DNA of 46,740 bases from Chloroflexota bacterium (GTDB lineage: Bacteria; Chloroflexota; Dormibacteria; CF-121), in the NCBI GenBank assembly GCA_005889345.1, contig VBFR01000190.1:1-46740 (forward strand). The letters run 5' to 3'. Both the position numbers and the translations under genes were made by a program. How positions within the stretch are numbered: the first letter of the stretch is position 1; every line of letters begins with the position of its first letter. Positions 1 to 46,740 of the stretch are shown in pieces. The notes beneath the pieces were generated by a model. It made no database searches, was not told the origin of the DNA, and was given only the letters and a program-made list of their open reading frames with translations.

Positions 1-1
1 G

Positions 2-1435
2 AAGACCGGAACGGAAGTGTGGTCCAAGCAGATCGCTCCGCCGCTGCAGCAGATCAGCCAGCAGCTCACGGCGCACAGTAGCACCGTCTACGTGAGCACG
101 GTCGACTTCGAGACCAAGCAGCCGCAAGATGGGACGGGCAAAGGCACCATCCACGCGTTGGATGAGCGCACAGGCAATGACCTCTGGACCTTCGACACGA
201 TCAAGGATGGCAACCTCTGGGGGAATCCCCTGATCAACAGCGGCGGCGGAGCCTGGTACCCGCCGGCGATCGATACCGCCACTGGCACGACCTACTGGGG
301 AACGAACAACGCGGCACCCTGGCCGGGCATCAAGGGCTATCCCAACGGCTCGAGCCGCCCAGCCCCAAATCTCTACACCGAGTCCGAGATCGCCCTCGAC
401 CGTTCTGGAAACCTGCTCTGGTACAACCAGCCCAAGCCGTTTGACCTTTTCGACGCCGATTTTCAAATCTCACCAATCCTCACGACAGCGACGATTGGCG
501 GATCGTCGCGCAAGATCGTCATTGGCGCGGGCAAGGGCGGTTACGTCATCGCGTTCGATCGCGCAACCGGCAGCCAGATCTGGAAGACGCCCGTTGGCGT
601 GCATCAAAACGACGGCCTGACGGCCATCCCAGTCGGACAGACGGTGACCGTGCTTCCGGGAATCTTCGGTGGCGTGGAGACACCAATGGCATCCGCGAAC
701 GGCGTGGTCTACGTCCCCGTCGCCAACCTCCAGACCAATTTCACCGACACCGGCTACACCCTTCCAAACCCGAGCACGGGAACGGGCGAACTGGACGCCA
801 TCGACGTCAACACGGGACGGATCCTTTGGGCCTCGAAGCTCGACTCTGAGGACTTTGGCAGCGTCGTCGTGGCCGGCGACCTCGTCTTCACCTCGACCTT
901 CAATGGCAAGGTTCTGGCGTTCAACCGGACATCTGGCAAGCAGGTGTGGTCATGGCAGGCGCCAGGCGGAATCAATGGGTTCCTCGCGGCCGCGGGCGAC
1001 CGGTTGCTGGTGCCCGTCGGCCTCGGCGCCACGCCGATGCTCGTATCGCTCAAGCTCGGAGCGGCCGGGACGATTGCTAGCGCGACGGCGACGGTCACAC
1101 CCACCCTATCGTCTTCGTGCACGCCGTCGACGACCTCGCTCTGCATCAGCACGTCGAACCAGGGCAATGGCCTTTCCTTCAACGCGGATCAGCTGTCTGC
1201 GGCCGCCGGCGCGCACGTCACGCTCACATACACGAATGACAGCGCTATTCCCCACGACTGGCACCTCTTCGACGGGGCAGACGCCTCGGCAGCCTCGATC
1301 GCGAGTACCGGCATCAAAGCAGGCCCCAATGACGTGGAATCGGTTTCGTTCGCGGTGCCATCGACGCCGGGACGCTACTTCTTCCGTTGCGATGTGCACC
1401 CGACGCTGATGACGGGCTTTCTCGTGGTGAGGTAG
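2..1435 (+). CDS. PQQ-like beta-propeller protein with C-terminal cupredoxin domain (5' truncated)
   Basis: The frame is open to the left edge, so the N-terminus and any signal peptide are missing. The visible 477 residues contain blade repeats of the PQQ-propeller type (TG..LW motifs such as DERTGNDLW, DRATGSQIW, DVNTGRILW, RTSGKQVW). A low-complexity Ala/Thr/Ser linker follows, then a cupredoxin domain of about 90 residues. That domain shows a type 1 copper site: His in PHDWH, then Cys, His and Met in FRCDVHP...TLM. By family knowledge this would be an exported, possibly PQQ-dependent, dehydrogenase passing electrons to its own copper domain. Whether PQQ is really bound cannot be judged without the N-terminal half. 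Copper use fits the metal ATPase downstream. Confidence 0.85.
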   Translation, partial: KTGTEVWSKQIAPPLQQISQQLTAHSSTVYVSTVDFETKQPQDGTGKGTIHALDERTGNDLWTFDTIKDGNLWGNPLINSGGGAWYPPAIDTATGTTYWGTNNAAPWPGIKGYPNGSSRPAPNLYTESEIALDRSGNLLWYNQPKPFDLFDADFQISPILTTATIGGSSRKIVIGAGKGGYVIAFDRATGSQIWKTPVGVHQNDGLTAIPVGQTVTVLPGIFGGVETPMASANGVVYVPVANLQTNFTDTGYTLPNPSTGTGELDAIDVNTGRILWASKLDSEDFGSVVVAGDLVFTSTFNGKVLAFNRTSGKQVWSWQAPGGINGFLAAAGDRLLVPVGLGATPMLVSLKLGAAGTIASATATVTPTLSSSCTPSTTSLCISTSNQGNGLSFNADQLSAAAGAHVTLTYTNDSAIPHDWHLFDGADASAASIASTGIKAGPNDVESVSFAVPSTPGRYFFRCDVHPTLMTGFLVVR

Positions 1436-1446
1436 GCGGAAATCAA

Positions 1447-1890
1447 ATGGTGAAGCACACGAGCGGACCACTCGGATCGGCCAACCAGGAGATCAGAGCT
1501 GCGATCGATGCGTTCGTCGAAGGGCGGCGCGCGAGCCGGCGCCTGCCCTCGCTCCTCAAACGAACGGACGCCATGCTGGCGGAGCTCGAGACGCTCAACC
1601 TGCTGCAGGTAAGACGCGCCCCCAAATCCTGGCAGTCCGAGCTGAGCGCGCTGGTTATCGACCTGCCGTTCGAATATGAGCCGCGCATCGCGCAACACCC
1701 GTCGCCCACAGCCGCCATCGACGTCGTTTTTGAGATCCAGCACGGTCTCTTCCGCTTGATGACCGGCGCGGAGTTCGAGGACGAGCTGCTCGAGGTGGCG
1801 AGTGACGATGGCGTCAGGAGCACGGAAGCGGCGTCGAATCTTACGGAGCTCGCTGGGCGCTTGAGCGCCTGGACTTCACAAAGGAGGTGA
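1447..1890 (+). CDS. hypothetical protein, 147 aa
   Basis: I do not recognise the family. It starts 11 nt after the preceding stop, with a weak AGGCGGA purine run upstream. The protein is mostly charged and probably helical, with no signal peptide, membrane segment or cysteines. It begins MVKHTSGPLG and has a stretch rich in Glu and Leu in the middle (LLKRTDAMLAELETLNLL). The stop codon lies inside the strong ribosome binding site AAGGAGGTGA of the next, very small gene, so the two are translationally linked. An upstream in-frame ATG at 1387 lies inside the preceding gene and is less likely. Confidence 0.6.
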   Translation: MVKHTSGPLGSANQEIRAAIDAFVEGRRASRRLPSLLKRTDAMLAELETLNLLQVRRAPKSWQSELSALVIDLPFEYEPRIAQHPSPTAAIDVVFEIQHGLFRLMTGAEFEDELLEVASDDGVRSTEAASNLTELAGRLSAWTSQRR

Positions 1891-1894
1891 CGTC

Positions 1895-2035
1895 ATGCCA
1901 GAGAAGTTGACGGTGGACGAATTCCTTGCGCTCTTCAGCCGCGCGCCAGGGGTCGACCGCTGGGTGAGCTCGGCCGACTCGGAGGAGTACCTCACGCTGA
2001 TCACGTATCTCGTTGGACGTCAATACCGTCTGTAG
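1895..2035 (+). CDS. small protein (46 aa), member A of a two-copy family in this window
   Basis: A 46-codon gene with a near-perfect Shine-Dalgarno AAGGAGGTGA 4 nt before ATG. The product starts MPEKLTVDEFLALF and ends LTLITYLVGRQYRL. It shares the pattern EKLTxxEFLALF ... ADSxExLTLxTYLVxR with another small gene at 10471-10620 on the other strand. Two independent copies in the same frame with conservative changes (D/Q, I/V, G/A) show that this is a real coding gene. There are no cysteines and no membrane segment; two short helices are plausible. Function is unknown. It sits between a hypothetical gene and an SPW membrane-protein gene. Confidence 0.8.
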   Translation: MPEKLTVDEFLALFSRAPGVDRWVSSADSEEYLTLITYLVGRQYRL

Positions 2036-2095
2036 CACATGGCTGAGTCGAAGTTTCACGTCGTTAGCGACAACAACACCAGGAGGTTGATTGCG

Positions 2096-2458
2096 ATGTC
2101 TGGAGAAATGCGTTGGCAGGACTGGATTAACGCGCTGTTGGGAGTGGTCCTCTTCATCACGCCGTTCGTCTTTGGGGACACCTCGCAGACGGCGGCAGCC
2201 TGGACGGCGTACGTCGGCGGCGTTTTGCTCTTCGTCTTCGGCGCCGGGTCGCTGCTGTTTCGGTGGAACCCGACCATCGAATACCTTCCGTTGATCGAGG
2301 GCGTCCTCTTGTTCCTGGCTCCATGGGTGCTTGGATTTAGCGGGATTACCGCGATGGCTTGGAGCGCTTGGGTCATTGGCGTTCTGGCATTCGTCAACGC
2401 GGGTTCGGTTCTGATCATGGGGGGTAACTTGACCGGCCGGTCGGCCGCCGCGCACTAG
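2096..2458 (+). CDS. SPW repeat membrane protein
   Basis: This 120-residue protein starts MSGEMRWQDWINALLGVVLF. It has four hydrophobic segments arranged as two repeats, each with a Trp-containing SPW-type signature (PFVFG..., APWVLGFSG). SPW proteins are small bacterial membrane proteins of unknown function, often near stress or redox genes. The start at 2096 is chosen because AGGAGG lies 9 nt upstream; an in-frame ATG at 2039 would add 19 unrelated residues. A GC-rich hairpin follows the gene. Confidence 0.85.
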   Translation: MSGEMRWQDWINALLGVVLFITPFVFGDTSQTAAAWTAYVGGVLLFVFGAGSLLFRWNPTIEYLPLIEGVLLFLAPWVLGFSGITAMAWSAWVIGVLAFVNAGSVLIMGGNLTGRSAAAH

Positions 2459-2475
2459 CCCTCCCTTCCCACATT

Positions 2476-2504
2476 TGCAGGCCCCTGTTGCCCGGGGGCC
2501 TGCA
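2476..2504 (+). terminator. GC-rich hairpin after the SPW gene
   Basis: TGCAGGCCCC pairs perfectly with GGGGCCTGCA around an 8-9 nt loop. There is no T tract, so factor-independent termination is uncertain. Its position between the SPW stop and the next ribosome binding site fits a terminator or transcript-end stabiliser. Confidence 0.5.
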
Positions 2505-2549
2505 CCCAATTCGATCACGACGAAATCTGACATGCTCAAAGGAGCGCCA

Positions 2550-3041
2550 ATGAAGATCCTGTACACGGCGGAAGCGGTAGTCGAAGGGGGGCGACGCGGG
2601 CATGGCCGAAGCACTGACGGCCGCCTCCAGGTCGACTTATCGGTTCCCAAAGAGATGGACGGCGACGGCGGGCCCGGCACCAATCCGGAACAACTCTTCG
2701 CGCTTGGGTATGCGGCCTGCTTTCAGTCGGCCATGCTGGGCGTCGCGCGGAGTCGGAAGCTCGATGCATCCGAGTCGACCATCACGTCTCGGGTGGGTAT
2801 CGGCCCCACGGGACGCGGCGGCCTGGAATTATCCGTGGCCCTCGACCTCCACGCGCCGCATCTGTCGCGGGTCGACGCTGAGGAGCTGATGCTTCGTGCG
2901 CACGAACGCTGCCCCTATTCGAGGGCGACCCGGGGAAACATCGATGTCGCGCTGACGGTTGACGGCGCGGCGCTCGAGGCCCGCTGGTTGAAAACACCAG
3001 AGGCAAGGCCAGGCCTTCCCGAGGCTCACGCCGGATCGTGA
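2550..3041 (+). CDS. OsmC/Ohr family peroxiredoxin-like protein
   Basis: The 163-residue product matches the Ohr/OsmC fold. It has MKILYTAEAVVEGGRRGHGRS at the start, the central motif NPEQLFALGYAACFQSAM with the first catalytic Cys, and AHERCPYSRATRGNIDV with the second. These two cysteines form the peroxidatic/resolving pair that reduces organic hydroperoxides in the cytoplasm. It is about 20 residues longer than typical Ohr because of a C-terminal extension after WLKTPE. The start is chosen at ATG 2550 behind AAAGGAGC. The neighbouring copper and redox genes fit a role in oxidative stress. Confidence 0.9.
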   Translation: MKILYTAEAVVEGGRRGHGRSTDGRLQVDLSVPKEMDGDGGPGTNPEQLFALGYAACFQSAMLGVARSRKLDASESTITSRVGIGPTGRGGLELSVALDLHAPHLSRVDAEELMLRAHERCPYSRATRGNIDVALTVDGAALEARWLKTPEARPGLPEAHAGS

Positions 3042-3135
3042 AGCGAGGGCTACGCGGCACCGCTCATCCTTCCAATCTGATCCTGCGGCGCCCAGATCAA
3101 CGAATATTCGCCGGGCGACCGCAAGAGGTCCGTAT

Positions 3136-5211
3136 ATGGATATGAGCGGCGAGATGGCGCACATGGGCCACGCGGGAATGTCTATGGAGGGAATGGTCCG
3201 CGACATGCGAAACCGTTTCCTGGTGGCCGCGATTTTTTCTATCCCCATCGTGCTCTGGTCGAGCATCGGTCGAACTGTCTTCCATTTCACCGTCCCCGCA
3301 CCTTTCAGCCTCCGCGATGATCTCTTTCAGCTGCTGCTGAGCCTGCCCGTTGTCTTCTACTCGGGGCGCGTCTTCTTCGAGGGCGCGGTTGGGGCGCTCC
3401 GCGCCCACACCCTCGACATGATGGTTCTGGTCTCGGTGGCCATCGGCTCGGGCTGGATCTATTCACTTGTCATAAGCCTGACGGGTGGGGGAGACGTTTT
3501 CTACGAAGCGTCGTCGCTCCTGGCGACGTTTGTGCTTCTGGGTCACTGGTTCGAGATGCGGGCGCGCGGGAGCGCCAACACCGCCATTCGCGCGCTGCTA
3601 TCGCTGGCCCCCCCAATGGCGCTCGTCATCCGTAGCGGCGAGCCGGTGGAAATTCCCACGGCAGAGGTCATGGTTGGCGACCTGTTGCTCATTCGGCCCG
3701 GGGGCAGGATCCCGGTCGATGCGACGGTCGAGGAAGGGGAAAGCGAGGTCGACGAGTCTGTCGTAACCGGGGAGAGCCTCCCTGTGTCCAAAGGGCCAGG
3801 CTCGGAGCTGATCGGTGGTTCGATCAACAAGAACGGGACGCTGCGGGCGCGGGCCACCCGGGTCGGGAGCGACACCGTGCTCGCCCAGATCGTCAATCTG
3901 GTGCAGGAGGCACAGAACTCGAAAGCTCCGTCGCAGGAACTCGCCGACCGGGCCGCCTTCTGGCTCGTCCTCGTCGCGCTCGTCGGCGGCACGGGCACGT
4001 TCGCTGTCTGGTTGCTGGTGAGCCGATCGGTGTCGGTCGCGATTCTCTATGCGATCAGCGTGGTTGTCATCACCTGTCCGGATGCCCTGGGCCTGGCAAC
4101 TCCGACCGCGATCATGGTCGGGACCGGGCTGGGCGCGAAGCGCGGCATCCTGTTCAAAAATGCCCTCGCCTTGGAGGCTGCCGCGGGTGTCCAGATGGCG
4201 GTCACGGATAAGACCGGCACGCTCACGAAGGGCGAGCCCGAGGTCACCCAGCTTGTCGTTGAGGGCCTTGGGGAAGCCGAGGTCTTGGCGCTGGCGGCCG
4301 CCGTGGAGCGCGAGTCGGAACATCCGCTCGCACAGGCGGTCGTCAAGTACGCGGACGTGCGCGGCGTGCGCCGGACGATGGCGGAGGACTTTGAGAACGT
4401 GCCGGGTCAAGGCGCCGTCGCCCGAGTTGATGGGAGGCGGGTGGCAGTGGGCAACACTCGGCTGATGGCCCGCGAAAAGATCTCCCTTGGCGCCCTCGAG
4501 ACGCGCCGGGCGGAGATCGCGGCAGAGGGTCGTACCATCGTCTGCGTGGCGGTCGATGGCCGTTCAGTTGCGCTGATCGCCATCGCCGACGCGCCACGAC
4601 CAACATCGGCTGCCGCGATTGCCACCCTGCGCGAGATGGGAGTAGAGGTCGTCATGTTGACCGGCGACAACGAGGCGACGGCCCGTCGCATTGCTCGCGA
4701 GCTCGGGATCGAGTCGGTGATCGCCGACGTGTTGCCAGCCGACAAAGCCAGCAAGGTCAAGGAGCTGCAGCAGAGCGGAAAGAAGGTGGCGATGGTCGGT
4801 GACGGCGTGAACGATGCGCCGGCGCTGGCCCAGGCCGACCTCGGGGTCGCGATCGGGGCCGGAACGGACGTCGCCATCGAGGCGGCTGGCGTCGTCCTGA
4901 TGCGCTCAGACGTGCTCGATGTCGCGACCGCCTTGACCATCGGACGCGGGACGTTGCGCAAGGAGCGGCAGAACCTCGCCTGGGCCGTCGGCTACAACAC
5001 GATCGCCATACCGCTCGCCGCCGGGATATTCGAGCCGCTCGGCATCGTCTTGCGGCCCGAGATTGCCGCCATCTCCATGTCGGGGTCGAGCCTCCTTGTG
5101 GCCGTCAACGCGTTGCTCCTCAGGCGGCTGCGCCTTCCGAACGCCGGGCTGCAGCGCTCGGTGGGAACAGGGTCAGCGTCCGGCAAACTGCGGGCCCAGA
5201 AGGCTGGCTAA
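3136..5211 (+). CDS. P1B-type heavy-metal ATPase with CPD transmembrane motif
   Basis: The 691 residues carry all hallmarks of a metal-translocating P-type ATPase: TGES actuator loop, phosphorylation site DKTGT, HP motif (ESEHPLAQ), TGDN and the hinge GDGVNDAP. The N-terminus is short and rich in Met and His (MDMSGEMAHMGHAGMSMEGM) instead of a CxxC metal-binding domain, as in Cu/Ag exporters of the CopB group. The key transmembrane metal motif, at residues 314-316, reads CPD rather than CPC (Cu+/Ag+, Zn/Cd) or CPH (CopB). Substrate is therefore uncertain; copper or silver export is the best guess from the Met/His-rich tail and cupredoxin neighbour. ATG is preceded by AAGAGG. Confidence 0.9.
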   Translation: MDMSGEMAHMGHAGMSMEGMVRDMRNRFLVAAIFSIPIVLWSSIGRTVFHFTVPAPFSLRDDLFQLLLSLPVVFYSGRVFFEGAVGALRAHTLDMMVLVSVAIGSGWIYSLVISLTGGGDVFYEASSLLATFVLLGHWFEMRARGSANTAIRALLSLAPPMALVIRSGEPVEIPTAEVMVGDLLLIRPGGRIPVDATVEEGESEVDESVVTGESLPVSKGPGSELIGGSINKNGTLRARATRVGSDTVLAQIVNLVQEAQNSKAPSQELADRAAFWLVLVALVGGTGTFAVWLLVSRSVSVAILYAISVVVITCPDALGLATPTAIMVGTGLGAKRGILFKNALALEAAAGVQMAVTDKTGTLTKGEPEVTQLVVEGLGEAEVLALAAAVERESEHPLAQAVVKYADVRGVRRTMAEDFENVPGQGAVARVDGRRVAVGNTRLMAREKISLGALETRRAEIAAEGRTIVCVAVDGRSVALIAIADAPRPTSAAAIATLREMGVEVVMLTGDNEATARRIARELGIESVIADVLPADKASKVKELQQSGKKVAMVGDGVNDAPALAQADLGVAIGAGTDVAIEAAGVVLMRSDVLDVATALTIGRGTLRKERQNLAWAVGYNTIAIPLAAGIFEPLGIVLRPEIAAISMSGSSLLVAVNALLLRRLRLPNAGLQRSVGTGSASGKLRAQKAG

Positions 5212-5349
5212 GAGACTCAGTCAGGACTGCATCGCTCCGCAGAGTAGTTGGGGACCTGCAGCTTTCTCACGCTCGTCTTGCGCGGGTAACCCAACCTGAT
5301 GAAGCGGCCACCGGACCGGCAACATTCTCCGACGACCGCGGAGGTTCAC

Positions 5350-6084
5350 ATGGTTTCGAGCGGAATAGTTCCCGTCGTGATCACGACCTTTCTCGCCTCG
5401 GCGGTGGAGGCCGTTGAGATGGTCGCAATCGTCGTCGGGGTCGGTGCCACCCGAGGATGGCGATCGACGATCTTCGGCGCCTTCTCAGGGTTTGCCACAC
5501 TGGCCGTCGTCGTCCTGATCCTGGGGGCAGCGCTCAGTCGGATCCCGATCGGTCCGCTGCGCCTGGCCATAGGCTTCCTGCTGCTGGTGTTTGGCTTGCA
5601 GTGGTTTCGCAAGGGCATTGTGCGGGTCGCAGCCCGGGGCTTCGCCGGAATGGGGGCGGCCGACCCGAACGACTCCGCGGAACAGTGGTCGGGGCCGGGT
5701 GTGGACTGGACCGCCTGGTTCCTGGCCTGGAAAGGGGTGGTGCTCGAGGGACTGGAGATCGCGATCATTGTCGTGTCGTTCGGAGCAGCCGCCAACAACT
5801 ACGGGGCCGCGGTCCTGGGCGGCGCATCAGCGCTCGTCATCTTCCTCGCCGTCGGCTTCATCCTCCAGAGTCCACTTCGCTTGATTCCGCGCAGCTTCCT
5901 GCAGCTCGTCGTCGGTACCCTGCTGACGGCCTTCGGGACCTTCTGGTCTGTGGAGGGCCTGGGCGTCGATTGGCCTGCGAGTGACGCAGCGATCCTCGGG
6001 CTTCTCGTCGTCTATGCGGTCACGGCGATGCTTTACATCGCGCGGCAGCGCCATCAGAGAACCACACTTCGGGCAGTGGCATGA
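5350..6084 (+). CDS. COG4280-type multi-spanning membrane protein
   Basis: This 244-residue protein has about six or seven transmembrane helices. Two similar helices carry conserved acidic residues: FLASAVEAVEMVAIVVGVG near the N-terminus and GVVLEGLEIAIIVVSFG in the second half. The internal duplication with E..E motifs resembles the UPF0016/GDT1-like cation transporters and COG4280 proteins. A role in divalent-cation transport is inference only. The start at 5350 follows GGAGG by 5 nt. The stop overlaps the next gene by 4 nt (ATGA), so the two are coupled. Confidence 0.7.
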   Translation: MVSSGIVPVVITTFLASAVEAVEMVAIVVGVGATRGWRSTIFGAFSGFATLAVVVLILGAALSRIPIGPLRLAIGFLLLVFGLQWFRKGIVRVAARGFAGMGAADPNDSAEQWSGPGVDWTAWFLAWKGVVLEGLEIAIIVVSFGAAANNYGAAVLGGASALVIFLAVGFILQSPLRLIPRSFLQLVVGTLLTAFGTFWSVEGLGVDWPASDAAILGLLVVYAVTAMLYIARQRHQRTTLRAVA

Positions 6085-6302
6085 ACGGGCGCATCTGGTC
6101 GTGGATCATCGCTATCCCGCGTTTTCTGTACAACTTCATCGTCGGTGATGACTGGACCGTGGCCGTGGCGGTCCTCGCCGGGCTGATCGTGACCGCGATC
6201 CTGAATGCAAACCACATCGTGGCGTGGTGGCTGATGCCGATCATCGCCATCGTCGCGACCGGTGTCAGCATCGAACGGCATTACGTGCAGAGCCCCCGGT
6301 AA
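6081..6302 (+). CDS. small membrane protein, 73 aa
   Basis: This gene overlaps the preceding stop by ATGA. The product has two hydrophobic segments (DWTVAVAVLAGLIVTAIL and HIVAWWLMPIIAIVATGVSI) separated by a short NANH loop. No family is recognised. It may be an accessory subunit of the membrane protein encoded just upstream, judged only from the overlap. Confidence 0.65.
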   Translation: MNGRIWSWIIAIPRFLYNFIVGDDWTVAVAVLAGLIVTAILNANHIVAWWLMPIIAIVATGVSIERHYVQSPR

Positions 6303-6377
6303 AGTTCGTCTAATCGAAGGATCAGAACGAGAGGGAAACGATGTTTCGCAGGCAGCGAAGGCTGAGGAGGTAGAGCA

Positions 6378-6992
6378 ATGGCTGGTCTGATCTCTCGCGG
6401 GTTTCTTGGACGGCGCCGCCCGGCGGAGGTCGAGAACCGCCTCCCGCCGGGGCAGTATCTCGTGACGGATTTTCCGGTTCTCTCGGCGGGGCCTACGCCC
6501 CACACACCGCTGGACAAGTGGTCGTTCACCATCGACGGCCTGGTGCGCAAACCGGTGACCTGGAGCTGGGGCGACTTTCAGAAGCTCCCCACGCAGAGCT
6601 ACACCGTCGACATCAGCTGCGTGACCAAGTGGACCAAGCTCGACACCAAGTGGCTCGGCGTCAGCGTCGATACACTGCTTGAGGCGGTCGAGGTTGAGCC
6701 TGCCGGCAGGTACGTGATGGCGTACAGCGACGGCGGGTACACGACCAATGTGCCGCTCGAGGAAATGACGAAGGGGCAGGCGTTCGTGGCCTATCAGTTC
6801 GGCGACAAGGCGCTCGAGCCTGTGCATGGAGGGCCGGCGCGGCTGGTCGTGCCTCATCTCTATTTCTGGAAGAGCGCCAAGTGGATCCGTGGCCTTCGCT
6901 TCATGGAGGAAGACGAGCCCGGGTTCTGGGAACAACTCGGCTATCACATCCATGGCGATCCCTGGAAAGAGGAGCGCTACAGCGGCGACTGA
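6378..6992 (+). CDS. sulfite oxidase-like molybdopterin-dependent oxidoreductase
   Basis: The 204-residue protein matches the oxidoreductase molybdopterin-binding domain found in YedY/MsrP and sulfite oxidases. The cysteine in VDISCVTKWTKLD is the expected molybdenum ligand, and GGYTTNVPLEEM and HGGPARLVVPHLYFWKSAKWI are family landmarks. It has no Tat signal, so it is probably cytoplasmic. GAGGAGG precedes the ATG. The stop overlaps the next start by one nucleotide (TGATG). By family knowledge this single-domain enzyme commonly sits beside a ferredoxin-reductase-like flavoprotein and a DUF6510 gene, as here. Substrate is unknown. The moeA gene at about 26 kb could supply the cofactor. Confidence 0.9.
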   Translation: MAGLISRGFLGRRRPAEVENRLPPGQYLVTDFPVLSAGPTPHTPLDKWSFTIDGLVRKPVTWSWGDFQKLPTQSYTVDISCVTKWTKLDTKWLGVSVDTLLEAVEVEPAGRYVMAYSDGGYTTNVPLEEMTKGQAFVAYQFGDKALEPVHGGPARLVVPHLYFWKSAKWIRGLRFMEEDEPGFWEQLGYHIHGDPWKEERYSGD

Positions 6993-7735
6993 TGGCAGAG
7001 CCTGCTCTCGACTGGCAAGCGGGGACGGTCACTGCGATCCGGCCCGAAACCCGGCAGACGAAGAACTTCACGCTCGCGCTGCCTAAATGGATGGCCCACC
7101 GGCCGGGCATGCATTATGACGTTCGGCTGACGGCCCCGGACGGGTACCAGACGGAGCGCAGCTATTCCGTCGCGTCCGCGCCGGAGCGGGTGGGGACGAT
7201 CGATCTCACCGTCGAACGGATCGAGGACGGCGAGGTGTCGCCCTACCTCCACGACGTGGTCGCCACCGGCGATCAGGTCGAGGTCCGCGGGCCGATCGGC
7301 GGGTACTTCGTCTGGGAGGTGACGATGGGCGGTCCTCTCCTGTTGATCGGCGGCGGATCGGGGGTCGTGCCCCTGATGGCCATGCTGCGACATCGTGCTG
7401 CTCAGCACGCGACCATACCGGCGCGCATTCTCTACAGCAGCCGGACCGCCGACGATGTCATCTACCGCAGCGAGCTCGACGCGCTGGCCGCCAGCGACCG
7501 CGCTTTCGAGCCGTTCTTCACTTTCACCCGGCAGGCGCCGCCTGGCTGGGCCGGGTATCAACGGCGAATCGATGCCACGATGTTGAGTGAGGTGATCAGG
7601 CCGTTTGGAGCGCACGCTCGCGTCTACGTGTGTGGACCGACACTGCTGGTGGAAGCGGTCGCCAACGCCCTGGTGCAGATGGAGCTACCCATCGACCAGA
7701 TTCGCACGGAACGTTTTGGCCCGACCGGAGTCTGA
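6992..7735 (+). CDS. FAD/NAD(P)-binding ferredoxin reductase-like oxidoreductase
   Basis: The 247-residue protein has the FNR fold. Residues 1-95 form the FAD domain with RSYSVASAP (the RxYS flavin motif) and GDQVEVRGPIGGYF. The NAD(P) domain has LLLIGGGSGVVPLMAMLRH, and the end carries YVCGPTLLVEAVANAL and RTERFG. There is no iron-sulfur domain. It begins one base inside the stop of the molybdoenzyme gene, so the two form a transcription and translation unit, and it probably delivers electrons to or from that enzyme. Confidence 0.9.
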   Translation: MAEPALDWQAGTVTAIRPETRQTKNFTLALPKWMAHRPGMHYDVRLTAPDGYQTERSYSVASAPERVGTIDLTVERIEDGEVSPYLHDVVATGDQVEVRGPIGGYFVWEVTMGGPLLLIGGGSGVVPLMAMLRHRAAQHATIPARILYSSRTADDVIYRSELDALAASDRAFEPFFTFTRQAPPGWAGYQRRIDATMLSEVIRPFGAHARVYVCGPTLLVEAVANALVQMELPIDQIRTERFGPTGV

Positions 7736-7747
7736 GGAGGCGCAGTA

Positions 7748-8032
7748 ATGAACATGGATGACGCCGATATGAATACGGCCCTGATGGTCGACGGGAACGC
7801 GGTGGCAGGTCAACTCATGGACGTCTTTGGCCGCGACATGACGATCGCGGTGGCCCGCTGCGCCGGCTGCACCCGCGAGGCCGAGATGGGCGCGCTGATG
7901 GCGTTCACACGCGGTCCGGGAGTGGTGCTCCGCTGCCCGGCCTGCGAGGCCGCCATCGCGCGCATCGTCGAGACGCCGACGGCCATCTACGTCGAGGCGC
8001 GCGGCGCGTCGTTCCTACGCTTGCCTCGCTAA
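7748..8032 (+). CDS. DUF6510 family protein, zinc-ribbon-like
   Basis: The 94-residue protein matches DUF6510: DGNAVAGQLMDVFGRDMTIAVARCAGC, then LRCPACEAAIARIVETPTAIYVEARG. Two CxxC pairs (CAGC and CPAC) about 30 residues apart suggest a zinc ribbon. It follows a strong GAGGAGG site 12 nt after the flavoprotein stop and closes the molybdoenzyme operon. Function is unknown; its constant association with this oxidoreductase pair points to an accessory or scaffold role. Confidence 0.85.
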   Translation: MNMDDADMNTALMVDGNAVAGQLMDVFGRDMTIAVARCAGCTREAEMGALMAFTRGPGVVLRCPACEAAIARIVETPTAIYVEARGASFLRLPR

Positions 8033-8045
8033 CCGCAATCAGAGA

Positions 8046-8074
8046 GGCCCCGGTGGGAGCACCCCACCAGGGCC
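8046..8074 (+). terminator. hairpin terminator of the molybdoenzyme operon
   Basis: GGCCCCGGTGGG pairs with CCCACCAGGGCC (one C-A mismatch) around a 5-nt loop, 13 nt after the DUF6510 stop. No clear T tract follows, so the exact mechanism is uncertain. Confidence 0.6.
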
Positions 8075-8079
8075 CGTAT

Positions 8080-8640
8080 CCATGCTCCGTCAGCCCTTGT
8101 TGTTATCTCCACTTGTGATGGCAAAGTTCGCGGTCATGCTTCCGACCCTGGACCTGGTAGGCACCGGGCTCGACTTTCGGGCCTGGCTGCCATCAATGTC
8201 GCCCGGCGTCACGGCAAGTGCCGAAACGGGCACGACAGGTGAACCGTTTGCGATTGGCCGGGGTTTAGCGTCACCCGCGCAAACCCAACCAGCCGCTGTG
8301 ATGGCACCAGCACGTCGCTGGTCGGCTGGCGGACGTACTGGCGAACTTCGACCTGGCGGAATCTTCGCAATCGCTAGCGAGGCTCACTTCTGAACAGATC
8401 ACCAATCAAGGGTGATGACCAGGTCAACCGTGCTGTCGAAGGAAGTCCACGCGGCACAGTCGTAATGAGGTCGGCTATGGAGATGGAGCGCTGATGAAAC
8501 TCGGCGGCATTTTCGGGGCTGAGTTTGCCGCCGGTTGCGAGACCGAGCGGGGTAAACCTCAGGGACCGATCATCGGGATTAGTCAGCTCACCAAACTTGC
8601 GAGGTTCCAACGACTCTCCGGGACGGTCTCCTCAAACTAA
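8080..8640. other. stretch without a convincing gene
   Basis: Open frames on both strands here (for example 8082-8393 on + and 8374-8610 on -) have no ribosome binding site, no recognisable domain and biased composition. I see no gene. The stretch may be decayed island DNA between the DUF6510 operon and the attachment-site region that begins at about 8646. Confidence 0.5.
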
Positions 8641-8645
8641 TCGGG

Positions 8646-8666
8646 TTGCTGTCAGGGTTGCTGTCA
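8646..8666 (+). repeat. paired TTGCTGTCA direct repeats, left of the selC fragment
   Basis: TTGCTGTCA occurs at 8646-8654 and 8658-8666, a 12-nt period. The same pair with the same spacing occurs at 8934-8954, on the other side of the tRNA-derived repeat. Paired direct repeats flanking a core site are typical of arm-type binding sites of tyrosine recombinases; this assignment is inference. Confidence 0.6.
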
Positions 8667-8748
8667 AACGCTGCTTGTGCGACGACAAGAATATCGCCTG
8701 GCACGCATATTAAGTGTGGAGGGTGTTGTCGAGTTCGAATTCAGAGAA

Positions 8749-8816
8749 TGGCGGGGGCGCGACGGGAACGATCCGTCCGTCGACATCGCCTAGGATGCCG
8801 ACCAGCGGTTTTGAAG
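8749..8816 (-). repeat. att-like direct repeat: 3' half of selC (tRNA-Sec)
   Basis: These 68 bp match 17547-17614 at 67 positions (8791 T versus 17589 A). Read on the - strand, they run from the anticodon loop CTTCAAA through the long variable arm and T arm to the encoded GCCA end of tRNA-Sec. The 5' half of the tRNA is absent, and upstream sequence diverges exactly at the anticodon loop. This is the usual signature of an integrative element that used the anticodon-loop-to-3'-end segment of a tRNA gene as its attachment site. Confidence 0.85.
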
Positions 8817-8840
8817 TTCGCGGGCGCATCGTCCGCCGAC

Positions 8841-8928
8841 GTTCGCTACGGTTCGCCAGCGTTCATCTCGAAATTGACCGCCGTGGTCAATAGTTCGCAG
8901 TGGTTCGCTAGCGTTCGCCCTAGTTCGT
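8841..8928 (+). repeat. 10-bp-phased GTTCGC arrays
   Basis: GTTCGC-like hexamers start at 8841, 8851 and 8861 (last one GTTCAT) and again at 8893, 8903, 8913 and 8923 (last one GTTCGT), each exactly 10 bp apart. Another GTTCGC begins at 8816 at the edge of the selC fragment. Spacing of one helical turn puts all copies on the same DNA face, as expected for cooperative binding by an integrase, excisionase or regulator. The protein is unknown. Confidence 0.7.
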
Positions 8929-8933
8929 CGGCG

Positions 8934-8954
8934 TTGCTGTCACCGTTGCTGTCA
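8934..8954 (+). repeat. paired TTGCTGTCA direct repeats, right of the selC fragment
   Basis: TTGCTGTCA at 8934-8942 and 8946-8954 repeats the pair at 8646-8666 with identical 12-nt spacing and orientation. Together they bracket the 68-bp tRNA-derived core and the GTTCGC arrays. Confidence 0.6.
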
Positions 8955-9074
8955 AAACGGACCCCAGGGCCAGCTGCTGTGCGGCGCGTCGAACAAGTGA
9001 TGAAGAGCGCCGGCACGGCCGGCGCATCTCATGCGGGGGAAGTCAGACCGCCGCGTTGAGCAGTCCAAGTGAAA

Positions 9075-9485
9075 CTAGGCAACCTGCGAGGTGATCGCGT
9101 TTCCTTTTGCGTCGAGAACGTACCAGACGTTGTTGTAGCCCTGGCCGGCCACATCGCCGGCGGTGCCGTCCTTGACGAAGTAATAGAGTGGGTGGCCGTT
9201 GAAGGTGACCATCGTTGTGCCGTCTGCCCGGGCCGAGATGCCGAGTTTGGTCCGGTCGATCCCGTCACCGCCGAGTGGCGTTCCCTCCGTCGTCAGAGGA
9301 GGCCAGTATTCGGCGCACCCCTCGTAGCACGTGGAGTTTGCGTCCTTGTCAGATGTGAACAGATAGAGCGTACGCCCCTCGGCGCCGACGAGGATGTCGC
9401 CAAGGCTCGTTTGCCGAAGGGAGACGATCGCTTGACCCGGATCTGCCGCGGTGACCTTGCTACCGCCTTCGTTGACTGTCTTCAT
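9075..9485 (-). CDS. COG4315-type repeat protein (Lipoprotein_15 family)
   Basis: This 136-residue protein contains two copies of the family repeat: LGDILVGAEGRTLYLFTSD...CYEGCAEYWPPL and LGISARADGTTMVTFNGHPLYYFVKD..GDVAGQGYNNVWYVLD. The paired Cys in TCYEGCAEYWPP is conserved in the family. Members are usually secreted or lipoproteins, but this one begins MKTVNEGGSKVTAAD with no signal peptide, although GGAGGTG lies 9-14 nt upstream and supports the start. It is therefore probably cytoplasmic or a shortened derivative. It is the first cargo gene inside the selC island. Confidence 0.85.
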   Translation of the reverse strand: MKTVNEGGSKVTAADPGQAIVSLRQTSLGDILVGAEGRTLYLFTSDKDANSTCYEGCAEYWPPLTTEGTPLGGDGIDRTKLGISARADGTTMVTFNGHPLYYFVKDGTAGDVAGQGYNNVWYVLDAKGNAITSQVA

Positions 9486-9556
9486 TCCTGAACACCTCCA
9501 ATGGATTTTGTCTGCGACGCGCGACCGTTCGCACTCGGGCCCGGTTCCTTCGAAAG

Positions 9557-10620
<1,064 letters not shown>

Positions 10621-10777
10621 GTTTGCGATGTTATGCAGGTGGCGCCCGCCGCGAAACAGTCGAAGGGCCTGAGATTCCCTAAGACAACAGGCGTAGCGAC
10701 GCTAAGACATACATCGGATGACTTCACGGAGACGGTCAGGCCTGACCAGCGAGCTGGCGACGTCGACCGCTCGACGC

Positions 10778-10894
10778 TTAGAGGCCCAGCGCCTTGTGTT
10801 GGTTGACACGCCGATCGCGAACGGCATCGATCGCGTCAGCGAGTTGATGAACGATCGCGACGACCGCGATGTCGGACTCAACCTCCAGCTGCAT
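10778..10894 (-). pseudogene. possible gene remnant, 38 codons from the first ATG
   Basis: On the - strand a frame is open from 10993 to a TAA at 10778-10780. Its only standard start is ATG 10894, giving MQLEVESDIAVVAIVHQLADA and a 38-residue peptide. Upstream codons also read like protein (FHTDPHEPKEEARRRL), but the frame begins at a stop with no start. A DosR-like palindrome lies immediately upstream, so this may be a decayed member of that regulon. Coding is not certain; the rest of 10621-11032 holds nothing recognisable. Confidence 0.3.
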
Positions 10895-10994
10895 TCGAAT
10901 CGAGACCGATCTGGGTATCGCTTGTAGCCGTCGTCGAGCCTCCTCCTTGGGCTCGTGCGGGTCAGTGTGAAAGCGCCCAAAGTGGTGCGCGCCC

Positions 10995-11010
10995 TAAGGC
11001 TTTAGTCCTA
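10995..11010 (-). promoter_or_regulatory. DosR/DevR-like palindrome
   Basis: Read on the - strand, TAGGACTAAAGCCTTA is an imperfect palindrome close to the DosR consensus core GGGACTWWAGTCCC (GGACTAAAG matches). A better copy lies at 13949. The regulator gene that could bind it ends 23 bp away. Binding is inferred from similarity only. Confidence 0.4.
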
Positions 11011-11032
11011 CCGGCAACGATTTCGATCGACC

Positions 11033-11692
11033 TTATTGGCTTTTGAGTGATGCAAGTCCGGTGCGAATCGCATGTAATGCGGCCTGGGTCCGGCTGTGGA
11101 CGCCAAGTTTGGCAAAGACATTGTTCAGGTGGGCCTTGACGGTCTTTTCGGTGATCGACAAGCGCCGGGCGATCTCCTTGTTCGAAAGCCCGTCCGCGAC
11201 AGATTTCAAAATCTCGGTCTCTCGATCGGTTAGCCGTTCGACATGATCTGGGAATCGCAACTCCTTGGCGAGACGGGTCGCCGCCTCTGGCGACAGCTGC
11301 ACCTTTCCGTCCACCGCTGAGCGGATTGCCCGCAGCAGTTCCGCGCCGTTGGTGTCCTTTAGCAAGTAGCCGGTGGCTCCGGCCTGGATCGCCTGAGACA
11401 CGCTGTGATCTTGAAGGACGCTGGTCAGCGCAATGATCTCGACCTTCGGCATCTCAGCCTTGATGCGGGCGGTTGCCTCGATGCCGTCCATCTGCGGCAT
11501 GAGAATGTCCATGAGGATCACGTCGGGCTTCAGTTCGCGTGCCAGGGCAATCGCCTGGTTACCGTTGGAGGCCTCGCCAATCACCACCAACCCCGGCTCG
11601 TCCGTCAGGTATCTCCGCAATCCTTCGCGCACGACCCAATGGTCGTCAACGACCAAAACCCTGATGGCGAGGCTCGGGGTGGCATCGTTCAT
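11033..11692 (-). CDS. NarL/FixJ family response regulator (DosR/LiaR-like)
   Basis: The 219-residue protein has a receiver domain (residues 10-125): acidic pair in VLVVDDHWVVREGL, phospho-acceptor Asp in DVILMDILMPQMDG, then ALTS and Lys in GYLLKD. A C-terminal LuxR-type helix-turn-helix follows (residues 150-215, LTDRETEILKSVADGLSNKEIARRLSITEKTVKAHLNNVFAKLGV). It is divergent from a GAF histidine kinase, with only 33 bp between start codons, so the pair is a two-component system. The short gap leaves little room for separate promoters. DosR-like palindromes nearby suggest a hypoxia or redox regulon. Confidence 0.93.
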   Translation of the reverse strand: MNDATPSLAIRVLVVDDHWVVREGLRRYLTDEPGLVVIGEASNGNQAIALARELKPDVILMDILMPQMDGIEATARIKAEMPKVEIIALTSVLQDHSVSQAIQAGATGYLLKDTNGAELLRAIRSAVDGKVQLSPEAATRLAKELRFPDHVERLTDRETEILKSVADGLSNKEIARRLSITEKTVKAHLNNVFAKLGVHSRTQAALHAIRTGLASLKSQ

Positions 11693-11725
11693 AGGAGACT
11701 ATGCTTAGGCTACAGGGGGGAAGCA

Positions 11726-12916
11726 GTGGCGGCTGTCATCAACGCATCGAGGAGCCGAGCACAGACTCGTACCTTGCTTGACCTTGCCGGGATCCTCGAG
11801 CGTGCGCTTGATGACTGCCTCGAATTGACTGGGTCAAACGTGGGATACGTCGACCTGCTGAATGCCGATGGCCACCGTGAGCTGGCGGCCGTCAAGGGCG
11901 CCGATGTGGACGGTGCCTTCGTGAAGTCGCTTAGCGGTTTGGCCGTGCATGCAAACCTTGCCAACGCCGTAATCCTCAAGCGGCAAATCAAGATCTCGAA
12001 TGACATTGCTGACGACCGCGACAGCGTCGGGGTTCCAATCGGCCATCCGCCGGTCAAGCGAGTCATGGGGGCCCCGCTTGTCGCGGGGGACGCTGTTCTG
12101 GGTATGGTGGTTGTCGCCAACAAACGCGGCGAATACACACCGAAGGATGCCGAGTTCCTTTCGATATTCGCAAATCAGTTGGCGGCGGCCATTGCGTACT
12201 CCCGCTTGTACGAGCAGCAGCTTCAGATAAACGCTGAGCTCGAGAGGCTCTCTACGGGGGCATCCGATCGCGCCGCCTCAGATGAGCGGCAACGGTTGGC
12301 GCGCGAGTTACACGATTCTGCCGCGCAATCTCTTTATGGCATCGCCCTTGCCACGCAAGCGGTCCGGCGCACCGTGGAAAGGGATCTCGGCATGGCGAGG
12401 TTAGCCGAGCCGCTCGACTATATTTTGCAGCTTGCCGAGGTCGCGCTAGCCGAGCTGCGAGCCCTGATCTTTGGCCTGCGGCCTGAGAGCCTGGCTGAAG
12501 AGGGCTTGATCGTAGGCCTGCAACGACTGACAGCGGCTGTTGCCGCCCGGCACAAACTGACGGTCGATCTCGTGGCAAACGCCGAGCCCGACCTTGACAT
12601 CCGAACCAAGGAGGCGCTCTATCGGATTGCCCAGGAAGCCATACAGAACGTTGTCAAGCACGCGTCGGCGCGGTCTGTCGAAGTGCAGTTGATAGCCGAC
12701 CGCCATGACGTCGAACTTCGGATCGCCGATGATGGCGTCGGCTTCGAGCCCGGAGCGGACTATCCGGGTCATATCGGGCTCAATAGCATGAAGGAGCGCG
12801 CCCACGCGCTGAACCTGGAACTGACTGTCGACAGCCACCCAGGAGCCGGGGTCCAGGTCAACGTGCGAACGCACGCTCTGCCTAGACATTCCGCGCGAGT
12901 CCTCCCGTGGAGCTGA
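11726..12916 (+). CDS. GAF-domain sensor histidine kinase (DevS/NarX type)
   Basis: A 396-residue product from GTG 11726, chosen because a G-rich run (GGGGGG) sits 5 nt upstream and earlier in-frame starts overlap the divergent regulator. Residues 15-175 form a GAF domain (LLDLAGILERALDDCLELTGSNVGYVDLL ... MGAPLVAGDAVLGMVVVANK ... FLSIFANQLAAAIAYSRLYEQQ). A HisKA_3 domain with the phosphorylated His in LARELHDSAAQSL follows, then an HATPase_c domain (EALYRIAQEAIQNVVKHA, ADDGVGFEPG, HIGLNSMKERA). There is no membrane segment, so it senses a cytoplasmic signal. DosS-like kinases bind heme in GAF, but heme ligation here cannot be shown by eye. Confidence 0.92.
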   Translation: MAAVINASRSRAQTRTLLDLAGILERALDDCLELTGSNVGYVDLLNADGHRELAAVKGADVDGAFVKSLSGLAVHANLANAVILKRQIKISNDIADDRDSVGVPIGHPPVKRVMGAPLVAGDAVLGMVVVANKRGEYTPKDAEFLSIFANQLAAAIAYSRLYEQQLQINAELERLSTGASDRAASDERQRLARELHDSAAQSLYGIALATQAVRRTVERDLGMARLAEPLDYILQLAEVALAELRALIFGLRPESLAEEGLIVGLQRLTAAVAARHKLTVDLVANAEPDLDIRTKEALYRIAQEAIQNVVKHASARSVEVQLIADRHDVELRIADDGVGFEPGADYPGHIGLNSMKERAHALNLELTVDSHPGAGVQVNVRTHALPRHSARVLPWS

Positions 12917-12949
12917 GACCCCTCGGAACTGCGATCTAGAGATCAACAG

Positions 12950-13933
12950 ATGCTTGAAACCGCGTTCACGCGCCTCGTCGGGTGCTCGGTGCCTATTCAG
13001 CTCGCTGGCATGGGGAGCATCAACGGTCCTGAGCTGACGGCCGCCGTGTCAGAGGCGGGCGCTTTCGGACAGATTACGTTTGCCGGGACGCTACCGAAGG
13101 ATGCCGAGGCCCGGATGAATCGTATCGAGGAACTGACGTCCAAACCATTCGGGGTCAATCTCATCATGCCGTTCTTCGATCCGGCGATCTTGCGGATGGT
13201 GATACCTCGGGCACGCGTGGTCGATTTCTTCTGGGGTGAGCCTGATGTCCGCCTGATCGACCAAGTACACGCGGGCGGCGCGCTGGCCTCGTGGCAAGTC
13301 GGGTCGATTCGCGAAGCCATCAACGCCGAGAAAGCGGGGTGCGACTTCATCATCGCGCAGGGGATCGAGGCCGGTGGCCACATTCGCGGTCGGCTGAGCC
13401 TGCTCCCACTTCTCAGCGCCGTTCTCGACGCGGTATCGGTACCGGTTCTCGCAGCGGGAGGCATCGGCACGGCCCGGAGTGTGGCGGCCGTTCTGTTTGC
13501 GGGTGCAGCGGGCGCCCGCGTCGGAACCCGGTTCATCGCAGCCGAGGAGTCAAACGCCCACCCGGAGTATGTCCGGGCGCTGATTGCAGCACGAGCCGAG
13601 GACGCGGTGGAAACGACGCGATTCGAGGTGGATTGCCCGATGTGTCCGTCGCAGCACCGCGTGCTTCGCTCAGCATTGGAGGCGGCAGAAGCCCTACCCG
13701 ACCGGCCACTGGGCGAAATCGATATCTCCGGCGAGCGCTATCCGATCGCCCGCTTCCAGGGAACAGTTGTATCCAAGCAAGTCGAGGGAAGGATCGATGC
13801 CATGGCGTGCTACGCCGGCCAATCGGTCGGCGGCGTGCGTCGCGTGCAGTCGGCCGGCGAGATCGTGGCGGAGCTGGCAGGCGGCGCCGAGGCGCTGCTG
13901 GCGCGATTGGCTGTCGCCCAGGTCGCTCCGTGA
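12950..13933 (+). CDS. nitronate monooxygenase / 2-nitropropane dioxygenase-like flavoenzyme
   Basis: The 327-residue TIM-barrel protein matches the NMO family: PIQLAGMG near the start, VNLIMPFF, the active-site region AQGIEAGGHIRG with the conserved His, and FMN-phosphate motifs VPVLAAGGIGTARSVAAVLFAGAAGARVGTRF. It would be a cytoplasmic FMN enzyme oxidising nitronates or a related NAD(P)H-dependent oxidoreductase. It begins 33 nt after the kinase stop on the same strand. Nitronate detoxification fits a redox-stress island but the substrate is inference. Confidence 0.88.
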   Translation: MLETAFTRLVGCSVPIQLAGMGSINGPELTAAVSEAGAFGQITFAGTLPKDAEARMNRIEELTSKPFGVNLIMPFFDPAILRMVIPRARVVDFFWGEPDVRLIDQVHAGGALASWQVGSIREAINAEKAGCDFIIAQGIEAGGHIRGRLSLLPLLSAVLDAVSVPVLAAGGIGTARSVAAVLFAGAAGARVGTRFIAAEESNAHPEYVRALIAARAEDAVETTRFEVDCPMCPSQHRVLRSALEAAEALPDRPLGEIDISGERYPIARFQGTVVSKQVEGRIDAMACYAGQSVGGVRRVQSAGEIVAELAGGAEALLARLAVAQVAP

Positions 13934-13948
13934 TTTTCGGCTCGGCCT

Positions 13949-13968
13949 CCTAGGACTTAGGTCCTAGG
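13949..13968. promoter_or_regulatory. DosR-like palindrome upstream of the DUF4331 gene
   Basis: CCTAGGAC and GTCCTAGG are perfect inverted arms around TTAG. The centre GGACTTAGGTCC differs from the DosR core GGACTWWAGTCC at one position. It lies 16 bp after the monooxygenase stop and about 118 bp before the DUF4331 start. The likely binder is the NarL-type regulator at 11033-11692. A terminator is less likely because there is no T tract and the arms are short. Confidence 0.55.
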
Positions 13969-14085
13969 TTTTGTCAATCCCTTAGCGCACCAGGTTCCCA
14001 ATCTTCGGCCCCTGTTCGCGCGCCTGGATCGCGTCGATGCTGTAAGCGAACTGGCTCAATCGATCAGGACAAAGGAGGACGCATC

Positions 14086-15090
14086 ATGTCTAACCACTTC
14101 AGTGCCGCCAACCTCAAGCATCCCGGCGACGACGCACGTCTCGACCTCACGGATCTGTTTGTGTTCGCAGCGCCCGATAACCCCGACCGGACCGTGCTGA
14201 TCATGGACTCGAACCCCTTCCTCGAAGGTGACGGGTTCCACCCGGACGCGGTCTACGGGTTCAACATTGACAGCAACGGGGATTCGTTGGCCGATGTGGC
14301 GTTCAGCTTCACTTTCTCAAAGCTGACAGACGGCCGGCAAAGCGCAACTGCCTTCTACGCCACCGGCCGTGAGGCCCAGATGCGTGAGCCGGGCGGTGCC
14401 GTGCTCATCGAGGCGATGCCGGTGGCCTTCGACGCTATGGCCGCCCCCGTCCAGGCTGGCTCCTGCCGTCTGTTTATCGGCAAACGCAGCGACCCGTTCT
14501 TCGCGGACGCTGATGGCGTCGTTCAGTGGTTGGTCGGGGGCCAAGCAGGAAACTTCGAGTGGAAGGGGAACGACACCTTCGGCGGCGCGAACATTCTCTC
14601 TATCGCGCTCGAGGTACCCAACGACATGCTGGGCTCCGGTCCGCGAATCGGAGTCTGGGTGACGATCAGCTTGCGCCGTGACGGCAAGCTCGTGCAGATG
14701 GACCGGGAAGGGAACCCGTCGTTCAACCCCATCCTGAACCCGGAAAACATCAAGGACGAGTTCAACTCGACGGACCCAGTCGACGACGTGAAGAACCACG
14801 TGAAGCCGTTGTCCGAAACGCTCCTGCGGCATGGCTACTCCGGCGACGAGGCGAAGGCGACGGCTCTCACGCTGCTTCCCGACATTCTTCACTACGACCG
14901 GACCAAGCCGGCCCACTACCCCAACGGCCGGGTGGTGACCGACGATGTGTTCTCGGCTCGCATGATCATGATGGTTCACGGGCAGGCACGCCCCCAGGAT
15001 GTCAAACCCCACAAGGATCTACTGCCTGAGTTCCCGTTCCTAGGGATTCCGCATCCTGTCAAAGCTGGTGCGGTCACGGCGAAGGTGTGA
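14086..15090 (+). CDS. DUF4331 family protein
   Basis: This 334-residue protein matches DUF4331: MSNHFSAANLKHPGDDARLDLTDLFVF at the N-terminus, DPFFADADGVVQW in the middle, and repeated Asp-rich turns (NIDSNGDSLADVAFSF). There is no signal peptide, although many members are exported. AGGAGG lies upstream of the ATG. The family has no established function. The upstream DosR-like palindrome suggests induction by the island's two-component system. Confidence 0.88.
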   Translation: MSNHFSAANLKHPGDDARLDLTDLFVFAAPDNPDRTVLIMDSNPFLEGDGFHPDAVYGFNIDSNGDSLADVAFSFTFSKLTDGRQSATAFYATGREAQMREPGGAVLIEAMPVAFDAMAAPVQAGSCRLFIGKRSDPFFADADGVVQWLVGGQAGNFEWKGNDTFGGANILSIALEVPNDMLGSGPRIGVWVTISLRRDGKLVQMDREGNPSFNPILNPENIKDEFNSTDPVDDVKNHVKPLSETLLRHGYSGDEAKATALTLLPDILHYDRTKPAHYPNGRVVTDDVFSARMIMMVHGQARPQDVKPHKDLLPEFPFLGIPHPVKAGAVTAKV

Positions 15091-15188
15091 TCTGTTTGGG
15101 TGGATTTACACAGTATCCGTCAGCCGCTCGACCGCGTAAGAGAAGTTGGAAGAGCCAGATCTGGCCACCTCATCAAGGGAGATCAAGC

Positions 15189-15854
15189 ATGAACATCGTC
15201 CGCCGACCCCACGCTCGGCGCCGCAGGGTAGCGCTCGCCATCGCGGGCTTCAGCGCCGTGTTTTCCGCGTTGTTCGTCGGAGGCTTCGCATTCGCCTCCG
15301 GTTCACCGTCGAACACGCTGCCCGTCTCCTCAGCTCAGACCCCCGCCTGGACTAACGGCAAGACCGTGACCGTCCAGTACGCGCAGGACTATTTCTGCGA
15401 TCGGACGGTAACCGCGGTTCCCCTTGCGGCGAGCGGCTGCGAGGTCGGGGCTGCGGCCAACGTCGGCCCGGTCGCCAACCCGGATCGCTCCACCATTTAC
15501 GTCGTGATTCCGCTCTTTGCCAACCCGAATCCACCCACCATGTGCCCGACCGCAACCGGACCCACCCCGCCGCTCAACTGTCCCAACCACCCCCAGGACA
15601 TCTATGTGCCGCTGGCGGGCTTCGGTGACATTCCGCTACCGGCGCACAGCCACATCCTCGATGGTCCTGCCGGCGGGTGGTGGGATGTTAAGGGAGTGGT
15701 CGTCCTCGACCAGGCGACCTGGGCCGAGCTGGCGGCTGGCAAGAGCCTGGGGACCCTGCTGAACATCGAGGCCCGGCCCGACGCCGCCAGCCACATCCTG
15801 TTCGGCACGAACGTTCCGACGAATCTGTTCCTCTTCTTCAATACCGTTCGATGA
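15189..15854 (+). CDS. predicted secreted protein, 221 aa
   Basis: The product starts MNIVRRPHARRRRVALAIAG with an Arg-rich n-region and a hydrophobic h-region ending near FAFASGS, so it is likely exported. The mature part has four or more Cys (FCDRT, SGCEVG, MCPTA, NCPNH), consistent with disulfides outside the cell. No domain is recognised. AAGGGAGA precedes the ATG. The last 142 bp of the gene are part of a 213-bp segment that is repeated, inverted, inside the thioredoxin gene near 17.8 kb. The stop overlaps the next start by ATGA. Confidence 0.75.
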   Translation: MNIVRRPHARRRRVALAIAGFSAVFSALFVGGFAFASGSPSNTLPVSSAQTPAWTNGKTVTVQYAQDYFCDRTVTAVPLAASGCEVGAAANVGPVANPDRSTIYVVIPLFANPNPPTMCPTATGPTPPLNCPNHPQDIYVPLAGFGDIPLPAHSHILDGPAGGWWDVKGVVVLDQATWAELAAGKSLGTLLNIEARPDAASHILFGTNVPTNLFLFFNTVR

Positions 15855-15925
15855 TCACCCAGCAGATTGGGGCCAGCACCGGGCTGGCCCCCCGTCACAC
15901 CGTCCCGCTCCCCGTTACCATCGCC
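15713..15925 (+). repeat. 213-bp inverted duplication, source copy
   Basis: This segment covers the last 47 codons of the secreted-protein gene and the first 25 codons of the following membrane-protein gene. It is identical by eye to the reverse complement of 17702-17914. Because it lies in two intact, overlapping genes, this copy is the source; the other interrupts an unrelated gene. Confidence 0.9.
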
Positions 15926-16714
15926 ACGCCCGCCATCATCGCCATCGTCGGCGCCATGATTACGCTGGTCGGCTCGGCCCTCCCGTGGGTCACGATCTTT
16001 CGGGGCACGCGGACCCTGACCGGATGGAACGGGAGCCCTCGCTACCTTGCCGGGCTGGCCGTGGCATCCGTCGCGCTCACGCTGCTCTTTCTGTGGGCGG
16101 GCCGGCTCTCTGCCTTTCGACGTCTGGCCGTGCTGACCGGATCGACGGCCGCGGTAGGTAGCGCCTTCGCCAGCTGGCAGGTCGCCGCCCTCGACTCATC
16201 GCATTCGGTCAGCGCGCGGATTCTCACCCCGGTCCTAGGGCCTGGTCCATTCGTCATGGTGGCCGGCACGCTGCTTCTGTTGGCCGTCGTGGCAATTCCC
16301 ACGTCCGCCGCCAGGGTTCCGGCCCCCCTGTGGCCACGAGTCATCCTGGCCGGCGCCCTTTTCACCGCCGGGTGGATCCATCTCGCCCTCACGCCCGAAC
16401 ATCTGGGCGAGGCGACCATCCTCGGCCTCGGCTTCCTGGCCGCCGGGCTCGCCCAGCTCGCCCTTGCCTCACTGATCATGGCCAGGCCCTCGGATCTCAC
16501 CTATTACGCGGTGGTCGGGCTGAGCGCGGCCCTGGTCGTGCTCTATGCGATCGCGGTGCTCAAGGGCCTCCCCTTTGGCGGTAATCACGATCACGCGAGC
16601 GGCCTTAAATTCGGCTCCGGCGAGCCGGTTGATCTCGAGGGGGCGGTCAGTAAGCTCGCCGAATTGTTCAGTCTGGCTACGGCGTTCGTCCTCGTGGGCC
16701 GGCACCCGGACTAG
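15851..16714 (+). CDS. multi-spanning membrane protein, 287 aa
   Basis: The gene starts with a 4-nt overlap onto the secreted-protein stop. The protein has about eight hydrophobic segments, for example TPAIIAIVGAMITLVGSALPWV, VASVALTLLFLWAG, VMVAGTLLLLAVVAIP and YYAVVGLSAALVVLYAIAVL. It also carries His-containing positions WIHLALTPEHLGEAT and a GGNHDHASG loop near the end that could bind metal. No family name is certain. Its first 25 codons are copied in the inverted duplication. It likely works with the secreted protein encoded by the overlapping gene. Confidence 0.7.
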   Translation: MITQQIGASTGLAPRHTVPLPVTIATPAIIAIVGAMITLVGSALPWVTIFRGTRTLTGWNGSPRYLAGLAVASVALTLLFLWAGRLSAFRRLAVLTGSTAAVGSAFASWQVAALDSSHSVSARILTPVLGPGPFVMVAGTLLLLAVVAIPTSAARVPAPLWPRVILAGALFTAGWIHLALTPEHLGEATILGLGFLAAGLAQLALASLIMARPSDLTYYAVVGLSAALVVLYAIAVLKGLPFGGNHDHASGLKFGSGEPVDLEGAVSKLAELFSLATAFVLVGRHPD

Positions 16715-16784
16715 CGCAAGTCGGACCGATGGGCGTGTGACTGCGGACAGCCGTGCCGCTGGGGCCGGTTGGAAGGAGAACAAT

Positions 16785-17444
16785 ATGGAATTCCTAGTCG
16801 ACTTCAAGGTCAACGTACCGACTGGAGCTTCGGAATCTGAGGTCAAGGACCGCGAGAAGGCCGAGGCGTCCGCAACAGCCAAGCTTGCGGACGAAGGCCA
16901 TCTTGTCCGGCTCTGGAGGCGGACCGTCACGTCGGGCGATCGCCCGATCGTCGGCCTGTTCCGCGCCGACAGCGAAACCGAACTCGACAGCATCATCGGC
17001 GCTCTGCCGCTCTACGAGTGGTTGGATGTTAGCGTCACCCCGCTCAAGTCGCATGCCAACGATCCAGCCGACGCTACCGTCTCACGCCGGCCGGAGCCAC
17101 GGACGAGCACTTCGCTTCCCGATCCTCGCTTAACCAAGGTCTACCGCTTGGAGGCGACGCTCGGCCAGCCGCTCGACATCGGGGACGTGCCCGGAGGCCA
17201 CCGCTCGCAGGCGCCAGCGCCGATTGGCAGATCGGACTCCCGGACGGTACCACGCTTGGCGACATCCGCTACACGCTGCAGACCGACGCGGGCGATTTGC
17301 TCTATGCGCAATCACGCGGGGTGCGCCACGGCAGTGCCGAGGTCCTCGCACGTCTTGGGCGCGGTGAGGACGTTGACGCCAGCGAGTACACCTTCCGCAC
17401 CTCAACCCAGATCGAGACCGACGCCGCCGATCTCGCCTGGCTGA
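16785..17444 (+). CDS. muconolactone delta-isomerase-like protein, frame runs on into DUF3237 remnant
   Basis: Residues 1-95 match the muconolactone isomerase family (MEFLVDFKVNVPTG ... LADEGHLVRLWRR ... GLFRADSETELDSIIGALPLYEWLDVSVTPLKSHANDPA), a small ferredoxin-like fold that isomerises muconolactone in beta-ketoadipate pathways or acts as a diverged relative. GGAAGGAGAA is an excellent ribosome binding site 4 nt upstream. A normal family member would end near residue 95. Here no stop follows: the frame enters the N-terminal part of a DUF3237 gene (TKVYRLEATLGQPLDIGDVPGGHR) and then unrelated sequence. The tail is probably not native. Confidence 0.75.
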   Translation: MEFLVDFKVNVPTGASESEVKDREKAEASATAKLADEGHLVRLWRRTVTSGDRPIVGLFRADSETELDSIIGALPLYEWLDVSVTPLKSHANDPADATVSRRPEPRTSTSLPDPRLTKVYRLEATLGQPLDIGDVPGGHRSQAPAPIGRSDSRTVPRLATSATRCRPTRAICSMRNHAGCATAVPRSSHVLGAVRTLTPASTPSAPQPRSRPTPPISPG

Positions 17445-17518
17445 ATAAGGGCGTCTTCGTCAGTGTCGGCGGCCGCCAAGCTGGAACCGTAATCTACGAG
17501 ACCTACCTCGTCGGATGA
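17130..17518 (+). pseudogene. DUF3237 gene with internal deletion and frameshift
   Basis: The N-terminal strand of DUF3237 (LTKVYRLEATLGQPLDIGDVPG) is in one frame. The C-terminal part (ADWQIGLPDGTTLGDIRY, LLYAQSRGVRHGSAEVLARL, DLAWLNKGVFVSVG, GTVIYETYLV) is in another. About 20 residues expected between the two are missing near 17205-17215, so a deletion of roughly 60-70 nt seems to have fused the halves out of frame. It is the last cargo gene before selC and appears non-functional, unless the C-terminal part from 17297 is used alone. Confidence 0.7.
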
Positions 17519-17546
17519 GTTGCGGCTGCGAGTTGAACACAAGAAC

Positions 17547-17646
17547 TGGCGGGGGCGCGACGGGAACGATCCGTCCGTCGACATCGCCAAGGATGCCGAC
17601 CAGCGGTTTTGAAGACCGTGGAGCCCACCTGAGCCCATGCACCCCC
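17547..17646 (-). tRNA. selC: tRNA-Sec (anticodon TCA)
   Basis: The 100-nt gene folds as a selenocysteine tRNA. It has an 8-bp acceptor stem (GGGGGTGC with GCGCCCCC, one G-U), a 6-bp D stem GGGCTC/GGGCTC (two G-U) with the 4-nt loop AGGT, and the anticodon loop CTTCAAA. A 9-bp variable-arm stem (GTCGGCATC with GATGTCGAC) is followed by a 5-bp T stem GACGG/CCGTC. The discriminator G and CCA are encoded. The 8+5 layout and long variable arm exclude tRNA-Ser. Odd points: the T loop is ATCGTTC, with A54 and T58 swapped against the usual T54-A58, and the anticodon stem has an A-C pair at its base. Its 3' half recurs at 8749-8816. Confidence 0.88.
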
Positions 17647-17660
17647 GTCCCTGACGAAGG

Positions 17661-18003
17661 TTAAAGGACGGCGTCGATCTTCTGTTTGAGGTAGGCCTTC
17701 GGGCGATGGTAACGGGGAGCGGGACGGTGTGACGGGGGGCCAGCCCGGTGCTGGCCCCAATCTGCTGGGTGATCATCGAACCGTATTGAAGAAGAGGAAC
17801 AGATTCGTCGGAACGTTCGTGCCGAACAGGATGTGGCTGGCGGCGTCGGGCCGGGCCTCGATGTTCAGCAGGGTCCCCAGGCTCTTGCCAGCCGCCAGCT
17901 CGGCCCAGGTCGCCCAGAAATCAACCAGGACGAGCTGCGTCGAGGCGCCCACCGTGGTTTCGAAATTCTGATCGGTGACCTGGACGATGTTTTTTGTCGT
18001 CAT
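17661..18003 (-). pseudogene. trxA: thioredoxin gene with its centre replaced by the 213-bp duplication
   Basis: The - strand from ATG 18003 encodes a typical thioredoxin N-terminus (MTTKNIVQVTDQNF ... LVLVDFWATW). It then switches, exactly where the CGPC redox motif should begin, into the C-terminus of the secreted protein from 15189-15854 and stops at 17773. Beyond the 213-bp block a thioredoxin-like C-terminus, RPKAYLKQKIDAVL followed by TAA at 17661, remains in another register. So about 60 residues, including both catalytic cysteines, have been replaced. The start overlaps the FmdB stop (ATGA), showing an original fmdB-trx operon. The product cannot act as a thioredoxin. Confidence 0.82.
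17702..17914 (-). repeat. 213-bp inverted duplication, inserted copy
   Basis: This is the reverse complement of 15713-15925 with no difference seen. The junction with thioredoxin coding sequence lies at GGCGACCTGG, a 10-bp identity shared by both genes: the thioredoxin WATW codons and the ATW codons of the secreted protein. That indicates microhomology-driven joining. Confidence 0.9.
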
Positions 18004-18341
18004 GCGGCTCCTTCTTCAGTACTCCCTTTGGTATCAGTTTTAGCAGGTGGCGGCGCGGCGGGCTTAGCGCTGCCGGCGTCCGGGGTGGGCTTGGCCTTCG
18101 TCCCCGAATCAGTCTTGGTGTCGGTTTTGGCGCCGTCCGCCGGGGTGATGCTGCCGTCGCTGCTCGCGCCACGTGAGTCCGTCTTGTAGAACCCGCCGCC
18201 CTTGAAGATGATGCCAACCGGGTAAAAGACGCGGGTGACCGGCGCACCGCACTCCGGGCACTGCGCCAGTGGTGCCTCGGTGATGCGCTGTTGGATCTCG
18301 AAATGGTGACCGCGGCTGCAGCGGTATCCGTAGACGGGCAT
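18000..18341 (-). CDS. FmdB-type zinc ribbon protein
   Basis: A 113-residue protein beginning MPVYGYRCSRGHHFEIQQRI, with CxxxH and CPEC pairs that form the FmdB regulatory zinc ribbon (residues 1-45). A GGGFYKTDSRG segment follows, typical of the family. The C-terminal half is a low-complexity Lys/Thr/Asp/Ala/Pro tail. The start at 18341 is chosen because the zinc ribbon normally opens with MPxYxYxC. The stop overlaps the thioredoxin start, so both were one operon. FmdB proteins are small, of uncertain role, perhaps regulators. Confidence 0.88.
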   Translation of the reverse strand: MPVYGYRCSRGHHFEIQQRITEAPLAQCPECGAPVTRVFYPVGIIFKGGGFYKTDSRGASSDGSITPADGAKTDTKTDSGTKAKPTPDAGSAKPAAPPPAKTDTKGSTEEGAA

Positions 18342-18405
18342 ATTGTGTCGACCTAACTTATACCCGGTTTGTGGCTTCGAGAAAACGCTCGGCGCCCGCC
18401 GGCTG

Positions 18406-18690
18406 TCAGTTGATCCAGAGCTTGCTTTTGGGCCGTGGTTCCTCGACCGCGGGATCGGCAAAGTCGCCCGGCTGGAGCAGGCCGCTTTGCATCATTTCGG
18501 CCACCCGGTCGAAAAAGGCTTCGTCGGGGCTGGGCGACTCGACGGTCGTCCGGCCCGTGCCATCGGCCAGGAACTGCTGGACGGCGGCGCAGATCAGTTC
18601 GCTGCGGCTGTGCGGTGAGGAGGCCGTGACCCGGTTGAGCGCATCGACGAGGGCGTCGGGCATGTAGATCACGATGCGCTTGGCGCTCAT
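18406..18690 (-). CDS. ribbon-helix-helix transcriptional regulator-like protein
   Basis: The 95-residue protein opens with a beta strand and two helices typical of RHH DNA-binding proteins (MSAKRIVIYMPDALVDALNRV ... SRSELICAAVQQFL). A tail with FFDRVAEMMQSGLL follows. RHH proteins bind DNA as dimers and often serve as antitoxins or autoregulators, but no toxin gene adjoins. The start at 18690 is preferred because the RHH strand usually begins close to the N-terminus; an ATG at 18702 is also possible. No strong Shine-Dalgarno is seen. Confidence 0.75.
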   Translation of the reverse strand: MSAKRIVIYMPDALVDALNRVTASSPHSRSELICAAVQQFLADGTGRTTVESPSPDEAFFDRVAEMMQSGLLQPGDFADPAVEEPRPKSKLWIN

Positions 18691-18788
18691 CAGTCCCAGC
18701 ATAGTAGCCAAGCCTCCAATCGCGGGCAAGCCAAATCGGCTCACGAAAATGAAACAAAGCAACCGATCAAATGCACTGCGCGGCGAGC

Positions 18789-20081
18789 TCAGGCAAGCCC
18801 GATCCGGATGCTCGCCGCGAGGGGATTGAAGACAATCCCAGAGGCCGGCTTTGGAAAGAAATACGTCGACTTCTGGGGCATGACCTGGCCCGCACCAGCG
18901 ACCGCGACTACGTCAGAAACCGCGGGCGGCCGCAGCAGGAAGGCCGCCTGGCCCGTCCCCGCCTGGAGGCGATCCAGGAGAAGGCCGATATCCCGCGAGT
19001 AGCTGAGGTAGCGCTCCGACTCCAGCTCGGCCGGGGCGAGGCCCAGCTCGCGCTGGAGGATCTCCCGGTGGAGGACCGACACGTCAAGTTGGGAAACCGG
19101 GTCGGCGGTGCCGGCCGGGGCGATGTCGACGGTGACACAGCGACGGGCAAGGGCGATGCCGATGCGGTGGTCCGGCGTGGGTTCCTGCATCGCCGCCAGC
19201 AGGGCGCGTTGGTCGGGTCGCTGAACGACGCGGTGGCGTTGGCCCAGCCTGTCGACCAACGCGGGATCGAACCGCCCAAAGTCGTGCAGCAGCCGGTGGG
19301 TTGGGAGGATCGCCAGCCCCGGGTCCGCCACATCCACGAGCAACATCAGCACATAGTTGAAGGCGGCATCGGGCGGCGCTTCGGGGTGGTCTGCCCGCTG
19401 CTTGTTGCGGAAATTCAGTGCGGTCTCGTACCGATGGTGGCCGTCGGCAATGTACAGCCGAGAGACGCGGAAGACCTCATCCAGTTTGCGAACGGGCTCC
19501 CTGCCACTGATAGACCAGACCGTGTGCTGATCGCGGTCCTCACCCGTGATCGACATCCGAGGTGACTGCGCCATCACCGGCGCGATGATGGGGTCAACCT
19601 GTGACTGTGGATCCTCATAGAGCGCGAAGACCGGGCTCAGGTTGGCGACGACCGCACGCGTGAGCGACAGCCGGTCCGCCTTGGCACGCGCGTGGGTTTG
19701 CTCGTGGGGAAGAACGCCCCGACCGAATGGTTCGAGTTCGACCACCCCGAGGATGCCACGCCGCTCCCGGGCCTCGCCACTGATGGGGTCGATAAATCGG
19801 TGGCGGTAGACATGGAGACTGGGGCTCGATTGCTGGCGCAGAGTGCCATCGGCCATCCACTGTTTGAAGAAAGCGGCGGCCCGCGTGTACTTGTTGTCCT
19901 CCGGCGTGTCAGTCGGATGCACCTCGCCCGCGATCAGCCGGACGACGTTGTGCGGATCCTGCTGGTAATAACGATGTTGGTCCGAGGGGCTGATGACGTC
20001 GTAGGGCGGCGCAACTACCCGGGACAGGTCAACCCGCTGCGGGTTGTAGAAAATCCCATGAAAGGGTCGGACCGTCGCCAC
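18789..20081 (-). CDS. DUF1015 family protein
   Basis: This 430-residue protein matches DUF1015 along its length: VRPFHGIFYNP, VVAPPYDVIS near the start, YIADGHHRYETAL in the middle and KSTYFFPKPASGIVFNPL at the end. It starts with GTG 6 nt after the serA stop and is thus the last gene of a serine-related operon. The family is widespread and often next to serA and aminotransferases, so a role in serine or related amino-acid metabolism is inferred; the reaction is unknown. The His-rich ADGHHRYETA motif looks catalytic or metal-binding. Confidence 0.9.
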   Translation of the reverse strand: MATVRPFHGIFYNPQRVDLSRVVAPPYDVISPSDQHRYYQQDPHNVVRLIAGEVHPTDTPEDNKYTRAAAFFKQWMADGTLRQQSSPSLHVYRHRFIDPISGEARERRGILGVVELEPFGRGVLPHEQTHARAKADRLSLTRAVVANLSPVFALYEDPQSQVDPIIAPVMAQSPRMSITGEDRDQHTVWSISGREPVRKLDEVFRVSRLYIADGHHRYETALNFRNKQRADHPEAPPDAAFNYVLMLLVDVADPGLAILPTHRLLHDFGRFDPALVDRLGQRHRVVQRPDQRALLAAMQEPTPDHRIGIALARRCVTVDIAPAGTADPVSQLDVSVLHREILQRELGLAPAELESERYLSYSRDIGLLLDRLQAGTGQAAFLLRPPAVSDVVAVAGAGQVMPQKSTYFFPKPASGIVFNPLAASIRIGLA

Positions 20082-20087
20082 GGGGAA

Positions 20088-21662
20088 CTAGAGGCTGACG
20101 GAGAGCACGTCAGCCATACCGGGAATCCGGCGAATGTCCGCCAGGATCGACTCCGGGACCGGATCATCAACCGAAAGAATCATCACCGCGTCGCCGCGCG
20201 GACGGTCGCGGCCCACCTGCATGCTCGCAATGTTGATGTTGTTCTGTCCCAGGAAGGTGCCGATCGCGCCGATGATGCCCGGCCGGTCGGCATGCCAGCT
20301 CATCAAGAAGGTGCCCTGCGGCACCAGGTCGATGCGGAAATCATTGAAGGTCACGATGTGCGGTTCGTTCAGCAGCAGCGTGCCACCTACCCGGGTGGTG
20401 CCGTGCTCACCGACCGCCTGCAGACTGATGAGGTTGGCGAACTCGCTCGCCCGGGCGCCACGCTGCTCGACCACCGTGATGCCGTGAGCGGCCGCGACCG
20501 TCCGCGCGTTGACGGGGTTCACGCGCTCCGCGCTGAAGCGGCTCAAAAACGCGGTCAGCAGCGCGGCGGTCAGCACCGAGCAGTCGTAGTTGGCGATCTC
20601 GCCCGCGTAGTCGACGTGGATGCGAGATGCCGGCTGCCGCCCAACCTGTGAGTAGAACCGGCCGATGCCTTCGGCAACCGGGATGAAGGGCCGCAGGAAC
20701 GCCATGGCCTCGGGGAGGGCGACCGGGGCGTTCAGAGAGAAGCGGGGCAGACCGCCGTCGAGGACGGCGATCACCTGCTCGGTGATCTCGAGCGCCACGC
20801 TGATCTGCGCTTCCTCGGTCGAAGCACCGAGGTGGGGCGTGGTGATCACCTGGGGCATCGACAGCAGCGGGTTCTCACCGGGCGGTTCCTGTTCGAAGAC
20901 GTCGATCGCCGCGCCGGCGACCTGCCCATCCCGGAGCGCATCTCGGAGGGCTGATTCGTCGACGATCCCGCCCCGGGCGACGTTGATCAGGCGGACGCCC
21001 GGCTTCGCCAGAGCAAGAGCTCGGGCATCGACCAGGTGATGCGTTTCACGTGTCAATGGCACGTGAAGGGTGATCAGGTCAGCCTCGGACATCAGCTCGT
21101 TGAAGGGCACCAGCTTGACGTTGAGCTGGGAGGCCCGCTCCTCTGACAGGACGGGATCGGTCGCGATGACGCGCATCCCGAACGCCTGCGCCCGATGCGC
21201 GACTTCCCGGCCGATGCTGCCGAGGCCCACGACGCCAAGGATCTTGTCGCGAAGCTCGAAGCCCAGGAAACGGGACCGTTCCCACCGGCCGGCCTTGACC
21301 GCCTGGTCCGCCTGGGGGATGTGGCGCGCCAGCGCCAGCATCATGGCCATCGTGTGCTCGGTGGCGGCGATCGTGTTGCCGGAGGGGGCATTGACGACCA
21401 GGACACCGGCGCGGGTCGCGGCCTCGACGTCGATGTTGTCCACGCCGGCGCCCGCGCGGCCGATGACCTTGAGGCGGGTGCCAGCCTGAATCACGTTGGC
21501 ATCCACCCTCGTCTCGCTGCGCACGATGAGCGCGTCGTACTCGGGAATCCGCGCGACGAGCGAGGCCGGGCTCTGCTTCAACTGAACGTCAACCTCGGCG
21601 TGCTCGCGCAGCCGAGCGATCCCCGCCTCCGCGATCGGATCGGCGACGAGGACGCGCGGCAT
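20088..21662 (-). CDS. serA: D-3-phosphoglycerate dehydrogenase
   Basis: The 524-residue enzyme catalyses NAD-dependent oxidation of 3-phosphoglycerate, the first step of serine synthesis. It shows GRAGAGVDNIDVEAAT, the Rossmann motif GVVGLGSIGREVA, NVARGGIVDE, catalytic His in TTPHLGAST, an intervening domain (residues 310-445), and a C-terminal ACT domain (MSWHADRPGIIGAIGTFLGQNNINIASMQVGR) that normally binds serine for feedback inhibition. Length fits the long form of the family. It lies 5 nt after the aminotransferase gene, so both belong to one operon. Confidence 0.96.
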   Translation of the reverse strand: MPRVLVADPIAEAGIARLREHAEVDVQLKQSPASLVARIPEYDALIVRSETRVDANVIQAGTRLKVIGRAGAGVDNIDVEAATRAGVLVVNAPSGNTIAATEHTMAMMLALARHIPQADQAVKAGRWERSRFLGFELRDKILGVVGLGSIGREVAHRAQAFGMRVIATDPVLSEERASQLNVKLVPFNELMSEADLITLHVPLTRETHHLVDARALALAKPGVRLINVARGGIVDESALRDALRDGQVAGAAIDVFEQEPPGENPLLSMPQVITTPHLGASTEEAQISVALEITEQVIAVLDGGLPRFSLNAPVALPEAMAFLRPFIPVAEGIGRFYSQVGRQPASRIHVDYAGEIANYDCSVLTAALLTAFLSRFSAERVNPVNARTVAAAHGITVVEQRGARASEFANLISLQAVGEHGTTRVGGTLLLNEPHIVTFNDFRIDLVPQGTFLMSWHADRPGIIGAIGTFLGQNNINIASMQVGRDRPRGDAVMILSVDDPVPESILADIRRIPGMADVLSVSL

Positions 21663-21667
21663 CGGGC

Positions 21668-22840
21668 TCAGGCGACGAGGCTGGGCTCGGACGACTGCAG
21701 CGCGCGGCGGGCGGCGCTCAGCGCCGCGCCCCGGGTGACCGGGTGTCCGTGCGCCTCTAGGCCGCGTTCCAGCACTTCGACGGTGGCAACGACGTCCGGC
21801 TCATAGACCGCGCCGAGGTGGCCGATGCGGAAGATCTTTCCGGACAGCTTGCCCTGCCCTTCCCCGACAACCAGGCCGTGCTCCCGCCAGGTCTTGAACA
21901 CGGCTTCCGACTTCTCACCGGTGAGCGCGTCCGGAAAATACACCGCCGTGACCGTGGGCGACGCGACCTCCGGCGAGCTGGCGAGCAGGCGCAAGCCGAG
22001 CGCACCGGCGGCGGCGCGGAAAGCGGCGGCGACGCGCAGGTGCCGCTGAAAAATCGCCGGAAGGCCTTCCTCGCGCATCATCAGGAGCGCCTCGCGCAGT
22101 CCAAAGAGAATGCTGACGGCCGGCGTGGTGAAGGTCATGCCCTTGGCCTGCATCTTCCTGGCGCGGTCCCAATCGAAATAGAACCGCGGCGAGCGGGCCT
22201 TGGCTTGGCGCTCCCAGGCGGCCTTGCTCACGCTGAGCATCGTCACGCCGGGGGGAAGCATCCATCCCTTCTGCGACGCCGTGATGGCAACGTCGACGCC
22301 CCAACGATCAACGGGTAGATCGATCGATCCGATGGAGCTGACACCGTCGACCACCAGCAGGCGATTGTGTCGCTTCACGACCTCGGCCAGCGAGCGCAGT
22401 GGATTCGTCACGCCAGTCGACGTTTCGTTGTGGGTGATCAGCACGGTGGCGATGTCCGCCTCGCGGCCCAGCAGGGCGTCGAGGTCTTCCGGGTCGGCAG
22501 CCTCGCCCCAGGGCAGAGTCAACCGAGCGACCTCCGCGCCGAAGGCCTCGGCCAGATCGGCAAAGCGATCACCGAAGGCCCCAATCGTCACCGCGAGCAC
22601 CCGCTCGCCTGGCGAAACGACGTTGGCGACGGCGCTCTCCAGTCCGCCGGTACCGCTGGCGGGAAAGATCAGCATGTCGTTCTCGGTCTGGAACGCCCAG
22701 CGCAGACCGGCTTCCAGCTCGGGAAGGAGAGCCCTGAACTCCGGGCCACGGTGGTTGATCATGGGGGCGGCCATGGCCCGTTGCACGCGCTCGGGAACGG
22801 GGGTCGGCCCGGGAATCCGCAACTGTGGAGGCTGAATCAT
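21668..22840 (-). CDS. class V aminotransferase (serine-pyruvate / alanine-glyoxylate type)
   Basis: The 390-residue PLP enzyme has IPGPTPVPERVQRAM and NHRGPEFRALLPELEAGL at the N-terminus, ASGTGGLESAVANV, Asp in VVDGVSSIGSIDLP, and the PLP Lys in ITASQKGWMLPPG. It belongs to the AgxT/PucG branch that in several bacteria converts 3-phosphohydroxypyruvate or interconverts serine and pyruvate. Its position directly before serA suggests it supplies the missing transamination step of serine synthesis (SerC role), which is inference. Confidence 0.92.
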   Translation of the reverse strand: MIQPPQLRIPGPTPVPERVQRAMAAPMINHRGPEFRALLPELEAGLRWAFQTENDMLIFPASGTGGLESAVANVVSPGERVLAVTIGAFGDRFADLAEAFGAEVARLTLPWGEAADPEDLDALLGREADIATVLITHNETSTGVTNPLRSLAEVVKRHNRLLVVDGVSSIGSIDLPVDRWGVDVAITASQKGWMLPPGVTMLSVSKAAWERQAKARSPRFYFDWDRARKMQAKGMTFTTPAVSILFGLREALLMMREEGLPAIFQRHLRVAAAFRAAAGALGLRLLASSPEVASPTVTAVYFPDALTGEKSEAVFKTWREHGLVVGEGQGKLSGKIFRIGHLGAVYEPDVVATVEVLERGLEAHGHPVTRGAALSAARRALQSSEPSLVA

Positions 22841-22879
22841 GCGCCCTAGCTTACCGTCCGGCCCTTGGATGGCGGCCGA

Positions 22880-23812
22880 TCAATGCCTTCGCGAGTCCGA
22901 CCGGCGCCGTCGATAGGTCCGCCGACGATAGGCCGGCGGTTCCGGCAGGCGCGACTGACGGCGGATCGCTGCCCGCATCACGACGAAGAGCACCAGAAGC
23001 CCACCGATGATGAGTCCCCACCGCGTCGCCGTCGCGACTCGTGTCGCGTCCGCTGAGGCGGCCTCCGTGGCCAGGCGCTGCGCGGTGGCGGCGGCCTCGG
23101 CGTGCGCAAGCTGCATTTTGGTCTGTTCAATTTCCGGATCGGCGGCCACCATCCCCTGAAAAACCCCCTTTGCGATGGCGTCGCGGAAGCCGTCCTGCAG
23201 CAGCAGGGTGCGCTCGCGCGGATTCGTCAGGTAGGCCGGCTCGACGGTAACGGTGGGGACATCGGTACGGACCCACAGTTCGGGCTTGATGGCCACGCCA
23301 TCGTCGGCAATCTGAAAGGGCTTGAGCGTCTGAGCGAGCCCCGCGTCAATCGCTTGGGCGAAGGAAAAGCTGTCGGGCTTTGGGTAGAAGACGGCCAGGC
23401 CGTTGATGGTGGGATCGCCATCGTAGGCATTGACGTGCAGGCTGACAAACATCCGGGCACCGGCCGCATGCGCCCGGTTCCATCGATCCGAGATCTCGAC
23501 GTACTCGTCGCTGCTGCGAGTCAGCACGACCTTGACGCGCTCGTGCTGCAGCAGCGTGCGCAGCCGCAGGGCCAGGTCGAGTGTGATGTCCTTCTCCATG
23601 ATGCTGCCGACCACAACGCCGGGATCCCAGAGCTGGGTGGGGTCGCTGGTGGCGCTGCCGCCGTGTCCCGGGTCGATCGCGACCACGTAGGCCGAGGGCG
23701 CAATGGAAGGCGCAACAAAGGTAGGCTCCGCAGCCGCTGCCCGAGCCGTTGGGATGGACGTGAGCAAGACGACCCCGGCCGCGAGCACGGCCGGGAGGCG
23801 CGGGAGACGCAA
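22880..23812 (-). CDS. N-acetylmuramoyl-L-alanine amidase (Amidase_3) with C-terminal membrane anchor
   Basis: The 310-residue protein has an N-terminal signal peptide (VLAAGVVLLTSIPTARAAAAE) and a zinc amidase domain (residues 43-210). Zinc ligands are His in DPGHGG, Glu in IMEKDITLDLALRL and His in VSLHVNAYD, with catalytic Glu in VTVEPAYLTN. A coiled Ala/Glu-rich segment is followed by a transmembrane helix (WGLIIGGLLVLFVVM) and an Arg-rich cytoplasmic tail. A membrane-anchored peptidoglycan amidase is therefore expected. The start is TTG with weak ribosome binding. It lies between rpsR and the aminotransferase. Confidence 0.9.
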   Translation of the reverse strand: MRLPRLPAVLAAGVVLLTSIPTARAAAAEPTFVAPSIAPSAYVVAIDPGHGGSATSDPTQLWDPGVVVGSIMEKDITLDLALRLRTLLQHERVKVVLTRSSDEYVEISDRWNRAHAAGARMFVSLHVNAYDGDPTINGLAVFYPKPDSFSFAQAIDAGLAQTLKPFQIADDGVAIKPELWVRTDVPTVTVEPAYLTNPRERTLLLQDGFRDAIAKGVFQGMVAADPEIEQTKMQLAHAEAAATAQRLATEAASADATRVATATRWGLIIGGLLVLFVVMRAAIRRQSRLPEPPAYRRRTYRRRRSDSRRH

Positions 23813-23837
23813 CTACCGCGCAGTATACGGCGTGAAA

Positions 23838-24083
23838 TTAGCGCTGGTCGGCGGTGTACGGAAGCAAGGCGACGTGACGGGCGCGCTTGAGCGCGACGGC
23901 GAGGCGCCGCTGGTGCCGAGCGCAGGTTCCGGTCACCCGCCGAGGCAGGATCTTGCCTCGCTCACTCACGAAGCGACGAAGGCGCGAGACCTCCTTGTAG
24001 TCGATGAGGTGAACCTTCTCGACACAGAAGTTGCAAACCTTCTTGTGCGGCTTGCGGTCTCGCTTATCGGTCGGTGGTGGCAT
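23838..24083 (-). CDS. rpsR: 30S ribosomal protein S18
   Basis: The 81-residue protein has CNFC near the N-terminus, then [50 protein letters not shown], the typical S18 core. The CxxC...C set marks the zinc-binding (C+) form. It is the third gene of the classical rpsF-ssb-rpsR operon. S18 pairs with S6 on the small-subunit platform. Confidence 0.97.
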
Positions 24084-24103
24084 GGTGTCTGATCAATCGC
24101 TCC

Positions 24104-24559
24104 TTAAAAGGGAATGTCTTCCGGATCGACGTCGCGCGATGGCTCCTCGTGGTGGCCGGGCGCCGCGACTGCGGCCGTCTCGACCGGCTCGGCCGCCGCT
24201 GCCTGCGGTTGCGACTGGCTGCGCGGCTCGAGGAACTGGATTTCGGTCGCGTTCACCTCGGTGGTCTTGCGCTTCTGGCCGTCCTGGCCTTCCCAGGAGC
24301 GAGTCTGCAAGCGCCCTTCGACGTACACGAGGCTTCCCTTGTGCAGGTATTGCCCGGCAATCTCGGCGAGGTTGCGCTTGCCGATGTTCCAAACGACCAC
24401 GTTGTGGTAGTCGGTGTACTCCTTCTTCTCACCGTCCGTGCCCTGACCGTAGCGGTTGGTCGCCAGCGAGAAGCTCGTCACCGGGGATCCGCTCGGCGTG
24501 TAGCGCATTTCGGGATCGCGGGTCAGGCGGCCGATGAGCATCACTTTGTTCAGGTTCAT
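24104..24559 (-). CDS. ssb: single-stranded DNA-binding protein
   Basis: The 151-residue product opens MNLNKVMLIGRLTRDPEMRYTPSG and has the OB-fold (residues 1-110, HNVVVWNIGKRNLAEIAGQYLHKGSLVYVEGRL). A Gln/Ala/Pro linker and the acidic tip DPEDIPF, which recruits partner proteins, complete it. Its start overlaps the rpsF stop by 4 nt. Confidence 0.97.
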   Translation of the reverse strand: MNLNKVMLIGRLTRDPEMRYTPSGSPVTSFSLATNRYGQGTDGEKKEYTDYHNVVVWNIGKRNLAEIAGQYLHKGSLVYVEGRLQTRSWEGQDGQKRKTTEVNATEIQFLEPRSQSQPQAAAAEPVETAAVAAPGHHEEPSRDVDPEDIPF

Positions 24560-24852
24560 GATTTCCCCTCATCTTGTCGAACCAGTAAATGACGAAATAC
24601 GGAATCGGAAATCTTCAGAACGCGCTCGACCTCCTGGACTTTTTCCTGATCGAGGTCGAACTCGGCGACCACGTAATGCCCTTCCCGGTTGTCCTTGACG
24701 GTGTACGCCAGCCGGCGCTTACCCCACGGGGTCACCTTCTTGACCTGGCCCCCACTCGTCTGGATCAGCTGGCCGACTTTCTCGATCTCCTGCTGAACCG
24801 CTTGATCGTCAAGGTCTGGCTTGACGATGTACATGAGCTCGTACGCTGACAA
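24556..24852 (-). CDS. rpsF: 30S ribosomal protein S6
   Basis: S6 is recognised by AYELMYIVKPDLDDQAV, TPWGKRRLAYTVKDNREGHYVVAEFDLDQEKVQEVERVLKISDSVFRHLLVR. Of two in-frame TTG codons, 24852 is preferred: AAAGGAG lies 7 nt before it, whereas the TTG at 24858 almost touches the ribosome binding site. No ATG is available at the N-terminus. It heads the rpsF-ssb-rpsR operon. Confidence 0.95.
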   Translation of the reverse strand: MSAYELMYIVKPDLDDQAVQQEIEKVGQLIQTSGGQVKKVTPWGKRRLAYTVKDNREGHYVVAEFDLDQEKVQEVERVLKISDSVFRHLLVRQDEGKS

Positions 24853-24958
24853 ACGCAATCTCCTTTCCTGTGGGATTTGCTCCGACTATGGCCTCAAGGG
24901 CGGCAGCGGAGCAGGAAGGCGGTCGTAAGTCTACCAAACAATGCGCCCCTCCAAACGA

Positions 24959-24982
24959 AGCGGCCGCCCGAAGGCGGCCGCT
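24959..24982 (-). promoter_or_regulatory. perfect 10-bp hairpin in the rpsF leader
   Basis: AGCGGCCGCC pairs with GGCGGCCGCT around CGAA on + (TTCG on the - strand transcript, an ultra-stable tetraloop). It lies about 105 nt before rpsF, within the presumed leader. It could be an attenuator or part of autoregulation; S6-S18 leader control is known in other bacteria, but the known S6-S18 binding motif was not identified here. Confidence 0.5.
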
Positions 24983-25053
24983 CGCGGAGGGAAACCGACG
25001 CTGCCTGGTTCTTGACGACCTGGCCCCTGACTAGGTGTTTGCTGGGACTTTCT

Positions 25054-25082
25054 AATTTATACCACGACTATCCGGTTATCAA
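25054..25082 (-). promoter_or_regulatory. sigma70-like promoter for rpsF operon
   Basis: On the - strand TTGATA (25082-25077) is followed after 17 bp by TAAATT (25059-25054), overlapping TATAAA. It points to rpsF and would give a leader of about 195 nt. Confidence 0.5.
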
Positions 25083-25148
25083 ACCCTCTCGTTATCATGT
25101 GCGGCTGAGCCTGAGGCGCGCGCGAAGGGACGAGTTTGAGGTGGAAAT

Positions 25149-25222
25149 TGGTCGGCGGGGGACTCGAACCCTCGACCTCTTGGATGTGAACCAAGCGCTC
25201 TAACCAGCTGAGCTAGCCGACC
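25149..25222 (-). tRNA. tRNA-Val (anticodon CAC)
   Basis: The 74-nt gene has a 7-bp acceptor stem (GGTCGGC with GCCGACC), a standard D arm (AGCTCAGCTGGTTAGAGC), an anticodon arm CTTGG-TTCACAT-CCAAG with CAC anticodon, and a T loop TTCGAGT. Discriminator A is present and CCA is not encoded, in contrast to selC. Confidence 0.95.
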
Positions 25223-25240
25223 GGTGCGGCAATTGTAAAT

Positions 25241-25624
25241 CTACCGGCGCGCGGCTTTTGCGAGTGCCCGGGTGACCGCCTCGGCGGCCTCCATCGGCAG
25301 GTACCGAATTGCCTCGTTCACCAGCTCCTCGGCCTCATCGGGCGGCAACTTCCGACGAACGACCTCGAGTTGCTGCTCAACCAGGTCACCCAGGACCTGC
25401 GACATCTCCGGCCGGCGCCGGCGTCGGAACAGCTCCTGCTGTGCGGGGTAACCGTTGCCGAACGTGACCGGGAAGCCCAGCCGCTGCAGCTCCGCCAGGT
25501 CCCGAAAAACGGTCCGGGAACTGACCTTTAGGGTCGCGGCGAGGTCGACCGCTCGGATCCCCGGGCGGGCCGTCGCCATGGAGAGGATCACCAGGAGCCG
25601 ATGCAAGCGCGCTGCCCGATTCAC
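25241..25624 (-). CDS. HTH_11-type (DeoR/YafY-like) DNA-binding regulator
   Basis: The protein from GTG 25624 (127 residues) contains a winged helix-turn-helix (NRAARLHRLLVILSMATARPGIRAVDLAATLKVSSRTVFRDLAELQRLGFPV), matching the N-terminal domain of WYL-type regulators. The usual WYL effector domain is missing. Instead there is a short C-terminal helical part (VLGDLVEQQLEVVRRKLPPDEAEELVNEAIRYL). The frame is open up to 25837, so a longer N-terminus is possible, but upstream residues look non-native. No good ribosome binding site decides the start. It adjoins the tRNA-Val gene. Confidence 0.7.
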   Translation of the reverse strand: MNRAARLHRLLVILSMATARPGIRAVDLAATLKVSSRTVFRDLAELQRLGFPVTFGNGYPAQQELFRRRRRPEMSQVLGDLVEQQLEVVRRKLPPDEAEELVNEAIRYLPMEAAEAVTRALAKAARR

Positions 25625-25796
25625 GTTGCTGACCGTAGCACTGCCTTCAAGGGTCTGCAATTCGACGACCCTGCCTGCAAATCGGCTGGCCAAGGAGACG
25701 TTTCTATTCACGATGGAACGGGTACAAGCTAGGCGCGAGGTGGCCCGTTTGAGCGTGTCCGCCTGAGTTCGATCCAGTGGTAAGGTGAAACATTCC

Positions 25797-26108
25797 ATGG
25801 CCAAAGAGACCAAAGACGGTAAGGCGAAAGTGGGCAAGGAACCTCAGGCCGAGGTCCTCTCGGAGGTCGCCACCGAAAACGGGGCGAGCGGCGCCACCAA
25901 GGCGCGCACCGCGATCGATGACGTGATCGCCGCCATCGAGGCCGCCCGCGACAAGGTCATGGCCGACGAGGTTAAGGCCCTCACCAAGCTCGGCATCCCA
26001 CGTGCCATGGCGTACCAGATGGTCGCGGCCCGTTTCCACCAGAACGTCGTCACCGACGGCGAGGGCGGCGGGCCCGAGTTCGAAAACAGTCACTGGAACG
26101 ATCGGTAA
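25797..26108 (+). CDS. hypothetical protein, 103 aa
   Basis: Starts MAKETKDGKAKVGKEPQAEV and is Lys/Glu/Ala-rich in its first third. A helical core follows (AIDDVIAAIEAARDKVMADEVKALTKLGIPRAMAYQMVAARFHQNVVTD). No family recognised. AAGGTGA precedes the ATG at a slightly long distance. Its 3' end overlaps the moeA frame by about 107 nt, so translational coupling is likely. Confidence 0.6.
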   Translation: MAKETKDGKAKVGKEPQAEVLSEVATENGASGATKARTAIDDVIAAIEAARDKVMADEVKALTKLGIPRAMAYQMVAARFHQNVVTDGEGGGPEFENSHWNDR

Positions 26109-27336
26109 CCCGCAGAAGCCTCCCCTCCTGACGGTCGCCCAGGCGCGCGACCGGATCCTTTCCCGCATCACGGTCCTCGACGCCCAGGACACCCCACTGG
26201 TGGAAGCCCGCGGGCGCGTGCTCGCCGACGACGTCGCCTCGGACCGCGACGTCCCCCCATTCACAAATTCGGCCATGGATGGCTACGCCGTTCGGGCGGT
26301 GGACACGCGCGCCGCATCGGACGCGAAGCCCGTCCTCCTGGAAGTGCTCGGCGAGATTCGCGCCGGCGTCGCACCGCCCACCTCGGTCCGCCCCGCCACC
26401 GCGCTGCGGATCATGACCGGCGCCGTAATGCCGGAGGGTGCGGACGCCGTTGTCCGCGTCGAGGACACCACCGAGCGCGACGGCCGCGTTGAAATCCGCG
26501 CCGCGATCGAACCCGACACCAGCGTGCGTCACGCCGGCAGCGATATCCGCCGCGGCGACACCGTTGCCAGACGAGGCCGGATCGTCACCCCGGGTCTGAT
26601 CGGCGTCCTGGCATCGACCGGGCGCACCACCGTCCGAACCGTCCGGCGTCCGCGCGTCACGGTGCTGACGACCGGCGATGAGTTGCGAGACGCCGGGGAG
26701 TCGCTCGGGCCCGGGCAGATCACGAACACCAATCGCTATACGCTGCGTGCGGCCATCGAGGAGGCGGGTGCCGAGGTCGTCGATGCCGGCGTGGCGCGCG
26801 ACGTCCGGGACGAACTCGCGGCCCGGCTCCAGCAAGCGGCGCAAACCGACCTGATCGTGAGCACGGGCGGCGTCTCGATGGGCGCCTACGACCTGGTTCG
26901 CGCGCTCCTCGAAGAGCAAGGCGCTGTCGACTTCTGGCAGGTGGCGCTCCGGCCGGGGAAGCCACTCATGGTCGGAAGGGTCGAGGGCCGGCCACTCATC
27001 GGATTACCCGGCAACCCCGTCTCGTCGCTCGTGGGCGTCGAGCTGTTCGTCCGGCCCGCGATTCTGAAGATGCAGGGCCGGACCGACCTCGAGCGGCCGC
27101 GACTGCCGGCCATCACCGACGACGCCTTGCAGAACCCCCCTCACCTCGAGCAGTACTTCCGCGGCATCGCGCGGCGCGATGGCGACCGGATCCGGGTCCG
27201 GCTGACCGGCGACCAGGGATCACATGTGCTTCGCTCGATGTCGGATGCCAATTGCCTCGTCGTCGTGCCCCAGGGCACGAGTGACGTCGGCGCCGGCGAG
27301 CCAGTCCAGATCATCCCGCTCGCACCGATCGACTAA
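26002..27336 (+). CDS. moeA: molybdopterin molybdenumtransferase
   Basis: The MoeA core begins near 26125 (LLTVAQARDRILSRI). It includes PPFTNSAMDGYAVRA, RIMTGAVMPEGADAVVRVEDT, VLTTGDELRDAGESLGPGQITNTNRYTL, STGGVSMGAYDLV, ALRPGKPLMVGRV and GLPGNPVSSLVG. It inserts molybdate into adenylylated molybdopterin, which would serve the molybdoenzyme at 6378-6992. The only standard in-frame start is ATG 26002, giving about 42 extra residues overlapping the upstream gene. The true start may be a non-standard codon (CTG or ATC) nearer 26110. Confidence 0.92.
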   Translation: MPWRTRWSRPVSTRTSSPTARAAGPSSKTVTGTIGNPQKPPLLTVAQARDRILSRITVLDAQDTPLVEARGRVLADDVASDRDVPPFTNSAMDGYAVRAVDTRAASDAKPVLLEVLGEIRAGVAPPTSVRPATALRIMTGAVMPEGADAVVRVEDTTERDGRVEIRAAIEPDTSVRHAGSDIRRGDTVARRGRIVTPGLIGVLASTGRTTVRTVRRPRVTVLTTGDELRDAGESLGPGQITNTNRYTLRAAIEEAGAEVVDAGVARDVRDELAARLQQAAQTDLIVSTGGVSMGAYDLVRALLEEQGAVDFWQVALRPGKPLMVGRVEGRPLIGLPGNPVSSLVGVELFVRPAILKMQGRTDLERPRLPAITDDALQNPPHLEQYFRGIARRDGDRIRVRLTGDQGSHVLRSMSDANCLVVVPQGTSDVGAGEPVQIIPLAPID

Positions 27337-27377
27337 GCTCGCCCTTCGCTTTACACTCTCTTCTGAAGGGAGAAGCG

Positions 27378-29471
27378 ATGGCCAGAGTCGACCCGGAGAG
27401 GATCCGCAACGTCGCGCTGCTCGGGCACAGCCACGATGGCAAGACGAGCCTGGCCGAGGCGATGCTGTACGCGGGCGGGGCTGTCGACCGTCTGGGTCGA
27501 CCCGACGCGGGGAACACGACTTTCGACTTCGAGCCGGAAGAGATCAAGCGCAAGATCTCGATTGGCACCGCCATCGCGCATGTGACCTGGCACGACCACA
27601 AGATCAACCTGCTCGACACACCCGGCTTCCAGGACTTCGCCGGTGATGTCTACGGTGCGCTGCGCGCGGCCGAGAGCGCGCTGCTGGTAGTGGGGGCGGG
27701 CACCGGCGTGGTAGTGGGCACCGAGCTCGCCTGGCAGCAGCTCCGCAGCCGCGAGCTGCCGACCCTGATCGTCGTCAACAAGATGGACAAAGAGAACGCC
27801 GATTACTGGAAGGTGGTCGACGGCTTCAAGGAGTTTTCTCCGCGCCCGGTTTCCATCCAGGCCCCCATCGGGCACGAATCCGGCTTCAAGGGCGTGGTCG
27901 ACCTGCTCACCCGCAAGGCCTACGAATTCGATGCGCAGGGGCGGGCCAAAGAGGTCCCGGTCCCCAGCGAGCTGGCCGCCGAGGTCGAGTCGCGACGATC
28001 GCCGCTGGTGGAGGCGGCCGCCGAAACAGACGACACCTTGCTGGAGAAATACCTCGAGAGTGGCGAGCTGAGCGATGCCGAAGTCACGGGCGCCCTCGCC
28101 AAGGGCGTGGCCGCGGGAGCGATCGTCCCGGTCCTCTGCAGCGCCGCGGGCAAATCGATCGGCATCGGCAGCCTGCTGGATGCAATCGTGGCGCTCCTCC
28201 CGTCGCCCAGGCAGGCTCCGCCGGTGACGGCCGTGAATCCGCGTACCGACCAATCCGAGACCTTGACGCGCGAGCCGGCCGGCCCTCTGGGCGCCATCGT
28301 CTTCAAGACCACCGCCGACCCCTTCGTCGGCCGCATCAGTTATGTCAAGGTCGTGTCGGGCGTCCTGACGTCGAGCACGCCGCTGCTGAACGCGGCCAAG
28401 GACCAGCCGGAACGAGCCGGCACGATCGGCTACCCCAAAGGCAAGACGCTCGAGCCGGCGACCGAGGTGGTGGCCGGCGACATCGCGGGCATCAGCAAGC
28501 TGACGGTCACGGCGACCGGCGACACGCTCGCCAGCCGTGATCATCCCCTGCGGCTCCCGCCGATCGAGTATCCAGAGCTGACCTACAGCGCCGCCGTCGG
28601 CGCCAAGAACAAAGCCGACGAGGAAAAGGTGAACGCCGCGCTGGTCAAGCTGGTCGACGAAGATCCGACCCTGACGCTGGAGCACGAGCCCATCACGAAG
28701 GAGACGATCGTCCACGGCCTGGGCGATATCCATCTCGATGTCGTGCTCGAGAAAATGAAGCGCAAGTACGGCGTCGAGGGCACCCTGGCGGTGCCGCGCG
28801 TGCCCTACCAGGAAACGATCACCAGCAGCGCCAAGGCGGAGAAGAAATACAAGAAGCAGTCCGGCGGCGCCGGCCTCTACGGCCACTGCGTGATCGACAT
28901 CGCCCCGGTCCCGCGCGGCACCGGGTTCGTCTGGGAAGACAAGATCTTCGGGGGCTCGATCCCACAGAACTTCCGACCATCGGTCGAGAGGGGCGTACGG
29001 GAAACGATGGAGCAAGGGGTACTGACCGGCAACCCGCTGGTGGACATCAAGGTCCGTTTGCTGGATGGGTCTACGCACCAGGTCGACGGCAAGGACATCG
29101 CCTTCAAGCTGGCGGGCGCGATGGCGATGCGCCAGGCGGTCATGGATGCCAAGCCCGTGCTGCTGGAGCCGATCATGGAGGTCGAGGTGCTCGTCCCCGA
29201 GCGCAACATGGGCGACATCATCAGCGACCTCAACGGCAAGCGCGGCAAGATCGCCGGCATGGAACCCACGGGCGACCACATAGAAAAGGTGAAGGCGCAG
29301 GTCCCCCTCTCGTCCATGTACCGCTTCCCCATCGACCTTCGATCGATAACCCAGGGCCGGGGGAAGTACACGATGAAGTTCTCGCACTACGAAGAGGTCC
29401 CCGCCCACGCGGCCCAGCCGGTGATCGCCGCGTATCAGAAATCGAAGGGCGGCGAGGACGAGGAAGAGTAA
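27378..29471 (+). CDS. elongation factor G-like GTPase (EF-G paralogue)
   Basis: The 697-residue protein has the EF-G architecture: G domain, EF-Tu-like domain 2, domains III-IV (QSGGAGLYGHCVIDIAPV) and a C-terminal EFG_C domain. The G1 loop reads GHSHDGKTSL instead of the canonical AHIDAGKTT, while DTPGFQDF (G3) and NKMD (G4) are intact. This marks the divergent FusA2/EF-G-like clade rather than the main translocase, which normally lies in the str operon. Its role may be in ribosome rescue or recycling. GAAGGGAGAAG precedes the ATG. Confidence 0.9.
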   Translation: MARVDPERIRNVALLGHSHDGKTSLAEAMLYAGGAVDRLGRPDAGNTTFDFEPEEIKRKISIGTAIAHVTWHDHKINLLDTPGFQDFAGDVYGALRAAESALLVVGAGTGVVVGTELAWQQLRSRELPTLIVVNKMDKENADYWKVVDGFKEFSPRPVSIQAPIGHESGFKGVVDLLTRKAYEFDAQGRAKEVPVPSELAAEVESRRSPLVEAAAETDDTLLEKYLESGELSDAEVTGALAKGVAAGAIVPVLCSAAGKSIGIGSLLDAIVALLPSPRQAPPVTAVNPRTDQSETLTREPAGPLGAIVFKTTADPFVGRISYVKVVSGVLTSSTPLLNAAKDQPERAGTIGYPKGKTLEPATEVVAGDIAGISKLTVTATGDTLASRDHPLRLPPIEYPELTYSAAVGAKNKADEEKVNAALVKLVDEDPTLTLEHEPITKETIVHGLGDIHLDVVLEKMKRKYGVEGTLAVPRVPYQETITSSAKAEKKYKKQSGGAGLYGHCVIDIAPVPRGTGFVWEDKIFGGSIPQNFRPSVERGVRETMEQGVLTGNPLVDIKVRLLDGSTHQVDGKDIAFKLAGAMAMRQAVMDAKPVLLEPIMEVEVLVPERNMGDIISDLNGKRGKIAGMEPTGDHIEKVKAQVPLSSMYRFPIDLRSITQGRGKYTMKFSHYEEVPAHAAQPVIAAYQKSKGGEDEEE

Positions 29472-29472
29472 G

Positions 29473-30018
29473 TCAGCGCTGGCTCGGCGCCGCCCAGAGC
29501 GGCACCCCCGCCCAGGCTAGCCCCAGAAGCGTCTTCGCGTCCAGGAGCTCCCCGCTCGAGCGCAGCACTTGCAGGTCGTGCGCGTCGAAGGGATTGACCT
29601 TGAAGGACTCGTCGAGCTCCGGATGCGAGTCGGTCGGCGAGAGGTCTTCGGCGAGGAAGAACGTCATTCGCTCGTCGCAATAGCCCGGCATCAGGTAGGC
29701 AGTGCCGAGCATCGTCCATCGCTGCGCCTTGAAGCCGGCTTCCTCCGCCAGCTCCCGGCGTGCCGCCGCCGGAATCTCCTCCCCCGGCTTGTCGAGCGTC
29801 CCGGCCGGGATCTCCCACAACTCGCGGCCGGCCACGTAGCGGAACTGGCGAACCAGGACGATGCGACCACTGGCGTCACGCGGGATGATGCCGACCGAAC
29901 CGGGGTGCCGGACGATCTCCCGTGCGGTCAGCTGGCCGCTTCCGAGTCGAACTCGGTCCCGGTACACCTGGAAGAGCTTGCCGCCATAGACTTCTTGGCT
30001 CTCGACCAATTCCTCCAT
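29473..30018 (-). CDS. NUDIX hydrolase, ADP-ribose pyrophosphatase-like
   Basis: The 181-residue enzyme contains a complete Nudix box (GTLDKPGEEIPAAARRELAEEAGF). Upstream residues IVRHPGSVGIIP and VLVRQFRYVAGRELWEIPAG are typical of ADP-ribose pyrophosphatases, which hydrolyse ADP-ribose to AMP and ribose phosphate in the cytoplasm. The start MEELVESQEVYGGKLF fits family length. It converges on the EF-G gene with one base between stops. A macro-domain gene further on (31856) may act on related ADP-ribose compounds. Confidence 0.92.
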   Translation of the reverse strand: MEELVESQEVYGGKLFQVYRDRVRLGSGQLTAREIVRHPGSVGIIPRDASGRIVLVRQFRYVAGRELWEIPAGTLDKPGEEIPAAARRELAEEAGFKAQRWTMLGTAYLMPGYCDERMTFFLAEDLSPTDSHPELDESFKVNPFDAHDLQVLRSSGELLDAKTLLGLAWAGVPLWAAPSQR

Positions 30019-30045
30019 ACCGGGATTATCATGGCTGCTTAGGTC

Positions 30046-30393
30046 ATGATCGAGCGCACAGTTCTCGAGATCGCGCAGCACCGCTTCTGGGCATGGCAGC
30101 GCCGCCACCGGCCGACACCGCGCAGCCAGCTACGCGAAACCGATCAACTGCTGGGTGCGATCGAAGAATGCCGCGTCCACGAGCTGAAGTTGATCCCGAC
30201 CGATATCTGGCGTCGCATCGTCCACCTGCTGGGTCAGCTGGACGGCGGCTACACCGAAAAGCTTGGTATCGACCGGTCGCTCGACGGCACGGCGGAGGTC
30301 TTGTTCGAGGCTCAGGAAGCTCTCATGGTCGCGGCGCAAAGCCGCTGGCGTGGCCGGCCGGGCAACATCGTCCCCCTGTTCCGTCGACCCTAA
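30046..30393 (+). CDS. hypothetical protein, 115 aa
   Basis: Starts MIERTVLEIAQHRFWAWQRRHRPTP. It is helical and rich in Arg, Glu and Leu, with no Cys and no membrane segment; the end LFEAQEALMVAAQSRWRGRPGNIVPLFRRP suggests a flexible tail. Family not recognised. It is divergent from the NUDIX gene, with 27 bp between starts. Confidence 0.6.
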   Translation: MIERTVLEIAQHRFWAWQRRHRPTPRSQLRETDQLLGAIEECRVHELKLIPTDIWRRIVHLLGQLDGGYTEKLGIDRSLDGTAEVLFEAQEALMVAAQSRWRGRPGNIVPLFRRP

Positions 30394-30411
30394 CTGCCTA
30401 CGAACATACGT

Positions 30412-30440
30412 TTGCTTTTCGTCGCGGTTTGTGCTAGCCT
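30412..30440 (+). promoter_or_regulatory. probable leaderless promoter
   Basis: TTGCTT and TAGCCT are 17 bp apart, with an extended TGTGC before the second box. The -10 box ends only 6 nt before ATG 30447, so transcription would begin at the start codon. Confidence 0.5.
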
Positions 30441-30446
30441 CGTCCC

Positions 30447-30908
30447 ATGGGCGAGATGGCGACACTGGTCCAAGGCACGCCTGGAAGCCGGCCGGTAACC
30501 GATGTGACGACCGTTCCGCTGCTGCGGCGCGTGGTCGAGAGTCTCGCGACCATGCGTCCGGGACGCTATACCGTCTACCTCGGCCGGCCAGACCCCGCCG
30601 CGGTCCGCGCCGAATGGGACCAGGAAGTTGCGCTCCTTCGCAGCGCGCGACGTGCTGTCGTGACCACGCCGGACACGACGCCGCTTCCTCAGGAGGCCGA
30701 CCGTCGCGACCCAGGCCTCGGCTGGCTGGCGCGCATCTGGTTTAGCGCGGTCATGGGTGACGACACGGCGATGGCCGTCATCTGCCGGCCCGACGCCGAA
30801 CACCCCGAGGAAGCGTGGCTGCTCACCGACCCGACTGCGGTGCGCCGCTTCGTCGCCGCCGTCGAGGGTGAGTTGGCGCGGCCGGACCCGCAGCTGCTCG
30901 CGGTATAA
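30447..30908 (+). CDS. hypothetical protein, 153 aa
   Basis: A 153-residue protein starting MGEMATLVQGTPGSRPVTDV. It has an alpha/beta look (PGRYTVYLGRPDPAAVRAEWDQEVALLRSARRAVVTTPD ... DDTAMAVICRPDAEHPEEAWLLTDPTAVRRFVAAVEGEL). No domain recognised. There is no ribosome binding site, but a promoter placed for leaderless expression lies just upstream. It may be co-transcribed with the PfkB kinase 24 bp downstream. Confidence 0.6.
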   Translation: MGEMATLVQGTPGSRPVTDVTTVPLLRRVVESLATMRPGRYTVYLGRPDPAAVRAEWDQEVALLRSARRAVVTTPDTTPLPQEADRRDPGLGWLARIWFSAVMGDDTAMAVICRPDAEHPEEAWLLTDPTAVRRFVAAVEGELARPDPQLLAV

Positions 30909-30932
30909 AGCCCTCCGTACAATTGGGACCTC

Positions 30933-31859
30933 GTGACGCCCCCTCATCAACCGTGGCCGTTGCTGGTCGCGGGCACCATCACGCGCGACGACGTGCGCAC
31001 ACCCATGGGTGCCAACACGGATGGCCTGGGCGGGTCGGCTACCTACTTCACGCTGGCGGCGCGCCTCTTCGCGCCGGTGTCCGTCGTCGGCACCGCAGGC
31101 CCGGACTTCATGCACGCCTTCCATGCCGCCATGAAGGGCACCGGAGCAGACCTGCGTAGCACGGTGACCTCCGACCTTCCGACCTACCGCTGGTTCGCCG
31201 AGCACGATTACGAGACCGGCACCACTCGCAATGAGCGCTCCGATCAAGGCGCCTACCGTGGCTTTACACCGGTCCTCACCGCCGACCAGCGCAAGGCCCG
31301 TATCGTGTTCCTCGGCAGCATGGAGCCGCGCCATCAAATGCGTGTGCTCGAGCAGCTCGATGCTCCCTGGCTGGTTGCCGGCGACACGATGAAGCTCTAC
31401 ATTCGCGAGCAGCCCGAGGCGCTGGAACCGGTGCTGCAGCGGCTCGACTACCTCTTCCTCAACGCCTCCGAGGCGATGGCGCTCGCGAAGGTCGCAACGA
31501 TCGAGGAAGCGTCGGAACAATTGCGCCATCGCTTCACCTTGCGCGGCCTCGTCATCAAGGAGGGGCCGAAAGGCGCGACGCTCTACCGCCACGGCGACGA
31601 CATCCACCTTCCTGCCCTGCCGGTCGATCCGCCGATCGACCCAACCGGCGCCGGCGACGCGGTTGCCGCCGGATTCCTCGGGTGCCTCGCCGAGCAGCAG
31701 GTGGAGACCGACGACTCGGTGCGCCTGGCCCTTGGCTACGCCATGGTGATGGCGTCCTTCACCATCCAGCACTTCAGCGTGCGCGGACTGCAGCCCATCA
31801 CCCGTTCGGACGTCGAGACCCGCATGGCGTCGATGGCCTGGCTTCCCTCGATGACATGA
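30933..31859 (+). CDS. PfkB family carbohydrate kinase
   Basis: The 308-residue protein, from GTG 30933, has the ribokinase fold. It shows GGSATYFTLAARLF near the N-terminus, VVGTAGPDFMHAF, LNASEAMAL, IKEGPKGATLY, and the anion-hole/catalytic motif DPTGAGDAVAAGFLG. It phosphorylates a sugar or nucleoside with ATP; the substrate is unknown. The stop overlaps the macro-domain start (ATGA), suggesting a shared role, perhaps in ribose or ADP-ribose salvage. Confidence 0.9.
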   Translation: MTPPHQPWPLLVAGTITRDDVRTPMGANTDGLGGSATYFTLAARLFAPVSVVGTAGPDFMHAFHAAMKGTGADLRSTVTSDLPTYRWFAEHDYETGTTRNERSDQGAYRGFTPVLTADQRKARIVFLGSMEPRHQMRVLEQLDAPWLVAGDTMKLYIREQPEALEPVLQRLDYLFLNASEAMALAKVATIEEASEQLRHRFTLRGLVIKEGPKGATLYRHGDDIHLPALPVDPPIDPTGAGDAVAAGFLGCLAEQQVETDDSVRLALGYAMVMASFTIQHFSVRGLQPITRSDVETRMASMAWLPSMT

Positions 31860-32440
31860 GCTGGCCGACCGGGAGCCTCACGGTCGAGGTCTTGCAGGGC
31901 GACCTGACGCAGCAAGATGTCGACGCCATCGTCAACGCGGCGAACAACGACCTGGAGTTAGGAGGCGGCGTCGCGGGCGCGATCGCGCGCGCTGGTGGGC
32001 CGCAGATCCAGGCTGAGTGCCGCACGATCGGCCCGATCGAGGTCGGTGATGCCGCCATCACCGGCGGGGGTGCTCTGCAGGCTCGCTACGTCATCCATGC
32101 CGCGAGCATGCGATTGGGCGGACGCACCAGCGCCGAGAGTCTGCGCGGCTCGACACGCCGCAGCCTCGAGATCGCGAACGAGCGCGGTCTGCGGTCGATC
32201 GCGTTCCCCGCTGTCGGCACCGGGATCGCGCATTTCCCGATGGACGAGTGCGCCCGGATCATGCTCGAGGAGGTGGTGGCCCACAGCAGGAATCCTTCGA
32301 GCATCCGCGAGGTTCGCTTCGTCCTCTTCGGTGCGGATGCCGACGCGGCGTTCCGGGCTGAAGCAGACCGCCAGTTAGCGGCCACCGAACAATCCGGGAA
32401 CGAAGATCGAGGCGAGGAACGCCAGCGTCACGGTTGTTAG
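31856..32440 (+). CDS. macro domain protein (ADP-ribose binding/hydrolysing)
   Basis: The 194-residue product contains a macro domain: VEVLQGDLTQQDVDAIVNAANNDLELGGGVAGAIARAGG, then YVIHAASM and SIAFPAVGTGIAHFPMDECARIM. The NAAN and GGGVAGAI motifs bind ADP-ribose and permit de-ADP-ribosylation or O-acetyl-ADP-ribose hydrolysis. The last 66 bp overlap the convergent transporter gene. The Arg/Glu-rich tail lies in this overlap and may be non-essential. Confidence 0.92.
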   Translation: MSWPTGSLTVEVLQGDLTQQDVDAIVNAANNDLELGGGVAGAIARAGGPQIQAECRTIGPIEVGDAAITGGGALQARYVIHAASMRLGGRTSAESLRGSTRRSLEIANERGLRSIAFPAVGTGIAHFPMDECARIMLEEVVAHSRNPSSIREVRFVLFGADADAAFRAEADRQLAATEQSGNEDRGEERQRHGC

Positions 32441-33682
32441 GAACACCATCACCGCCCCGCTGAAGACGTTGAAGAGCGGCGAATTCGCGTAGCGGCCCAT
32501 GATCCGCTTGTCGTTGGCCAGCAGGATGAGCAGCGGCAACAGGAGGGGCAGGAGCATCCCGTTGATGATGTTTGGGAGGTTGGTGATCAAGACCAGGGGA
32601 GCGCCCGGGAACATGGCGATGCCCGCCCCAATCACGATCGTGGCCGTGTAAATCGTGAGGAATGCCGGCGCCTCGCGGAAGGACTTGTCGATGCCACGTT
32701 CGAGCCCAAAGGCCTCGGTGATCGCGTAGGTGGTGGAGAGGGGCAACACCGACGCGGCCATCAGCGAGGCGTTCAACAGCCCGATCGCAAAGAGCTGTTC
32801 CGCATACTGGCCGGCCAGGGGCTTGAGCGCCAGGGCAATCTTCGAGAACGCGGAGGGGTCTGAAGGGTTCACGGTGACATGGGCCGCGTAGATCGTGGCT
32901 CCGGTGGCGACGATGATGAAGAAGGCCACGACGTTCAGCATCAGGATGCCGGCGACGGTGTCAATCCGCTCGTACTTGAGATCATCTGGATGCAGCCCTT
33001 TGTCGGCGACATTGGACTGCTGAAAAAACGCCATCCATGGTGTGATCGTGGTTCCGACGATCGTGATGAAGATGAGGATGAAGGACGGCGTGAAGTGGAA
33101 GGTCGGGACCACCGTGTGGTGAATCACATCGCCCCATTTGGGGTGAGCGAGGAACGCCGACACGATGTAGCCGAGGTAGACCAGGGTGAGGAGTAGCAGG
33201 ACGCGCTCGACGACGCGAAAGGATCCCCGCAGAACCAGGAACCAAACCAGCACGGCCGCGACCGGGATCGCGGCGTAGCGAGCGACGTCGCCGAACAAGA
33301 GCTGGGCCGCCCCACCGACGCCGGCGAATTCCGCGACGGTCGTGGCCGCGTTGGCGAAGAAGAGGAAGATCATCACCCAGAGCGTCGGCGCGATGCCAAA
33401 GCGCTCACGAATCAGGTCCGACAACCCCTTGCCGGTGACGGTGCCCATGCGGGCGACCATCGACTGGATCGCGACCAGGCAGATGGCGGTGATGATCAAC
33501 AACCAGAGGAGCTCGTAGCCGAACTGCGAGCCGGCCAGGGCGTAGCCCGTGATCCCGGTTGCATCGTTGTCGACATTGCCGGTGATGATGCCTGGGCCGA
33601 CCACCGCCAGCAGCATCACGAGCCGCGCTCGCCGGCTGCGGAGGAGACCGAACGGCCGGGCCAGCGCGCTCGGCGGGCCCAA
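32375..33682 (-). CDS. NRAMP-related metal transporter with atypical TM1 and TM6 motifs
   Basis: The 435-residue protein has 11 predicted transmembrane helices and aligns with NRAMP (GPGIITGN...GSQFGYELLWLLI, TVAEFAGVGGAAQLLF). The canonical TM1 metal motif DPGN is replaced by DNDATG and the TM6 MPH by TPW (VGTTITPWMAFF). These two sites coordinate Mn/Fe in classical NRAMP, so the substrate is probably different; NRAMP-related Mg importers show comparable loss. The gene starts 6 nt after a PRC/MgtE_N/CBS gene, hinting at magnesium. Confidence 0.88.
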   Translation of the reverse strand: MGPPSALARPFGLLRSRRARLVMLLAVVGPGIITGNVDNDATGITGYALAGSQFGYELLWLLIITAICLVAIQSMVARMGTVTGKGLSDLIRERFGIAPTLWVMIFLFFANAATTVAEFAGVGGAAQLLFGDVARYAAIPVAAVLVWFLVLRGSFRVVERVLLLLTLVYLGYIVSAFLAHPKWGDVIHHTVVPTFHFTPSFILIFITIVGTTITPWMAFFQQSNVADKGLHPDDLKYERIDTVAGILMLNVVAFFIIVATGATIYAAHVTVNPSDPSAFSKIALALKPLAGQYAEQLFAIGLLNASLMAASVLPLSTTYAITEAFGLERGIDKSFREAPAFLTIYTATIVIGAGIAMFPGAPLVLITNLPNIINGMLLPLLLPLLILLANDKRIMGRYANSPLFNVFSGAVMVFLTTVTLAFLASIFVPGLFGGR

Positions 33683-33687
33683 AACGG

Positions 33688-34941
33688 TTAGAAGATGCGG
33701 CGGCGGCGCCCACCGGCCCGCGCCGGCATGACCCGCTCCATAACGTCGTCGACCGTGACGATGCCGTGGATCCGGTTGTGCTCGTCCACCACCGGGACCG
33801 CCAGCAGGTTGTACTTCGAGGTGACCTCGGCAACCTCGCGCGGCCCCGCGTCGAGGCGCACGGAAATCACGTTCTTGATCATGAAGTCACGGATCTTGGT
33901 TTCGGGCTTGGCCACGATCAGGTCACGCAGCGAAAGGACTCCCAGCAGATGCTCCTCCTCATCCGTGACATAGACGTAGTAGACGCTTTCGGCATCCGGT
34001 TCGAGCTCGCGCAACCGTTCGATCGCCTCGGCAGCCGTCAGCGTGTGGAGCACGGCGACGTACTCGGTCGTCATCAGGCCACCGGCGGTGTCCTCACGAT
34101 AGGCGAGGAGCTCCTCGACATCGCCCGCCTCGTCTTCCTCCATCTTCTGCAGCAGCTGTTGCGCCCGCTCGCGTGGCATATCGGCGAGCAAGTCGGCCAC
34201 TTCGTCGGGAGCCATCGCCTCGAGGATGTCTGACGCGCGCTCGACATCCAGGCGCTCGAGGATGGAGGCCTGCATCTGCGGCTCGTCGATCTCTTCCAGC
34301 GTATCGGCGGCTTTCTCGTCATCGAGGGCGGCGAAGACGGCACTCCGGTCGTCGGGGCTGAGCTCGTTGACGATATCCGCAATGTCGGCTGGGTGCAGCT
34401 TGGCGAGCTTGGTGTGGGCGATCCGCAGCTTGACCGAGCTGACGTCGGTCTTCACCGGGTCGACGGCCTCCCACGAGATGAGCTTTTGCGGCCAGTCCAG
34501 TCCAAGCGCCGCCGTGATGCGGCGGCCCAGCCCTTCGAGCCCGACCCGCCGCGCCAGGCCACGGCTACCGATATCGACACCGATGACGAGCGTCGAGCCC
34601 TCGACCTGGTTGAGCTGCAGGTCGTTCACCCGCACCACGCGGCGGCCGTCCATGTCGACGATCTGCTTGTCGAGGATCTGCCGTGCCAGCCAGAGCTCGG
34701 TATCGGCGCGACTGTGCGGCTGCAAGCTGCCGGCGTCCACCTTGAGGCTGAGCTCCTTGTTGTCCCAGCTGCGGACCATCGACCAGTCGAGCGAGCGCAC
34801 CTTCCGGTTGTTCTTCAGGATGACGCCGGTGACCTTGGGGAAGGGCTCGCTCATCACCACGACCAGGTCGCGAACCCGCCCGACGCGGTGCTGTCGAACG
34901 TCGACCACCTCAGCATTGAGGAAATCGCTGAGGAAGATCAA
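33688..34941 (-). CDS. PRC-barrel / MgtE_N / CBS-pair regulatory protein without transporter domain
   Basis: Starting at TTG 34941 (CGAGG upstream), the 417 residues begin with PRC-barrel-like repeats (MIFLSDFLNAEVVDVRQHRVGRVRDLVVVMSEP; QIVDMDGRRVVRVNDLQL). Next comes an MgtE N-terminal superhelical domain (LAKLHPADIADIVNELSPDDRSAVFAALDDEKAADTLEEI) and two CBS motifs (AGGLMTTEYVAVLHTLTAAEAI; IRDFMIKNVISVRLDAGPREVAEVTSKYNLLAVPVVDE). The membrane half of MgtE is missing. In MgtE this soluble part senses Mg2+. Here it is probably a cytoplasmic sensor for the NRAMP relative encoded 6 nt downstream. Confidence 0.88.
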   Translation of the reverse strand: MIFLSDFLNAEVVDVRQHRVGRVRDLVVVMSEPFPKVTGVILKNNRKVRSLDWSMVRSWDNKELSLKVDAGSLQPHSRADTELWLARQILDKQIVDMDGRRVVRVNDLQLNQVEGSTLVIGVDIGSRGLARRVGLEGLGRRITAALGLDWPQKLISWEAVDPVKTDVSSVKLRIAHTKLAKLHPADIADIVNELSPDDRSAVFAALDDEKAADTLEEIDEPQMQASILERLDVERASDILEAMAPDEVADLLADMPRERAQQLLQKMEEDEAGDVEELLAYREDTAGGLMTTEYVAVLHTLTAAEAIERLRELEPDAESVYYVYVTDEEEHLLGVLSLRDLIVAKPETKIRDFMIKNVISVRLDAGPREVAEVTSKYNLLAVPVVDEHNRIHGIVTVDDVMERVMPARAGGRRRRIF

Positions 34942-34945
34942 ACGG

Positions 34946-36193
34946 CTAGCCTCGGAATTGCTTGAAGAGCAATGACGCGTTGTGCCCGCCGAAGCCGAAC
35001 GAGTTGGATAGCGCCAGCTTGATATCCAGCTCGCGCGCGCCCTCCGGGATGTAATCGAGGTCACATTGCGGGTCGGGGTGCTCCAGATTGATGGTGGGGG
35101 GAGCAACACCTTCCTCGATGGCTTTCACCGAGATGACCGCTTCCACCGACCCTGCGGCACCCAGCAGATGGCCCATCATCGATTTGGTCGAGCTGATCGG
35201 GATCCGGTAGGCGGCCTCACCGAAGATGTCCTTGAACGCCAGCGTTTCGGCCACGTCACCCAGTTGGGTGGCGGTCCCGTGCGCATTGATGTAGCTCACG
35301 TCCTGTGGTGCGACCCGCGCCTTGGCCAGGGTGCGCTTCATGGCCTGGGCCGCGCCGGCGCCAACCGGGTCTGGCGCCGTGATGTGGCTGGCATCGGCCG
35401 TCGCTCCGTAGCCAATGATCTCGGCGATGATCGGGGCGCCACGCTTGCGCGCCGAATCGAGCTGCTCGAGGATCAAGATTCCGGCCCCCTCCCCCATGAC
35501 GAAGCCGTCTCGTTCCAGGTCGAAGGGACGGCTCGCCAGCTGCGGCTCGACCTGGCGTGTCGAGACAGCACGCGAGGCGCAGAATGCCGCCAGCGCCAGC
35601 GGCGTAACGCAGGCCTCGCTTCCACCCGCGATCATGGCCGTCGCATCGCCACGGCGGATGGTCTCGAAGGCCTCACCAATCGCGTGCGCACCCGAGCTGC
35701 ACGCCGAAACCGTGCAGTAGTTCGGGCCTCGCGCCCCGACCGCGATCGAGATCATCCCAGCGCCCATGTCCGCGATCATCATGGGCACGGTAAACGGACT
35801 GATGCGAGAGGGTCCCCGATCCTTGAGGATGGTCAGCGCCTCCTCGATCTGCTCCAGCCCACCGATGGCGCTTCCCACGATGACACCGACCTGGTCGCGG
35901 TTCGCCTCGGTGATCTGCAGTCCCGACCCCTCGAGGGCCTCACGGGTGGCGACCATCGCGAACTGGACGAATCGCGACATGCGGCGCGCCTCCTTGCGGT
36001 CGAGCCTGGTCTCGGGCTTGAAGTCCACGACCTCGCTCGCCACCTGACTCGGCATCCCAGACGGATCGAACGCCTGCACCCGACGCACACCCGAGCGACC
36101 GGCCTTGACCGACTCCCACGTTTCGCGTGTGGTATGTCCCAGCGAAGTGATGGCGCCGGTGCCGGTAACGACGACCCGCGAGCCGTTTACCAT
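34946..36193 (-). CDS. fabF: 3-oxoacyl-ACP synthase II, copy 1
   Basis: The 415-residue condensing enzyme has an intact Cys-His-His triad: Cys in TVSACSSGAHAIGEAF, His in NAHGTATQLGD and His in SMMGHLLGAAGS. The C-terminal SNSFGFGGHNASLLF is typical of FabF. It elongates acyl-ACP with malonyl-ACP. The start ATG 36193 (MVNGSRVVVTGTG) directly follows the 33-bp repeat array, whose last unit supplies the ribosome binding site; the frame is open through the array but those 38 residues are repeat-encoded and unlikely to be native. Confidence 0.93.
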   Translation of the reverse strand: MVNGSRVVVTGTGAITSLGHTTRETWESVKAGRSGVRRVQAFDPSGMPSQVASEVVDFKPETRLDRKEARRMSRFVQFAMVATREALEGSGLQITEANRDQVGVIVGSAIGGLEQIEEALTILKDRGPSRISPFTVPMMIADMGAGMISIAVGARGPNYCTVSACSSGAHAIGEAFETIRRGDATAMIAGGSEACVTPLALAAFCASRAVSTRQVEPQLASRPFDLERDGFVMGEGAGILILEQLDSARKRGAPIIAEIIGYGATADASHITAPDPVGAGAAQAMKRTLAKARVAPQDVSYINAHGTATQLGDVAETLAFKDIFGEAAYRIPISSTKSMMGHLLGAAGSVEAVISVKAIEEGVAPPTINLEHPDPQCDLDYIPEGARELDIKLALSNSFGFGGHNASLLFKQFRG

Positions 36194-36194
36194 T

Positions 36195-36291
36195 TCACGC
36201 TCGCCTTTCCACACCGGGGCTCGCTGTTCACGCTCGCCTTTCCACACCGGGGCTCGCTGTTCACGCTCGCCTTTCCACACCGGGGCTCGCT
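36195..36291 (-). repeat. three tandem 33-bp repeats at the fabH-fabF junction
   Basis: Units start at 36195, 36228 and 36261; the first two are identical and the third differs only in its last bases. On the - strand each unit contains the last codons of the fabH-like gene, its TGA stop and the GGAAAGGCGAG ribosome binding site for fabF. The stop actually used is in the unit at 36261. The array therefore repeats the translation junction two extra times before the fabF ATG. Confidence 0.95.
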
Positions 36292-37223
36292 TCTGCGATC
36301 CCTCCACCGCCCCAGCGAAGACAGGCGGCCGCCCAGCTCGGGCCGGTGCCGCAGGAGAGCAAGAGCGCGGTCATCCCGTTTTTCAGGCGCCCCGTCTTGA
36401 CGGCGTCATACAGCGCAGTCAATGGCGCAGCGGCCAGCAACGATCCATAGCGCGTTTCATCCAGCAGGATCCGGCTCGACGCGACACCGGCCAACCGGGC
36501 CCACGCCTGTGTGATCTCCGGCGCCGACTGCTCGCCGATCACCAGGTCGATCTCCGAGATCGCCAGGTTCGCTCTCTGTAGACATTCTGCGGCCGCCTCG
36601 GTCAACCCTCGCACCAGCGTTCGGTCCTGGGCATCGCCGTTGCCGTCGGGTTGGCCCGCCCCGCCCGCCGTCGTCGACAGCACCCCACCCTCGTCACCCG
36701 CCTGGGTTAGCACTGCGGCTGCCGCACCGCGGCTGCGAACCCGCCCTCCCTGGCCCGGCAGATCGACCAGTTGGTTATCCGACTCGGCGCCGATCAGCAA
36801 CACGGCCCGCGCGCCGGCCGCGACGTAGCGGATTCCGACGTTGAGTGCGGACAGCAGGCTGGTCTCGGCCGCGTAGAGGTCGAAGCTCGCCACCATCGGC
36901 AACGTCAGCTCGGTCTGCACCAGGCAGGCGGTCGTCGGCCAGAGGACGTCTGGCGTCGTGGTGCCGACGATAATCATCTCGATGTCGGACGTGGCCACGT
37001 CCGCCGCGCCCAAGGCGGCGCGTGCCGCGACGGCCGCCACGGCCGGCGTGGACACGCCCTGGTCGGGGTGGACCCGGTAGGACACGCCCGTCAAGTCGGC
37101 GCCCGTGACACGCCGCGCCAGCGGAGCATCGGCGGATGGGCGGTACACCCCCAGGCCGGCGATCGCCCCGAGGGCCAATCCGCGGCGTGCCTGGGCAAGC
37201 GAAGGCATCGAGGCCGAGGTCAC
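36261..37223 (-). CDS. FabH-like condensing-enzyme homologue lacking all three catalytic residues
   Basis: The 320-residue protein has the thiolase fold of 3-oxoacyl-ACP synthase III (GLGVYRPS, SYRV, IIVGTTTPDVLWPTTACLVQ, ...LSCGTGPSWAAACLRW). The active-site Cys (FDxAAAC in FabH) is Glu120 in SFDLYAAETSLL. The His of the HQAN motif is Glu in IGEQSAPEI, and the Asn of the GNTSAA motif is Ser in YGSLLAAAP. It cannot condense acetyl-CoA with malonyl-ACP by the known mechanism. It may be a partner, a decarboxylase-like protein or a regulator. It is divergent from acpP-fabD-fabF. Confidence 0.85.
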   Translation of the reverse strand: MTSASMPSLAQARRGLALGAIAGLGVYRPSADAPLARRVTGADLTGVSYRVHPDQGVSTPAVAAVAARAALGAADVATSDIEMIIVGTTTPDVLWPTTACLVQTELTLPMVASFDLYAAETSLLSALNVGIRYVAAGARAVLLIGAESDNQLVDLPGQGGRVRSRGAAAAVLTQAGDEGGVLSTTAGGAGQPDGNGDAQDRTLVRGLTEAAAECLQRANLAISEIDLVIGEQSAPEITQAWARLAGVASSRILLDETRYGSLLAAAPLTALYDAVKTGRLKNGMTALLLSCGTGPSWAAACLRWGGGGIAEASPGVERRA

Positions 37224-37419
37224 GCCTCATTTTAAGTCCGGCTTTTGCGCATCGTTACGATTGGGCTGAATCGGACCGTAACCAAGAGCCACCTAAGGGG
37301 ATACATCTCCGGCGGGCCAGCCCGGGTATTCGCGCTCCCGCTCGCGGTTCGCTATTGTATAGACCAAATTTGGGCTTAAGACCGTGCCCGGCAACTTCGA
37401 GAACGAGTAGGAGGGAAGG
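37224..37419. promoter_or_regulatory. divergent promoter region of the fatty-acid locus
   Basis: These 196 bp separate the fabH-like gene (-) from acpP (+). A TATAGA box in an AT-richer patch near 37357-37362 could be a -10 for acpP. No clear operator was found. Confidence 0.35.
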
Positions 37420-37665
37420 ATGGCCGAAGCGAATTTCGACAAGTTCCGCGGCATCATCGCGGAGCAGCTAGGCGTCGACGTCGAGAAGGTGACCCCGGAA
37501 GCCTCCTTCACCGATGACCTGCAGGCCGACTCGCTGGACCTGGTCGAGCTGATCATGGCCTTCGAGGAGGAGTACGGGATGGAAATCTCGGATGAAGACG
37601 CCCAGAAGCTTCGCACCGTAGGCGAGGCCTGGAATTACGTCAAAGGGAAGGTGTCCGTCGCCTGA
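37420..37665 (+). CDS. acpP: acyl carrier protein
   Basis: An 81-residue acidic protein with the phosphopantetheine site Ser in [33 protein letters not shown], the AcpP signature. GGAGGGAAGG precedes the ATG. It carries growing acyl chains for FabD and FabF encoded downstream. Confidence 0.97.
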
Positions 37666-37679
37666 CGCCAAACCTCCCG

Positions 37680-38651
37680 ATGTCCGTCCCCTATGGGGCT
37701 GGCCCCGTTGCGTTCGTCTTCCCGGGCCAGGGTTCGCAATACGTCGGGATGGGCAAGGCGCTCTTTGAGGTCTCCGAGACCGCGCGCCAGGTTTTCCGGC
37801 GGGCGGACGAGATCCTCGGCTTCGCGCTGACCCGCCTGTGCTTCGAGGGACCCGAACAGGATCTCAACGACACGATCAATGCCCAGCCGGCCATCCTCAC
37901 CGTGAGCGTCGCCTGTCTGAATGTGCTGCGCGAGCGCTGGCAGGCCATGGGCCAGGTGATCGCGCCGCAATACGTCGCCGGACATAGCCTCGGCGAGTTC
38001 ACCGCGCTGGTCGCGGCCGACGTCATCGACTTCGAGAACGCCCTGGTGCTGGTCCGCGAACGCGGTCGGCTGATGAAAGAGAATGGCAGCCTGCGGCCCG
38101 GAGGAATGCTTGCCGTGCTGGGCCTCGATAAAGACGTGCTCGAAGAGGTCGTCGCCGAGGCCAGCGCCCTCGGCATCATTACCGTGGCCAATGCCAACTC
38201 CCCTGGACAGATCGTGCTCTCTGGCGAAGGCCCGGCGCTGGATCGCGCCACCGAGCTCGCCCGTGCTCGCGGCGCCAGCCGGGTCGTTCGGCTGCCGATC
38301 AGCATCGCCTCGCATTCACCACTCATGGCGAGGGCCGCGGCGCAATTTGGCGAAATCGTCGCCCGGCTCCCGCTGCGTCAGCCGCGGATTCCGGTCGTCG
38401 CCAACATCACCGGCACGATCCTGACGAGTGCCGATGACATCCGAAAGGAGCTGGCCGACCACATCCTGAAGCCGGTCCAGTGGACGGCTTCCGTCGTCGA
38501 GATGGTCGCTCGGGGCAGTGCGGAATTTCTCGAAATCGGGCCCGGTCAGGTCCTGTCCGGACTGATCCGGCGAATCAGCCAGGACGCCCATGTCGTCACC
38601 CTCAACGACCGCGAGGTCGCCCGGGTCCTCACCCCTTCGCCATCAGCATGA
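37680..38651 (+). CDS. fabD: malonyl-CoA:ACP transacylase
   Basis: The 323-residue enzyme shows VFPGQGSQYVGMG, the nucleophile motif GHSLGEFTAL, RGRLMKENGSLRPGGM and the catalytic His in ASHSPLM. It loads malonyl onto AcpP. It begins 14 nt after the acpP stop and overlaps the following fabF by ATGA. Confidence 0.96.
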   Translation: MSVPYGAGPVAFVFPGQGSQYVGMGKALFEVSETARQVFRRADEILGFALTRLCFEGPEQDLNDTINAQPAILTVSVACLNVLRERWQAMGQVIAPQYVAGHSLGEFTALVAADVIDFENALVLVRERGRLMKENGSLRPGGMLAVLGLDKDVLEEVVAEASALGIITVANANSPGQIVLSGEGPALDRATELARARGASRVVRLPISIASHSPLMARAAAQFGEIVARLPLRQPRIPVVANITGTILTSADDIRKELADHILKPVQWTASVVEMVARGSAEFLEIGPGQVLSGLIRRISQDAHVVTLNDREVARVLTPSPSA

Positions 38652-39877
38652 AACGCGTCGTCGTGACCGGCGTGGGGGCGGTGACGCCGGTTGGTCTCGA
38701 TGCGGCCAGCACCTGGGCCGCCATGCTGGAAGGCCAATCCGGAGTGGGCAAGGTGACGCTCTTCGACGCCAGCGAGTTTCCCGTTCAGATCGCCGGTGAG
38801 GTGAAGGGCTTCGACGCGACCGGCCGGATCGAGCCCAAGGAGCTCCGGCGGATGGACCGCTATTGCCAGCTCGGGCTGGTCGCCGCCCAGGAGGCCTTCG
38901 CCGATGCCGGGCTGGAGAAGAATGGCCTGCGCGACGAGTTCGGCGTGATCTTCGGGAGCGCGGCGGGCGGACTTGGGGTCTTCCTCGAACAGCAACGCAT
39001 CCTCCAGGAGCGTGGCCTCAAGCGGGTCAGCCCGACCTTCATCCAGAACATGCTGACCGATACCGCCTCGGGCCACATCGCGATCGCCCTTGGCCTGCGC
39101 GGTCCGAATATGGCGGTGGTCTCCGCCTGCGCCACCGGGAGCGGCGCCGTCGGGGAGGCGTTCGAGACGATCCGTCGCGGCGATGCCGACGCGATCGTCA
39201 CCGGCGGTTCCGAGGCGGTCCTTGTTCCGGTCGTATACGCGGGGTTCTGCGCCATGCGGGCGCTCGCCCAGCACGACGATCCGGCGCAGGCGTCACGGCC
39301 ATTCGACAAGGAGCGGAATGGCTTCGTCATCTCGGAGGGCGCCGGAGCCCTGCTACTCGAGGAGTTGGAGCATGCCCGCCACCGTGGGGCGCGCATCTAC
39401 GCGGAAGTGATCGGCTATGGCTCCAGCAACGATGCCTTCGATATGGCCGCGCCCGCGGAGGGTGAAGGCGCCGTGCTCACCATGCAGCGCGCCCTTCGCA
39501 GGGCCGAGATCGAGCCCGAGCGGGTCGACTACATCAACGCGCATGGGACCGGGACACCCTTGAACGACAAATTCGAGACGGACGCCATCCATCGGGTGTT
39601 CGGCAAGCACGCCGACCGGCTGGCGGTGAGCAGCACGAAGTCGATGACGGGTCACATGATGGGGGCCTCGGGCGCGGTTGAGGCCGTCGTGCTGGCACTG
39701 ACTATCCGCGACCAGGTGATCGCGCCGACGATCAACCTGCAAACGCCGGATCCCGAGTGTGACCTCGACTATGTCCCGATGCAGGCGCGGCGCGCGAACG
39801 TCGGCATCGCGCTGTCGAACTCCTTCGGCCTTGGCGGCCACAACGCGAGCGTGATCTTCTCGCGCTACGCGGCGTAG
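38648..39877 (+). CDS. fabF: 3-oxoacyl-ACP synthase II, copy 2
   Basis: The 409-residue enzyme begins MKRVVVTGVGAVTPVGLDAAS. It has Cys in VSACATGSGAVGEAF, His in NAHGTGTPLNDKFETDAI and His in SMTGHMMGASGA, so it is catalytically complete. It overlaps fabD by 4 nt and is the third gene of the acpP-fabD-fabF operon. With the divergent copy 1 the locus holds two active FabF enzymes but no active FabH, and no fabG or fabZ in the window. Confidence 0.95.
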   Translation: MKRVVVTGVGAVTPVGLDAASTWAAMLEGQSGVGKVTLFDASEFPVQIAGEVKGFDATGRIEPKELRRMDRYCQLGLVAAQEAFADAGLEKNGLRDEFGVIFGSAAGGLGVFLEQQRILQERGLKRVSPTFIQNMLTDTASGHIAIALGLRGPNMAVVSACATGSGAVGEAFETIRRGDADAIVTGGSEAVLVPVVYAGFCAMRALAQHDDPAQASRPFDKERNGFVISEGAGALLLEELEHARHRGARIYAEVIGYGSSNDAFDMAAPAEGEGAVLTMQRALRRAEIEPERVDYINAHGTGTPLNDKFETDAIHRVFGKHADRLAVSSTKSMTGHMMGASGAVEAVVLALTIRDQVIAPTINLQTPDPECDLDYVPMQARRANVGIALSNSFGLGGHNASVIFSRYAA

Positions 39878-39938
39878 ACCTGACCGGGGCCGGTTTTTCG
39901 CGTTTTTTTCGAATACGAGTCGAATTCGGGGGTTGTGC

Positions 39939-39944
39939 TATCAT
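39939..39944 (+). promoter_or_regulatory. candidate -10 box for the DUF5679 gene
   Basis: TATCAT preceded by TTGTGC resembles the extended -10 (TTTGTGCTAGCCT) seen at 30428-30440. The -35 is unclear. Confidence 0.35.
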
Positions 39945-39999
39945 CAGGCCGATTTTGGGGGCGCCACGGGGCGTTCCGTAGCCAGCAAAGGAGAGTGTT

Positions 40000-40146
40000 A
40001 TGGCGGTTACCGGTTATTGCCTGAAGTGCAAGAAGAAGGTCGACATCAAGGACCCCGTCCACATCACGATGAAGAACGGGAAGCCCGCCACCACGGGATC
40101 CTGCCCGACCTGCGGCACAAAGATCTACAAGATCGGCAAAGCGTAA
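40000..40146 (+). CDS. DUF5679-type zinc-ribbon small protein, 48 aa
   Basis: A 48-residue protein, MAVTGYCLKCKKKVDIKD ... ATTGSCPTCGTKIYKIGKA, with two CxxC knuckles forming a zinc ribbon of the DUF5679 type. AAAGGAGAG precedes the ATG, and a strong terminator follows the stop. It is a separate short transcript between the fatty-acid operon and the TrkA genes. Role unknown; the ribbon and Lys richness suggest nucleic-acid or ribosome contact. Confidence 0.9.
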   Translation: MAVTGYCLKCKKKVDIKDPVHITMKNGKPATTGSCPTCGTKIYKIGKA

Positions 40147-40169
40147 CGCAGCGTTAAGTCGAACTGAAC

Positions 40170-40199
40170 AGCCGGTGATGAGCCGGCTCTTTTCTTTTC
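40170..40199 (+). terminator. rho-independent terminator
   Basis: AGCCGG pairs with CCGGCT around a 7-nt loop, followed by CTTTTCTTTT. It lies 24 nt after the DUF5679 stop. Confidence 0.9.
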
Positions 40200-40205
40200 G
40201 GGGCC

Positions 40206-40241
40206 AAATTCCCTCCCGCCTCTGGGGAGGGCAGGGGTAGG
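40206..40241. repeat. GC-rich palindromic intergenic repeat, copy 1
   Basis: The segment CCCTCCCGCCTCTGGGGAGGG followed by a G-rich tail is shared with 41828-41862 (CCCTCCACCTCTGGGGGAGGG plus a G-rich tail). CCCTCC and GGAGGG can form a hairpin. It seems to be a short mobile or structural intergenic repeat. Confidence 0.65.
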
Positions 40242-40244
40242 GCC

Positions 40245-40679
40245 TTAGCCCTGCGTAGCCGAGCGGCTGGCCGTTTCCTTGCTAGCCAACTCCGACTCGA
40301 TCAGATCGAGGAGGACCTCGGTGGCGCTCAGGGCGACGTCGACCCCCAGCGTCTTGAAGATGCGGACGTTGGCCGGGTTATTCACCCGGGCGACGGTTTT
40401 GGGAACGTTGAACTTCCGCTTTGCCAGCTGGCAGGTCACGAGGTTGTCCTCGTCGTCCCCGGTCACCGCTACGACCACGTCCGCGCGTTCCATCCCCGTC
40501 GTGGCCAGAAAGGCCATCTCGTCGCCGTCACCGACCATGACGATCTCGCCAAGCGTCGAGTTCAGCACCTCGGCCCGGCGGGGATCCTTCTCGATCAGCG
40601 TGACTTCGTAGCCACGCTCGAGCAGGTGCTTGCTCAGGTAGTACCCGACCTTGCCGCCGCCGACCACGATCACATACAT
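40245..40679 (-). CDS. TrkA-N / RCK-domain potassium transport regulator
   Basis: The 144-residue protein begins MYVIVVGGGKVGYYLSKHLLERGYEVTLIEKD, a Rossmann motif binding NAD(H) or a nucleotide. Continuing features VMVGDGDEMAFLATTGMERADVVVAVTGDDEDNLVTCQLAKRKF are typical of TrkA/KtrA subunits. It lacks the C-terminal TrkA-C domain. It lies 7 nt after a paralogous gene, and the two likely form a hetero-oligomeric ring gating a K+ channel or transporter not encoded here, like CeoB/CeoC pairs. Confidence 0.9.
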   Translation of the reverse strand: MYVIVVGGGKVGYYLSKHLLERGYEVTLIEKDPRRAEVLNSTLGEIVMVGDGDEMAFLATTGMERADVVVAVTGDDEDNLVTCQLAKRKFNVPKTVARVNNPANVRIFKTLGVDVALSATEVLLDLIESELASKETASRSATQG

Positions 40680-40686
40680 ACGGAGC

Positions 40687-41085
40687 TCACCCCTTCAGCA
40701 TCGCATGGATCTGCCTTGCCCCGGTAAGTGTCGGGCAAAGCGTATTCAAGCCGAGCTCGCGGTAGACATCCTCGCGCATCGGGTCGTAGATGCGGGTGAT
40801 GACGCGCGGCACTTTGAAGATCTCGCGGGCGATCTGGGCCGCCATGATGTTCCGGTTGTCGCCGTTGGTCAGGGAGGCGAAGCCGTCCGCCGATTCGATC
40901 CCTGCCTGGCGAAGCACGTCCTCGTCGATCCCGTTGCCGAGCACCATCTCGCCCGCGAAGTTATCACCGAGCCGGTCGAACGCCCGGCGGTTGCTGTCGA
41001 TGACGGTAACCTGGTGTCCGGCTTTGGAGAGGGCGATGGCGGCCATGGCGCCTACCCGGCCGCAACCAACGATGACGAGCTTCAT
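40687..41085 (-). CDS. TrkA-N / RCK-domain potassium transport regulator, second subunit
   Basis: The 132-residue protein has MKLVIVGCGRVGAMAAIALSKAGHQVTVIDSN, then GNGIDEDVLRQAGIESADGFASLTNGDNRNIMAAQIAREIF, matching TrkA-N. The start at 41085 puts the Rossmann strand at the N-terminus; five extra residues from 41100 are possible. It pairs with the downstream paralogue and no membrane subunit lies nearby. Confidence 0.9.
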   Translation of the reverse strand: MKLVIVGCGRVGAMAAIALSKAGHQVTVIDSNRRAFDRLGDNFAGEMVLGNGIDEDVLRQAGIESADGFASLTNGDNRNIMAAQIAREIFKVPRVITRIYDPMREDVYRELGLNTLCPTLTGARQIHAMLKG

Positions 41086-41108
41086 GAATTGAAGCCCCAT
41101 TTTAGGTC

Positions 41109-41819
41109 CTACCGGCCGAGCGCCAACCGCGCAGCCTCGACCTCAGGCAACCCCGCCGCCAGGATCTTGGCCTGGGTGGTCACGATGTCGTAGGGGACAC
41201 GCCCGAAACACACCGCGGGCCGGCTCAGGTCCACGGTGGCGAAGGCCGCCTCCGGGTTGCCGTCGCGAGGCTGGCCGACGCTTCCGGGATTGATGAGCGC
41301 GGCGGCCGGGAGCGTGATCCATTCACCCGGCTTGGGAATGTCCTCACCCTCTGCCGTGAAGATCCGGGGCAGGTGCGTGTGGCCGAAGAAACAGAGGCGC
41401 GGGCCGAGCCGCACCAGGATCTCGAGTGCTTGGAGATCGTCAAGGATGTACTCCCAGAGGTAGGGTTTGCGCGGGCTGCCGTGCACGTAGCGGTGCGGAC
41501 CCAGCCGCCCGAACTTGGGCAAGCTCGCGAGGTAGCTCCGGCTCTCGGGCGTAAGGACAGTCCGGGTCCAGCGGGCAGCAGCGGCCGCGTGCGGATTGAA
41601 CCAGTCGAGCAGGGACGGAGCGAGCATCGCCGCGTCGTGGTTGCCCATCACGGCCCGCGCCCGCGCGGAGCGGAGCCGAGTGATCACCCCATTCGGATCG
41701 GGCCCATAGCCGACGATGTCGCCCAGCACGATGATGCGGTCGACCTCGGGAAGAGCGTCGAGAACCGCGACCAGCGCCTCGAGATTGCTGTGAATATCGG
41801 ACAGCAGGGCAAGCTTCAC
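41109..41819 (-). CDS. metallophosphoesterase (calcineurin-like)
   Basis: The 236-residue enzyme carries the dinuclear metal motifs SDIHSNLEAL, LGDIVGYGPDPN, MGNHDAAM and FGHTHLPRIF, plus the C-terminal INPGSVGQPRDGNP. It belongs to the YfcE/MJ0936-like phosphodiesterases. Substrate unknown. It lies upstream of the TrkA pair on the same strand. Confidence 0.93.
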   Translation of the reverse strand: MKLALLSDIHSNLEALVAVLDALPEVDRIIVLGDIVGYGPDPNGVITRLRSARARAVMGNHDAAMLAPSLLDWFNPHAAAAARWTRTVLTPESRSYLASLPKFGRLGPHRYVHGSPRKPYLWEYILDDLQALEILVRLGPRLCFFGHTHLPRIFTAEGEDIPKPGEWITLPAAALINPGSVGQPRDGNPEAAFATVDLSRPAVCFGRVPYDIVTTQAKILAAGLPEVEAARLALGR

Positions 41820-41825
41820 GGCACT

Positions 41826-41862
41826 AATTTTCCCTCCACCTCTGGGGGAGGGCAGGGTGGGG
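41826..41862. repeat. GC-rich palindromic intergenic repeat, copy 2
   Basis: It shares the CCCTCC...CTCTGGGGGAGGGCAGGG core with 40206-40241 and occupies most of the gap between the phosphoesterase start and the permease stop. Confidence 0.65.
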
Positions 41863-41867
41863 GACGC

Positions 41868-42926
41868 TCAGGCGTAGACGCGTTCGTGGGCGTAGATGAA
41901 GAGAATGCGCAGTGTGGCCGCGACCGGAACCGCGACGAACAGTCCGAGGATCCCTCCCAGATAGCCCCCCACCACAAACGCGATGATGATCAGCATCGGG
42001 CTCAGGTGGACAGCATCGCCGAAGACTTTCGGTGAGATGAAGTTGTAGACGACGTTGGAGATGACGAAGTAGAGGACCAGCACCAGGACAACCTTGCCCG
42101 ATGACTGCGACACGAAAGCGGCGACGGCGACCGCAGGCAGGGCTCCCAGGAACGGACCGATGAACGGAATGAAGGCGGTCACGCCGGCGACGATCCCCAG
42201 CGCCAGTGAGTAGGGAACACCGACGATCCACAGCGCAATGCCGGTGACCAATCCGATGAGCGCGCAGATCACCAACTCGCCGCGCATGTAGGCACCCAGC
42301 ATGCGGTAGACATCGGCGGCGACCTCATGCGCGTCGGTGCGGTAACCCTGCGGCACCAGGCCGCGGAAGAACCGCCGGATGGAGTGCGCGTCCTTCATGA
42401 GGAAGAACGCCACCAGGAGCACCAGGATCGTTTGGAAGATCCAGTTGACCAGCATGAATACGTTCTCGACGACCGACGATAAGTGACCGGCGAGCAACGC
42501 CGGCAGGTTGCGAACCGCGTCCATGTAGGCCTGCCGGAGATCGATCGGAATGCCGAGGATGGAAACGACGTGGTCCTTGTCGGCGAGGTCCTGGAAATAG
42601 CTCGCGATGGCCGGGCCTTGCGCGACGAGCGAGGTGAACTCCTGCGTCACGATGGGCGCGAGGAAGAAGACCGCGGCCGCCAGCACCGCGGCGATGATGC
42701 TGTAGAGCGCGAGAACGGCGGCCAGCCTGGGCACGCGGCGCCGCTCGGCTGCGTTAACGACCGGGTTCAACATCATGGCCAGGACCCCGGCGAGGATGAA
42801 CGGCCCCAGGATGCCGCGGATGGCGAACGCCAGGATCAGGGCCAGGGCGGCCAGGACGCCAAGGAAGATCAGGGCGCGGAAGTCCCGGCTCCGCCACAGC
42901 TCATCCACCCGGCGACGCTGGATCAT
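41868..42926 (-). CDS. AI-2E family transporter (PerM/YdiK-like permease)
   Basis: The 352-residue protein has about eight transmembrane helices and the family signatures GPFILAGVLAMMLNPVVNAAERR, VAFFLMKDAHSIRRFFRGLVP, AYMRGELVICALIGLVTGIALWIVGVPYSLALGIVAGVTAFIPFIGP and SPKVFGDAVHLSPMLIIIAFVVGGYLGGILGLFVAVPVAA. These proteins export small molecules or ions; autoinducer-2 export is known for only a few. The start ATG 42926 follows AGGTGG; 42971 is an alternative. Confidence 0.9.
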   Translation of the reverse strand: MIQRRRVDELWRSRDFRALIFLGVLAALALILAFAIRGILGPFILAGVLAMMLNPVVNAAERRRVPRLAAVLALYSIIAAVLAAAVFFLAPIVTQEFTSLVAQGPAIASYFQDLADKDHVVSILGIPIDLRQAYMDAVRNLPALLAGHLSSVVENVFMLVNWIFQTILVLLVAFFLMKDAHSIRRFFRGLVPQGYRTDAHEVAADVYRMLGAYMRGELVICALIGLVTGIALWIVGVPYSLALGIVAGVTAFIPFIGPFLGALPAVAVAAFVSQSSGKVVLVLVLYFVISNVVYNFISPKVFGDAVHLSPMLIIIAFVVGGYLGGILGLFVAVPVAATLRILFIYAHERVYA

Positions 42927-42992
42927 CGCGGCATTACCCACCTGTTGAAACGAGGAATCCGAGCCTCGCATGCGCCTAACGTCGCCGTCTCG

Positions 42993-43580
42993 TTACCGAG
43001 AGGGGCTCGAGCCATACGCCGGCTGGAGATCACGACCGCGCTGGCTGCAGCGAATGATGAGCCAGGCGACCCCGGCTGCCATCAGGAGGTCGCCGATGCT
43101 GACCAGCGACGAGTGGCCACCGATGCTGGGAATATTGAAGATATCGCCGATGAACCAGAGACCCTGGGGATGCTGGAGGGGGACGTGTAGCGGGTCCAGC
43201 CCACCCCGCAGCAGGGCCAGGATCGGAGAGTTCGGGTCCGCATCGCGGGGCAACAGCACCGGCATGCGACCGCCGAAGGCCAGGATGACAATCAGGTTTA
43301 ACGTCAACCCTGCAGCGAATAGAAGGGCGCCGGGGATTCGCCGGTTGAACCAGACGACGACCAGCAGCAGGACGGCCCCGATGACGTTGAGGGGCCGGGC
43401 GGCGGTGACGGCGATCGATGAGTGCGCTGTGCCGAGCAGTGCTACCGCGACCTTGGTGGCAAACGCCGCCAGCAGCACTTCGAGATGCCGGATCCGCAGC
43501 TGGCTCAGCCGGCGAACATCGCCGCCAATGATGACGGCAATCGCCAACGCGGCGGCGATGACCGCGAAGAAAAGGAACAC
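42993..43580 (-). CDS. DUF5317 family membrane protein
   Basis: The 195-residue protein matches DUF5317: an N-terminal FFAVIAAALAIAVIIGGDVRRLSQLRIRHLEVLL, helices VIGAVLLLVVVWFNRRIPGALLFAAGLTLNLIVILAFGGRMPV, and the conserved LGDIFNIP-like GDIFNIPSIGGHSSLVSIGDLLMAAGVAWLI. About five transmembrane helices. Function unknown. Its start codon abuts the stop of the large HD-GYP/MFS gene, so they form an operon. Confidence 0.87.
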   Translation of the reverse strand: MFLFFAVIAAALAIAVIIGGDVRRLSQLRIRHLEVLLAAFATKVAVALLGTAHSSIAVTAARPLNVIGAVLLLVVVWFNRRIPGALLFAAGLTLNLIVILAFGGRMPVLLPRDADPNSPILALLRGGLDPLHVPLQHPQGLWFIGDIFNIPSIGGHSSLVSIGDLLMAAGVAWLIIRCSQRGRDLQPAYGSSPSR

Positions 43581-46138
43581 TAGCTAGCCGAAGCGGCTGC
43601 TTTCAGCGGTTCGGAGACGGGGACCTTGCGCATCGTCGCGTTTCTCAGATCCGGGAAGGCGAAGCCAACGGCGGCTGCGCACACAAGGAGGAAGCCTGCC
43701 GTGACGAACACGATCGGCGCTCCCAATCGATCGGTCAAGGGCCCCGAGAGCCCCATCCCAGCCAGCAGACCCAGCTGTACCAGGAGGAAACGCGTCGACA
43801 TTACCCGGCCTCGAAGCCGATCAGGCGCCTCGGCCTGAGTTACGGAAATCAGTGAGACGTAGTAGATCGTATTGGCCACTCCGCTGAGAAACAGGAAGAC
43901 GGCGGCCGTCGGAACACTCCGGGAAAATCCGGTAAGAGCGGCGGCGAGGCCGGTTCCGCCAACACCCGCAAGGATCAGAGCGCCTGCCGGCCAACGGTTC
44001 ATCACCCCCGGTGCGGCGAGAGCACCAACGATGGCGCCGGCGCCAATGGCGGCCTCGAGGACGCCGTATCCGAAGGCGCCACCGCCCAGAGGTCCAAACG
44101 CCATCACCACAAGGATTGGGACTGTCAAGCTGCCGAAGATTACCGCGACAAACGTCAGTCCCATCGTCGACCGCAACGTCCGGTTGTTCAAGACGAAACG
44201 GCTCCCTTCCCTGATGTCGTCCAGCAACCGAACGGTACGGGCCTGGATTCGAGTCCGGTCCGCAACTCCGAGCAGGGTGATGGCGGATACGATGAAAGTG
44301 GCTGCGTCGACGATAAAGAGTGGCTGCCACGATGCTAATGCTGCGATCAGTCCGGCCAATGAAAAGCCCAACAGCTCCATCGTCTTCTCGGACGACGATA
44401 TGAGGCTGTTGGCCTTCACGAGGAACTCGGCCGGCACCAGGTTTGGCAGAATCGCCTGCTTTGCGGGGTTGAATAGTGTGCTGGCTGTCGCGACCAGGAA
44501 GACGACGATAAAGACCCCCGGCAGCCATGTAAGAGCCAAGAAGGGGATCGTCACTGTCATGACGGCACGTGCGATATCGCTCAGAATCATGACCCTCTGC
44601 CGATTGAAGCGATCAACAAGCGCCCCCGCGATCAACCCAAATAAGACGGTTGGCGCGGCTTTCGCGATAAGGCCGAGGGCCACGACGGACGGCGAGTGAG
44701 TAACCAGGAACAGCATGATGGCCAGCCCGGTTGTATTCATCATGTCGCCGAAGTAGGAAATGGCCTGGCCGATCCAGAGGAGTCGGAAGGGTCTTATTGC
44801 GAGGACTTCTCGGAAGCTAATTGATCGTGCGGCTGGAGCTAGCGGCCCCTCAAGGTGGACACCCCAACGCTCGGCGACAATCTTTTCGAGAGCGGCGATT
44901 ACTTTCGGGTCGTACCAGGTCCCGGCAAGGCCGTGCAACTCACGAATCGCTTCCTCTGGCGTCTTGACCGTTGGTCGAAAGACCCGGGCCTGGGTGATGG
45001 TATCGAAGGCGTCGCACGCGTTGACGATTCGAGAGCCGATCGGTATCTCTTCACCCTTGATAGCGTCGGGATAACCTGCCCCATCCCACCTCTCATGGTG
45101 ATGATGCAGGATTTGAGAGACCTCTCTTTGCTCTGGATGCTCGGCGAGGATTTGGGCGCCCTCAACCGGATGGGTCTTGATGATTTCGTATTCTTCCGGG
45201 GTTAGCTTTCCAGGTTTCAGCAGGATCGAATCGGGAATTGCAATTTTCCCGAGATCGTGCAGAATGCCGCCGACCCTAATCGTGTTGGAAGCCTCCTCGT
45301 TCATACCCAGCAGCCGCGCCACCGCCTCGCTTAGCTCACCGACGCGCTGGGAGTGACCAAATGTCTGGCCATCACGCTTGTCAACGACGCGGCTCTGCAT
45401 GATGTACGAGTCACGCAACCACGTATCGAGCTGACGCTGTTTCTGCATGCTCGCCCGATAAATCAGAAGCGGTGCGTATAGCAAGAAAACCACCAGGCGG
45501 TCGGTAAAGCGAGGCCCCGTCACCAGATGGGCGACAAGCACGCCCGTTAATGGAAGTGCCAAGTAGGTAAGCGCATTGCCCGCGAGCGCACCCTGAATGG
45601 TGGCGATCAATCCCGAACCCCTAAGCAGGCTGATTGAAGTGGCCATCAATGTCGTGTTCAGAGCAATGCTGACTAGGGCTGCCAGGAACAAGAGGAATGG
45701 CGTTGTGGTTGGGCTATGTCTCAGGGCATCCGAAACCAGGAGACTTGGGATGCCATACGAGAGAATCCACATCCCGCGGTTGAAGGCAAATCGGTTCCAC
45801 GGAATCTGTTTTCCGGGAACCCGGAGGTCGATGGTACCGAGCGCCGCCGCGGTCATCACTGCCCAAGGGGGCAGCGGCAAGGCTACGGCGCCGAAGAGCG
45901 GGGCCAGGGTCACCGACAGCGTTCCTCCGCCGCGAGTCTCAATAGGGGAAAGCCCGGAGAGAAACGTAAGCACAACCAGAACCAGTAGCTCCTGATAGGT
46001 GCTATCGGTAAGGAAGTTTGCGCCGCTCCGCCACGGTGCGGCATCCACCAGGGTCCAGATCCAGAGTGCCAGACCACTGACTGCAACGAGCCAGATGTAA
46101 CGAGGGGCGAGCCAACTACGGCGCATCCAAGAGCCCAC
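43580..46138 (-). CDS. membrane sensor / HD-GYP phosphodiesterase / MFS transporter triple fusion
   Basis: A single 852-codon frame encodes three parts. Residues 1-230 are an N-terminal membrane domain of about seven helices. Residues 250-430 are an HD-GYP domain with the metal motif HDLGK (294-298), THPVEGAQIL, HHHHERWDGAGYPD (GYP at 355-357) and NACDAFD; HD-GYP proteins hydrolyse cyclic di-GMP. Residues 445-835 are a full MFS exporter of the MFS_3 type (RPFRLLWIGQAISYFGDMMNTTGLAIMLF, AGALVDRFNRQRVMI, RLRGRVMSTRFLLVQLG). No stop or frame disruption lies at the junctions. The gene starts beyond a strong terminator. Confidence 0.9.
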   Translation of the reverse strand: MGSWMRRSWLAPRYIWLVAVSGLALWIWTLVDAAPWRSGANFLTDSTYQELLVLVVLTFLSGLSPIETRGGGTLSVTLAPLFGAVALPLPPWAVMTAAALGTIDLRVPGKQIPWNRFAFNRGMWILSYGIPSLLVSDALRHSPTTTPFLLFLAALVSIALNTTLMATSISLLRGSGLIATIQGALAGNALTYLALPLTGVLVAHLVTGPRFTDRLVVFLLYAPLLIYRASMQKQRQLDTWLRDSYIMQSRVVDKRDGQTFGHSQRVGELSEAVARLLGMNEEASNTIRVGGILHDLGKIAIPDSILLKPGKLTPEEYEIIKTHPVEGAQILAEHPEQREVSQILHHHHERWDGAGYPDAIKGEEIPIGSRIVNACDAFDTITQARVFRPTVKTPEEAIRELHGLAGTWYDPKVIAALEKIVAERWGVHLEGPLAPAARSISFREVLAIRPFRLLWIGQAISYFGDMMNTTGLAIMLFLVTHSPSVVALGLIAKAAPTVLFGLIAGALVDRFNRQRVMILSDIARAVMTVTIPFLALTWLPGVFIVVFLVATASTLFNPAKQAILPNLVPAEFLVKANSLISSSEKTMELLGFSLAGLIAALASWQPLFIVDAATFIVSAITLLGVADRTRIQARTVRLLDDIREGSRFVLNNRTLRSTMGLTFVAVIFGSLTVPILVVMAFGPLGGGAFGYGVLEAAIGAGAIVGALAAPGVMNRWPAGALILAGVGGTGLAAALTGFSRSVPTAAVFLFLSGVANTIYYVSLISVTQAEAPDRLRGRVMSTRFLLVQLGLLAGMGLSGPLTDRLGAPIVFVTAGFLLVCAAAVGFAFPDLRNATMRKVPVSEPLKAAASAS

Positions 46139-46181
46139 AGTACCCTAAGGGATAACTCGTGTACCGACGCTTTCTGGCCGC

Positions 46182-46215
46182 AAAAAAAAGCCCGGGCTAT
46201 TGCCCGGGCTTCTTT
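46182..46215 (-). terminator. bidirectional rho-independent terminator
   Basis: AGCCCGGGC and GCCCGGGCT form a perfect 9-bp stem with loop TATT. Eight A residues flank it on the left, so leftward transcripts end in a run of U; TTCTTT on the right gives weaker rightward termination. It directly follows the 24-codon gene. Confidence 0.93.
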
Positions 46216-46226
46216 ATATCAACGAG

Positions 46227-46301
46227 CTACCAGCCCCAGCCTGCGCCGCCGGCCAATATGGCACAAAGCAGGCCCACGACCACGACAATCATCTTCTTCA
46301 T
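46227..46301 (-). CDS. 24-residue hydrophobic peptide gene
   Basis: A 24-codon frame encodes MKKMIVVVVGLLCAILAGGAG followed by WGW and a TAG stop. It has a positively charged start and a hydrophobic segment, like a signal or membrane peptide. A G-rich run (GGGGGTGG) lies 5-6 nt upstream, and a strong terminator begins 12 nt after the stop, as in a real single-gene transcript. Small membrane peptide, type I toxin or secreted micro-peptide are possible; none is established. Confidence 0.55.
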   Translation of the reverse strand: MKKMIVVVVGLLCAILAGGAGWGW

Positions 46302-46342
46302 CGCGACCACCCCCACGTTGTGAAATTCCCGGAAAGCCGCGC

Positions 46343-46386
46343 AGAGGACTCTCTTGGTTTCACCACGGTAGTCCCCTCTGGTGGTG
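46343..46386 (-). promoter_or_regulatory. potentially structured leader of the 24-residue peptide gene
   Basis: AGAGGACT (46343-46350) can pair with AGTCCCCTCT (46370-46379), and CACCAC (46361-46366) with GTGGTG (46381-46386). The stems interleave, so they form a pseudoknot or alternative folds, as in regulatory RNAs. I could not match a known riboswitch. Confidence 0.35.
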
Positions 46387-46442
46387 CCGTAAATCTATCC
46401 CCAGGGCGACCGACTGCCCTTTTGATAGCGAACGGATGTTTG

Positions 46443-46740
46443 CTAAATGTCGAGTTGGACCGCGTGGGCGGCCGCTTCGGCGCGTGTTCGCACCTGCAGT
46501 TTGCGGTAGATGTTGCGCAGGTGGGACTTGATCGTCCCCTCCCCGAGGCTCAGCCGGCTGGCGATCGCTTTGTTGCTCATGCCCTCTACGACCATCCGGA
46601 CGATCTGGGTCTCCCGTTCGGTGAGCGGATCGGCCAGCGGCCGGCGAGATCGCTTTAGGGCTGAACCCAACCGCACGATCACTCGGCGCGTGAGGGCATC
46701 ATCGAGCTGGAACCGGCCCGCGTGGGCGTCCTGGATACTC
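46443..46740 (-). CDS. NarL/LuxR-type response regulator, 3' part only
   Basis: The frame runs off the right window edge. Visible residues include SIQDAHAGRFQLDDALTRR, typical of the end of a NarL receiver, and a LuxR helix-turn-helix (LTERETQIVRMVVEGMSNKAIASRLSLGEGTIKSHLRNIYRKLQVRTRAEAAAHAV). It controls transcription; its kinase is not in the window. It lies upstream of the small peptide gene and may regulate it. Confidence 0.85.
   Translation of the reverse strand, partial: SIQDAHAGRFQLDDALTRRVIVRLGSALKRSRRPLADPLTERETQIVRMVVEGMSNKAIASRLSLGEGTIKSHLRNIYRKLQVRTRAEAAAHAVQLDI

Follow-up and report, generated by a model that had tools for sequence, protein, structure and literature searches.

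What is the stretch between positions 8646 and 8954, in which a displaced 3' half of the tRNA-Sec gene selC lies between two pairs of repeats? The first-pass annotation had suggested that both outer arms are derived from elements, as in an attP or in the junction between two tandem elements, and that the DNA to the left may be a second element stacked at the same site. Here we conclude, with a probability of about 0.86, that the stretch (junction J1) is an attP-like junction of two islands stacked at selC by site-specific integration. We call the left island E0 and the right one E1. The window, i.e. the whole stretch of DNA that was analysed, is an entire contig of 46,740 bp (C250) from a genome of 3.23 Mb, assembled in 306 contigs and 88% complete. 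Its relevant features are the following.

1-8645, no strand: island E0, right part only, with the left end past the contig edge (Pfam; absent beside selC in relatives; element-type arm at 8646)
8646-8666, plus strand: P-side arm doublet TTGCTGTCAGGGTTGCTGTCA, exact match, assigned as right end of E0
8749-8816, minus strand: core, displaced 3' half of selC, 68 bp, 67/68 identical to intact selC with one mismatch
8816-8865, plus strand: block A of the P' arm, GTTCG at 8816, then 10-bp-phased 8831 (GTCCG), 8841, 8851 and 8861 (GTTCA)
8866-8892, plus strand: spacer between the blocks, possibly a bend; position shared by the 18 P' arms that were compared
8893-8932, plus strand: block B of the P' arm, GTTCG at 8893, 8903, 8913 and 8923; candidate RDF operators by analogy
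8934-8954, plus strand: P'-side arm doublet TTGCTGTCACCGTTGCTGTCA, exact match, assigned as left end of E1
8957-17541, no strand: island E1 (Pfam; no integrase)
9075-9485, minus strand: first cargo gene of E1 (Lipoprotein_15), approx. 120 bp beyond the P' doublet
17547-17614, minus strand: regenerated core within intact selC (sequence comparison)
17547-17646, minus strand: intact selC (tRNA-Sec), the integration target (ARAGORN and Rfam RF01852)

The integration target and its flanks

Comparison with relatives revealed variable DNA on the left side of selC and synteny on its right side. The far flank showed the order DUF1015-SerA-SerC-amidase-MoeA with an adjoining tRNA-Val in those relatives whose sequence extends there, and the genes of E0 (1-8 kb) and E1 (9-17.5 kb) were missing at the equivalent place, generic family matches aside. 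The locus is built as a tRNA island, in which the intact tRNA gene and its displaced 3' fragment form a direct repeat, with strain-specific DNA between them and a syntenic flank outside.

Pfam assigned to the visible part of E0 a PQQ/plastocyanin-type protein, a P-type ATPase, an OFeT_1 iron permease, an FAD/NAD oxidoreductase and a DUF6510 protein. E1 was found to encode a secreted-repeat lipoprotein, an alpha/beta hydrolase, a LuxR regulator, a GAF histidine kinase, a nitronate monooxygenase-like protein, a DUF4331 protein and MIase. Stacking accounts for how a group of genes with metal- and redox-related functions arrived next to selC in this lineage. The final gene of E1 (17064-17518) seems to carry a frameshift, a single protein-like reading being continued across two frames; its DUF3237-type likeness was noted by eye only.

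Doublets and core of the junction

Each doublet consists of two 9-mers at a period of 12 nt (TTGCTGTCA-NNN-TTGCTGTCA), and the two at J1 are the sole exact ones in the window. They enclose a core that reproduces selC over its 3' half, from 17547 as far as the anticodon loop, so the paired repeats of identical period around a 68-bp core, as initially described, were borne out. Exact doublets have a chance expectation of approx. 2.5e-5 in a genome of 3.23 Mb. When up to three mismatches were allowed, five doublets were detected genome-wide, and the reversed pattern gave none. All five adjoin tRNA 3' fragments, four of them fragments of selC (two each on C250 and on a second contig, C281) and one a fragment of tRNA-Ser on C81, the identity of which was read from the sequence.

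At J1 the arm sites stand as direct repeats on both flanks of the core, which is the arrangement of an attP-like tandem junction and is also seen at locus L262 of a related genome, described below. Of the two forms proposed at the outset, a tandem junction is supported, as in L262. A free circular attP is ruled out, since the contig runs on into the syntenic chromosome. Judged from sequence, E1 starts on its left with the right doublet and the array, and E0 is closed on its right by the left doublet.

The phased array in the P' arm

GTTCG occurs seven times between core and right doublet, at 8816, 8841, 8851, 8893, 8903, 8913 and 8923. The first description, seven repeats in two arrays phased at exactly 10 bp, held for the number of copies and for the spacing inside each block, but the copy at 8816 lies 15 nt before the phased part of block A (off by 5) and 32 nt separate the last repeat of block A from the first of block B, so that no common phase exists. 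Block B keeps its register on reaching the first arm site, where GTTGC stands at 8933. Four GTTCG copies in phase were unique to J1 within the window, and 40 simulated windows gave two at most. Genome-wide, three phased copies (up to one mismatch) were found at only three loci, namely J1, C281 and C164, all of which are att arms by sequence. Across 18 compared P' arms, some of them closely related and hence not 18 independent events, 36 GTYC pairs 10 bp apart were counted, as compared to a mean of 0.3 and a maximum of 3 in mono-nucleotide shuffles.

By analogy, we infer that the phased array would provide the sites of an excisionase (recombination directionality factor, RDF). In phage 186 the operators bound by the RDF Apl are direct repeats that follow each other at one helical turn (PMC7498355), RdfS binds 10 bp per monomer (PMC11963761), and in a tRNA-Ser island of the same genus (genome G003) an HTH_17 gene, which is of excisionase type, lies immediately upstream of the integrase. 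These three observations argue against the reading that the integrase itself or a host architectural protein binds the GTTCG blocks. That reading is quite possible, though on balance we doubt it: the register of block B with the arm sites (GTTCG passing into GTTGC) and the spacer that parts the two blocks would fit it, as would the islands of family f4 described below, which have the array and in which no HTH_17 gene was seen adjoining the integrase.

The same plan in related genomes

Related genomes share one plan, with the P doublet to the left of the core by approx. 60-80 bp and the phased array followed by the P' doublet right of it. The position of the P doublet relative to the core is common to J1, C281, L222, L228 and the f4 islands; the distance is 82 bp at J1, 75 bp in C281 and 62-78 bp elsewhere among relatives. 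From the core to the P' doublet the distance is approx. 115 bp in most members of the genus and 36-46 bp in shortened copies.

The complete selC islands of family f4, from the same class, divide the doublet-core-array-doublet plan between their two ends and carry an intact tyrosine integrase with the domains Phage_integrase and Phage_int_SAM_3. In L260, selC lies at 2006-2105, the P doublet at 2163, the integrase at 3406-4539, the P' doublet at 9129 and the core at 9252-9318. In L262, a core at 5509 armed on both sides adjoins a complete island with an integrase at 9485-10606, a P doublet at 11885 and selC at 11968-12063, the same arrangement as at J1. Either end of a complete f4 island bears a single doublet arm next to a selC core, and the proposal that both outer arms of J1 are element-derived is thereby supported. 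AbiEi/AbiEii-type defence genes were noted on these integrase-bearing islands (L260, 5252-6061; L262, 7135-7971). A further f4 selC island (L261, 8307-9512, contig C36 of genome G104) has an interrupted integrase with another, older core behind it, and thus represents a pair of decaying islands.

We also asked how doublets and integrases are associated more widely. Within the class, and among the matches listed in both sets, 14 of 87 doublets have a related integrase no more than 2 kb away, where 0.34 were expected. In public genomes, exact doublets were found at most 500 bp from an integrase gene in 36 of 158 cases among the matches listed, usually a few bases past the 3' end of the integrase gene; this set was selected by the doublet and shows association, not a rate. 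Doublets beside tyrosine recombinase genes, which had been proposed as a check, are therefore present in the lineage, both in L260 and L262 and in the class as a whole. Scans of the genome, the class and public genomes together with the integrase association rule out that doublet and array are generic intergenic motifs, an outcome that would have spoken against the original proposal. A published arm-site consensus or arm sequence matching the doublets was not found in the literature searched, which returned unrelated papers only.

These comparisons bear on the reading that E1 is a single island at selC and that the left doublet arose by chance or belongs to the native chromosome. Just one pair of island borders is indeed intact in the window, E0 having its left border off the contig. 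Nevertheless, the left doublet is exact and stands at the expected P distance with a negligible chance probability, two-armed junctions like J1 recur on C281, in L228 and in L262, and the E0 genes are absent at the equivalent place in relatives. We consider the single island very improbable. The arm at 8646 and the absence of the E0 genes from relatives support the suggestion that the left region is a second, stacked element, the left end of which lies off the contig.

The plan is also used at another tRNA gene. A tRNA-Ser junction in a same-genus genome shows the full P-core-P' order with a right arm 78% identical to that of J1, and in G003 a distance of 6.7 kb separates two tRNA-Ser cores, both of which are accompanied by array and doublet. 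Because it is found at tRNA-Ser too, the P' module is not tied to selC. At selC itself, at least two arm classes occur within the genus, TTGCTGTCA (with TTGCTTTCA) and ATGCCGTCA. Separately, a locus of family f3 (L222, contig C26 of genome G071, 6640-6945) has a selC core and arms near-identical to those of the window's genus, from interfamily transfer or a misbinned contig.

Further junctions and remnants

A search for another copy of the selC 3' half, also proposed beforehand, was successful within the same genome, although on other contigs. C281 carries a second full junction at 6076-6310 with a decayed right doublet, and C276 a third selC fragment, a 39-bp core followed by a class-II-like arm. 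Because of this second junction and this additional core, the stack of islands probably has more members than E0 and E1. No end overlaps joining C281, C276 and the window were found. An apparent selC copy at C219:2067 was rejected as a short chance match within a sigma-factor-like gene.

Three further observations were made in the assembly. A small HTH_3-type gene, possibly an island regulator, lies immediately right of the second junction on C281 (L007, 6387-6653). On C81 (L152, 626-780), a 3' fragment resembling tRNA-Ser and the TTGCCGTCA doublet next to it are a remnant of the tRNA-Ser version. C164 (L322/L329, approx. 12427-12520) holds a P' array and doublet whose core is lost, likewise a remnant of that version.

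Hybrid and truncated units in relatives bring in the reading that J1 is a decayed scar. In this reading islands would have inserted and left again, deletions running between arms and cores would have fused what remained, and E0 and E1 would never have moved as units bounded by these sites. A unit of 0.83 kb in genome G015 whose arms belong to two classes, a core-less arm in G003, an integrase stub in genome G014 and the lack of a P arm in E1 would be in line with it. The copy on C281 is decayed; J1, however, has two exact doublets, a single mismatch in the core and the full array, and we regard the scar as unlikely. A platform for gene cassettes, made up of units of 0.8-2 kb, is not supported; the fully bounded unit of G015 looks like a deletion hybrid, given its two arm classes.

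Rows of two or three selC cores occur in relatives, and both G003 and G015 have three on one contig each. In G003 (L212, contig C29, 180-270) a lone P' arm, block B and doublet with no core, lies between two selC cores and is a remnant of a further stacked island. In a member of the genus (L217, 9180-9300) a C-terminal integrase stub with the catalytic-tyrosine region was seen in a 2-kb selC unit, an integrase once present and then deleted.

Present state of E0 and E1

Between the last E1 frame, which ends at approx. 17518 (approx. 28 nt before selC), and selC no P doublet was detected. Nothing credible in the way of an integrase or its remnant was found in E1 and the visible part of E0, and relatives of the f4 integrase were not detected in the assembly at E 1e-20. 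The sole Phage_integrase match of the genome is Xer-like. Most members of the genus are integrase-poor, like the source genome; as the assembly is 88% complete, it may miss an integrase.

With no integrase inside E1 or visible E0 and none of f4 type in the genome, E1 was therefore not filed as an autonomous island. It is probably immobile by itself, and probably stranded, its P arm having been lost by deletion, because the selC-proximal arm is lost and no cognate integrase was found in the assembly. E0 may be mobilisable if its left end, past the contig edge, is intact. Compared with a cis-mobilizable element (CIME), which is flanked by attL and attR and lacks recombination genes, E1 has one complete arm only, one border of E0 is off the contig, and no integrase was found in the visible parts. 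Most likely, E0 and E1 are remnants of the cis-mobilizable type that need a helper integrase.

Proposed mechanism

In the reading of two stacked islands, the N-terminal arm-binding domain of an integrase would grip the TTGCTGTCA doublets of both arms, and its catalytic part would carry out strand exchange within the selC core, close to the anticodon loop. The GTTCG blocks, phased by one turn, may be bound cooperatively by a small excisionase (RDF), which would bend the P' arm, in analogy to known RDF operators. Stacking would follow once selC has been regenerated and a further element inserts there.

A broader reading is speculative and we hold it doubtful. The doublets would be swappable address labels that choose the helper integrase for each integrase-less island, the GTYCG module would move between tRNA targets, and selC and tRNA-Ser would be shared docking stations for recombinase-less gene units. 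The address-label classes would then be TTGCTGTCA, TTGCCGTCA, TTGCTTTCA and ATGCCGTCA, each repeated within the arm and usually matched at both island ends.

As a signature, NTGCNGTCA doublets combined with a one-turn GTYCG array find island ends even after loss of the integrase gene. The doublet lies beside integrases in several phyla, and an arm-site specificity code becomes directly testable.

Comparison with known systems

Tandem accretion of integrase-less islands is already known; new are the lineage, the arm architecture and the arm-site classes. J1 is a well-resolved junction of tandem tRNA islands, the arms of which are built with unusual regularity.

In Dehalococcoides, tandem islands at ssrA are bordered by a 20-bp direct repeat of the 3' end of the RNA gene and have a serine recombinase (DsiB), and 15 islands without an integration module were read as possible cis-mobilizable elements (PMC3146451). 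The selC islands resemble these in being stacked behind one RNA gene, with direct repeats of its 3' end and in part without integration genes (PMC3146451), and differ from them in target (selC), repeat length (68 bp) and arms of tyrosine-integrase type.

ICESt1-related CIMEs (Pavlovic 2004), as far as they are described in PMC3146451, are likewise integrase-less units that keep their att sites and stand in tandem with related elements. In contrast to that account, the helper element was not found in our source genome and mobilisation is here only putative.

Like a lambda-type attP, the P and P' arms of which serve arm-binding tyrosine integrases (PMC8138268), J1 has a core between direct-repeat arm sites, and an integrase of the tRNA-targeting kind is present in class-mates. 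Its 9-mer doublets at a 12-nt period and the two one-turn-phased GTYCG blocks in one arm set it apart. Like the RDF operators of phage 186 (Apl), the repeats of J1 are direct, spaced by 10-11 bp and located within an att arm (PMC7498355). At J1, in contrast, they number as many as eight or nine, divided between two blocks, and their binding protein is only putative.
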